This document shows positions 1 through 64,000 of a stretch of 64,000 bases of DNA, in pieces. Below the pieces are notes generated by a model. The model was not told the origin of the DNA. It searched no databases and was given only the letters and a program-made list of their open reading frames with translations. Positions within the stretch are counted from its first letter, which is position 1, and each line of letters opens with the position of its first letter. The stretch is from Maylandia zebra. Taxonomy: Eukaryota; Chordata; Actinopteri; Cichliformes; Cichlidae. The position numbers and the translations under genes were made by a program. The stretch is taken from NCBI RefSeq assembly GCF_041146795.1, contig NC_135182.1:6279509-6343508 (forward strand), in the 5' to 3' direction.

Positions 1-1613
1 AGCCGTTGGCACCAGAGTAGAGGACATGATGCTGACCATCCGGTGAACTGTTCTGGTAACTGTGCCGACTTTCACGCCAAAGCGATAAGCCAAGTCCTGA
101 TTGCGGAGGTCCAGGCGGAGACGCATTAGTGTCAGCAGCAGCTGCTGGAACTTGGAGAGCTTGACGTTTTTCATTCCATCCATGTGAGGTGCCAGCAGCC
201 ACATGACTGTCTCTAAGACAAAGTAGTTGGGTAAACCAGTGTAAAACTTCACTTTCTCAGCATCATTCCTTAAGGAGTTCTCTGAGAGAGACATTTTCTC
301 CACAGACTCCTTGAGGGCCTGATTCTCCCTCTTCAGGGCTTTCAAGATGTCATCAAAGTTCACCGGGACATCAGATGTCTGGGCAAACTTTCCTTTCTTG
401 CTGTCACTCACAGACTGATCATCATTATCATCATCATCATCTTCGTCGTCATCGTCATCATCATCATCTTCAGTGCTGAGGGAGGAGGAGGCACTCTCCT
501 CTGCAGTGGTCTCCTGTTCCTTCACCTCAGGATGCTTTTCCTGGCCCTGTTCATCCACCGCAGACATGCCCTGGCCCTGGAGGAACAGCAAGGCATTGGC
601 TGCCTCCACCCGTGCTTCCTGTTTGTCCACGATCTCTAAGGCACCCGGCTCCTTCATCTCTGGGCATAAGGGAGCCGCCGTGAACACAGAAGGAACATAA
701 TCCGGAGAGCGCGGATTCTTCACCTGTTTACCTGCATGTGAAAAAAAAGAATCAAATTCAAATTCATCTGTTTATGATACTTGTGATTTAGAGTGCTCTC
801 TCATTTTGTAGCGTGCAATACATAAAAGAACAAACAGTTGCTGTTGTTCAGTCAGTACATCCCTAATTAATTTTTCCTCTACAAACAAAATTTAAGCATG
901 AAAATCTTTGCACACAAAAAGATTGCACACACCAGACAATAAAAACAAAACAAACCTAGCATTAAAATACCACGTACCATTAGCGGCATCTACTTTCATA
1001 TATTTAGTAAACAAAATTTATAACCCATCCCAGCTGAATTAATTGCAGTAATGCTACATTTTATTTCCATCTGAACTTAGTTTCGTAGAGCTATTTTTTA
1101 GATATTCAAAGGCTTACAGCTACAAACACCGCCTTTTCCCAGTCATTTTAATCAGTGAGGGTTTTTACTATGTGATAGTGAACCTAAACATGTTTATTAC
1201 CCGCTGCAGTTACACCGACTATGCCACTGTCCCTCCTGACTTCATGCAACCTTTGAACACAACACTGCACTGACAGCAAAAAAAACCCAAACTCCTTGGT
1301 TTTCTAGACACGAGTGTTTATGTGGAAGCCTAGCAACATCAGTATGAACTGGTTTACTTTAAAAACAAACAAAACAAAACAAAAAACCCACACAGGGGGA
1401 CACTTTTAGGGTTCAGAGTGGTTTTGCCTTCATACCTGAAATGAAGTGAGTACTACAGAGCCGACTGCCGTCGTTCGGCACCCAGCCCTCTCGGTTCACA
1501 GCAGCTATCCAGCGCTGCTTCCTCTCGGGGTCCCGTGGGAAACGGTAGAAAGATAAGGTGGTGCCTGGTGTCCTTCTGTTCCTGCAGCCTGCCACCACAC
1601 AGGTGTGAACCAT
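1..1613 (-). CDS. THAP-domain protein with transposase-type helix-turn-helix (5' part, runs off window)
   Basis: Two coding exons are read on the minus strand: exon 1 1613-1436 and exon 2 731 to beyond position 1. The donor (TTTCAG|GTATG) and acceptor (CATGCAG|G) join in phase 1. Exon 1 encodes a THAP zinc-finger: it starts MVHTCVVAGC and keeps the C2CH spacing, the FP of FYRFPRDP, the W of RKQRWI and the final CSTHF. THAP domains bind DNA through one zinc ion. Exon 2 has a run of about 20 acidic residues (roughly 421-480), a likely coiled coil (ILKALKRENQALKESVEKM), and then LLLTLMRLRLDLRNQDLAYR followed by FGVKVGTVTRTVHRM. This is the helix-turn-helix that precedes DDE_Tnp_4 nucleases in Harbinger/ISL2EU-type transposases. 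The catalytic part would lie left of the window. It may be a domesticated transposase gene or part of a transposon; I cannot tell without the left end. Confidence 0.8.
421..480. repeat. In-frame ATC/GTC trinucleotide tract coding an acidic run
   Basis: An imperfect (ATC/GTC)n tract reads as Asp/Glu codons on the minus strand inside exon 2 of the THAP gene. Slippage here would change the length of the acidic run without a frameshift. Confidence 0.8.
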
Positions 1614-2707
1614 AGTAAGGCCACGGAGAAGCGTGGAAGTGTGCGCTGCAGTTTGCTGGGTGTTTTGACTCCCAAAATGGTGGTCTACCAGAGGGCGACA
1701 AAAAAACTGTAGTTCCGTCATCAACGGCCGTTAGCTTTCGTCACTCTGATTGGACCATCTCGGGACGACGTCATTGAAATGCGATCTTCACTCACGCCGA
1801 GAAGCAGAAACGCTAATGTCCCGAAATCACACAAATGGTTAATTTGCTCTTTTTTAATTTTCGAAAATGAACATGACGAAGGAAAAAACAAACCACAGCA
1901 ACTGGAAACAACCACAGACAGTATAAAACAGATGCAATATACCTGTAGCTTATTAGATCCCTCTGTTAATCAGCTCTGAAACTGGAGTACAGTACTTGGC
2001 TTTCATCCACAGCACACAACTGTGATACAGTAGCTTATTTCAATACAAGTGTGTTTAGACTGCACAAAGATAAAACTCACTAGTTATATTTGAAAAGCCA
2101 ATTACCAATTTGTTAAAGATCAAGATAGTAGTAGTCACATGCAACACATCACAGCAATGAGCAATAAAAGTTCAGGATTTTCTGATTAACAGTCTCATTT
2201 GCTATTTTATTTAACTTTATACAAATGGGTAAGGACAATTAAAAGTGAGCTGTGGTAGATGGATAAACCATCTATAGTTTGACAATGCATATTCATGTGG
2301 CTGAATTATTAACACCCATTGGTTACTGCAAGTCATGTGTTATACTCCCGCTGCAGAAGACTGAGCTTGCTATTGATAAAAGTTTAGCCTTTTTAATCCA
2401 ACAATGTCTCAATATATATCTTTATGTATTATACGAATCTGTACTACTTGTCTAAACAACCAGTTTCCATTTTATTTCATACAACCATGGAAATGCAAAT
2501 TATTGACTCACAGGTCCATGTACTATTTACAATCAAAACACAAACCATATACAATATAAAGGATAGCTGCTTTCTCTGATTGAGTTCATTTGTTGGGACT
2601 CTTCTCATAATGTATGTTTTTCTTTGCTGTTTGACTTGATAGATAATCTTTGCCTGCAGCTTAAGTGCTTAACATCACATAGATTTTCGCCAACGGATGG
2701 ACAAGCT
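1614..2707. other. Spacer between the THAP gene and the 3' end of ska3
   Basis: No coding exon is recognisable. The part next to 1613 should hold the 5' UTR and promoter of the THAP gene; no TATA box stands out. The part next to 2708 is the presumed 3' UTR of ska3. The rest is A/T-rich single-copy-looking sequence. Confidence 0.5.
2471..2476 (-). terminator. Candidate poly(A) signal of ska3
   Basis: AATAAA on the minus strand (TTTATT on plus), about 230 nt past the ska3 stop codon. It is a plausible 3' end signal, placed only by motif and distance. Confidence 0.4.
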
Positions 2708-5700
2708 TTAGATGTGTGTGATCAGTCTGTACACAGAGGTGTTCCGGTCTCCTCTCACATGCTTCAGTCTCTTGAGCTCTGTGAGACAGAGGATGTATAC
2801 GGGGGCCTTGGTTCCGACACTGATGATCTTCTTCAGCTTCTCCATCTGAAACTCTGTTGTTTCTCCTGCAGAGGGCGCCACAGAAAAGGGACAGATTAGA
2901 GAAATGAGAGCTTGTTCACATGATGATTTGCTGGGATACCGCTAAAATAACAAACACACCATGTCTGTAAAAATCTGGCTTTTTGAAACGTTTCGGGGGC
3001 TTAAACTGGAGGAAATCTATTTGGTATACAATTCCAATTATGTAACTGATGATGGTAATTTTGTAGCTGAAACCTCACTGAAGCCAGATCAATGTAAAAC
3101 TGATGAAACCAGGCAAAGAAACAAACTGACTGTTCTGCTAACAATAAAGATGAACAGCCTGGTGCTGGTAGCAAATGTCCTGAGACATTTTAATCAAGAG
3201 ATCTGCAATCAGAGAAATAACAAACATCTCTTGTTTACTTTCCAAATATCATACTGTTATCTTGAGCACTGAGTATAAACAATTATCTGAAAGCACAACA
3301 GTGGATACAGCCATTATATGACCGTGTGTACTTTGAGAAAACGATGTAGATCTATTCAGCTGGGACCTAATATGCTCATTTCCAGCTTGACATGTTTATT
3401 TTTGGACTACATCAAGTTAACTTTGCATGATTCACAGCTTTAAATAACTGTTTATCTGAATGTGGCCCTTTGTGCAGCCCCCACAGTTCATCCAGTGAAA
3501 GGAGCAGTTTTAGCTTCCCTCCTTCACCACCATCCTTCCCAAGGCCACTTCCTTTTAAGCCAACTTTCTTCTCATGGGATGCTCCTCACAAACAGAGCTG
3601 TGCGCCTTACAAGAGCATATAATGGATATTTTCTTATGAGAAAAACACAAGTGAAAAGACAGCAGTTTGAAACCTGAGCGTTTGGGCTTACAAGGATCAC
3701 CGACATCATTTGAAACTCTGGTCGTGTTTAAAATGAGCATCTACTATTGTAAGAGTATGTATATGACAGGAAAATATGAAATATGATGACAGGCTTGGTC
3801 GTATACAGATATTATATGTGATGTCCCCACGCTTTGATTTTAAAAATGGGACAAATCCTCAGATTTCAGTCTGATCAGGTGCTTCCCTGATGGTATTGTG
3901 TAATCAGTCTGAAGCAATCTAAAAGTTTAACACAGTACAGCTAGTTCTTGCTGCTATCAGGAACAATTTGACAGGTTTATGAATCCTAATTTCTCATTGG
4001 GGTTGTGTCAGGAAGGGCATCTGGTGTAAAACTGCCAAATCAAACAGGCAGCGCTACCTGCTGTGGCACCCGCTTGTGACAAGGAAGCAGCCGAAAGCAG
4101 CTTCTGTGAATCCAGATTTCTTGTTACTTTAGAAGCTCAGTTTTTTTAAACAATTAAACCATTTTTTAACCTCTCATGTTTGTAACTACAACGGGGTGGA
4201 TTATAGATGATCTCCCATTGAGTAACCAAGGGAAACATCGCCAGCACAGACCTGTTCATTCCCATTTGGTTGTTTACTTATGCAAATAGCACCCTCTGCT
4301 GCTAATTAACAGTCCAAACTAACAGAGGATGACAGCTTTATTCAGGGAAGGATTTCAGCATAACCGTGAAAACTACTGGACGCTATTTTTAAAACAGGAA
4401 GCGCTCCTCTGATTTAATAAAGGAAATCTGTGGAAGTCCAGTGTAACTGCAGTAATCAAATCCAACTGAACAAAAGTCAAACCAGCAAGATAATTTGTTT
4501 TCCAAGTTTGCAGCCAATCTGAAAACCACTGTGTGTGAGATCACAGGTGTTTTCTAAACTACTGACCACGACATCAACACCACTGCCTCAGTGAGAAGTT
4601 TAAACTGCTGCGTCAGAGTCTCCGTTTCTCACGCACCTTGACTGTGGTGTGTCCTGTAGTACATTAATGTATGATTACATTCTTCTCCACTACAGTTACA
4701 AAGCTATTCAATTCAATTCAGTTTTATTAATATAGCACCAAATCACAATAGCTGCCTCTAGGTATTTTATATTGGAAGGTAAAGGTCTGCAATATTACAG
4801 AGAAAACCCCAACAATCAGAGGACCCCCTATAAGGAAGCACTTGGCAACAGTGGGAAGGAAAAACTCCCTTTTAACTGGAAGAAACCTCCGGTAGAACCA
4901 GAGTCATGGAGGGCGCAGCCATCCTCCATAACCGGAGCTGTTTAAACAAGAGCTGCATTCATCCATGACCTTGTGCACAAATATAACACTGACCTTGATA
5001 CTCTGCCATGAAATTGTTGATGTTGTGAACCGTTTGGTTGAGGCTGTTCAGGCTCATCTGCCTCAGGTAGCTCGGTAAACTCTGGAACTCGTTCTCTGAC
5101 ACTTCAGGCAGACTTGCAGATCTGGGAGAGGAATGGATGGAAGGTGACACGTCACAATAAAAGTTTTGAAAGAAAGACTGCAGGCACGCATCATGTAAGA
5201 ATGGATAAAACTGAGTGAAATAAAGAAATTAACACATATTTCATCAGGAGAGACTGAAATAAGCAACACAAAAGTTCAACATTTATTAAAAATATATACA
5301 AATGATATCTCATATCTAATATTTTACATTAATATTCTTCTCTGCTACCGAGCACCAGCCTGATCTGCAACTTTGGAATGGACACACAATAAAAGCTACT
5401 AATTTAGAGTTCATGAATTAAATATTGCCACCTATATCTATATTTCTTATTTTATAACGGGCTACCTGTGTTTCTTTTTGTCAGGCTTGACAGGTGGGTG
5501 TTCATTTGTCATTGTTGTCTTCTTCAACTGAGCCTGGGACACAAGCTACAAAATAGGAGGAAAGAGCACGAGAGGAAAGTTCACAAATTATAAATGTTAT
5601 GTAACATTTACGTCAACAAGGAACATGAATTTATCTGCAAACAGCAAACCTATGGATTTCAAAAGTGCTTTTATGGGACTAAACAAGACTAACTTTACAG

Positions 5701-8700
5701 ATGTCCTGTGTGACAGAGCTCAGGTCTGGCATCTCCGGGGTGGTTGGCTCTTGGTAGTGTGCTCTTATACGAGGTGTCCCCAAGCTGAACTCCTGGGTGA
5801 GTCCATCCAACTCCAGGCTGTTGACATTGGGCTCCTTAGCCACCTTTTCATTCTCGCTGAACTTCAGGATTTTCCCATTGCTCTGTAAATGACAGGAAAA
5901 ACTTTGACCTTTAAACATGTTTCATTCACATTTTGATAAATCTCATCTGTGCACAGGAATGAAAATCAAATGAGCAATTTTAGCTCATTTTTGACTTCAT
6001 GTAAAACAACAGAATTTGTTTGCTAGTAAGATGCTTTTAATTTTTTTTATTACACCTTTTTTCTTAAAAATTTCTTGTGGTGAAAAAATATTTTGATATA
6101 TTATGATGGACTGAAAACATTTTTTTAGAAGCTATATTAGTCTGTTACTATAAGAAGGAAGTTTCCCTTCTGGAGATTACAGTTCATTTTATTTAACCAA
6201 CCTTTCATAAAATCTAGCCATACAGTGGGGCAAAAAAGTATGTAGTCAGCCACCGATTGTGCAAGTTCCCCCACTTAAAATGATGACAGAGGTCAGTAAT
6301 TTGCACCAGAGGTACACTTCAACTGTGAGAGACAGAATGTGAAAAAAAAATCCATGAATCCACATGGTAGGATTTGTAAAGAATTTATTCGTAAATCAGG
6401 GTGGAAAATAAGTATTTGGTCACCTCAAACAAGGAAAATCTCTGGCTCTCACAGACCTGTAACGTCTTCTGTAAGAAGCTTTTCTGTCCCCCACTCGTTA
6501 CCTGTATGAATGGCACCTGTTTGAACTCATCATCTGTATAAAAGACACCTGTCCACAGCCTCAAACAGTCAGACGCCAAACTCCGCCATGGCCAAGACCA
6601 AAGAGCTTTCGAAGGACACCAGGAAAAGTATTGTAGACCTGCACCAGACTGGGAAGAGTGAATCTACAATAGGCAAGCAGCTTGGTGTGAAAAAATCAAC
6701 TGTGGGAGCAATCATCAGAAAATGGAAGATATACAAGACCACTGATAATCTCCCTCGATCTGGGGCTCCACGCAAGATCTCATCCCGTGGGGTCAAAATG
6801 ATCATGAGAACGGTGAGCAAAGATCCCAGAACCACACGGGGGGACCTGGTGAATGACCTGCAGAGAGCTGGGACCAAAGTAACAAAGGTCACCATCAGTA
6901 ACACACTACAACGGCAGGGAATCAAATCCCGCAGTGCCAGACGTGTTCCTCTGCTGAAGCCAGTGCATGTCCAGGCCCGTCTGAAGTTTGCCAGAGAGCA
7001 CATGGATGATACAGCAGAGGATTGGGAGAATGTCATGTGGTCAGATGAAACCAAAGTAGAACTTTTTGGTATAAACTCAACTCGTCGTGTTTGGAGGAAG
7101 AAGAATACTGAGTTGCATCCCAAGAACACCATACCTACTGTGAAGCATGGGGGTGGAAACATCATGCTATGGGGCTGTTTTTCTGCCAAGGGGACAGGAC
7201 GACTGATCCGTGTTAAGGACAGAATGAATGGGGCCATGTATCGTGAGATTTTGAGCCAAAACCTCCTTCCATCAGTGAGAACTTTGAAGATGAAACGAGG
7301 CTGGGTCTTCCAACACGACAATGATCCAAAACACACCGCCCGGGCAACAAAGGAGTGGCTCCGTAAGAAGCATTTGAAAGTCCTGGAGTGGCCTAGCCAG
7401 TCTCCAGACCTCAACCCCATAGAAAATCTGTGGCGGGAGTTGAAAGTCCGTGTTGCTCGGCGACAGCCCCAAAACATCACTGCTCTTGAGAAGATCTGCA
7501 TGGAGGAATGGGCCAAAATACCAGCTACTGTGTGTGCAAACCTGGTAAAGACCTATAGTAAACGTTTGACCTCTGTTATTGCCAACAAAGGTTATGTTAC
7601 AAAGTATTGAGTTGTATTTTTGTTATTGACCAAATACTTATTTTCCACCCTGATTTACGAATAAATTCTCTACAAATCCTACCATGTGGATTCATGGATT
7701 TTTTTTTTTTTTTTTTTTTTCACATTCTGTCTCTCACAGTTGAAGTGTACCTCTGGTGCAAATTACTGACCTCTGTCATCATTTTAAGTGGGGGAACTTG
7801 CACAATCGGTGGCTGACTAAATACTTTTTTGCCCCACTGTATTACATCTGACTTGTCATTTTGTTTGCCATAAAGCCGTGAGGATCTCTGGTTAAAAGTA
7901 AATGCTTTCCTGTTCGTCTTACGCTTTGTAAAGAATTTCCCAAAGCAGACTCTAGGTTGGGCATCACTGGCAACTGCTTGTCCTCTAAACCCGTGGTGGA
8001 TATATCGGGCACATCATATTCCCAGGTGCGTTTGAAACCAGCTGCCCTGTTACAAGGTGGGGATGGAAGATCCAAGGTCTGGGTGTCATTATCCGTTTGC
8101 ATAACGGATGGCTCAGGCTGCTGTGTGCTCTAAAAAATTAAAAAGGTGATGTGAAATTAAAATGTCAGAAACAAAAACACACACAGTTACATTTTATTTC
8201 TTACCTTTTTGGTACTGACTAGTCTGTTCACGTACGGCGTTTGAAATGCTGGGACTTCGGGTGTGGCAGGTAGGTTGCCAGGGTGACAGGGGAATTCTGG
8301 GACACCAGTGCCTTGTGCAGTTGGAGACGAGTGACCGTTTGTCTTTTTGATCTTGAATCCCGGGGTACAAAACACAGGCGGCTCTGGTGATTCCAGCTTT
8401 TCAGCTGAAGGTAATCAAAACAATGTCACAGGAAGATATTTAGAACCATTTCACTGCAGTGCTTTCTCTTAACAGCCTGGTGCCGTTTCTCTACATGTGC
8501 TACTTTTATTTTTCAAAATACTAGGTATTTTAAATACATAGTATAGAATTTTTAATACCTTCAGGTGGCATCTTTGAAAAACAAGCAACATTTCAGATAG
8601 AAAAATGGTGCACTGACAAAGCCTTGAGCTGTTTAATAAAAACAAATGTAGTTCCCGAGTACTTAAAGCTGATCATTTTCTATGAAAAGCTCGTTTTGGT

Positions 8701-11700
8701 CAGTGTTTTTTTATTTCTCTTTTGGACGTCAGATTTCGCTGAACAAAATGTTCAGTACACTTTTTTTTTCAGATCCAAGTAGTGAAAAAATCTGCACAAG
8801 TGTGATGTGGAAACTTGTAGTCTCCACTGGCTAAACGCTGGGGATTTTGTATCATTATTAAACTTAAGACAATGAAAACATAACCATATTCAAACATGCA
8901 CTTTTTAATTAACAGGCATCAGAATATGTCATGACATAAGATTACTTACAACTTACTAATAAATAAATAGTAAGATATTTTAAATAGTTTATAACACTCG
9001 AAAAAACACTGTTTAGAAAATGTAAGATGAAAATAAATGCAAAGGGAAACATCTGATCATAAACTAAGTGCTGGATAAAGTCATGCAAGAAAAAGACAAC
9101 TGAAGAAGAGAAACATCTTGTTTCCTGAATAGTAAAGACATCCGATTTCTTTACTAAAGATGTATACTTTATACATTTGTGTGAAAAAAACGTTTTCACT
9201 GAACTCTGTTCAGTCCTGTGAAAAGGTGAGTACACCGTTCCACAGAAACTAAGATCTTAAATAGCAGCTAATCAAATAGCATTCAGGCAGGGTGGTTATT
9301 TGGGATCGTTTTGCAGACACAGGTCCTGGACACCTTGAAGTCATTCATCGACCATGAATTTCTCTGTATGCCAAAGGATTCTAGAATCAAATGTGAGACC
9401 ATCTGTCCGACAGACAAAGCTTGGCTGATACTGGGTCATGCAAGAGGACAACGATCCCAAGAATATCAGCAAATCAACAACAGAATGGCTGACAAAGAAA
9501 AGAATCAATGTGTAACAATGGTACAATCAAAGTGCAGACCTTAAGAGAGCGGTGCATAAATGGCCACAGACTTGATGTTGTAAAGAAGAGTGGGCCAAAA
9601 TTTCTCCAGGACAAACTGACAGACTGATAAAGTTATACAGACAATTACTTCAAGTTATTGTCTGTATATTTACTTCAAGTTATTACTTCAAGTTATGGGT
9701 CTAGACGTGTCTACAAAGTACTGAATCATTGGGCGTACTTAGTTTTTAAACAGGACAGCGTAGAGTTTTGTGAAAACTTTCTCTTTTCCATGAGTGTAGA
9801 TGACAGTCACCTATTGTGGGGTGAAGAAGAGCTATGAGGTTGACAGTTTCATACCTTTAGTCTGCAAACTGTCTATTAAACCGTTCACTGGTGGTTCAGT
9901 TGTGTCCTGTAATGGTCTGTTGAACAAGAAGAGACTCATAAAGCAGGAAAAAGCAGTTTTACACAGTAAAGTCTTAAAGGACCTGCAGTAGTAACACTAC
10001 AAACCCTGAGTGTGGCCGACAGGGGTCATTATAGTTCATACCACTCTACCTTGGTTGGTTCTCAGTCTTCTTGAACAGATTCATGGTGAAGTCATTGTTC
10101 AGACACATTGTGTGCTCTGTGATGCCAAAGTCGTGCATCTGGGGTGTTTGGAGTTCGTAGTCATCCATTCGCAGGTTACATTTGGGGGTAATGGGCATGG
10201 GCGATGGTAGAGATGCTTTGAGTGAGGGTTGAGGAAGGTTCATCTCAGGCATTGGGGGAACTTCTGAACACCACTCAGTCCCAGCCAGAACTCTCCTTAG
10301 GTGCAGTTCAGACAAACCAAAATCAGAGAGCTGTGGAGTTCGCAGCACATCAGTGTTGGGCAGCTCTGGTTTTGGAGCCATTGAGGAAGGATTCCCTCCA
10401 TCCTCCTCCTGATTTTCCTCTTCTACTGAGTCGTCATCTGCTTCTTCATCTTTAGCCTCCTCCGCCTGATCTTTAGGCTCTATACAAGAAAAAGTCACAA
10501 TAAGAAAACCATAAATGCATGTCGCTTTTCTTTTAAGTGAAAAGAAATCATTACACGTGATTACCAGTGTTATGTAGTCGTTTTGCCATTGTTAATACTT
10601 ACTGGTTGATCTCTGGGTGTCACAGGGAGCTTGGTAACCATAGTTCTCGCAGTGTCTCTTCAGCCTCTCAATGTCCTTGAAGACTTTCTGGTCCATTACT
10701 CTACACGCCTTAATGAAGCTGCTCGCCTCATTATTCTTTGCTTTCTGCTGAGCCAAGGCATCCTGGATCTGTCCCTACCCGAGAAGAGACTAGAAGTGAT
10801 GAGCACTCACCATTCAAAAATGAACCGCCCGAACAATTTACAATATTAGTCTTCAATAAAGATATTGCTATGAATAATCGGTTTATAAATGACACACAGA
10901 TATTCCTTATGATGCTTGAAATAAGCGTCAAGTTAACAGAAGTCAAAGACGTGGAAAACCTTTGGCAGCTAAAGACTTTATATTATTCTCACTTCAGTGG
11001 AGAGTTCAACAATAGCAAAATGGTTTTACCTGCAGTAATACATAACGGGTAGTAATTTTGTAGGTAAAATCAATAGCGTTTTGTACGCAGTTACACAGCA
11101 CAGAAATGCAATTTAATTTTTATGCCTTCTGAACAAGTGCACTCAGGCATTTCAAATGACAAGACTTGCTTTTATAACGATGCAGGCCAAACTGTATTTA
11201 AAAGAAAGGCAATAATTAGAGAATAACCACATTTATCTTGGCCTTTTGAAAGGGTCTGTCTCTGAGTTGGGAGCCACAGTATAAAGGATGTAAAAGTGTA
11301 ATAGATAATCGTGCATCACCACAGTTCTACCTTTAATATGTTAAATACAAAGTTTGCCTAAAGTAAGATTTTGAGTGCAGGACTTTTGAATGCATTTGGT
11401 TAATTTTACATAACGCATTTAACGATCTTTGTTGCAGCTGCTGATAAAATATTGCATTGTCGCGCTAACCTGTGTATATGTCGCCACCTTTAGATGCAAT
11501 TTAAAAAAAAAAAAAAAGACGTGCTAACTTTTACCTTCAGGTTCCCTACGTCACAGTTCAGTTCATGATAGGCTCGCATCGCTCTGGCTGTCTTTTCTGA
11601 AATAGAAAAGAATTCATATTGAGATATGTGCGATGACTTCACTGTAAGCGATTTAAGCAGCCTGTGTGTCAGCGTGTTTCTCACCGCTCTCGTCGTCGTC

Positions 11701-11802
11701 GCTGTTGCGGTTTTCAAATACGAGCTGGAGCTTGGCAGTCTCAGATTCCAGAGTCACTGCCAGCTTTTTCAGCTTCCTGAAGAATTGTGTAGTCGAGTCC
11801 AT
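2708..11802 (-). CDS. ska3: Spindle and kinetochore-associated protein 3
   Basis: SKA3 is a subunit of the Ska complex, which couples the Ndc80 outer kinetochore to microtubules in mitosis. Coding exons on the minus strand: 11802-11685, 11596-11535, 10768-10603, 10479-10050, 9916-9855, 8404-8205, 8129-7923, 5882-5694, 5545-5466, 5121-4994 and 2865-2708. All junctions are GT-AG, the phases agree, and they total 1,800 nt (599 residues), longer than human SKA3 (about 412). Family marks are the N-terminal coiled coil ([20 protein letters not shown]), two TPQxxDFG-type motifs ([11 protein letters not shown] and [20 protein letters not shown]), and FCTPGFKI. The human TPTP phosphosite region seems reduced to one TP site ([12 protein letters not shown]). 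The 62-nt exon 9916-9855 is required to keep frame: joining 10050 directly to 8404 creates a stop. A Tc1 element sits in the intron between 7923 and 5882, and a Tc1 remnant between 9855 and 8404. Confidence 0.92.
4001..4105 (+). repeat. Decayed dispersed repeat (teleost SINE / RTE-tail type)
   Basis: GTGTCAGGAAGGGCATCTGG, then AAAACTGCCAAATCAA and CTGCTGTGGC...AGCCGAAAG, is the familiar order of a widespread fish short repeat. Class is assigned from memory of the motif order; no end repeats are visible. It lies in the last ska3 intron. Confidence 0.5.
4706..4938 (-). repeat. L2-tailed dispersed repeat, minus orientation
   Basis: It opens with ATTCA pentamers followed by GTTTTATTAATATAGCACC and AAATCACAATAGC. 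Read on the minus strand this ends ...GTGATTTGGTGCTATATTAA and a TGAATTGAAT tail, the 3' end typical of fish L2-type LINEs and SINEs that borrow it. A related tail lies at 40740-40815, and the same pentamer tail at the end of the intact element near 59460. Confidence 0.6.
6223..6422 (+). repeat. Left terminal inverted repeat of the Tc1 element
   Basis: Matches the reverse complement of 7627-7839 almost base for base, from CAGTGGGGC to TAAGTATTTGGTCA. Differences seen: G/T at the 'GTATGTAG' site, A/G in 'GTAAAGAA', and a shorter A run. Confidence 0.93.
6588..7610 (+). CDS. Tc1-family transposase, full length
   Basis: The 340-residue open frame starts at ATG 6588 ([20 protein letters not shown]) and has no internal stop, the normal length for the family. 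The enzyme cuts and pastes DNA at TA sites. The N-terminal PAIRED-like helix-turn-helix runs over about residues 1-110 ([20 protein letters not shown]) with a GRPR/AT-hook-like RSGAPRK linker. The DDE catalytic residues are D153 (MWSDETK), D244 (QHDNDPKHT) and E279 (NPIENLW), a DD34E spacing with the same numbering as Sleeping Beauty transposase. No catalytic residue is lost, so by sequence alone it could be active; expression is unknown. Confidence 0.95.
7627..7839 (-). repeat. Right terminal inverted repeat of the Tc1 element
   Basis: Reverse-complement partner of 6223-6422. It is about 13 bp longer, mainly because of a T run of some 22 bases near 7700. Confidence 0.93.
9211..9758 (+). mobile_element. 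Decayed, internally deleted Tc1-like element
   Basis: The left end (CAGTCCTGTGAAAAGGTGAG) pairs with the right end near 9735-9758 as a diverged inverted repeat. Between them is a fragment of a transposase C-terminal half. A conceptual read shows the DND-P-K context (GGACAACGATCCCAAGAAT) and the GAGTGGGCCAAAATTTCTCC end, with stops and frameshifts. About 550 bp remain of an expected 1.2-1.6 kb. It lies in the ska3 intron between 9855 and 8404. Confidence 0.7.
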
Positions 11803-13011
11803 TTTCAGGCAAAAGTCCGACACGAGCAAACTGAAACCGACGTCAGACCTTCAAAGGCCGTTTGTTTATCGTTTCTATGTCGGCAGAAAGAACTAAATTT
11901 CAATTTTGGCGCCTCTTCCGGTATTAAGCGGAAGAGACTTCTTCTTCTTCTTCTTGGGTTTTAGTGTTTAACGTGCAAAGGGTTTTATTCGCGCCCCCTG
12001 TGTTAACAGACAAGGTAAAACTGACGAACGTTTGATATTTTTCTATTTGACAGCGCATTTTAGTGGCATGAGTATATGGTTACTTCTTCATATCGTGCTC
12101 GGCATTGTGACACTGAAATATTTATTATATTGTTTAATCGACTTGACTCCATTTCAACGTTGCTTTTGTCTTAATACTCCATGACCTTTTATGCAACCTA
12201 CATCAGAAGATGTTTCTGGAGAATTCAATTCAAAATGCTGTGCAAATAAACAGAATGGAACAGAGAAGGATATCATGTGTAGCAAGTATAAAGATTAGAT
12301 GCGCTTTTTTGTACAGTATATGTTATTTTGAATAGTCTGCAATGCTATATTTCAGGATAAATAGAAGATGACCCCTCCTTTAATGTGAGATAATGCTCCA
12401 GGTCTATATTAACACATTCAGTTGCCTCCATTTTAAAGAGATGTCAATATTGTTTGGCTCCACATGCCCCAGAAATAACCCGGATAAAAGGTTAAATACT
12501 GAGACCATGCAGCCAGGAGATGGAGCTGTATAGACCCAGAGAAACTGAACCCAGGAAACCTCTGATGAATAGAGGATCTTGTGTTTGTCTCCACAGCCTG
12601 GATCTGCACTGGACTAAACGATTGGAAAATGACATGTACTATTTATACAGGTATTATGTGAAAGTATAACACCTGCAATACATGTGCACAGGTGAACATG
12701 CACCTCTCAGCATTTCACAAATGTTAATCTAGCTTTACATTAATCTGTACGCATCACTTTTTTCTTCCTCTCAAGTTCAAAAAGGTATTGTAGGTGGAAG
12801 GCGCTTATCAGATACACTGATTGTATATAAATAGCGCACTGTGAAGGTCAGCACAAACCTGCACACCAAACAAGCGAGGTGAGGTGTAAAAAGAACCAGA
12901 GGATTTTTGATCTGGTAAATGTCACAGTGATTTACACCAACTTCCATCATTTCTAAATCTCAACTGTTCATTTTCTCCTTAGATAACCTTCCAGAGGACA
13001 GCTCAGGAGCC
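11803..13011. other. Divergent promoter region between ska3 and the unrecognised plus-strand gene
   Basis: The two genes point away from each other. Next to ska3 there is a CTT-rich stretch and a possible short repeat (11935-12000). Next to the plus-strand gene there is a TATA box (12824) and a likely non-coding first exon ending about 12887 (AAGCGAG|GTGAGG), spliced to an acceptor at 12981-12982. No other coding signal was seen. Confidence 0.55.
12824..12830 (+). promoter_or_regulatory. TATA box of the 13.0-17.8 kb gene
   Basis: TATATAA in the context TTGTATATAAATAGCGC, roughly 30 bp before the inferred start of a 5' UTR exon. Two GATA-type motifs (CTTATCAGATA, 12804-12814) sit just upstream. 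A sharp TATA promoter fits a regulated, tissue-restricted gene; that last point is inference. Confidence 0.55.
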
Positions 13012-16000
13012 ATGGCGATGTTTGGAAAGGTTTTGGAGCCAGTGGGCTACATGCAGACTGTGAGGTGGGTGTTCCTCTTTGACATGATAATTCACATTGT
13101 AGCTATGCAAACTTATTGTTATATACAAACGGTTTTTTTGTCTTTTTTTGGGGGGGGGCTAAACCAGGAGTGTCTTTACTTACTTGCTGTGCACAGGGTC
13201 TTGGTCCAGGGCATCTGTTCCTATCTTGGTGGCAGTGCTACACAAGAGGAGACTGAGCTGGCCAAGAAGAACTTGGACCACATCGACCAGGAGCTGGGAG
13301 CAACGAGCTACGGCCTGCTGAAGGACCAGGAGGTCCATCAGCTGGAGAACGACCTGGCTGTGGTGTACTACCAGCTGGGCACTGCGGTGAGAAAACTCTA
13401 CGACCTCATAAACACAATTTTATGTGCAAGGTTGTGTAATATAGCTGAATAAATGATGCAAAGTCTAGAAAAGAGACTATAAAAGCAAGTATTTCATTAG
13501 CAATGGTGATAATTTTATTATATAATTATTTAATGGGTATGCAGATAAAATGAGCAACTGGAACATCATGCCTCAAGTTCTGGGACGTGAACATTTTATC
13601 TTTATTCACTGATCCCATGACAGACAAATAAATAAATACATTAACATAAAACCATACACAGACTGAATAATCCACAATTAAAATCAAAGAAAATAAAAAA
13701 AAATGCTAAAAAGAAATCCTGCCTGTGCTCTCCTTTTCTACTCAAAACACTTCTTACATACGCCTATAGTCTAATATATGTGAAGTTTCCAACCTCTGGA
13801 CCCTATTCTGACTGGAAGCAGGTTTATTTATCAAAACCTGGGCCAAATTTTCAATTGCTAGCTTCACCGTCAGTTCTCTAAGGTGAAATTAATCCTGGGA
13901 AGTGTCTTTTTTATCAAATTGTCTGAAAACAGGGTGAAGGACTTGGAAGCACTGGTGGATGTAAAACAGTATTATGGCAATAAATTGGCATATATAAAGC
14001 CTGAAGAGTACAAATATTTAAAAGTAAAGCACAAAGACCCCTAAGCTTACACTGGGACTGCATTTGAATTCATCACTGTGAGTGTATTATGTAAAAATAT
14101 GGGACCAGATGTATGATTAAAGCATCTGCTCATTTCTACTGACTCGTATTAACAGGCTTACGCCTTCTATTTTTCTCTTTAATTATTTCCGCGGCTAAGT
14201 GTGGCATTTGGTTATGTCATAAGTTTACAGGTATTTGAATTTGGTGCTGGTGGTGGATAGGGTGGCAAGGTGGGGTGGTAACAAAAACACAGGCAGCAAA
14301 TGAATTCATGGAAACGTTTACCCACTGTCATTTTCTGGGTGGCTGGTTATTTTTGGAGTGAACGGATGAGAGATAATGAGACTCTTCATCAGCTAAAAGC
14401 TGCCAAATGTGAGTGCAAACACCTAAATTGATAGAAAAGGTGCTGAGTGTGAGAACCGGAAAAGCTTTATGTGTCCTTGTCCAGATTATTTACTAACATT
14501 CCTTCATATTAAAGGAAAATGCCATGTTTTTAATTTGACCTGTAGTAAACTGAAGTATAGAGTTTATTATTGCCCCGAACCACTGGGTTTTAGATGCACT
14601 CCATCTCCTCTGGTTTTAGGTGAGGGCCCAGTCAGACTTCACCAAGAAGGAGACTGAGGTGTTCCTGCAGTACGTGCAGGATTACCGGCTGGAGAGGCAG
14701 CTAACAGCACTCTACAATCGTCTAATGGGAGTGTCGGCGCTGACAGACCAGCCCCCACTGCTGGAGGAGGTCATACTGAGCCACAAGCCCAAACGCTGGG
14801 AGCTGAGCGAGTTCTGCGTCAAGGTTAGTGGATGTGGAAGGGTGGTGCTTGGTGTGGAGGGGTATTTGTGATTAACTCATTTGGCTGCAGGGAGTCGGGG
14901 TCATTAAAGTTTCATTTTTTTCTTATTTGACTTTCATTATGCACAGGCACGCAAGCCTGAGGTGAGGTTTGTGCAATCTTATGCACAAATGCACACACAC
15001 TTTTTTTTGGCACATTTATCTTTGTGAGAACCTTCACTGGCAAAATGCATTATTTGGTCCCCCGATCAAACATAAATTAGCTTCGAACCTCACCCCCAAA
15101 ATACTTCAAACAGCCCATTGAAGGACAGTCTGGAAAAAAAAAAAGAACTGGTCACTTTTTCAACACGCCCTCAGTTTCAAGGTCTAAAGCAGTTTGGTAT
15201 CCCGTAAATACAAATCTCCAATCAAGTACAAACCAAGAGAAAGGAAAAAAATATATAATTAAAAAACAATCCTGGAACTTCATTATATAAGATCCAAAAA
15301 TGAAGACTCTATGTTAGATGCAGTCACATATATAACAGCACAAATATATCCAATCCCACTGAGAACGAGTTATGGAAAAAATGCAGGAGAGGAAAATGCA
15401 GTGAGAAGCACAGCTGTACCAGATTAACTATTAGTTTTCATAGCAAAAAAGATAAATGTGACAGAAAGGCACTGAGGTCCCGTGGGGAATGAAGCATGCT
15501 GCATCTGTCTTCTTGCTATGAAAATAAACTGAATATTTAATCTGCGGCGCTGTGACCTTCTCTTGTCTTTCTCGTGAGCTGAGTCAGCAAATTCCACCTT
15601 TGCCTGTGCTGGGAACAAATGTGTTCTGTTGCTTGCTTCGATAGATGAAGAGCTCAGGCTTTAAAGCTAAAATTTAAAAATCATTAGTTTCTTGTAAAGA
15701 AACTGAAAGGTTACTGGTTTTATTACCATAAAAGCATTTTCCTCCTTTATGCACAGAATCAAACAGACTTCTTTTTTTCTATTTCTTACATTTAAAAGTG
15801 ACCTGATGGTCACTGTGGGTCCTTTAGTCCATCTGTCATTCCCCTTGGCAAGACACACAGAGCCAGTCTGCTACATAACGACTGTCCAATTTTACAGGAA
15901 ATGAATCTCCCAGAAGTCACAGGCTTGTTTGTTATATAAAAGCAGTTAGATGATTATCTTTAAACCATAATTGGCTGTGTGGGGTCAGCACTGACCTCCT

Positions 16001-17801
16001 TGTTATAAACAAAATGTAAGACGGTGTTAAAGGAAGTGTGCACACTTTGCGCTGCTTGTCCGTTTAGAACAGTTGTTTTCTTCAGTCATCACCGCAGTGA
16101 AGAGAAGAGTTTCCATCCAAGAAAGTCAAATCAGTCCAGAGTCCACTTATTAAAGGGCTTAAGTGTGGATTAGCCTTAATGCTGAAGCAGCTTCTGCTTC
16201 TGAATGAGTAAATTTGTTTGCACGTTTCTCTTTTCAAGGACTGATTTGCACAAGTGCACTTATATAAAAACACGGCGAGCTAACTGATGTGAAATGATAG
16301 TTGCAAAATGTGCCTTCATGGTGTGGTTTAAATAAAAATGAGAAAACGGAGCTTATTTTGCACACAGTGTATATAGCTGCAGGGTTTACTTTGAGAGAAG
16401 GACATTTTGAACCAACTATAGTAATCAAAGTCATGGCTGCAAATCATGTGGTCAAGCCTGAAGAGCCCGACCTTGCTAATCAAAGAAACTACAGCCAAGT
16501 TTCTTTAACCTTGAAGAACTTATCATAGATAAACATATTTTAGGTGATAACGTAATCTGCTGTGATTATGCTTCTGGTGCTGAAACAAGAACCAAGGCGA
16601 TGTCATTTTGTCTTAAACCAGACAAAATCTTACATCTACATAAGATAATTACCCAAACCTGAAATAATAATGCTTTGATTATTATTAATATTATTATTAT
16701 AAGAACCCTCTGTGTTGTCACTAAAGGAGCCTGACTAACACTGGATATCCAGATAGTGCTTTTTTGACTCATAAAGGTCAGGTTTGTTAAAGCCTTGCGA
16801 GCAGTGATTTTATTATGAATTACAGCTGTTACTCAGAAAGGTGACTGGGTCACAGGAGAACAGTCAGTTTGTCATGTGCATTGTCATTTTTTTCAACATA
16901 CAGTGTTAGGGTGAGGTGTATTTACACCATTTAAAGGCAAAAAGCATGTTTATTAAAGAGCTGTTTTGTTCCTGTGGTTCCACTTTCTCAGACTAAAATG
17001 CTGGCTAAAGGATTTATGGGTCATGGACACTTTCACATGTTCACGTTCTTTTTCTCCTCTTTCTTCTGACAGATAAATTTTGTCCTGGGCACTGGTCTGC
17101 TCTGCCTCTTCACTCAAGCTTCCCTAACAGGAAGAGACCAGGCTCTGCTTATCAAGAGCTGGTCTGACCGTATGGGCGCCCTGTACAGGAAAATGAAGAA
17201 CACGGGAGGTCGCTGCTTAGGCTACTTCCTGGAGCAGGCGGAAGAGGATATACGGCAGCAGCTGCAGGAGGCCGTCCACAACCGATTGCCCCCAGACGAG
17301 GCGGCAGGGAGCATCCTGAAAACCCTGGAGAAGAATTACGATTGGCTGCGCTGGGCGGTGATGCTCCACCCCGCTGTGGGACCCAAGGAGGAGGAGGAGG
17401 AGGAAGGAGGAGAAAATGAAGGTGAAGCGACAGAACGACAGCCTGGCAATTTGCTCTCCGTGGCATCTGAAGCTCCTATCCCCCATGTGGTGGCGTGCTA
17501 CCGGGACACACCCACTACACTGGATAAAAGCCGCATCCACCAGCTCATCGTGGATTTGGAATGGAAGATCCCCAACCCACCACCTGAGGTGTACGCTTCC
17601 ATAGAAGAAGACCCAGGCAGGGCTAGGCGCTACCTGGCTTCCCGCATGCTGAAGAAGCTGCAGGAGGGGTTGGGATCTGGTGTGGCCGTCCATGTTGTTC
17701 CGGGCAGGATGGAGATGAAATGCAACTTCCCTCAAGCCTCCTACTACCTCTATGAGTACAAACACCGGCTGGCCTCAGGCACCGTGTGTGTGTTTGGATG
17801 A
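13012..17801 (+). CDS. Unrecognised 391-residue protein, four coding exons
   Basis: Exons 13012-13064, 13197-13386, 14620-14823 and 17073-17801 join in frame at good GT-AG sites to give 391 residues from MAMFGKVLEPVGYM to SGTVCVFG. I do not recognise the family. The first part is helical and probably coiled coil (ELAKKNLDHIDQELGATSYG, then DFTKKETEVFLQYVQDYRLE). A hydrophobic stretch near residues 150-167 (INFVLGTGLLCLFTQASL) could be a single membrane helix or a buried helix. Then follows an amphipathic helical region with WSDRMGALYRKMKNTGG, a Glu-rich linker about residue 260 (EEEEEEGGENEGE), and a C-terminal segment with LIVDLEWKIPNPPPEVY and ASYYLYEYKHRL. No signal peptide and no catalytic motif were seen. 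The exon layout, conserved-looking codons and poly(A) signal argue for a real gene. Intron 3 (14824-17072) and intron 2 hold no recognised exon. Confidence 0.82.
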
Positions 17802-17900
17802 AAGAGAGATCGTCTGCTGGTCTCATGCACATGTTTCATAATTCTGCTACACTATCAGCTTTAGATTTGTTGGTGGATATCTTGTGTACTATTGCCTCTA

Positions 17901-17906
17901 AATAAA
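17901..17906 (+). terminator. Poly(A) signal of the 391-residue gene
   Basis: AATAAA, 100 nt after the TGA at 17799-17801. The spacing is typical for a vertebrate 3' end. Confidence 0.65.
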
Positions 17907-19606
17907 TATTATTTTAGAGAAAAACAACATGCACGAGTATTTGCCTTGCTTTATGGCTAAAGTCCAGTTTATTAAAACTTGGGTCTTATCCACACAGATG
18001 AGCTAAAACATTACAACCAATCACAGATGAAATGATTCTCTGAGCTATATTAGACAATAAGTGATCTCACAGTCATTTTGTTGAATGTGGGAGAAAAGTT
18101 GCATGTGTAGACCTGAGAGTCTGTGACTAGGACCAGATTTTTATCACGATGGCCAGACAACTGGGTCGGAACACTTTAGTAACAACTTCCCTCAAACCTA
18201 TTGTCACCTGGTGACAATAGGTTTGAGGGAACGTTTTTGGATTCACGTTGGCGCCGCCTTGCAACTCACAGGACTTTGAGGATCTGCCACAAAGTGCCAG
18301 ATAACCACAGGGCGGAGCATATTAGAGAGGTGATCATAATTTTTTAGCTCATCATTTTAAAATATTTAAAGAAAATCTGAGCTGGACTGCATGAAGATTT
18401 TTATTACTATGGTCACCTGAGGAGCACAAGACCAAAATTTCTCTTTGTCTAATAGTTTAAAGCCAAATACCTGAGAAACTCAACATTTCATCAACCAAAA
18501 GTTAGTGTCTTTACTGTGCACAGTGCAGAGCTGTTAACATGGCAGTAAATGTAATTGCTGAGATCTGGGAATAAAAAGTTCAAAGAGGTTAAGAACCCAA
18601 GAAATCAGACAGTCAAAAGTGCATACTCACGATTAGCCACACTACGACTGTTTTGAGGCAAAACATCCATCATGAACAGGAGCACTCACAGGTAGATCAA
18701 AGATAAAACAGCTGGTCTAAACCAGTGGTGGGCATTTCATTTTTCCAAGGGACCACATGAGATACGGACTGTTCCAGATGGCCGCACTAATTATTTGTTA
18801 TTATTGGTGTAGCCCTCCACAACAGTCCCTAACTGTGATAACTATTTGAAAAAATTGGCAATAATTTTACTGTATGCCTTTTGCATAAATAAGTTCCTCC
18901 AACAGCCAAATTAGTGTAAAACTACTGCTCTCCTTATTGCTTACATTTGACCAAATTTATATTCTTTTGCCACAAATAATATGCACTGACTGAGTATTTT
19001 AGTATGAATGTAAAATCCTGTTTATTTCCATAACCTGTCTAAGAACTTACCCCAGTCTAGAGAAATCCTAGAATAGCCGGAGTGCCCAGTTTCTTGTTGC
19101 TGCTTACCTATACAGCTGACGTAACAGAAACGATTTGCCTAGCAACAAAAATGGCTAGTTTATATAGCGTAAGTGTTGTCTTTCAAAATGAAAAAGATAG
19201 TGGAAGGGTGAAAGGCTAGCAGGCACATGTGCATACAGCCTACAGCAAAGATGAATTAATGATAAGTATTTCCTATGACCATAAGGATGTGAATGACCAG
19301 ATTTCTCTGTGTTCCATGTAAACACTAAACCAGGATAAGCTTCATTACTGGGATACGGAGAAGAAGGTGGCTGAGATCAAATCCTTCACCATGTTTACTG
19401 TTGTTTATTACTGATAACTGTTGGATCAGCAGACATAATAATTCCTAGATTGAAAGACTTTAAAACTTTCCATAATGTCCTTGAATAAGAGTCCAACTGG
19501 CGTCCATGTGGGTGAGTCTCATGGTCCATGACGCAACTACCTAAAATGCCCAAGAAACGCGTCGTCCTTTTAGGTAATACTGTAATTCCAAGTGCTGTTT
19601 TTGTTC
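17907..19606. other. Convergent spacer between the unrecognised gene and hcnl1
   Basis: No coding exon is seen. It contains a Tc1 fragment with a perfect hairpin (18120-18231), a hAT-like fragment around 18724-18800 (CAGTGGTGGGCATTTC; low confidence), and the hcnl1 3' UTR. A minus-strand AATAAA (TTTATT at 19404-19409) about 200 nt past the hcnl1 stop is a possible 3' end signal. Confidence 0.5.
18120..18231 (+). repeat. Short Tc1-like fragment fused to a perfect 22-bp palindrome
   Basis: The text TTTATCACGATGGCCAGACA, followed by ACTGGGTCGG, matches the start region of a common fish Tc1-type transposase (reading MARQLGR). It breaks off and is followed at 18187-18231 by a 45-bp inverted repeat: 22-bp arms (TTCCCTCAAACCTATTGTCA plus CC) and a single central T, with no mismatch. 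Confidence 0.6.
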
Positions 19607-22600
19607 TTACACGAGTCCACCATCAGAGTTGAGCAGAGCCATTTTTTCCAAGTCCTTCCTGACATCTGGGAAGCCCTCCAGCGCATCCTGAAAGTCGTCC
19701 CAGGACAGAGAGAAACACTGGCAGTCGGTCAGTGCTTTCACTGTGGCCAGATGTTTGCCCTTGTTCAGCACACATGTCTCTGTACACACAGAAGGGTCCG
19801 TAAGACTGTGGTTAATGAGCAAATAAAATCTCATGACGGGGATGAGATCTGACAATTAATCCTAAATTAAAGCTGAGTTGTCCGAGGGAGGCCTGCTAAG
19901 CTTTAAACGTCGCAGAGATCTGCTGCCAAAAAGATTTGGAAGTGTGCACATGTAATGATGGAGAATTAAAGAAGTCAGCCAAATTGGCAAAAAAGGAGAA
20001 GATTTAATCACTTTGGTTCAACACTGTTCTTCTAAAACACAAATGGCAACAAAAAAACAAACAAATAATAAATATTCTGCAGAGGAAATAATTTGGAAAC
20101 TTTTCAAATTAAACACATGACACATGCCTAAAATTGAACCCCTAACCATCACCAGTTATTTTTTTTATTGTTTTGCAAGGCCTGTCTTAGAGCTCATGAA
20201 TTATTATTAGACACCGGCAGCAACTATATTTGAGTAAATCCAACTCACCTCCAAAGAAGTCTCCATCACACAGTTCCCTTTCATAGGAATCGGTCTCCAC
20301 AAGGACCTGGCCATGATCGATGAAGAACATGCGGTCGCCCGGGACATTCTGTCGGACGATGATGTCTCCTTCCTGGAAAACCTCGTACTGCAGTTTGAGG
20401 AGGACGGTGTTGATAAAGCTTTGATCTCTGTTCTGAAACATCGGCACGTTTCTCAGCAGCCGGCTGCACATCACTGTCACAATTTGCTGAAAAATACACA
20501 CAAATGAACAAACACAAAGCTTGGTATGACAAATGAAGATAGACGTGAGCTAAGAAACAACAAATCACACTCAGTTCAGGCAAGATTAAAGAATGAATGA
20601 AAAACAGATATTTATGTACACTGAGTGAATGTGACCAAGATACACAAAAGCATAACTGTGAATCTGTATGTATGAGGATGACATCTCATATAGATATCAA
20701 TATGAGATCAACCAAAACAAATCAATCTCAGCCAGTTTGGAGATTAGCAATAACCCCATCTATACCTCTTTGAGTGCTGAGGACACGGTGTCCATGACGT
20801 CCTTCTCATCAAACCACTTCCCTCCATAGCGAGCCTGGTAGTAGTTGTTGATGCGAAGCTGCAACTCTGGAGGGAGCTTCATGAAGGCCATGTAGTGCTC
20901 CAAACGGCTCATCTGTTGAAGATGGATAGAATATATTACATTAGATTACCATGTATAGATTATATCATAAGTTTTAAATATATTACTTGAACAATTGAAT
21001 TCAGAATAACGATAAGTGATTACTTGTCAATAAAAGTTCAATCTAACTACAAAAAGTCTAAATTAATCAGGAAAAAATTCATTTAGAAATTACATATGTT
21101 GAAAGGAACTCAATATATTTTCACTACTGCTAATTTCTATTATTTCCGATAGAATTCAGGTAGAATTGACAGAAAGTAGAGGAATGACAAAGGTTTGGTG
21201 AGCCAGGAACTAAATCATGGCTTTAGTTGCTTGGGGCATCTTAGCCAAGCAGAACGTATATACTGTGCAGTGCTTCCCCCCCGTTTTTAGTCGGTTTAAC
21301 CTGTTTATTTCTACACTGTACTTGCTGTTTAAGGAGTATAAGTGTCACCCATGAAGACCTTGCTCTTGTACTCCTTGGCCGCTGGGTCAAGGTTGGCGAT
21401 CATGGCTGTCGCATTGGCCACGAGGACGGTGTACATCAGACATCCGGACACCATGCTGACCATGACGATCCACATTTCAACATAATCTAGAGAACAAAAC
21501 AAAGACATGCCAGTGCAGTTGAGTGTTCACATCTGAGGGAGAATATAGATCATATTTCCTTTTTAAAGTGGCAGAGAAAGAAAACTTAAACTCCTAACTT
21601 GTTGGAGCGTCCATAGAGCCATAAGAGAGAGCAATCATCTGGGAGAGAGCTCGGAAAACACCCCATGAGTACTTAACGATGACCGTGGCATTCTGAAAGG
21701 AAAGGTTCAATCATTATTGTCTATTATTTATCATCGTAAGACAGGCTTCTAGGTTAACATTGTTAATTTTTTTTCTCTTTTTCTCATTATTGCATTTTTA
21801 CAGTCCTTAATTGTCTACATTGAAGACAAAGCGAGAGCTACAAAACATCTCAGTAAGCACTGATGTGTAAAATGAGCTTCACCATCAGGTTTTCTTTGCG
21901 GACCCAGCAGTCGTTGGGAAACTCCTCCAGCATAGGCACAAAATACTGGATGCATCCGTTCCAGTGGCACAGCAGGAAAATCATTGTGAAGAGAGACATG
22001 ATGCGGATGAACAGGCGAACCACCTCCAGGTTTGCATTTGACACCTGTCAGGAAAAGGGTACACGACACTTGGTCAGCGGGTAATACACAGCATTACACT
22101 GTACTGATAGAGTGTTTGACTGAGTGGACATCTTTGCAGCAGCAAACAGGGTGTACACTTGTTTTAGGGTCAGCCAGCTCTTTCTACTGTATTAAGGATT
22201 CATATTCACTCATATGAATGTTGTTGTTTTGGGGTGTGGAACAGCCATGATTTAGTTATTTATTGGGCAAGCTTGAAGGATCAATTTGACCTTTTTATCG
22301 TTCTGGTTTATTAGAACCCAGGTCTTACTTTAATAGTTTTGTTCATTGTTGAAATATACAACATTGCACGATCACTTCAATACAGCGAGGTCAGATGGTA
22401 CGAGAAACATGAGGAGCTAGGCTGTAAGTGAGCCGGCAGTTTAGTCAGATTATCTTAACCACCTCATTTGTTAGCCCTGTGATGGGTCTGATGACCTAAC
22501 TAAGGTGTACCTTGCCTCTCACCCTATCACAGCTGGCCCCAACCCTACACAAGTGGAGAGTAAAATATATGTAATGGACTTTATTTGCAAGTAAAATAAT

Positions 22601-25600
22601 GGTAATTGCAAAGGAAGGCTGAGAGAACACGACTGCTGTAAGAAGACAAGCTCAAAGTTGGAGTGGGACGTTGATGTGTGAACTATGAGGAACACGTGGG
22701 CTAATGGTTTAATCATTTTCTTGTGCCAATGTACACGTTTGATCATTCAGCTGCTTGTATTTCTAGCTTAATGTGACTTCAGAAAAAAAGATAATGTTTT
22801 TTAATAAACTCAAAATATGCTCTAAGGACAGATTTCTTGATCCAAACCTAATTTACCAGTCAGTTAAAAGCACACTACCCACAGATGCCACAAACTGCCA
22901 CAACGGACAAGAAGCTTAGTGCAACAAGAACACCTCCAAAACGCGAGCGACGTGTTGATAAAACACTACATTAACCCTCAGCCTGCCACTCTACCATGAT
23001 CTGATTCCTGAACAGAGCCCAGACTTTTGGCTGCACGATCTGTTAGAGATGAGACAGGCAGCTTTCATCAAAAGAGAAAGACAGCTAAAGCACAGCATAA
23101 AGTTTCCAGGATTTATGGGAACCCCCAACAAAACACACACTACAAACCATTTATTATTGCAACTAGATAGATAATGCGATAAAAACACCTTGCCAGAGAG
23201 ATAACAGTGTTGTTCTATATGAAACTGTCATTATATTGACCATTTGTTACATAAACCCATGTTGATTGAGCCCAGTGTTTCTGTATTTACTGTTTACTAA
23301 ACACCGACAGGCAAATTCACTTAGAAAATAAGCATATTGCCCATCAGTGCACGAGCATGACATTGCTAAGTGTCAGATTTGTCACTAGAGCCCGGTGTCG
23401 TAAAGTATCGGCAGCAGGGAGGAGAAAGGCTGATTGAATTTCAGAGGTGAGCTTTGACGACTCTCTGGCATTTAAACTTACTTTCTCCACTTCGTTGAAG
23501 AACCGGACCAGCCTGGAGACTCGAGCCAGCCTGATTAAACTGAGGATCCGCACAAACATCAGTATCCTCATCATCTTGTTGGTCTTGGAGGGGTTGTCAT
23601 CGTTGTGGTAATGTAGTCCCTGACATTGTACATTAAAAATGCTGCAATTAGAATCTTAATCCACCTCATTTGCTCATTTATAACTTTGCTTAAGTGTCAG
23701 CAACGCTTTCTTGCTTTTCTAAGTGCTAACATATACAGTACAGAAGAAGTACAGTGTTGGCTTTTCCTGCCTCTTCCTCTTTATTATTACCGCAAACAGC
23801 AGTATGTAGCCAATTGGGAAAGCTGCTATAACGTCTGGAATGAACCATGTCCTCAGGTAGCTGACTCGGATCCGCTTGATATCCAGAATTGCTTCCTGTA
23901 AAACAGAACAGAGCAGCAGAGTGAGCAGATAGATGAAGGCGCCGTTCACCATGTGCTACAATCGCATGTATAATTTAACACTCGAACTAAAACAATATTT
24001 GGCGAGTTCATCCAAAAGTAAGTGAGTGTGATGTCAGACGAGCTTGGCAGGGTTCTGAAAATGTTACAGAGGCACATGCATCAATATTTCAAGCAGACCA
24101 ACCAAGAGTAAATCTGGCAAAACCAGATGTGCGGTCGAGAATAAACACAGGAAAAACATCACAGATGGGCCATTAGGAAGACAGAAGTCACGAAACACGA
24201 GCCAGCGAAAACAAACAGGACATATTGCGCATAATACTTAATTTGAAATGTTATACTTCTCATTCATCCACAACATCATAATCCCCGTTACAAAATCAAA
24301 CAGCAGTAGCCGTTTTCGCCCGTGTCCAGGAGCTAAGGGGGATGCCGTTAATCTAGCCTTTCGTGTATCGAGTAGATTACAGATGGTGCAGAGATGGAAT
24401 GTATGCGCTCGTCTGCACCCGGATTATAGACTTCCAGATTGTGTCTGAAAATAGAATATAGCCACTCTCACCTCTGCGTCCTCGGTTATGATCCCCGTCC
24501 GGAAATTCAGTGCCACATCTATTAGGAACAAAGTGTCTGAAAACACGTTAAAGCCTTCCCATGCCAGCCCGCTGTTTCCGTCCAGAAAGGCTATCTCCAT
24601 GGGAATCCCAATCAGGTTCAGAAATGTGATGACCATCATGATCAAGATGTAGTAACTCCTAGGGGAGGAATGACCACAAAAACATATGTGTGACTTTCCA
24701 GTAACTCTTATTTTCCATGTCACAGTGTAGTGGAAAGTCTCACATCATTTGCTAAAAGAACTCATTAGACAGCCGGTAAGGCAAGCCGATTCATGCACAC
24801 TAAATACTCTGATAATGTAAGTGTACATCTCCTCAGCCAGGGTACGATTGCCAGGCTCAAATAACTCTGCTCTCTGATCTCAATTGTTTCATTCCCTCTC
24901 TAATTTCCCTCCATCTGATCATCTTACAGACTAATATTAGCAATCCTGCATATATAATACAAAACCAGCTCTCTGTGAAAACGCGTTCCTTAAAGAAGTC
25001 ATTTGATAGGTCCGTATTTTTCTTCTAACTCGGTTATTTCTTATAAACCTTGGATCGTTCTTTTAGGTTTCTTGCGTCACTTTAAAATCTACTTGTTTCC
25101 TTTTATCCTAAAAATAATGCATCTGATTGTCGGCTTTATTTCTAAGGCTTTCTCTATTGTGATATCAGAAGAAAATCATTCTCATTGCCAATTAATGACT
25201 GGATGAATAAATACTGTTTAGCATTTAACACTTTAAAAGTTTAACCTAGAGGACTCAAGAGGAATTCCTCTTCTGTCTCATCCAACAACGGTGTGATTTA
25301 TGTAATATGGTAAACTTATGGTACTCAGTAAATCTATACGCAGTATCTATATTTGTTTTCATTAATGCACTTATTCTAATGATATTCAAAGGAACAAGTT
25401 AATGCATTGCACCTTTGTATTTCCGGTAAATACTCCAAAAACTGAACTATAACATGTATAATTATTCATTAAATGTAAGGGAGAAATTAAGTAATCGGTT
25501 AACTATAAAAACTTGCAGAGACAGACCAAAGAAACAGTGGAAGTGATATGCATGACTGACCTCAATCTATCAGATATATTAAATACCTCATGAGGCTGAA

Positions 25601-25771
25601 AGGGTGAATGACAAAGACTCCACTCTCCAGCTGTCGGATACACTCCTTCTCCACGGCCACCTCGCTGCCGTACACGTACAGGGACTGTCTGTTCAGTTGC
25701 GGGAGAAGCAGGGCTCTCCATCCACAGTTGGCTTTGGTGCATGCTACGTTGGGACCTTTCAATTTCTCCAT
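19607..25771 (-). CDS. hcnl1: HCN-like channel HCNL1, predicted hyperpolarisation-activated proton channel
   Basis: Ten exons on the minus strand: 25771-25587, 24658-24472, 23895-23791, 23619-23482, 22044-21883, 21692-21599, 21486-21359, 20912-20766, 20486-20249 and 19779-19607. They give 518 residues with matching phases. Layout: S1 about 64-87, S2 96-114, S3 138-158, S4 174-200, S5 212-232, pore 272-290, S6 292-320, HCN-type C-linker ([13 protein letters not shown]) and a cyclic-nucleotide fold about 396-495. S4 reads [21 protein letters not shown]177, M180, R183, R189, R192, R195, so methionine replaces the second HCN arginine. The filter is SYG (282-284) instead of GYG. In the nucleotide pocket FGE is kept, but the phosphate-binding Arg-Thr is His471-Leu472. 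The protein ends soon after the fold, with a short C-helix. In zebrafish HCNL1, sperm protons are reported to pass through the voltage sensor at such a methionine while the pore is silent; function here is inferred. Confidence 0.93.
22450..22545 (+). repeat. Short dispersed LINE-tail fragment
   Basis: GTTAGCCCTGTGATGG...GGTGTACCTTGCCTCTCACC followed by CTATCACAGCTGG is a diverged copy of the repeat seen in better shape at 55334-55522. It lies in an hcnl1 intron. Confidence 0.5.
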
Positions 25772-26785
25772 GGCCAACTTTAGTTCCCTGTGATCAGCCG
25801 AATGCCATCCTCCCCTCTGCTACTGCTGCTTCTGCCTCTTCTGAGGATGAGTAGAGCCTGACTCTACCAGCTCTGACCTCTCCTATTGGTCACAAGGTAA
25901 TATTCTAACAAGCCTCCCAACCTCAGGGCTTATTGAAGCTGCGCGGAGCGAGGCGAGTGGATACCCGCCTTTCTGCTCGATCCCTCCCTCCCTCCGCACC
26001 CTCTCCGTCTGCCTCTCTCTATTTCTGCCCCACTCCCCCCCCTACACTTCTTTTCTTTTTCACCCAGCTCATCAACTATTCAGTATCTGTGTCTCATCCC
26101 CACATAAATCAAGCCGTGTCAAGAGGGCAAGGTCCAGCTCACATTAATACCAAAGACAATGATGGGTGTGTGCCTGTACAGGGGATGGGAAGGGATCGCA
26201 ATTATTGTCATGTGAAATATACATCTGGCAGCATGTACAGGGACAAGTTCAACCTGGGCCACCTCTAACTGGGGATGTAATTAAACCCTGTACTGTGTTA
26301 CCTGATACTGTACATATGCATGCAGCTTTGAGCCAGCTCCCATGTTGTTTGTTTGCACATATCACATCAGTAACAGTAAACAAAACAAAGGCTGAAATAT
26401 TTATTTCCCTGGATGACAAAATGGAAAATTTGGAGATGATTTACCTGGATCTTTTTTGAACTCTGTTGGGTGGGTGGGATTCATTGCAAACTTGTTAGTT
26501 TAGCAAACGAAAAATAAAACTGATATTAGAGGTTGTGCCAGCACAGTGGGATTAACTTAGAGACCGTGTCAGTGGGTAAGGTGAATTACTGGCAGCTTAG
26601 GCCATGGGATGTGTCTAATAATGTGAGCTACATTTTATGAGATGAAATCTTTTTTAATAACTTTGTACAACTGTCCCTGTGGAGAAGGGTACAGGAAACA
26701 ATAAAAATGGTCGTGTATAAGAAAATTCTCTCTGTTAGAGTCCAGACTTTGCAGATTTGCAAGGGAAATGCTGTTGACGTGATTG

Positions 26786-26859
<74 letters not shown>

Positions 26860-29499
26860 GACCTGTGCCAACCTGTCCAGGTGCACAGTCTCTTTCCCTC
26901 AGTGGGTGTCCTAAAATAGGCTTCAGTCCTTTGTGACCTCAAATGTAAAAAAAGACTTTTACGAGATTACTGGATGTCATACTGATGTAGTTTTCACTTT
27001 CATTGACATGTAAGTGTTAAGCGCTGAATTCAGGCTACATGTCTTCAAATAATAATGCAATGTCTGGCAGAGATCTGGTTGAGTGACGGTGATGTGTAGG
27101 TTTGCTTCAGAGGAAATGATTACTGAAACCAAAAACGAATAAATTAATGAAGGCGAGGAAGGAATTTAGTTTTTACGACATTCCAAAAACAACATAAATT
27201 GCTTTTCCAGTGATTTTCTATGACTAAGAATGTATTATATTTTTTTCTTGGTGTATTTGGCTATGGTTAATCTAGTAAAGTTAAGTAAAACAATATTAAT
27301 ATAGGATACAAACAATGGATTTAACACATTACACACTCTGTAAGCCATTTACCTCAACTTCCAGTTCTGGCATTAAAACATACACAACACATTCAGGACA
27401 TCTGTAGTTCAGGAGGTACTTTTGGTTGTTTGCTAATCAGAAACTCGGTTCATTCTTTTTCAAGATACTGAACCTCAGATTGTCCCCGATGCATGCTTTG
27501 GATGACTGCATGGTTGTTAGAAAGCCATGACAAAAGCAGCTCAGTGAGTAACCCAACCTGCAGTTTAGTTGCAACTGCCCTTCTTTGTTTTCAGTGTATG
27601 TCACAAGTTCTCTGTTTCAAATACTAATCAAACAATAGTAAAATAGGAGGCCTACATTTGTCAGAAGCTGCTGAAAGTTTTCTGCCAACTGGACAACAAG
27701 GCATCGGGCGATCAGGACTCAAACTGTGGCTCTCCACCTGTCTTCCATTTGTGAACACCAAAACAGTATTTGGATCAAATTGAGCATAAATTGCAGACAA
27801 CATATGCATTTATATATGTGTCATATACACAGTAATACAGTGGAAAGCATAGCAAAGACTGCAGAAAATGGAAGTGCATGTATCACAGCACAGAACAATA
27901 TGCTTACTTGCTTATTTATCTAGCACACAGCTGGCCCTCAAACTAGAGTAAGTGACTCTGTGCCGCTGCTTACGCATTGCTTTGTTGTGGTGACGCACAA
28001 TAGACCCAGTAGACATGTTGAAGCACACACATACCTTTCGGTACTGCAGGTCCGAAAATGAACATTTTTCATATTCCAAAACTCCCGAGGCAACATTGTG
28101 TATATTGCGCCCACCAGCAGCAACTGCGTCTTACACAACAGAATATCTTACAGAGTTGTGTAGAAAAATAAAATCTGTGCAGTGCTGATGTTAATTTTCT
28201 GAGTGTACACGTTCTTGATCATTACTAAAGCGTAGGTTTTATAGGAAGCGTGATGCTGCAACAAATTATTTCTAACTTTTACGATAAAAATATTTTTTAA
28301 AAATCTGGTTGCAGCTACTCAAATGTGAACATTTGAAAGTTAAATGTTTGAGTTTGGACTCAATAATCTGCAATCATCCAGCACTGACATATCATTAATA
28401 GCACGGTGCAATAGAACTTCATGCTTGGTGATGTCGACCATGTGGATGAACCTGATATCCTGAATCATAAATGTCAGCTGCCCTTTGTACATTTTTTCTA
28501 ATGTACTAATTCTGTCTGTCTACAAAACAGAAAACAGAAGAACATAATATAATGGGAATTTGAGAACATTTTAGCATTAGCACCTGTAGAAATTAAATGT
28601 TATATACCTATGTGGTATGTGACTTTTGTTGCCATGATGCCAGGTCTCTCTTGGAAATGAGATTTTTAATCTCAATGAGATTTTTTTTACCTGGATAAAT
28701 AAAGGACTAATAAAAATAATAAGAAATGATTAGGTACAGTTTGAAACATTTTCAGATGTATTCTGTACTCTATACCAAGCAGGTTTTCTTTATACTGTCT
28801 AAGTAAATGTAAATATATAATGTATTTTTCATATTATCGCTTTCTTTACTTGATGTGTATGTGTATTTTTTTAGTGGAAATATAGGCAGTTATAGTTATA
28901 TAGTTCATAATTTATTTAGCAACATTTCTCTTGGTGTTACATCTGTAATGTGATATTTGGGTCTTTTATTCAAATATATTGTCCTACATTGTGTAGGACT
29001 ATATAGATGCCCTACCTATTACAAGAAATACAATTGTTTTGGTTGTTTGGCCAAATGAAACCTTAACTATGAAAAACCTTTAACAATCAAAAGGGGACAT
29101 TAGTTGGACATAACTATTTGTGATCCCTCTTTTCAGTTCAAACAGAATATTTGAAATAGCCTGACCCAGTGTGGGAATATGACAGATAACTAGCTGGCTA
29201 GCTAACTAACAAACTAACTAAAAAAGAAGTCTTAAACTTAGCATCGTCTTAAGCAATTTTAGCTAAGGGTTTCAATTTTAAATGTAAGTTAATGTAAAAA
29301 AAAAAAATCAAATTAGCTAATAAAGGTAAACCAATCAATAAATAAGCAACACATAAGTTAATGCTTGAATATTCAGCACTGAGAATAATTTCAGCATGCG
29401 TCTAACAAGTTTACCATACATTCACATACCTGTCTGCCTGGTGGTAATACAGTACTACATTTCCCAAAAGTCTCTAACACGGCACATGACATTGTCACG
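25772..29499. other. Intergenic region between the divergent hcnl1 and cox17
   Basis: The first few hundred bases should hold the hcnl1 promoter; a C/T-rich stretch lies at 25975-26050, and no TATA box is clear. There is a 71-bp (TG)n microsatellite at 26787-26857. The rest is A/T-rich with no exon, RNA gene or well-preserved element that I can support. Confidence 0.5.
26787..26857. repeat. (TG)n microsatellite
   Basis: About 35 uninterrupted TG dinucleotides. It also makes spurious Cys-Val and His-Thr open frames on both strands. Confidence 0.98.
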
Positions 29500-29595
29500 T
29501 GACTTTGACAGGCGACCACGTGTTTCCCGCATGTTAGTTCCATATTGAAGGTGAATCGTCGGTGTACTGGCGGCAGTGTCGGCCTCCCCATACAA
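29500..29595 (+). promoter_or_regulatory. Probable cox17 promoter / non-coding first exon
   Basis: A locally CpG-richer stretch ends in CCCCATACAA|GTAAGAG (donor at 29596-29597). It could splice to the acceptor TTGTTTCAG just before the cox17 start codon, giving a 5' UTR exon. The transcription start is not visible in sequence. Confidence 0.4.
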
Positions 29596-30479
29596 GTAAG
29601 AGAGCGTTACACAATATAGCTTAGCTACGTTAATAACGAGCAGGAGGCTTAACTGCTACGTTACGGCTTGAGTAGGTTTGGGCGAAACGCTTGTATGTTA
29701 TTAGTTATGTCATCACTGTTAGCCACCGTGAGCTAACTTTGTTAGCTGACAGTAACATTACGCAACAAGGGTTAGATAAAGCTAGTAAACCACAACACTG
29801 AGGCAAACAGAGGGTTTGTGGGGTTTTGTTTTGTTTTTGTTGTTGTTGTTTATTTATTTTAAATTATTATGAGCAACTCTGAAGGCTCGGATGCTTCAGA
29901 GTCATGTGTTGTGTGTTGCATGTGGTGACTTTGCCGGTTGACCTAATCATAAGTACATAACTACCTTGTCATTGCATCAGTTCAGCGCCCTTCAGCAGCA
30001 GCATAAATGTAATGGTAGGACGTTTCATTAGTTGATTAGCAGTTTTATGAAACGTCATAATGAAGCGACACCAAAAAATATAAAATAGTGGCTTACTTTG
30101 GCGAATCCTCACACTTTTCTTTTATTTAACTGTATTTTGTATCATTATGAGCTTTTTGGTTGGACCGTGAGTGTTTAGAGTATTTTAGTGGCATTGCTTT
30201 CCTCATCCCGTGTTCTAGTCGTCAAATATCAATTTGTCCTTCGTTGAATATTAAAACAAAGCTAAAGCAATTCATGGGATCACAGTCGGTTCACACCTCT
30301 TTATTTGACACGTGAAGAAAAATTCCTGTTGCATATTCCAGCATCCCTGTGAAAAGTGTTTGTCAGCTGATAAAGACGTATGTAAATCTAAATGAAGCCT
30401 GAGTGAAAATACATGCATGTTACTCAGTGGTTAAAGTTTGCCAGTCCTCATCAGCTCATTTCCTTGTTTCAGTCAGAAG

Positions 30480-30767
30480 ATGTCAGCCCTGTCTGCAGCC
30501 AGCGTCGGGACTGCAGCTGTGACTGAGAGCACAGAGCAGAAGAAGCCACTGAAGCCATGCTGCGCATGTCCAGAAACAAAAAAAGTCAGGGATGCTTGGT
30601 GAGGAGCTGGCCAGAGAAATTGAAATGGTCTTCTCGTTTTAAGTGAGAATGTTTATTCATCCATCATGTTTGTTTCCACCAGCATCATTGAAAAGGGAGA
30701 GGAAAACTGCAGGGACCTTATTGAGGCACACAAAGACTGCATGAGGGCACTTGGATTCAAGGTCTAA
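30480..30767 (+). CDS. cox17: Cytochrome c oxidase copper chaperone COX17
   Basis: COX17 carries Cu(I) in the mitochondrial intermembrane space to SCO1/SCO2 and COX11 for cytochrome oxidase assembly. Two coding exons, 30480-30598 and 30683-30767, join inside codon 40 (TG|C) and give 67 residues. The twin CX9C pairs are C30/C40 and C49/C59, and the copper-binding pair is C27-C28 within [11 protein letters not shown]. The segments ACIIEKGEE and [15 protein letters not shown] are nearly the human protein. The start at 30480 directly follows a splice acceptor (TTTCAG, 30468-30473), so the 5' UTR is split. The order with popdc2 and pla1a downstream matches human chromosome 3q13. Confidence 0.97.
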
Positions 30768-30803
30768 CTAGTTCTTCTGTGCGTGCTTGTGTGGTAAGTA
30801 TTG

Positions 30804-30809
30804 AATAAA
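30804..30809 (+). terminator. Poly(A) signal of cox17
   Basis: AATAAA 37 nt after the stop codon. Two further AATAAA motifs near 31450-31470 could give a longer 3' UTR. Confidence 0.55.
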
Positions 30810-33729
30810 ACCACTTCAAACAGTCCCAGTGTTTTAATTTTTCTAGAGAACTAGAGTCATTTGTAGCGATTAAATACCACACTAGAACATGTTGCTGTGA
30901 GCTTTAATATAAATATAGAATTGCAAGAACTTTGAGTGACACACATTTATCAATATTATTATTCATACTGTTGAAATGAATCTTGCATGTGATGGGTGCA
31001 CACTGAGTTTCCATGCCACTAGTTGAATGTGCTTTGACAGCCTCAATATATGTTTGAATAGAGTCAGTGTGGCGTGAAAGTGGGCACCTGACCTTTCTGT
31101 GAACCATGAAAAAGCCGGACCTTACTGTGGTATCAGCGTTACTTGTTTATACTGGGTTTAACGGCTTTCCCCTTTTGCCAGGGCAGCACTTTTTAGGGCA
31201 GCTCAATTTAAATAAAATATCTTCCAGATTTTCACTTGCATACAGCGTCAGGTGTGATGTAGTAGTCATGTGAATTGCTGATTGTGTGCATTTTGGTCTC
31301 TTGCAGTGTGCTGCTGTGTGTGGAAGGTGACCCTGGGTATTTGTTTCTTCACTCCCCCCTGCACTTCTTATTTATACCTTTTGTTGGATTAACTGTGCGA
31401 AAACTATTTTTTCAAGTCTGCAAAATCTGAGAAATTCTGATGTGACATTGAATAAAAATCCTATGCAATAAACTTGTTGTGAAGGTTTTTTTTATTAGTC
31501 GTGCACTCATCTTAAGGTTTGCATTGAAGATCAGTTCTGCCAAGGGAAACGGTTGCTTGCCACAGTTGCTGTTCCTGGTATGCACTTACAGTTAAAAATA
31601 ACTCTTGCCCCTGCAAAGTCAATACTTTGCATATCTGCATTCTTTTTCCACAGTGTGTCACTGTCACTGAAGTGTGCTTGGCTGTGGACATCATTTTCAC
31701 ACTTTGAAAAAACACTTGAAAGGAATGCGATAGTGTATTGGAAAACACTCCTAATTCACTTCATATTATGCCCACACTGAAGGGAATATATACATACATA
31801 TTATATGTATACCATTACATATATAGGACCACTTTAAACATAGTAAATGTCCCTCAGTAGTCATGTAGGAAGTGTTTCTCACATCTCTGTAGGCTGACAA
31901 GTGTAAAGTAAAATTATTAATATAAAAGATTCAATACTGTACACAGGCTGTATAAACAATCTTTCCAGTTAACATAAGTTATGTTACAATTTACATTTTC
32001 TAATTTAATGTGTTTTATAATTTTGCAGTTTGAAACTATTATGTTATATATATATATGTTGCCAGTCAGCAGTTTAAAAGTCACCACAAATCATGTCAGA
32101 TTCTTAATTCAGTGCATGCTTATACTAACTTAAAATGAGAGATTATCTGTTCACTTAGCTAACATTCATAATTTTATGTCTGCAACAAATTAGAGAAATC
32201 TTACACAGAAGGGTGCTCATAGAGAATGCTAAAACCAAAGCTCTTTTTCTCAAATTAAAAATGAAGCAATTGAGAAATTCGCCTACATTTATTGCTTTCT
32301 TCTTTTGCACGTGATCCACCTCTCCGACAAATTGCACTGAAAACACACTCTCCACCCTGACGGGAGGAAAAAGCACGTCTGGCTGTAACTTTTATTGCAC
32401 TGAATTTAAAGTCCTTTTTTTGATTACATTATCTCTGATCATTTAGTACTGCAAACAGTGTGTCTCCTTATTGCCAATATTGATGTTTGGCTGATATATT
32501 GGTTCATCACTCACCGTACCCTAAAGGAAATCATAGACATAAGAAGCCCAACTAGCTTTCATCTGCTTTTATTCACTAGGATTCAGATTGCTGTCCTCCT
32601 GTTAACCAGAGACAACTGGCAGGGCAACAGCGACACAAACAGCCAAACGGAGAGAAAGAAAAATCAGTCAAAAACTGGAAGCACTGTTGCTGAATATATG
32701 GAGTTTTGTATTCTTGTACCTTGAAAATCAACACTTCTTAATATTAATTTCCATTGCAAAGTTTTAATTTTAAAATAGTATTCATTCTTATTTTCACTGA
32801 GCAATATTCATATAGACTGATATTTAGTCCCTGTGAGCTGTCCACACACTGAGAGCCGGATATGTGAGGCGATGTTGGTGTGTGTTTATACCTGAAATCT
32901 GACCTGAGCTGCCATCCTACTTATTGCAGTGCCTCTAAATATGCACCAGCAGAGCCACACTTCCTGCGAGCAAACTGGACTCAGTGAAGCCTGTGTGAAA
33001 CTCTGAACCCCCCTGGAGGAACTTCTTTGTCAGATAAAAAAAAGTGGGTGACACTTTGTGAGTCTCTCTGAGATACTACTTGTTATAGTCCCTCTTCTCC
33101 CTCCTGTTTCCTGCCTCCCTCTCCCCTCTCTGTCTCTCTTTCTGTTATGTTAAGTAGCAGGCCTGCTTTCTGTCTGCCACTCTGTCCTCCTTGGGTTTCA
33201 ATTCCAAACATGGTTATCCTTCTAGGGCCCTATCGACTCCCCCCCTCGCCTCCCTTATCCCTTTCTCTTCCAGCTGGTGGCTCTACGGTGCAGGCCAGAG
33301 GGTGAGAAAAAGAGACAGAAAAGCACAGCAAGAAAGACTACGGGAAAACTTGGAAGGGAAAGACGGGAGAAGCCAGAGGAGAGAGGAAGGGACGCATGAT
33401 GAGAGGAGAAGAAACAGAGGAAACCCATTCCAGCTGTGTTTCTGCAACAAATAGAGTCGTGATAATATCTTCATGGTGAAGAATTTTCTGCCGCTGCACG
33501 CCAAGGGAACAAGCAATTACCTCTGACATTTTTGGTCAGTATCAGGCTGTTTATTTTTAATCAAGCTGTAATCCAAACAGATGATCTAGTAATAGGACAG
33601 AAACAGCACTTAGTTTGAGTGGAAAACAAGTCTTATTGGTCCCTTCTTAAAAAAACCCCCCCACAAAACAAACAAACTTTGCTTTGTGCACCAAGAACCT
33701 TTCCAGAACTTATTCGAAAAGATTTAAAC
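30810..33729. other. Spacer between cox17 and popdc2
   Basis: No coding exon is recognised. A pyrimidine-rich stretch at 33085-33270 ends in TCTCTTCCAG, and a possible donor (AGAGGGTGAG) follows near 33300. This may be a 5' UTR exon of popdc2, unproven. The rest is A/T-rich with no identifiable element. Confidence 0.4.
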
Positions 33730-36700
33730 ATGAGTGCAGACAACTCTAGCCTGCTGGACAGCCTGCTCTTTCCCCCTCTCTGCGATGGCTGGAGCAACAA
33801 CACAGAGGGAGCCATCTACCAGTTGGGTAACACCATCCTGTTTCTGGGCTACATGGGAGGAAGCGGGGCCTACGGGTGCCTCTTCATCTTCGGCTTCCTT
33901 TGTCCCGGTTTCCTGTGTCTTCTTCTGTGGGGATTGCTTACAGTGTGCGGCCTGGATGTCTTCACCTGGAACCTGCTTCTACTGCTGGTCTGCTTGCTTC
34001 AGCTCTGTCACCTCCTTTACCGGCTGCACCAGGAGGGCATACGAGGTGAGGAGCTGGCCTCCCTCTACCAGGCGGTCTACCTGCCCCTGGGCGTGCCTGT
34101 CCAGGTGTTCAAGGAGATTGCAAAGGCTTTTGAGAACAAGGTGCTGGAGCTGAAAGCAGGAGAGACTTATGCTGTGGAGGGAAAGACCCCCATTGACCGG
34201 CTCTCCTTTCTGCTTTCTGGAAGGTGAGTGAGTGGGCAATGTGTTTGTGTGTCTGTGTGCACAGACGATTACACTTTGACACACATCTCCAAGATGGCAC
34301 GCACCTAAAGTGTGGCCGTAAAACACATGTAGCACTACATTTTATTATATCGTCTTGTGATGCACCACTTTAAGTTGCCAAGATCCCTGCTTTATGACTC
34401 CTGGTGGAGGCGTTTTACAGAAAAATCAGGCTAATGAAGTGGCAATCAGCAGGAAAAAGCTAATCCGAGAGCTAATAAAAAGAACTGACACAGTAATATT
34501 CATACATAAAAATACAAACACAACCTATCTCAAAATGTTGTGAATACACACATAGCTACTGCTTTTACTTTTTTTTGGTGGTATTCATATCTTCGATTTT
34601 GCTAGCTGTAGTAGTGTTGTAGAGTGATTGTTATCACGGATTGTATCTTACTGTATCGCATCGAGGGTTCTGTGAATCCCCAAACACCTGCATGATAAAA
34701 GAAAAATACTTGTAGGTAAAGCTCTTTTTAAAAGTAGAAATAAGCTGCAAACACCAAATCTGTATCACCTTTGAGGGTGATGCAGGGAACATGTTGGAGA
34801 CTGTGAGTCTTACCAAAACTGCCATAGCTGTGTGCAATGAACTTGCAGTCTCATTGTCTTTGAAACGGTTTCTCTAAAGATGGTGGCCACCTGCATTTAG
34901 CTGAAACCAGTTGCAAATCAAGCAATATACCAATAAAATGGCAATTGGGCAGTCGTTCTGTGATAATATGGCGATTAAATATGAAGAATCAGCAAAAATC
35001 CCAAAATGATACAGGGTCTCAGTGGTCTTTTTGCAATATATTGGAACATAATTGCAATATAACCAGTTGGCAACCAGTTGATTCAGCCTTTCTACAGTAT
35101 TTAAAACATTACTGGTGCAAGCTGACTCAGACTAATTGCAAACTGTTGGCAGTTTGTCTGCATTTATAAATTAGAAGGCAACGATTTGCAAACCTTCTCT
35201 AATGAATCTGAGTGACTGCAGTCAGTCAGAGCTGGACTGTAGCTGTGTTGAGACAGGTTGCCTTCCACCAGGTGACCTGTCCATTCACCTTGCAATCAAA
35301 AGTGGTTGACCATTTGGTCTGTGCAACTACTTGCAATCAGTCTCTTTAGTGTAATCAAAGGGCAGCTACCAATTTCCAGTTGCATTGAGGTTGCTGTTCT
35401 ATTTTTAATCCAGTGTGACCGAGCCTTTGCCCAGTTACAGAGCCACTTGGCATGGAACAACAATAACATTCATTAGAATTCAATTTTCACTATTTTTCAA
35501 GCTCTGATTTCTTCTCCTTTTTCTCTGTTTTTTTAATTTGGAATTTATCTGCTTAAATGTCCTCGCTGGTTAGTAAAAAATGATGAAAATGAGGGCAATG
35601 ATAATAAAACAATACAGTAGTTTTGTCTGTTAATTAAAAACACAGAGCACCCTAACCAACAGTGATGTTAAAAACAAAAACTTTGCACCTTTATTATTGG
35701 GCCTATATGCACATGCAGGCTAACAGTTGCAAAGATGCTGTAGTATTCTTTATTTTCGATGTAGAAACTCAAATGCATGCAGACACAATCTGCATGAGTG
35801 CTTTGCATTGTTGTGCAGACATTCTGTCCACATACTGCCACAGAGTGTTGAGATAATAAAGTCACTTTAGTAGGCAAAGTTAATAAGAGTGCTGTAACAG
35901 ACCGAATAAATGAAGCAGAAGGTGCTTAAAGAATGTCAATTTATACCGCAGGCTTACATTTTTCCAATACTGGGAACCCCCCCCCCCCCCCCCCCCCCCC
36001 CTCCCCCTCCATAACATCACATAAATATTTAAAAGTAAACTTAATTAATGACTCTGAGACTGTTGGCAGTACATAATAACCGTCAAAGGAACTCTGTCCT
36101 CTTCCTCCAAACATCCTCAAAGCAGAGCTGCATTAGATCTCACAGTCCTGGAAGCTACACAAGAGAAATGTTGTAAACAGAGTATTTTTGTCTGTGACTC
36201 ACTGGTGTGTCGTCCCCCTGCTCACTGCCAGCTGGTTAAATCATATCTTTGTGCTCCCGACAGGAGAGTGACACTGACTGCTCCTCTTACCTTAAATTAA
36301 ATGTTGGCCACGGTGCTGACAGCTCTGAGTTTACAAGCCAAATTTGGAACTACGAGCAAATGAGCTAAACGTTTCCTTTCTTACGCTGTGAATTCTTGGC
36401 AAAGATTTCCGTTTTATTTTTCTATTCATCTGCATCTTCTGATTTGCCAGAAACACGTATTATTACTGTTGTGTTGGAAAGCCTTTCTTTTCTGTGCAAT
36501 TCATGAGTAATTTTCAAAGCCAGATGCTTGATATGGTTGTATTCCACAGCCAAATACATATGTGACCTCTCATTTAAAAACAGTGGACATAAATCTGCAT
36601 CTTTTGGGAAGATTTGGAAAGGTTTAGCAAGTTGTAGGAACCTGGTTTTATGTATTTGCTCCCCTTCAGGAACAACAGTTAATCAAATCAAATCGGGGAA

Positions 36701-39700
36701 ACAGAACTCTGGAGTAAGCCTGTGTCCACAAAATCTGGACCATATAGTACATATGCCAAAGTGCCAGCAGTGCACTGACACTTTTAAAATGGGATTCCCC
36801 AATTGAAATACCTTTGGTTGTGCCTTGAGGGTAATTAATGCAACAACACTCTGGAAAATAGCTTGCAATTAACACCTATTGTTTTGAAGTGTCTAAATAA
36901 ATGCTTCTAGCAGTTTTAGCACACAGTAATAGGCTCTAGAGAGAAATCCATTAACATAATAACAGTGATACAGCTTTTTCCAATACAAATGTCTTTGTAA
37001 TCTGGGCTTGCCTTAGCTTGCCCTCATCAGGTTGTAGTGACTTCAGATTTGACTTTAGATTTAGTCAGATGACCGAATATACACGATAGTCCCATCATTG
37101 ATATGAACACGTTCAGCCTACAGTGAATGAAGAACAAAACACAATAAAGTTGTCGTGCATAGAGAAATAATTGGTCCTTGAAATGAAAGAATCATGTGTT
37201 AATTTAAAACAAACAAACAAACAAAGTAGTAGTGGTGCCGCAGCACATGTGGGAATGACTTGAATTAAAATCTTTTGCAAGAAACCTCAGGACAAAAAAT
37301 CCCTGCACACGATTGTTTATTAGAGCTGCTAATTCTAAGTAATAGGTCCCGTTTCTCAACCTATTTGAAAACTTACTTCATTTGATTAGTAATAACATAC
37401 TTAACCTCTGTCCACTAAAGTCCGGTAGCTTGTCTGCGGCAGGTATTTCTGCCCATATCCACCTCCAGCGTCTTAGACCTGCTGTGACCTCCAACTCTCT
37501 CTGCTGTCATTATCACTTCTTAATCCCGTTTCCCTTTTTAACCTTGTATCTGTTGCTCTCTGTCTCAGGATCAACGTGTCTTTGGAGGGCCAGTTTCTGC
37601 ATTACATCCACCGACACCAGTTCCTCGACTCTCCCGAGTGGGAGTCTCTTAGACCAAACGAGGAGGGAAAGTTCCAGGTACAGTGTCTTTATGCATGCTC
37701 AATCATCCAGGTAAGGAAATCCCAAAAATCTGATTCTGTTCACCTGAACTTGGCATTTTTTAGCGGGTGAAACGTTTCGTCATTCATCCAAGTGACTTCT
37801 TCAGTCTCATCTGACTGCAGGTTTCCCCAGCTGTACATTTGCATAATGACCAACACTAGCATCACTGACCAACAATGGGCTGTGAGGTCAGTTTCTTGAT
37901 GCTAATTGCCCAAATTGTCATGACCATTGATCAACAACCAAATACAGGACACTGATGCAGTTTCTGCTTAATTCTGTAAATCTCAGGCGTGGAAGTAAAA
38001 TCAACTTGAAAAGCTGTCACTGAATGAGCTTGAATGAGGAACCAGAAGTGGATATCAAGTTGTGTTTTTTGCCCTCCATCACACTCAGCATCTCACTGAT
38101 AAGCTGAACAGGGAAAAGCAGGGAAACATATCCTGTTGCATTTGATTGGTTCAGTTAAAGTAGAAACAAGGCCTCGAAATCTTGTTGGACGTTTGGGTGG
38201 TGCTTTAGTTTTAAGGGGCTTTCAGACAGGGAGGGTGTGCCATCTGATGAGGTAGTCTAATACAAGCAGAGGTGTATGGGCTGCTTTCATTATCATTTAA
38301 TTAGCAGTTTTTTTATTTATTTATTGTGTTTAAAATGTTACAAAACGGTAAAATATAATAAATGTCACCCTGAGGACATTATTTAATTAGATCAACAGTT
38401 TAAAACCAAAAGATATTTAATTTACAATTATATTTAAAAGTATCAGCAAATACACTGATCATTTTAAAACAATTATAATTGCACTTGTAATAAATAGTTA
38501 TATTTTACGAATTACATCTAGTAGCTTTTTTTTAACCTTCAAGGCTACATTACAAACCCAACTGTCAATGAATGAAGTAGAGTGGCAAGGGAGATCTTAT
38601 TCGCAGCTCTTCGGATACAGGAGCTTGGTGAGGAACTCTCAGTGTGACATTTTAACACAATTACCCATTTAGCAGGCTCAGAGTAGTCCATAAACTCAAT
38701 ATAATTCACAAAGTGACCTGCTGTGCAGGCAGTAGTTATTATAAGATAGTCAGTGTGACTTCTGATTTATGCATTAGACTTTGATAAATATTGGCTTGTT
38801 ATTTTGTTTAGTCTTTTAAAGCACAAGTCATAAGATCGGGGTGGCGCTGACCGAGGAACTCAGGAATACTCACATCCAACTTATCAATAATGAGTTAGCC
38901 ACAAATGAAGTGTACCTATTAATTATTCTACTTTAAATGTGACATTAAAATGTAGAAAATGTTCTGCAATAAACAACTGACTGAGACGATTAACTCCTAA
39001 AAAAATGAAGTCACAAAGCTACGGTGACTCTGAAAGATCAAACGCACTGCAACCGAAGAAAACGTTGTCAAATAGAAAACACTCCAAATGCAAAGGAAGC
39101 TGAATAAAAAAAGATGAATTAATCACAGCATAAGTGACAGAACAGGCTAACACTAAACGACTGATAGCAAAGATGTTTCCACAGTATTACTTCTCTTGTG
39201 TTTTGTATGCTTTGGTAGCGTTTTTCTGTTTGCTGGTGTTTTCTTAGGTTGCAGTGTGTTTGACCTCTCAGGCCACCAAACAAATCTGAAACACGTCCAT
39301 TTTCTTACAGACATCTATGCAACTGGACTCTCTTTGCAACTAGGTGTCGCCCCCTGATGGTCACTAAAAAGAATCGAGGTTTCAGGCACTTACACTTTTT
39401 CTTTCTTTCTTTCTTTCTTTCTTTCTTTACATTTATTTTACCTGGAAGCTTTGTCAGTATGCGGTGCTTTGGGAATGAGAATATGTCGGTGAGGCTATTG
39501 CTCCAGTGCTTGCAAGCAAAACCAGAGCCAGCTTCTAATGACGTTGTTCCATGCTGCTAATAGTGGTCAAATGTTCTAAAGTGCCTCTTTTATACACTGA
39601 TAGTATGGTGTGTCATTCATTCTGCCCAGGTGACCTTGACAGCAGAGGAAGATTCCCGTTACATCTCATGGCGTCGCCGCCGCCTCTACATGGTGATATC

Positions 39701-42700
39701 AAAGGATCGCTACATCGCCCGTCTCTTCTCTGTAATGCTGGGACACGACATTGCTGAAAAGCTCTACAACCTCAACAACAAGCTCTACATCAAAAGTGGC
39801 GTGTTGTTGGACATCCGCCTGCCAAGCCTCTACCACGTGCTGGCTCCTGCCTCGCAGGGCAGTGAGGGTGGCAGCGGTAGTGATGGAGGCCCTGCCAGGG
39901 AGCAACAAACTGAACAGCAGTGCCAAGACCCAGAGCTCACCTACCAGATGCCTGACAGATCTAAACCTCAGCCTCTCCAGCCCAAACCTCAGGGACCAAT
40001 GAAGACAGCCGTGGAAGAACCCTTGCATGACCCTTATCACCCTTCCTGGGCGTCTGACCCGGAGCTGCCCATTGGTGAGGACTCCACCAGCCTAGTCCTG
40101 GAGGACTTTGCTGATGTGGCGGGCTCCTTAACGGATTATGGCAGTGAGAGGGAATATTTGAGGTAGAGAGGGAGGGTGCTGGAGCTAACACACGGGGGCA
40201 CCACTTAAGCTACATGTAAGTACCGCACCTGGGCGAAGGGTTGCATGGGGTGGTGTGTGTGCATGGAAGGCTTGTGGTACACATTTGTTACTAACCCGGC
40301 TTTGTGTTGCAATATAATCATATTAATCATTATAATGATAATGACTGATATGATAATTAATATAATCATTATTTTATTCAACATTAGTGGACCTATTACT
40401 CTTACTCCTCATTTTTGTCATATATATGTTGGTAGATGGCGGATGCTCTTATTAAACAAGTCTCAAATGAGAAAGTCATCAAGTAATCCTTGTGAGTCAA
40501 AAGTTGAGGGCAAGAAGTTTTACCCATCGTGGATCTTTATGATGTCAAAGAGAGAACATATTCATAATATGGTTATCGTAGTCCCACCCATGTGCTGTTT
40601 AAACCTTCTGTTTGTGAGGAGTAGCCAGTCAGGCACTAAAACAACTTGTTTCAGAGCGTGGATGAACTGAGGGGCTGCACAAAGGCCCAGTGAAAGATAC
40701 AAGGATACAGATGTGTTTGGATTTTTGTAGGGTCTTTACCTTTCAAGATAAAGCACCTTGAGATGACTGCTGTTGTGATTTGGTTCCATATAAAAATAAA
40801 ACTGAACTCAATTCTAAAGTTTATATCCAGGCATCATGGGCATGGTAATTTTGGGCTTGATTTTTTTTTTCCAGAGTGGAATGATTGTACAGCACACGTC
40901 TTTAATGACAATCAAAAACAAGAATTGGGTGCACAACTTTGAATTTTGGATACATACAACCCATTGACAAGCTTCTGGCACAGTTCTGGTTGGGTATTTG
41001 ACCACCTTTCTGGCTGATTTTAAATTGCTTAATATCCTGGCATGGATCTGACCATTAAGCATGAGGTTGAGGTTGAAATCCATTCCAGAATCTTAATGTT
41101 AGCCTGATTTATCCCTTCCAAGTTGAAGTTGAAGAATCTGGAGATACTCTTCCTTGTTTATTATTTCACATGATGGTCCAACCATCTTGGTTGACAGTTG
41201 GTAAAGTGTCTTTAGGTCTGAAAACCTTGCGACTCCTGTAAACATACCTCGTCATTGTGGAAAAATAGTTTAATCTTTGTCTCGTCTGAACAAAAAACTT
41301 TGGCTTGTTTATGTGAGAAGCTGCAAATTTCAGTCAAGCTCATTTTGGAGCAAGGCTTCTTTTTGGTCATGACCCTGACCCTGAGATGAGAGGAAGTTGG
41401 TTAACAGTTTGCAGTTTACTTCCAGAGCTTGGCAACATGATGACACATTGAATAAATGGTCTGGTTCTTATATATTGCTTCCACTTTCACTTGAGCACTC
41501 AAAGTGCTCTGTAACTTGAAAAAGGGGAACAGCTTGTACTTTGGTACTGTTCTTTGAACTGATGATCCTGGAATCTGCAGTTGTTTAGAAATTGCTCCAT
41601 TAAGTTTCTGGAATGGCTTTCCCAAAGCCTTGACCTCAACTTTTGAAATTTGTTGAATACACTTAAAAACTGGGTCTGTGCCAAGACACCAACCAATTTC
41701 AATGAACTCTACCAAGTCTGACAAGAAGAGTGGTCACATATCCACATAGTTATATGTGAGAAGCTTATTGATGGCTACCAAAAGCATCTGGTTGAGATTA
41801 AACTTTTAACATTTAACCAAACATTAGTAAACGGTGCATGTATACTTTTAACCATGTGTTGATTAGAGAAAAAACAAAAAACAATCCATCCAATTCTTGT
41901 TTTGTAAAGACATTAAAGAGCTATTCTACCCTGGAAAAATAACAGTTCACATCTGCCTCGACATCAAGCCCATGTTGAGTGTATGTAAACTTCTGACCAC
42001 AACTATAAATATGAATTATTTTGATGTGTAAACAAGGAAAATCTACTCTAGTAGAGTCTCAGAATAAAAATATGAGTCCATTTGAGTGTTTGTTTTGGTT
42101 GTACATTCATTTTAAGTATTTCCATTTTCACTGCATTTAACAAGAATTAGTGTGGTTTTAATTTTACCTTATTTACATTACGACAGATCAACAGCTCAAA
42201 TGACCCAAAAACACATTCAAAGGTTAATTATATAAAATCTGACAAGTCTCAGCCATCCAATATTCTGCCTAGATGTTCATGGATTAATAACAATAAATTA
42301 TAATATTATTGTTAATAATTATATATTATATATTAATTATATATAATTATATTATTAACACACTGAAGGGAAGGGAATAATAAATACTTTTACTTTGAAA
42401 GTGCATAAAAGTTTTACATGTAAAGTTATACATATATGACTTTGTATTACATATGTATTCTTTTGTGTTAAAGTACATATGTGAAAAGTATGTGTGTGTA
42501 TATATGACCTAAGAATATCCTAAAAAGAAAATCACATTTATGAGGTTCAAAGTTCATTTTTTGACCTCAGAAACAGGAGCTTGGAAATTCAAGTGAAGGT
42601 GTTTCTACTTAAACATAAAAAATCAAATCAAAGGTCTGTAATTCCTTGACAACTGGACACGTTTTTCTATTATTAAATAGATACATGTGCATTATTAGCA

Positions 42701-45700
42701 AATGTGCTAAGATTAGGTCAAATTGAAGGCTTATCAATTAGAAAAAAAAATTAAATTACAGCTAGCACACAGTTAATAGTTTGGATCGCTTAATTTAGCC
42801 AACATTTGTTCAATGCACCATCACATCATCCAGCACTAGCGAAACAGGTGATTTAAAAGGTCATTTTGCTCTAAAGTTGACTCTTTTCCCCTTATTTCAT
42901 TTATCTTGAGAGGAATTCTTTTGCATTTAAAAGTATTCAACATATACAATAAATCTGACTAATCATTGCACTTGTATTTTTTTTGTTAAAAACTTTCTAA
43001 CTAGTTCATGCTCATGGTAGATTGCCATTAAATGGTGGCTGGAATTCTTTTCTGCTGGCCTCCTCCCATGCTTTAAAATCAGAACTCCCTCCCTGCCAGC
43101 TGCTATGCATTAGTGTGCTTTGGCCACACAGCTCACATGCTTAGTTATGTCTGGCACAGTTAGCAGAGTTAAACTTGTTCTCTGTAAATAGTGAAAACAC
43201 TTTAACAAATGAACATAGAGTGGGCCCACTGTGGTTGTAGACAGTCGATCGGGCCTTGTGTGTGGGTGTATTTTCCGTGTGTGTGTGTGTCTGTGGGGAA
43301 TTGTTTCTTTACTTTCTCATCTGTCTCATTACATGATGATGAGGCTTTGTTGAGGTTGGGCAGGCACCAGCTGTGTCCTTATCTGACGAGGATTAGAGCT
43401 TGTAAATTTAGGGGATGTTCAGAAAATTCCGTGCCATGCTATTAATCCAGTGTCCCCACCCTTTGGCTTTCTGTCTGCTTATCTGTTCACCCCTCCCCTC
43501 CATCTCTGTCTGCCCTGCCCAATCACAGGTGGAGGATCACGTTTCACAGCTGGACAGTGGAGTCAGTGTCAGGCTTGGGTTGCACAGCAGCTGTGAAGCA
43601 GCAGGTCAAATCTGTCATAGCTGCAGCATACCTCTCAGTTCAGATTGGAGTCAATGACTTCAAAGCGGGTTGGACAAGCAATCATATGCTCACAAAATTT
43701 CAAAAATCAGGACACTACAAGGAAAGAAATCCTCTTCTTGCACACAAATGTATCATAGTCATCGCATCTGTGGGTCTGTGTGTGAGTGGATGAGCAACCG
43801 TAAACTGAAATGGAACTGAAGAAAAACATAAGCCGTTTGCTCCTCTGAATCACAGCAGGCAGTGACCAGCATTCAACATTCACATTCATGACATTAATAA
43901 TATGAACACAGAACAAGTATACTGCAGATATTTGCCGTGTAGTGTCTGGCTATTTACAGGCAAGCACAGTAGTTTCTTGAGAGTGTAAATGCTAAAATCC
44001 ACTCAAGTATTCAAGAGGGAAAAGGGTCAACAACCTTTTGAACAGGGGTCTCGAACTCCAGACCTCAAGGGCCGGTGTCCTGCAGGTTTTAGATGTGCCC
44101 TTGATCCAACACAGCTGATTCAAAAGGCTAAATTATCTCCTCAACATGTCTTGAAGTTCTTCAGAGGCCTGGTAATGAACTAATCATTTGATTCAGGTCT
44201 GTTGACCCAGGGTGAGATCTAAAACCTGCAGGACACTGGCCCTCGAGGCCTGGAGTTGCCCAGCCCTGCTTTTGAACCTAGACAAATGGAAAGGTTTAAT
44301 GCATGCCCATTATTTTGTTTTATAACCTACATGATAAGGGCATCAAGGCAGCTAGTGCAGTGACCATAGGGTGCACATAGTCAATTCTATATAGTTAAGT
44401 TAATTAGCATTTAATGAAATTATGACCAACCTAGGGAATCTCAGTTTGGTTCTTCTGGTATTATTTTCACCCGTGACTCCTTGCAGCAGTTTTGGGGAAC
44501 TCCAGGCCTCAAGGGCCGATGTCCCTGCAGGTTTCAGATCTCACCCTGGGTCACATGATTAGTTCATTACCAGGCTTCTCGAAGTAATTTAGCCATTTAG
44601 ATCAGCTGTGTTGGATCAAGGACACATCTAAAACCTGCAGGACACCGGCCCTTGAGGCCTGGAGTTCCCCGCCCCTGACTTAGTGCCACAGTGTCTCTTT
44701 GTACTGCAAAACTGTAGCGCTAGATTGGACATCCTTGGGTATCACAGAAAAGAAATACTTGGGGCAATCAAATATTGACAATTTTTCTTGCAATTAATGA
44801 GAAAATTTAAAATATAAATTGGAGGCGGGTAAGAGTCAGTGACAAGGAAGCTGTTGAACCTATAAAAAGAAGGGGGGGTTACTTCAATGAATGTGTCATC
44901 CTTGATAATCCTTGAAAAACTGCACCGGCTGCATTTAACAAAATAAATAAATCATGGCCAGGACCCAGCACAGAGGTGCCCACCTTGTCTGGACGAAGTT
45001 AAACTTAGAAATATGTTCTCATATCCTACAAGTAACAAACTGCTGACTATCAGTAAAACTCCAGTTTAAATGAGTGTTTCCTGAGGACACTATACAAGGA
45101 ACTACAAAGGTAGCTTTGAGTATTTTGGCACACACTGAGACAGATTTCATCTCATCTGTGCAAGAACTGTTACATCTGTGTGGCTTACATCAAAACGAAG
45201 GCCAAAGGTGACAATTGGTGGGTGTTATTGCCTTTAGAGTTTTATGACAGAAAAGCTTCCTAACAGCTGGTTAACATCATGAAAAGGCCCTAGTGGTTTT
45301 GGTGCCTAAATCTAACCACAAATTAACTGAGAAAAAAAAAAGCCAACCACGTCTAAAATAGAAATAAGACCAACATTTAGTTTCACCAAGGAAACAACAC
45401 TGCTGCAAAAATCTAGTGCTTGTCAAGGGATCCACTACAACCAAATGCACTCTGTCTACTAGTAAGGCTTTTTTGGCAGACATCCCTTAAACTTCTCTCA
45501 GCAGCCAGTTGGTATCCAAGAACATCATGCCACGTGTGATCCTGTTACAAGAGTATCTCTAGTTTGCTACTTATTACTGTTTCACTTTATAGGAGCGCAA
45601 CATGTTTTCGTCATCTGTAATGCAATTAGGAAATTGGTGTGGACACGAGTTTGCTGCAAGATCGCATCCATCTTAACTTAATGGAACTAAATTTAAGCTT

Positions 45701-45794
45701 TGATGTTGGCTTTGCAGGAGGTGATGGGAATCTACCACCTCGATTCCAGAGGGTCAGAGCGCCGCTGGCTCCCACTGAAACCCCTAAACTGTGA
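33730..45794 (+). CDS. popdc2: Popeye domain-containing protein 2
   Basis: POPDC2 is a three-pass membrane protein of heart and muscle that binds cAMP and modulates TREK-1 and pacemaking. Preferred exons: 33730-34223, 37569-37677, 39630-40074 and 45718-45794 (374 residues; human 364). The start MSADNSS resembles human MSANSS and offers an N-glycosylation site at N5. Membrane helices lie near residues 33-97. The Popeye domain includes TYAVEGKTPIDRLSFLLSG and the phosphate-binding cassette FLDSPEWES (D185), followed by FQVTLTAEE and DIRLPSLYHVL. The last exon was chosen because, in phase 1, it ends RAPLAPTETPKL, close to the human end APLAPTHTPEL. If the donor at 40075 is not used, exon 3 reads through to a stop at 40164-40166, giving 379 residues ending EREYLR. 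A further candidate exon at about 43531-43608 (DHVSQLDSGVS) fits downstream but lacks a good phase-0 donor upstream. Introns are large and repeat-rich. Confidence 0.93.
35977..36001. repeat. Poly(C) run of 25 bases
   Basis: A long homopolymer in popdc2 intron 1. Exact length is prone to sequencing error. Confidence 0.95.
37690..37990 (-). mobile_element. Penelope-like retroelement fragment (UTR part)
   Basis: It begins about 13 bp after popdc2 exon 2 (TATGCATGCTCAATCATCCA) and contains GGTGAAACGTTTCGTCATTC followed by ATCCAAGTGACTTCTTCAGT, a motif common in fish Penelope-like elements. Read on the minus strand it is GAAGTCACTTGGATGAATGA followed by CGAAACG. No reverse-transcriptase part is present. 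The class is assigned from memory of this motif. Confidence 0.5.
39396..39428. repeat. (TTTC)n microsatellite
   Basis: About eight TTTC units in popdc2 intron 2. Confidence 0.9.
40740..40815 (+). repeat. L2-type LINE/SINE 3' tail
   Basis: AAGCACCTTGAGATGACTGC, then TGTTGTGATTTGG...CATATAAAAATAAAACTGAA, is the fish L2 3' end in plus orientation, here 5'-truncated and diverged. It may supply an AATAAA downstream of the long exon-3 form of popdc2. Confidence 0.6.
40816..42003 (-). mobile_element. Old Tc1-like transposon, minus orientation, many stops
   Basis: On the minus strand, a start-side segment reads like the Tc1 helix-turn-helix (FQKLNGAISKQLQIPGSSVQ, about 41550-41640). Further on, FCSDETKIK (about 41270-41300) is the first catalytic-Asp motif. 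The right edge GTCAGAAGTTTACATACAC (minus strand, near 42000) resembles salmonid-type Tc1 terminal repeats, and the left edge near 40820 has AGTTTATATCCA. Frames are broken throughout, so it is a fossil. It lies in popdc2 intron 3. Confidence 0.7.
44035..44276 (+). mobile_element. hAT-type MITE with perfect 8-bp target duplication
   Basis: The element spans 44043-44268 (226 bp), starts CAGGGGTCTCGAACTCCAG and ends with the inverted TGGAGTTGCCCAGCCCTG. It is flanked by CTTTTGAA on both sides (44035-44042 and 44269-44276). An 8-bp duplication with CAGGG ends is the hAT signature. No coding capacity. Inside popdc2 intron 3. Confidence 0.88.
44277..44486 (+). repeat. Segment duplicated at about 46400-46590
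   Basis: GTGACCATAGGGTGCACATA...ATTAGCATTTAATG...GGTATTATTTTC matches, with divergence, GCCACAGTACACGGTGCACA...ATTAGCATGTAATG...CGTATTATTTTGC at 46440-46585. It is a dispersed repeat of unknown class. Confidence 0.65.
44487..44677 (-). mobile_element. Second copy of the hAT MITE, inverted and older
   Basis: Runs in the opposite direction to 44043-44268: its left part (GGGGAACTCCAGGCCTCAAG) matches the reverse complement of the first copy's right end. It ends GGAGTTCCCCGCCCCTG. Flanks ACTCCTTG/ACTTAGTG hardly match, so the target duplication is lost or the ends are altered. Confidence 0.75.
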
Positions 45795-48413
45795 GACGTC
45801 TCTCCTGGAAACACTACTATACCATCTCCTCCTCTTTCTCTGTTCCTGTTCTTCAGTCCAGAGTATGAAGAATATAAATTCTTAACATTTAACTATTTGA
45901 ATTAAAATTTAAGTCATACAACAAACCTTACTGACATCTTTTAACAGTTTGACATATTATTTAGGAGTGTTAACATTTTCCTTGTTACCATTTAGTCTTT
46001 AGGCCTTTAGGCCATGCTATCCCAAAATACAGTGACCCTGAGAGCGTAAATGACCTACAACCTAAGACAACACTGGCAAGCACAAAAATGCTGCAAAAAG
46101 CCAAAACAAAACACAGAAGTTGAATAAAACATGAAGGAAGTGAATAAAACTCAACAGATATTAAAGTAGAAAAAAACAAAATCTCACAACATAAGTGTTT
46201 TTTGGGAGACAATAATTTGTGAAAGTGACAGAAACCTAAACATGAAGGATTGCACTGAGACTCGTTTAAAAGAAGCGGAAAATTTATTTGTGTTGTGAGG
46301 GAGAAAAGTTGGAAGGTAATGTGTTTTAATCGCATGCTTCATACAGTACTGTAGATACATGTTTGCTACTAGCCATAGTAGCAGAAGTCAGGTTCAGTGT
46401 GCGCCGGTTATTTTGTTGTAGAATTTTGCAGTGATCCTACGGCCACAGTACACGGTGCACATGGTCAATTGTGTGTGTGAAACAGCCAAAATTATGCTTC
46501 ACAATTAATATTTTTATGCTAATTAGCATGTAATGCAATTATAGCTAAGCTAGTGAATCTCAATTTGGGCCTTCTCGTATTATTTTGCTTGCGATGTTAC
46601 TGACCCCATTGAAAAATGTTTCAGTGGTAAATCTCTTCAGCAAACAAAAACTTATTTCTGTTGTGAGGGAGAAAATGATCCAGGTAATGTGTGTTTTAAT
46701 TGCATGATTCATGTAATACTGTAGCGACATGTTTGCTATTAGCCGTTGACTGTTAGCTTGGCACTTTTGCAGCTATTCTGTCACTTTAATGTCTTCCAAA
46801 AAACAGTATTTTGTGAGGGTATTTTTTGTTGTTGTTTTGGTAAGCTTTTGCAGTGTTTTTCCACTTTATTTTTTTCTGTTTTGCTAATGCTAATTAGCGC
46901 TTCCATTGTGTTCTTTTGTGCTTTTGCTACATTTTTCCATTTGCTGGTGTTTTCTTCAGTTGCAGTGTATCTGATCTTTCATGGCCTCTCTACCACGAGT
47001 CTGAAATCTGCCTTTAACATTTTAAATACAATAGACTATAAAATCACATGTTTAACAAATTAAAAGACTCAGAGAAAGATCTCTCCAGCAGACATGCTAT
47101 CTTGCTGATATTTTATCAACATGTCCTCATCTATGAATTAGGCCCCAAATAAAATCATATTTACACTATCATATTGATTGGCACTGTAGAACTGAGGACA
47201 GGCAGCCTTCACTTTGTTACCTACCAGCACATTTAATGTCTAAAATGTCATTTCATATTATGTGACTAAATTTGCTTACATTTCAGATTGGAACTGTTTT
47301 TTATTCAGATTTGATTTTCACGTGATTTAATGTTACATTTCACTTTGGAAATTTGCTTCACAAATAAATAATAATTATTTTAATGAATGTTGATGTAATG
47401 TAGGAGGGTTGCTGCACATTTTCTGGGTCTGATTTTAAATAGCTTTGACAATACATGATTTAAGTTATGAAACAGCTTAACATTGGCAGATGTACATTAC
47501 AATCAAATCTTCCTTCAAGCTCTGGAAAGCATTTGGCTTTGTATCCTTGATCTTTTCAGACCTGTCTGGAACATTTTACCTGCCAACTGGTTCTGTTGTC
47601 TTCTACCATTTCACTGCAATGTTTTGATGTGTCATGTTTAGATTAGTGATCAGATTACCAAATTCATCCTTTTACATGCTCTCTGGTGGATATATATTAG
47701 AAGCCTGATTTTTTAAAAATGTTTTTAAACATTGGTGTGTTTAATACACAGGCATAATGTGAATCACGGTATTTGTGTGTTATTGAATTCAAAAGACGAG
47801 TGATGAGACTAAAATGAAGTCTAAGTATTTAGAAAACATTCTTTCATGGGGCCAAGATTTCTCCAGATGATTTAAGTTGTTTATTTTCTGACTGTTAGCT
47901 TCCTGTCATATCTGTCCCAACCGCACTATGTAGCACTGTGATGATGCTCAAAATGATTTATGTTCCACCCCCAAAAAGTCAAAGTACACACAGATTCACC
48001 TCAGTGCAAAAGGACAAATCCTGAAATCAGGAGAAAAGAAAGACATGGTTAAGAGTTTGTTGCTGCATTTAATGCTAAAAGAACAAAAAACAAGGGTTTA
48101 GGATGTGAAACTAGACTGTTTGGTTTCATTAACACTTCAACGCTTTAGTGAGTATAGGCAAAAAAGAAAGATAATTATAATATTAATAATATTGTACCAG
48201 AAATACTGATAATGTAAATAACCTTTTTCCCCCCAGTTTTAGTCATGATGTTAGAAAATATAAGGCTCAGCCCCCTGAGGTTGAACTCCAATGATATTTT
48301 CTCAAAATTAAACAAGGTATAAAAATGTGAAACCATCTCTGTGTTAGTATCTTCATAGGTCAGATTGCTGCACACTATGCACTTTTCAATTGTTGTCGAG
48401 GAGATCATTCTCT
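45795..48413. other. Convergent spacer between popdc2 and pla1a
   Basis: It is occupied mainly by members of one or two unknown dispersed repeats. One segment occurs at 46280-46385 and again at 46645-46745 (GTTGTGAGGGAGAAAA...ACATGTTTGCTA). Another occurs at 46000-46110 (minus) and 46920-47010 (plus), with a further copy at 39190-39290. No exon or RNA gene was seen. Confidence 0.55.
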
Positions 48414-51400
48414 TTAGAAGTCACACAACTGCACAAGGTCGTGGGACCACCGAGCTCCCCGTTTGATGTTGATGTTGTTCACACACACAGGATCTTTGCG
48501 CCTGAAAGAATAAAACAAAAACACACACTTGTGCAAAACAGACTTTAGTCCAAGTGAATATATGTAGCATATTCATTGTAAGAATCCAGTAACTGTTTAG
48601 GAATCACTGACATTTTTATATGCAGTGCCCATTTTCTGAGGCTCAAAAGTAACTGGACAATTGATAAACAGTTTTTATGGCCAAATGAGCCCCGTTTCCT
48701 ATAATTCCATGACAAATTAAGCAGATCCTGGAGACTATGCCAGAATCCCAGCTATCACAGGGAGAGAAGCGAGGTGCACCCTGGACAGCTCACCAGTCTA
48801 GCATTTGAAAATTTGAAGAAGAAAGAAAATTTTTTAGAAATGATCTTAAACAAATAAAGGAGGACTTTACTGCCCAATCAGCAGTACCAGCAAAAGACCA
48901 TGGAAGACAGAAGAAGTAGATGACTGGAAAATTATTATCAAGGTAAAGAAAAACATCTGAGTCAAGAACACTCTCAGGGAGGTAGACACATAACCAGGGG
49001 TGCACATAAGTGGTCCACAGGTGTGCATGCGATGTCAAAATAAAAGACGCGCACCAGATAAGAAGTTGCAATGCGCGATTGCGTACATAAGACATTTCCT
49101 CCTCTCTTAAACCCCATTAACTCCTTTAAGCAGTTACTTTGGTGTTCCTCCACCTCCAAAGAAATGTCAGAAGGAGTCCGAACCGCAAAAGAAGCGCGTA
49201 TTCTCAGAAAAGTGGTTGCAGGAGGTGAGCTGGTTTCAAACAAATGATGAACGCATAGAGATGTGGTGCAGAATATGCCGTGAAAATCCCACGGTAGCGG
49301 ACAAAAACAGTGCCTTTTACATGCACACAAACGCGCGTTGCAATTTTTTATCTGGTGCGCGGCTTTTATTTTGACAGCGCATGCACACCTGCGGACCACT
49401 TATGTGCACCCCTGCAAATAACTGTCAAAGTCGACCTTCATGAATGGAAATACAAAAAAGGTGCAAACCACTGATTATTCTCAAGAACAGTAAGGCCAGA
49501 TTAGACCGATTAGAAAAACATCTGAAAGAGTCTGCACAGTTCTGTAGACTCTGTAGCATGACCAGATCATGCTTTTGAGTTACTGAAGATAAAACTAAAT
49601 GCAAAGACACTCACAAAGAAGCAGCATCTGAAGGCAGCTGTAGGCTTTGGTAATGTCCATGAGTCCTACACTTTAGGCAGTCATTGACCACAAAGGATTT
49701 TCATAGAGTATTAAAAACAGTCCTTATATTTAAAATTATATTAGTTTGTCCAATTACTTTTCAGCTTCTGAAAATGGCTGTAAGTCTGCACTACAATCAT
49801 TTCTTGATTGATTTAAAGTCCCTTGTGGTGGTGTACAGAGGCAAAATTACAAACATGGTGTCAGTGTCCAAATACTGATTTTTAGGACGATTAATGTTGG
49901 CCTGTTAGCCTTTTTTGTTCATAGAAAGAGAGGCGAGATAAACAGGAAACACTGGGGTGAGAGACGAGATGGCGCAATCATGAATCATGTGGTCAGCTCT
50001 CTACACTCCCCAAAGTGAAATAAAGAACTATTTAAGCAACTTTAAGCACATTTTTGATACTGGCCAAATTCACACTTTCTGCAAAAGGTTAGATTTGATC
50101 TGAAGCTCAAGTAACTCAACTTCCAGCTTCTGATCACAAAGAGAAGGCCGCCCACTGGTGATCTCTGAGGAACAGTAATGCTCTGTAAACTACTCATTTC
50201 AGGGTCATTTCAGGTTTATGCCAACCTAAGGGTGGGACAAAAAGGACAGAATGAATGGATTTTACATTTTGGACAACACTGTGTGTTACTGGCACGGTCT
50301 GGTTTCAACTCTCTCTCATATCATGACATAACCTTTCAGCAGACTGCAGGACTGGCACATTAAACAGCTGACAGACCTGACACTATTCTCTAGTATGTCC
50401 GTTTACCCTGTTTCTTAATTACCTAAAGAGAGAACACCATCGCTGGCATTTCTGTAGAGCAATTTGTTGTAAGGCTTTGGGTGACAAAACAACAACATGT
50501 ATTGCTGAAAACTATACCTTCATTGACTCATTGCAGCAACGTTTGCTTCTGTTTGTCCAAAGTACTGTAACAGGAAACTGCAATAACAACAAACTGAAGC
50601 TGTGTGTTTACATATTTTGGCAAATTTATCATCCAAAGACAGCAGGGATAAACTCCAGCCCCCCGATGACCCTAATAAGCAGTTAAGAAAATGGAAAGGA
50701 TGGATGGAATAAGCAATTGTAGCATATGCTGAGCATACAGGTGTTTGCCTGTAAATCGTGCCTTGTTAAAATTCATTGGTAAATGTTGTGTTTGACTTTT
50801 TATGTGCTACAGAACATATTAAAAAAAGCAGTCCAGTATTTGTTTCAATGAGAATAGGACCGGCGGCTGAACTGAACTGTATTTATGTGCATGTTGTGTC
50901 TGCGTCCTACCTGAGAGAGGGAAACTCAGTCACACAGACAGACTTGACGTGGATCTCTGCCTGTCTGTAGACGCGAGCTCCTGTGTTTGTCAGCCTGATG
51001 GAGTTGATTTCACACTGGGGGGTAGAGTGAGCCATCACCGTCCTGTACACTGTTGTATCTGTCTGACTGTAATACACACATATAGTGCATGTGAAAATAA
51101 TAAACCACACAAGATGAGACAGGCGCTTTCACACAATCAACATTTATCATACTGGGAAGTCACAGCTAAAACAAAGGTGGTGCCATTCTTCAGATTTAAT
51201 AAAAAAATGACTAAACTCACTAAACTTGTGCTCTGAAAACACGTTTTCCCAAAACTTTTCCCATCTGAACTATTCTACCCATACAATACATCTGATAAAA
51301 TAAAAAGTGAACACAAAAAAAAACAACACACAAAAATTGCTTACAAAGAATGACTTGTTATACATTCCTATTGAATTTAATTTACCTGCAAACTGGTATG

Positions 51401-54116
51401 AAAATACTACCAATATTCATCACTGTCTTTTAGTCTCTGTAAACACAGGAACAACTATCTTTATCATGTGGTCTTATTCAACAGTTACTGAAATCTCAGC
51501 TCACCTTCCTTTACTGTATGTCTTCAATCAACTATTTAGGCACTTTGAGCCTCTTGATACCAAATAAGCATCAGCCTACATGTGCATCATTATATAGCCC
51601 CAACTTATCATCTTCTAATGGCAGCTTCCAGCAGGATAATGCTAAACATCACAAAGCAAAAAGCTGCTTTCTCAAACGGGTCTCATGAAAGTGACGTGCT
51701 CATGAGACCATAACCTGCTCTGAATTCAGAAGGACACTTTGGGATGTAACAGAAGTGGAGATCAAGGATGCACAGGTACAAAACCTACATGATGCAGTCA
51801 CCTCATGTGGGATCCGCAACATCAAGAACAGATGCTTTTTTGGGAACGCCGAAACTGTTGATATACTTTACCAAATAAAGTGCACGTTCAGGGATTCAGA
51901 TCCTGAATGCAGACATTTTTAAAGTCAGATTTTTCTGCTAGCGATGAGTTTTGGTCATTCCTAATTTTTTAATTTGTTCTTTTTAGGTATGGAACTGAAT
52001 ACAGTACATCCAACTGTACATATTGTACTATTCATTAACTTTAAAGAGTAGGATCTTTGCAATATGACATGCGTATGGTATTTGTGATACTTACAGCCTG
52101 AGGATCTGCTTTGTTTCCAGGATGTCAGCTGTCAGGGTCACTTCAATCTCAGCGCTCTTATCCAGTTTCGAAACTTCCAACTCCACCAGGATGTGGTGAG
52201 CTGAACAGGGAAACAGTGGGAAAAATGTCATTTTAAAGTACGGTAAAACAGGAATTGTTAAACCGTGCTAGTTTAGTAGAGGAAATCTTGCTATTGGTGG
52301 GTTGGTAGGGAAGAGTCAGAGTGCATAAATGATTAAAATAATTTAGCTGCCTTCTATGTGTAGTGACGAGAGGTTAAGTCTAATGAACGTCATTCAAACT
52401 ACTCAAGAGTTTTAAATTTTTCTTAACAGGAGATTCAAGAAGATAACATTTCTTTTTAAGAAAAAATGAAAAATTCCGCCGTCTCACAAATACACTGCAA
52501 CACTCACCACAATATGGCTGTGAAGAAGTCGTGAGGAGGAATAGCGTCTGCTCTTTGGGAATGGGAGATATAGATATCCCACTGTTTTCTGATAAACCTG
52601 GAACACACATAATTAAAAGGAATGAGTCAAAAGTAATTTCACGTGCATTAACTATGTCTGTATGAGTATGTAGAAGTATATTAAGCTGAAACAATAAGAA
52701 GCTGTCAAAAGCCGACGTGACAGTGTCGGCTCCACTGGAGGTGGAAGCAAAAAAGAACCTATCCAGTTTACTTTAAGTGAAATGTCATAACAACTTTATA
52801 AATACTTAAGATTTACTTTATAGTTAATAGACTGTATTGTTGGAACAAGTGTTTTGCAATAGAATGGAAGAACCACTGACAGCAGCAAGTCTTGTAAAAA
52901 TAATGAGGCAGCACTATAGGCTGCAGGACTATTAATATAACTTATAACTCAGTGTCATATTAATCTCGAGCTGAGAAACGTTTTTATTGTAGAGACAAAT
53001 GACACTCCCAAAATATGCACTCACAGCTTTTCACAGTAAGACACAGGATAGTTAGAAACTAACAGCAGATAAAAGGGAGCAGCAGCAGTCCGTGTGCTGC
53101 AGGTGGTCACCCACGTGTTATTACCTATTACTGGACATTTCCCTCTGAAGATGTCGCAGTCCATACAGCGTCCCTTCAGGAAGTCCTCATAGTTGGAGCA
53201 CGGGATCCCCATTAACGGGCACGAGCCATTCAGCGCGCTCATGTAGACGTCCAGCGCCCTCATGTGGTCACATATCACATAACTGTACACTAAAAAATAC
53301 AAGAAAACTGACAAAATATTGAACTTCTAAGGGAGACAGATGTCCAGAGACTCTCATTAAAGTAATGGGAAAAAATGTCCAGACGAAAAACTGGTTCTGC
53401 TCAAAATCTACTCATCTGTAACTGGAATTTCATTTATAACAAAAAAACAAGGGCGAAAGACACCAATGTGAAAACAACAAAAAAAGAGATCCTTTCCTTC
53501 TAGTTCCCCCCTCTCTTTTTGTTTTTGTTTTAGTGGGTCTTGAACTTACTTGAGTCAAACCTGGAGCGTGCACATCCAATCTGGTCCTTCCCTCCATTCA
53601 GAAAGAAGTCCACATGGCCAACAGGGATGGAGATGCCAAAATCTGATACAGAAGAAAACTGTCAGCAATTTGTTGCTACATTGCACTGCAAACAAAATTT
53701 CAGGTATAAACACAATGTGATTTTATCAGCTGTAATACAAGTGTTAATAAATACAAAAGACTTCCAATGAACTAATAATACAGTCTTTTAGGACATTTTA
53801 TTAGACAGAAAAAATAGAGTGGTGAGTGAGGTGAGTTGGTAAAGATATGTGGAAGCGTTGCTGGTTTTGCTGCTGTTAGTTACTGTTAGCTACTGTTAGT
53901 CTCTGTTAGCTGTTACTAGTGAAACTTTCTTTGAAGTGAATGTAACACTTTTGGACATGGACACATGAGCGAACAAAGTCTCAGGATGCGAGAATGTAAT
54001 CAAACTGTTTATCAGAGGTAAAGTGTGATTTTTAGGAAACTCAAACCTAGCTTAGCTAGTATACTTAGCTAAACTCGGCTGTTAGCTGGTGTTGTGCCAA
54101 AAAGTGATTTGTAGTA

Positions 54117-54179
<63 letters not shown>

Positions 54180-54832
54180 ACACGTGTTTAACACCGAATA
54201 TCTTTGCTTATATTCATAAATAGTCTGCAGTCAACAGAATTTACAAAAGGGGTTATATATAAAGTAAAGAAATGATCTGTTTTACAATTATCTTTATGAC
54301 TGCGTTATTGTACATACTGTGTTCTACCTTATAATCAGTCCAGTCTTTTTTTGGCAACTTAAAATATCTTTATAACTGTTATATTTGTTGCAGTTTCTGC
54401 TGCCCTCTTGGCCCGATCTCTCTTGAAAATCACATTTTTAATATCAATGAGAATTTTACATAATTTTATTTATGAGTGTTAAAGTTGGTTTACCAAAAAC
54501 TGACTGTAGCTTCTACCTGGTGACAAAATGTTCTTTCTGGCTTAAAATGGCTGTTAACTGAGATCACTCATAAGAGATATGTTTGACATATGTTTCACAG
54601 AAAATAGGCCAACAAGTAATTTACAACTAATTAAAAACCTACAATCATTTTTTGGCAAATACCAGAAATCACTTTTTGTCTAGCTGTCCAGAGACAGGAG
54701 GGTCTGGCAGTAAGTAGTTGGAACAATGCTGGGGATAAATAAGCATGTTTATGCATGCATCTGTGTGTTAAGACCATTACACAACAATCTATTGTGAAAA
54801 AACAATGTGAAATTCAGATTTTGTTGCGTAAT

Positions 54833-54916
<84 letters not shown>

Positions 54917-57900
54917 AATGGGGTTTGTTTTTGCAGAAAATCCACCCTAAAAAAATCTATTGTGACAAAAAAGTCAATATCAAGCCATGATGAGACATTC
55001 TGGGTTCATCCAGAATCCAGTTCCCAAAGCAGCAGCAGGGTTGGATAGTTCTTGTATATGTTTCATGTTGGCCAGTTTGAACTCCTGCTGGCAGAACTGG
55101 GACCACATCTGAGGAGGCAGAGAAATAATCTCAGAGCTGGCAGACCTGGAGCAGTGTCTCGTGTCTTAAGTAAAATAGTATTATTTTACTATTTGGATAT
55201 TCAGTACCAGTGTGCACTTTGAGTTACAACACACTAGTTGGCAAATGCAGTGTTCTGATTGGTCTGATTGATTTTTTTAGAGCTAAAAAAAAGATAAATA
55301 AAAAAATCAAGCTTGGTTTGAAAAAACATAAATGCCATTAGGTGTGAATGTGCGAGTGAATGTGAGCGCGAATGGTTGTCTGTCCCTGTGTGTTGGCCCT
55401 GCGACAGACTGGCCACCTGTCCAGAGTGTACCCCGCCTCTTGCCCTATGACAGCTGGGATAGGCTCCAGCGCCCCCCGCGACCCTGAAAAGAAGAAGCGG
55501 AAGCGAATGGATGGATGGATGGAGTCAAAGGCTATTTCATGGGCAGGTTTAGGCAGTTCCTTCGTTATGTCATTATCAGTTAAGCAGATAAAATGATAAA
55601 AGGCCTGGAGTTGATTTGATGTGTGGTGCTTGCATTTGGAAGATTTTGGTGTGAACAGCAACACAAAGAAAGCACTGGTGACCTCAGCAATGCACAAAGA
55701 CCTGGACGTCCACAGAAGACAACAGTGGTAGATGATCGCAGAATCATTTCCATGGTGAAGAGAAACCCCTCAACAACAGCCAACCAAGTGAACAACACTC
55801 TCCAGCAGGTTGAAATATCGATATCCAAAGAGAAGACTGCACGAAAGTAAATACAGAGGATTCACTGCAAGGTGCAGGCCACACATAAGCCTCAAGAACA
55901 AAAGTGCTAGATTGGACTTTGCTAAAAAACAAAATCTTAAAAAAGCCAGCACATTTCTGGAAAAATATTCTTTGGAAAGATGAAACCAAGTTCAACTTCT
56001 ATTACAATGATGTCAAGAAAAAAGTGTGGAGAAGGCGCGGAACAGCTCGTGATCCAAAAAACCCACATCATCTGTAAAATGCGGCGGCGGCAGTGTGATG
56101 ATGGCGCCGTTGAGTTCGGCTGCCGTCCTGGTAGCTCCGCGACGACTGTGCTTTTATTTTGCTCTATCTATGTTTTTCATTGGTCTTTTTGCTCGTGCTG
56201 CACAAGGTCTGACTCAATATGACCTTGGCACACTACTGGACATAGGACAATACTTCCCACTTACCTCTGCTACGGTGCTTGATACAACGTCGTGGCCGAA
56301 AGAGATCCTCCGTGATGAGAACAATGACCCCAGAGGTCGCCGGAGTCCAAGGAGACGGCAACACAGGGGACGAAGAGCAGGGGTCCGGAACAGGCTGCGT
56401 ACCAGAGCACACCGTCCTCCATTGCCTAGCATATTGCTAGCCAACGTCCAGTCACTTGAGAACAAGCTGGACGATATTAGGGCGAGAACCAGGTACCAGC
56501 GAGACATCAGGGACTGCAACATCTTCTGCCTGACTGAAACCTGGCTGACCAGCTCTGTGCCGGACCACGCGATAACCCCGGCGGAATCATTCTCTGTTTT
56601 CCGCACGGATAGAACCGCGGAGTCCGGTAAATTGCGGGGTGGAGGGGTTTGCTTTATGGTCAATAACAGATGGTGTAACCCTTGGAATATCACGGTCCTG
56701 TCCCGGTCATGCTCACCCCACCTGGAGCTTCTCACCATTCTCTGTCGGCCATTCTATCTCCCCAGGGAGTTCACTGCTGTGATCATCTCTGCGATTTACA
56801 TCCCGCCACAAGCGGACAACAACAAGGCGCTATCGGACCTCCATGATGTGTTGAGCGGCCATCAGGCTAAACATCCAGACGCCGCCCTCATTGTGGCGGG
56901 GGATTTTAATAGGGCTAAATTAAAACAGGTCATGCCTAACTTTCACCAGCATGTCACCTGTCCCACCAGAGGCAACAACACGCTGGACCACTGTTACAGT
57001 TCTTTTAAAGGCGGCTACAAAGCCATCTCTCTACCGGCTTTTGGGAAATCAGACCACGCCGCCATCTTACTCGCACCGGAATATAAACAAAGGCTTCATC
57101 AGGAAGCCCCGGTGACACGAAAGGTCAGACGCTGGACTGTCCAATCAGAGGCGACGCTGCAGGACGCACTCGGTGACGTAGACTGGGATGTATTCCAGGA
57201 TACTTCCGTAAACATTGACGAGTTCGCGGACACAGCGATTAGCTTCATTGGAATGCTAGTGGATACCATCATCCCCTCGGCTACAATCCGGATTTTTCCC
57301 AACCAAAAACCTTGGGTTGACTCTACTGTCAGGAGAGCTCTCAAAGCACGGACCACTGCCTATAAAAATGGGCTCACATCGGGTGATATGACCAGCTACA
57401 AAGCAGCTTCTTATGGTTTAAGGAAGACTGTGAAAGCGGCTAAGAGGCGCTATAAGGACAATGTGGAGTCGCATTTCCAACACGGTAACTCCCGACGTAT
57501 ATGGGACGGGCTACGAAAAATCACAGATTATAAACCCAGCACTGTGAGATGTATGAAACCAGAATTAGCTGACGACCTCAATGCCTTTTTTGCGCTTTTC
57601 GAGGTGCCTGCTGTGGCAGCAATTCAGAGCTCCGCACCTGCCCCCGCTGCTGAACCAGCACCATTGATACTCTCTGAGCATGATGTGAGGAGAGCTCTGA
57701 GGGCAACAAACTGCAGGAAGGCAGCGGGACCAGATAGCATACCGGGACGTGTGCTAAGAGTATGTGCAGATCAGCTGACCACAGTTTTCACTAGCCTCTT
57801 CAATGCCTCTCTGGCTCAGCAGGTAGTCCCCACCTGCTTTAAAACATCAGTGATTGTTCCGATCCCGAAGAACACCCGCCCAGCCAGCCTAAATGATTAT

Positions 57901-59943
57901 CGCCCAGTAGCCCTAACATCTGTAGTGATGAAGTGTTTTGAGAGGCTCATGAAACCCTTCATCAGTTCCCTCCTTCCTCCCGACTTCGACTCACTGCAGT
58001 TTGCATACCGGACAAACAGATCTACCGGAGATGCTGTAGCACAGGTCCTGCATACCACACTGAGCCATCTAGATGAGGGATGTGGGAACTATGTGAGAAT
58101 GCTGTTTATAGATTACAGCTCAGCATTCAACACCATAGTTCCCCACACCCTCTCGGGTAAGCTCCAAGATCTGGGATTCAGTACATCTTTGTGCAGGTGG
58201 ATTTATAGCTTCCTGACCACGAGACCACAGTCAGTGAGAATAGGGGATGTGTACTCCCATACACTCTCATTGAACATAGGGGCCCCCCAGGGATGTGTAC
58301 TGAGCCCCCTTCTCTACTCCCTCTACACCGCGGACTGCACGGCCAGACACCCCACTAATTCCATTGTGAAGTTTGCTGACGACACAGTGGTGGTGGGACT
58401 CATCTCTGGGAACGACGAGACGGCCTACCAGAGTGAGGTGGATGGACTAGCAAAGTGGTGTGTGGCAAATCACCTCTCCATGAACATCAGTAAAACAAAG
58501 GAGATGGTGATTGACTTCAGAAAACAGAGAGGTGAGAAAACTCACACCCCAATTCAGATCTATGGAACCCCTGTGGAGAGAGTCTCCAACTTCAAATACC
58601 TCGGTGTCCACATCAACGAGGACCTCACTTGGAGTACACACACGGACTTCCTCATTAGTAAAGGCAGACAGCGCCTCTATCACCTGAGGCGTCTAAAGAG
58701 GTTTAAGATCTCCAAGAATATACAGAGGAGATTCTACACTGGTGTCATTGAGAGCATCCTGTGCAACAACATCATGGTGTGGTACGGGAACTGCACAGTA
58801 CAGCAACAGAAAGCCCTGCAGAGGGTTGTGCGCACAGCTGAACGCACTATGGGAACATCTCTACCAGCACTGCAGGACATCTATGCTGAAAGGTGCAGAT
58901 CCAGGGCCATCAGGATCATTAGGGATTCTAGCCATCCCGCCCACAAACTGTTCAGGCCACTGAGGTCAGGGAAGCGCCTCTGTAGCCTGAAAACAAGAAC
59001 AGAAAGGTTCAGGAGGAGTTTTTACCCACAAACTGTGAGACTCCTCAACCAAAACACAAACCGGACAACATGATGGACAATCTCACACACAGTACATAAT
59101 TTGCACTTTATCTTTCTTCTCTGAACCTTATCCGTACCTTATTATATACATCTGTACTATGTAAATATGTATATTTTTATAGTCTTCTCATTCAACTCAT
59201 TACAGTGCAATATCTTGCACGTCATGGATATATATTTATAAGCACAAACATATGGACTTTTACATTGTTTTTTTTATATATTTTTTTACTTTTAACTTTT
59301 GTTTCTTTTCCTTTTTTTCTTAGCTTATGTAAAATCCTTTTTAGCATGTTTGCACAGTCGGGGGGAGTACTTTTTTAGCCAGAAAAAACATTTCACTGTA
59401 TGTTGTACCAGCTATAACTACATGTGACAAATAAATAAAGAATTGAATTGAATTGAATTGAATGACTGCCAGTGGCACTGGGACGCTAGTGTTATTTGAA
59501 AGAGAAGATTTGATTGTTCTTGAGAACATTAGAGTCTTTCAAAGCTTTGATGTCATCAGGCATTTTGAATAATATGCACAACCAATGTGTTTTATCACAC
59601 CTCAAACTCAAACAAAAGCACATTCATATCTTTGTGTGCCTTAGTAAAGCGTAATGTTACAGTTCCACAGTTGCTCTTTGTTCATAACTTCCAGTAATGA
59701 GAAAAAAAACAGAAGTCATCAGCCTGGCTGATCTGTCAATGATGCTTTCTAAGGGGTTTCATGTAGTTACAACAACAGTAAGTGGTCTAAGCCATGTTAG
59801 TGATGGAAATAAACTTGCAGGTTAAGTTAACGTTTTCTCACAGTCAGAGTCTGTGTGGATGGCATCCACAAACTGAGCGTCAGAAGGGTCCAACCGGCTA
59901 TAGGTGTCCGCTCCTTTAAACATGGGTCCAGCAGGGTCCAGGC
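48414..59943 (-). CDS. pla1a: Phosphatidylserine-specific phospholipase A1 member A, 3' part (5' exons outside window)
   Basis: PLA1A is a secreted pancreatic-lipase-family enzyme that removes the sn-1 acyl chain of phosphatidylserine. Seven exons are in the window: 59943-59842, 53642-53550, 53289-53125, 52597-52508, 52200-52095, 51066-50911 and 48501-48414. They are in consistent phase and give 265 C-terminal residues. The catalytic Asp lies in the first ([20 protein letters not shown]), and the catalytic His in [14 protein letters not shown]; the nucleophile Ser exon is missing and expected beyond 64000. [17 protein letters not shown] matches the lipase cysteine pattern, and the PLAT-like C-terminal domain includes LTTSSQPYC and [16 protein letters not shown]. 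It ends [11 protein letters not shown]. The 6.2-kb intron 53643-59841 holds a nested L2-in-Tc1 insertion, and the intron upstream of 59943 holds a satellite array. Confidence 0.93.
48720..48800 (-). repeat. Short LINE-tail fragment, minus-like
   Basis: CAGCTATCACAGGGAGAGAA followed by GCGAGGTGCACCCTGGACAG is the reverse-complement form of the GTGTACCCCGCC...CTATGACAGCTGGG repeat at 55334-55522, much diverged. Confidence 0.45.
48987..49422 (+). mobile_element. hAT element, internally deleted, with target duplication
   Basis: The element spans 48995-49414 (420 bp). Its ends are long inverted repeats: CAGGGGTGCACATAAGTGGT at the left and its near-perfect inverse ACCACTTATGTGCACCCCTG at the right, extending about 85 bp. 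Flanks are CACATAAC (48987-48994) and CAAATAAC (49415-49422), 7 of 8 identical. Between the repeats, about 49145-49315, a plus-strand frame reads [20 protein letters not shown] followed by CRICRENP, the zinc-finger start of a hAT transposase of the ZNF862-like type. The catalytic part is gone, so it would depend on another copy. It lies in the last pla1a intron. Confidence 0.85.
50640..50712 (+). repeat. LINE-tail fragment ending in ATGG repeats
   Basis: CAGCAGGGATAAACTCCAGC, then CCCCCGATGACCC and GGATGGATGGAAT, a truncated copy of the 55334-55522 repeat. Confidence 0.55.
54121..54177. repeat. (TG)n microsatellite
   Basis: About 28 TG units in a pla1a intron. Confidence 0.98.
54834..54914. 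repeat. (CA)n microsatellite
   Basis: About 40 CA units, roughly 650 bp from the (TG)n tract at 54121-54177 and complementary to it. Confidence 0.98.
55334..55522 (+). repeat. Non-LTR / SINE-like repeat with (ATGG)n tail
   Basis: GTGAATGTGCGAGTGAATGT, GACAGACTGGCCACCTGTCC, GTGTACCCCGCCTCTTGCCC and GGGATAGGCTCCAGCG, ending in ATGGATGGATGG. This is a very common fish repeat; related fragments lie at 22450, 48720 and 50640. Family name not assigned. Confidence 0.7.
56098..59073 (+). CDS. L2-type retrotransposon protein: AP endonuclease plus reverse transcriptase
   Basis: One open frame of 991 codons runs from ATG 56098 (a second ATG at 56101) to a stop at 59071-59073. An N-terminal hydrophobic/basic region ([17 protein letters not shown]) is followed by an apurinic endonuclease domain: [30 protein letters not shown] near residue 268, and the SDHAAILL end. 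The reverse transcriptase shows [20 protein letters not shown], motif [15 protein letters not shown] (near 670), motif [20 protein letters not shown] and motif C FADDTVVV (near 759). The key RT aspartates are present and no stop interrupts the frame. Such proteins copy their own RNA into DNA at a nicked target. L2/CR1 clade is inferred from the domain order and the AATTG tail. Confidence 0.9.
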   Translation: MMAPLSSAAVLVAPRRLCFYFALSMFFIGLFARAAQGLTQYDLGTLLDIGQYFPLTSATVLDTTSWPKEILRDENNDPRGRRSPRRRQHRGRRAGVRNRLRTRAHRPPLPSILLANVQSLENKLDDIRARTRYQRDIRDCNIFCLTETWLTSSVPDHAITPAESFSVFRTDRTAESGKLRGGGVCFMVNNRWCNPWNITVLSRSCSPHLELLTILCRPFYLPREFTAVIISAIYIPPQADNNKALSDLHDVLSGHQAKHPDAALIVAGDFNRAKLKQVMPNFHQHVTCPTRGNNTLDHCYSSFKGGYKAISLPAFGKSDHAAILLAPEYKQRLHQEAPVTRKVRRWTVQSEATLQDALGDVDWDVFQDTSVNIDEFADTAISFIGMLVDTIIPSATIRIFPNQKPWVDSTVRRALKARTTAYKNGLTSGDMTSYKAASYGLRKTVKAAKRRYKDNVESHFQHGNSRRIWDGLRKITDYKPSTVRCMKPELADDLNAFFALFEVPAVAAIQSSAPAPAAEPAPLILSEHDVRRALRATNCRKAAGPDSIPGRVLRVCADQLTTVFTSLFNASLAQQVVPTCFKTSVIVPIPKNTRPASLNDYRPVALTSVVMKCFERLMKPFISSLLPPDFDSLQFAYRTNRSTGDAVAQVLHTTLSHLDEGCGNYVRMLFIDYSSAFNTIVPHTLSGKLQDLGFSTSLCRWIYSFLTTRPQSVRIGDVYSHTLSLNIGAPQGCVLSPLLYSLYTADCTARHPTNSIVKFADDTVVVGLISGNDETAYQSEVDGLAKWCVANHLSMNISKTKEMVIDFRKQRGEKTHTPIQIYGTPVERVSNFKYLGVHINEDLTWSTHTDFLISKGRQRLYHLRRLKRFKISKNIQRRFYTGVIESILCNNIMVWYGNCTVQQQKALQRVVRTAERTMGTSLPALQDIYAERCRSRAIRIIRDSSHPAHKLFRPLRSGKRLCSLKTRTERFRRSFYPQTVRLLNQNTNRTT
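56101..59460 (+). mobile_element. L2-type non-LTR retrotransposon, near full length
   Basis: It begins at or just before the ORF start codon, directly after Tc1 sequence, and ends in CAAATAAATAAAG plus four AATTG units (59441-59460). The 5' UTR is essentially absent, so the copy may be slightly 5'-truncated, although the full protein frame is kept. It lies antisense to pla1a in its large intron. Confidence 0.82.
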
Positions 59944-60600
59944 CTGTTTGAAAGTTTAATATCTTTTAGATTAAGCACATGCCATGAAATTTTATATTAC
60001 TAGCCCTCTGATGGTCATCGTCAAAATAGGGACCCTTTTGGGTCCCCTTGGATTTTTGATTCTCAATATATCAGTCATTTTAAAGACTAGTTGCATGAAA
60101 CTTGGCTAGGAGTTGCATTTTAGCATTATTTTTAAAATTCATTGATCCCCTCTATGGTGTTGTGTATAGTAAAGGAGATTCACATAAGTGTTACCATCTG
60201 TGGTCCTCGTACCATTTTGGGTCCCATTGACTCCCATTATAATCACATATTTTCGATATACTGTAATCCTGACATGTGATAATTTTTTTCTCGTGAATAC
60301 CTAATGGATCTAAGCCTCAGGCTTCAAAATAAAGGAAAAATATGTTTCGGATCCAATGAGCACAATATTAGGTACAGCACCACCATAGACATTTTCAGTG
60401 GTTTTGAATGCAGGACATGGTTATCTTATTATGCAAAATACATGACAATAAAACAGCTGACCACCATAAAATAGTCTCGATGTAGTGGAACTGATATAAG
60501 AGAGTGGTGTGAATGTGATTGAGAATATATTTATAATATATATTACGGGTTTCCCCCCCCCCCCCCCCCACCCCCAAAATAAATAAATAAAAAATAAACA
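59944..60600. other. Intron sequence with diverged satellite-like text
   Basis: No exon seen. The stretches 60030-60055 (GGGACCCTTTTGGGTCCCC) and 60205-60235 (CCATTTTGGGTCCCATTGAC) resemble the core of the satellite that starts at 60601, so they are probably old, degenerate units. A 23-bp C run interrupted once lies at 60553-60575. Confidence 0.5.
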
Positions 60601-63600
60601 GGGGTCTTTATGACAATAAAGCTATAAAAACATAAAAAATATTTACAAATTTATGAAAAACTTTATATCTGTGGTTAGGTCTGAAGTTGTTTAAAAGATC
60701 TGATGTGAAAAAAAATGAAAAAACAATTCATAAAATTCATTGCTATATCACCTTTTGGATGGGGACCATTTTGGGTCCCGAGGGATACCAATGGAAGTAT
60801 ATTGCAAAAACTCTTATTGCTCCAAAAATAATAATGCATCCAAATCAATTCTATTCTGAATTCTTTACCTATCCAAGGCTCTAATAACCTCATGCCAAGT
60901 AGTTCCATTTGCAACTCATTTTTTGAAAATATTGCATATTATGGTTTTTTACCCCCCAAAATAAAAAATAAACAGGGGTCTTTATGACAATAAAGCCATA
61001 AAAACCTAAAAAATATGAAAAAAATTATGAAAAACTTTATATCAGTGGATAGGTCTGAAGTTGTTTAAAAGATCTGGTGTGAAAAAAACTGGAAAAAAAA
61101 TTCATAAAATCCATTGCTATATCACCTTTTGGATGGGGACCATTTTGGGTCCCGAGGACCATAAAAGGGTGTAAATTTGAAAAACTCTTATTGCTCCAAA
61201 AATAATAATGCATCCAAATCAATTCTATTCTGAATTCTTTACCTATCCAAGGCTCTAATAACCTCATGCCAAGTAGTTCCATTTGCAACTCATTTTTTGA
61301 AAATATTGCATATTATGGTTTTTTACCCCCCAAAGAAAATAAACAGGGGTCTTTATGACAATAAAGCCATAAAAACATAAAAAATATTGAGAAAATTATG
61401 AAAAACTTTATATCAGTGGATAGGTCTGAAGTTGTTTAAAAGATCTGGTGTGAAAAAAACTGGAAAAAAAATTCATAAAATCCATTGCTATATCACCTTT
61501 TGGATGGGGACCATTTTGGGTCCCGAGGACCATAAAAGGGTGTAAATTTGAAAAACTCTTATTGCTCCAAAAATAATAATGCATCCAAATCAATTCTATT
61601 CTGAATTCTTTACCTATCCAAGGCTCTAATAACCTCATGCCAAGTAGTTCCATTTGCAACTCATTTTTTGAAAATATTGCATATTATGGTTTTTTACCCC
61701 CCAAAATAAAAAATAAACAGGGGTCTTTATGACAATAACGCCATAAAAACCTAAAAAAATGTAAAAGAAAATTATGAAAAACTTTATATCAGTGGATAGG
61801 TCTGAAGTTGTTTAAAAGATCTGATGTGAAAAAAAATGAAAAATTAATTCATATATGATATTGCTATATCACCTTTTGGATGGGGACCCCTTTGGGTCCC
61901 AAGGGATACCAATGGATGTATACTGTAAAAACTCTTATTGCTCCAAAAATAATAATGCAGCCAAATCAATTCTGTTATGAATTCTTTACCTATCCAAGGC
62001 TCTAATAACCTCATGCCAAGTAGTTCCATTTGCAACTCATTTTTTAAAAATATTGCATATTATGGTTTTTTACCCCCCAAAAAACAGGGGTTTTTATGAC
62101 AATAAAGCCATAAAAACCTAAAAAATATGAAAAAAATTATGAAAAACTTTATATCAGTGGATAGGTCTGAAGTTGTTTAAAAGATCTGATGTGAAAAAAA
62201 ATGAAAAAAAAATTCATAAAATCCATTGCTATATCACCTTTTGGATGGGGACCATTTTGGGTCCCGAGGACCATAAAAGGGTGTAAATTTGAAAAACTCT
62301 TATTGCTCCAAAAATAATAAAGTATCCAAATCAATTCTGTTATGAATTTTTTACCTATCCAAGGCTCTAATAACCTCATGCCAAGTAGTTCCATTTGCAA
62401 CTCATTTTTTAAAAATATTGCATATTATGATTTTTTACCCCCCCAAAAACAGGGGTTTTTATGACAATAAAGCCATAAAAACCTAAAAAATATTAAAAAA
62501 ATTATGAAAAACTTTATATCAGTGGATAGGTCTGAAGTTGTTTAAAAGATCTGATGTGAAAAAAAATGAAAAAAAAATTCATAAAATCCATTGCTATATC
62601 ACCTTTTGGATGGGGACCATTTTGGGTCCCGAGGACCATAAAAGGGTGTAAATTTGAAAAACTCTTATTGCTCCAAAAATAATAAAGTATCCAAATCAAT
62701 TCTGTTATGAATTTTTTACCTATCCAAGGCTCTAATAACCTCATGCCAAGTAGTTCCATTTGCAACTCATTTTTTAAAAATATTGCATATTATGATTTTT
62801 TACCCCCCAAAAAACAGGGGTTTTTATGACAATAAAGCCATAAAAACCTAAAAAATATGAAAAAAATTATGAAAAACTTTATATCAGTGGATAGGTCTGA
62901 AGTTGTTTAAAAGATCTGATGTGAAAAAAAATGAAAAAAAAATTCATAAAATCCATTGCTATATCACCTTTTGGATGGGGACCATTTTGGGTCCCGAGGA
63001 CCATAAAAGGGTGTAAATTTGAAAAACTCTTATTGCTCCAAAAATAATAAAGTATCCAAATCAATTCTGTTATGAATTTTTTACCTATCCAAGGCTCTAA
63101 TAACCTCATGCCAAGTAGTTCCATTTGCAACTCATTTTTTAAAAATATTGCATATTATGATTTTTTACCCCCCAAAAAACAGGGGTTTTTATGACAATAA
63201 AGCCATAAAAACCTAAAAAATATGAAAAAAATTATGAAAAACTTTATATCAGTGGATAGGTCTGAAGTTGTTTAAAAGATCTGATGTGAAAAAAACTGAA
63301 AAAAAAATTCATAAAATCCATTGCTATATCACCTTTTGGATGGGGACCATTTTGGGTCCCGAGGACCATAAAAGGGTGTAAATTTGAAAAACTCTTATTG
63401 CTCCAAAAATAATAATGCATCCAAATCAATTCTGTTATGAATTTTTTACCTATCCAAGGCTCTAATAACCTCATGCCAAGTAGTTCCATTTGCAACTCAT
63501 TTTTTAAAAATATTGCATATTGTGATTTTTTACCCCCCAAAAAACAGGGGTTTTTATGACAATAAAGCCATAAAAACCTAAAAAATATGAAAAAAATTAT

Positions 63601-63750
63601 GAAAAACTTTATATCAGTGGATAGGTCTGAAGTTGTTTAAAAGATCTGATGTGAAAAAAAATGAAAAAAAAATTCATAAAATCCATTGCTATATCACCTT
63701 TTGGATGGGGACCATTTTGGGTCCCGGCGACCGTGAAAGGGTGTAAATTT
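60601..63750. repeat. Tandem satellite, about nine units of 365-374 bp
   Basis: Taking the GGGGT(C/T)TTTATGACAATAA landmark, units start at 60601, 60975, 61346, 61720, 62087, 62452, 62817, 63182 and 63547 (last one partial). Spacings are 374, 371, 374, 367 and then 365 four times. Each has the core CACCTTTTGGATGGGGACC, ATTTTGGGTCCCGAGGACC (varying), TATTGCTCCAAAAATAATAA and CCAAGTAGTTCCATTTGCAA. Units from 62087 rightwards are almost identical, while the leftmost carry more changes. The array sits in a pla1a intron. An 83-codon minus-strand frame repeats in most units, but I regard it as incidental. Confidence 0.95.
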
Positions 63751-64000
63751 TGACGGCTATCCAAGGGCTAGAAACAACAAAAAGAGTCATTTTTCTCCAG
63801 TAGTCTCATAATGAAAGAACTTCAACTATGGTCAGTGTAGTACACATTAGTGCATTGTCCTGCTTTGTGTTTAAAATGTCAAACAGTGTCCCCATGTCCT
63901 GGGAACATAACTAGTCTTTTTATATGAGGTTTTTAGTTTGGATTTTATGGTTGTAGTTTATTCTCTACATATTCAGTGACCGTTTGTAAGGCAGAGGTTT
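63751..64000. other. Unassigned intron sequence at the right edge
   Basis: No exon with good splice sites, no satellite similarity and no known repeat recognised. The serine-bearing exons of pla1a must lie further right. Confidence 0.5.

Follow-up and report, generated by a model that had tools for sequence, protein, structure and literature searches.

The locus analyzed here raises the question of whether the cichlid Maylandia zebra possesses an intact gene for HCNL1, the HCN-like channel described from zebrafish, and whether a methionine in the S4 segment of its product would let protons pass through the voltage sensor. The window, i.e. the whole stretch of 64,000 nucleotides from contig NC_135182.1 that was analyzed, contains no N (count of 0). 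An intact hcnl1-type gene comprising ten exons was found on the minus strand at 25771-19607. All introns (9/9) are of the GT-AG type, the number of internal stop codons is zero, and the spliced product has exactly the 518 residues given in the initial annotation of this DNA. The Pfam analysis of this product resulted in Ion_trans_N, Ion_trans and cNMP_binding, which corresponds to the architecture of HCN channels.

The exons, all on the minus strand, follow the order of the protein segments. The start codon, the HCN-type N-terminal domain and H56 are located in exon 1 (25587..25771), S1 and S2 in exon 2 (24472..24658) and S3 in exon 3 (23791..23895). Exon 4 (23482..23619), which is preceded by AG, followed by GTAAGT and translated into 46 residues, comprises the S3-S4 loop with H162 and H164 as well as the S4 voltage sensor. 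S5 and the turret with C251 are encoded by exon 5 (21883..22044), the pore helix and the selectivity filter by exon 6 (21599..21692), S6 by exon 7 (21359..21486) and the C-linker by exon 8 (20766..20912). The first part of the cyclic-nucleotide-binding domain (CNBD) belongs to exon 9 (20249..20486), and its end to exon 10 (19607..19779), which also contains the stop codon.

The arrangement R177-x2-M180-x2-R183-x5-R189-x2-R192-x2-R195, which had been read in S4 by eye, is found exactly in the translation of exon 4, where K171, K174 and R198 are additional basic residues of the same stretch. M180 is encoded by an ATG codon at 23557..23559 on the minus strand. In the alignment, which is free of gaps within 15 residues of this position, the column is occupied by Arg258 in human HCN1 and by arginine in HCN4. 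The earlier statement that HCN1 and HCN2 have arginine here was thus borne out for HCN1 and extends to HCN4; HCN2, of which the C-terminal part was the only one present among the best 60 of 161 PDB matches, lies outside the alignment at M180. As a control for chance, the seven further HCN genes detected in this genome (L014, L016, L018, L019, L021, L022 and L039) were compared, and arginine occupies the M180 column in every one of them (7/7), so that the methionine is special to the hcnl1-type gene among the eight genes compared. Unlike in classical HCN1-4, the series of arginines and lysines ahead of the conserved serine in S4 is broken by M180.

The published link between such a methionine and proton conduction, on which the initial annotation had drawn, agrees with two reviews (PMC10651576 and PMC13095418) in the parts consulted here. 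In HCNL1 the third S4 arginine is replaced by a methionine, and changing this methionine to arginine abolishes the proton current (PMC10651576). In the zebrafish protein M169 sits at a conserved HCN1 arginine, and with arginine at this position the proton current is suppressed and a gating current is still detectable (PMC13095418). The HCN1 arginine is numbered R248 in this review, as against R258 in the human numbering used here.

The comparison with zebrafish HCNL1 was based on published residue numbers (PMC11700363, PMC13095418) and not on the full sequence; orthology therefore rests on features. One offset, +11, leads from K163, M169 and C240 of zebrafish to K174, M180 and C251 of the cichlid protein, the methionine of which is thus shifted by 11 positions towards the C-terminus, and H50 corresponds to H56, a histidine at the inner end of S1, at a differing offset of +6. 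Hence four of the seven zebrafish residues with published numbers fit, two of the four being common to HCN1 and HCN4. These two are C251 and H56, which therefore give the register and not the orthology. An alternative register, in which zebrafish M169 would equal R177, was rejected: M169 and C240 are 71 residues apart, as are M180 and C251, and the distance from R177 to C251 is 74 residues. The distance from R258 to C329 in human HCN1, counted by hand on the alignment, is also 71 residues; this argument assumes that zebrafish C240 is the turret cysteine. No histidine counterpart of zebrafish H43, H78 or H82 was found at offsets 3 to 13, with the sole exception of H43, which at +13 would meet H56, a position already taken by H50. 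The cichlid protein thus differs from zebrafish HCNL1 in that H43 and the histidines H78 and H82 of the S1-S2 loop are unmatched and that H162 and H164 are located in the S3-S4 loop.

Changes relative to classical HCN channels were also found in the pore and in the CNBD. In the alignment, the human HCN1 segment CIGYGA-QAP is matched by ten residues of the hcnl1-type protein, in which S282 takes the place of G360, the YG is kept (SYG instead of GYG; S282-G284, 21626-21618) and one residue is inserted directly after the filter. The human HCN1 motif GRRTAS reads GKHLAT in exon 10, so that both arginines, Arg548 and Arg549, which are shared with HCN4, are gone and are replaced by K470 and H471 (19753-19751). 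The second of these arginines, at the place of H471, is the one essential for binding of cyclic nucleotides. The RRTA of HCN1 and HCN4 is likewise present in three CNG-type genes of the cichlid genome. Among the HCN paralogues, GYG is present in both genes read at the filter (L021/L032 and L039) and the CNBD arginines in the one gene read there (L039); the corresponding exons of the other paralogues were matched by search, and their sequences were not part of this comparison. A pore that is non-functional owing to changes in the filter region and a CNBD devoid of the essential arginine have been named as traits of HCNL1 (PMC10651576). In both respects the cichlid gene resembles zebrafish HCNL1, the zebrafish side being known from the description in the consulted part of this review and not from the letters of the filter.

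Concerning the relation to classical HCN channels, the best solved relatives identified with phmmer are HCN4 (2.8e-139), HCN1 and HCN3, and none of the best 60 of 161 PDB matches is named HCNL1. The initial annotation had regarded a classical HCN channel as best match as an argument against HCNL1; because no entry of this name is among these 60 matches, the argument is not strictly applicable. Identity amounts to 208/490 with HCN4 and 203/490 with human HCN1 (about 41-42%), compared to 425/488 (about 87%) between HCN1 and HCN4. For S1-S4, the protein is 42-46% identical to nine HCNs (the seven of the same genome, human HCN1 and the PDB HCN4), which are 73-98% identical to one another. Many columns of the voltage-sensing domain (VSD) that are otherwise invariant differ, among them those of I66 in S1 (24648-24646) and G153 in S3 (23811-23809), both aspartate in 9/9 of the HCNs compared, and those of K174 and M180, both otherwise arginine. 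In an S1-S4 tree of the gene, the nine HCNs and two outgroup exons, which by our reading of their sequence would be KCNH-like, the hcnl1-type gene groups with the HCNs against the outgroups (100/100). With 3.7 changes per column it sits on a very long branch, and for this reason its placement inside the HCN group is left unsettled by the tree, which was not used for orthology.

The intron positions were compared approximately, as inferred from the ends of search matches. Matches of the HCN paralogues start or end near the introns of the hcnl1-type gene at residues 62, 205, 259, 333, 382 and 462 (six places). For the introns at residues 159 and 291, no sign was seen in the match ends of any of the seven HCN paralogues, and a possible counterpart of the intron near residue 124 was found only in L039, which has a break near 129. 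Domain order, the identity of 41-42% over 490 aligned residues of HCN1 and HCN4 and the roughly coinciding introns at six places are therefore shared with the HCN family, and the hcnl1-type gene differs from it by extra introns within VSD and pore, the S4 change from arginine to methionine, the change of GYG to SYG with one insertion, the CNBD change of RR to KH and the loss of two VSD aspartates. L039 itself (C11:22865000-22872000) is a compact HCN paralogue whose voltage sensor, unlike that of the other six, is interrupted near residue 129, probably by an intron.

Several other explanations of this gene have to be weighed. It could be a divergent classical HCN channel whose central pore remains permeable to Na+ and K+ and in which the methionine does no more than lower the gating charge. 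The HCN domain order, the six roughly coinciding introns and the YG retained in the filter would fit such a channel; however, the glycine of the filter was replaced by serine, a residue was inserted behind it and the CNBD arginines were lost together with the S4 arginine, and at least seven other HCN genes already exist in the genome, which makes this explanation quite unlikely. An assembly artefact or a pseudogene, in which ATG would be a sequencing error for AGG, can be envisaged in that the two codons are one base apart and a single assembly was examined. It is nevertheless judged highly improbable, since the ten exons are free of internal stop codons, all nine introns are GT-AG, there is no N, and the protein carries further HCNL1-type changes at several other sites.

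A different possibility is that the voltage sensor is leaky and passes cations unselectively, or that it moves without any conduction. In Hv1, proton selectivity uses an acid in the middle of S1, and the S1 of the protein described here has no mid-helix acid. Non-selective cation currents through altered sensors of other channels have been tabulated (PMC10651576), but the same table also contains exchanges of S4 arginines in Shaker and Ci-VSP that give rise to proton currents, and the current of HCNL1 itself is described as highly proton-selective (PMC10651576; also PMC13095418), so that a leaky or silent sensor appears unlikely.

Instead, the gene is probably an intact teleost HCNL1 orthologue, the voltage sensor of which is predicted to pass protons inward upon hyperpolarization. 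Support for the name hcnl1 used in the initial annotation comes from the methionine in place of the third S4 arginine, the altered filter, the absence of the CNBD arginines and the uniform offset relative to the zebrafish residue numbers; the proton-channel part of that annotation stands as a prediction, and an inward proton channel in Maylandia zebra can reasonably be inferred from M180. By analogy with the work on zebrafish HCNL1, on which the proposed tetramer, silent pore, proton selectivity, gating direction and role in sperm are modelled, four subunits would assemble as in HCN channels, with the central pore silent because of its altered filter and without gating by cyclic nucleotides. 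Hyperpolarization would drive S4 inward. The gating pore of a classical HCN sensor would be closed off by its third arginine; with the neutral M180, an aqueous gap may be left open in all four voltage sensors, along which protons could flow inward. As a further suggestion, the loss of the VSD aspartates at I66 and G153 might widen the same proton path, since one S4 arginine and two acids are lost and the gating pore would consequently be wider and less charged.

The proton route proposed here from the sequence would run through the voltage sensor as in Hv1, a channel without a pore domain or a CNBD. A histidine in the S3-S4 loop is a further likeness, H162 and H164 being found in the cichlid protein and the zinc-binding H193 in human Hv1 (PMC11700363). 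In contrast, Hv1 opens on depolarization and its current is outward (PMC10651576). In zebrafish HCNL1, the exchanges H78A and H82A shifted the external zinc block only modestly (PMC11700363), and the loss of H78 and H82 need therefore not remove this block.

In zebrafish sperm, HCNL1 is linked to the K+ channel CNGK, and a feedback loop is thought to operate between the two. The animals from which CNGK is known include zebrafish, trout, gar, coelacanth and marine invertebrates (PMC4749565). The genome of Maylandia zebra (962 Mb, 63 contigs) was searched with PF00027, with the hcnl1-type protein and with HCN4, yielding at least 32, at least 61 and, with E up to 10 for HCN4, at least 88 matches, respectively; all three numbers are minimum values, only the best candidates having been scored. 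Three loci that were read (C2, C3 and C16) look CNG-type, and the position and match pattern of the other loci listed suggest CNG, KCNH or kinase-type genes. No HCN/CNG-type gene with four tandem repeats, i.e. CNGK-like, was among the matches listed in these searches, which had no positive control and may miss exons, and an absence of CNGK from the genome is only suggested. It is conceivable, if doubtful, that a fish of the cichlid type keeps a working HCNL1, as predicted, without CNGK, that another hyperpolarizing channel drives it, and that the external zinc site may have been relocated, leaving the S1-S2 loop for the S3-S4 loop, its place in Hv1. This scenario becomes less probable because CNGK channels are listed for the sperm of seabream, a marine teleost (PMC9603624), and because only the best genome candidates were scored.

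In the parts of the literature consulted, HCNL1 is described from zebrafish only, and a second intact fish sequence reveals the residues that accompany the methionine. No study of a cichlid HCNL1 was found in a literature search on HCNL1 and cichlid sperm ion channels, to the scope of which the original PNAS paper, which may list species, did not belong. As zebrafish M169 is called evolutionarily conserved (PMC13095418), HCNL1 sequences of other species are already known. The gene thus appears to be an ordinary but well-supported addition to a known family, with a predicted proton current. The questions it raises are whether protons pass without the external histidines of zebrafish, whether the two lost VSD aspartates play a role, and whether HCNL1 acts in sperm that may lack CNGK.

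Further features were observed in the window outside the channel gene. Upstream of it and on the opposite strand, two frames of a Popeye-domain gene (POPDC1-3) are located at 33619-34227 and 39630-40166 (plus strand), of which the former exceeds the Pfam cut-off and the latter narrowly misses it; Popeye-domain proteins are a cAMP-binding family. Downstream of the channel gene, likewise on the opposite strand, a frame of 209 residues at 17172-17801 (plus strand) gave no Pfam match. The same applies to a frame at 10046-10498 on the minus strand, which we take to resemble SKA3. An uninterrupted Tc1/Sleeping Beauty-type transposase frame of 340 residues was detected by Pfam at 6588-7610 (plus strand), and an uninterrupted frame of 992 residues with endonuclease and reverse transcriptase domains at 56095-59073 (plus strand) represents a LINE-type element.
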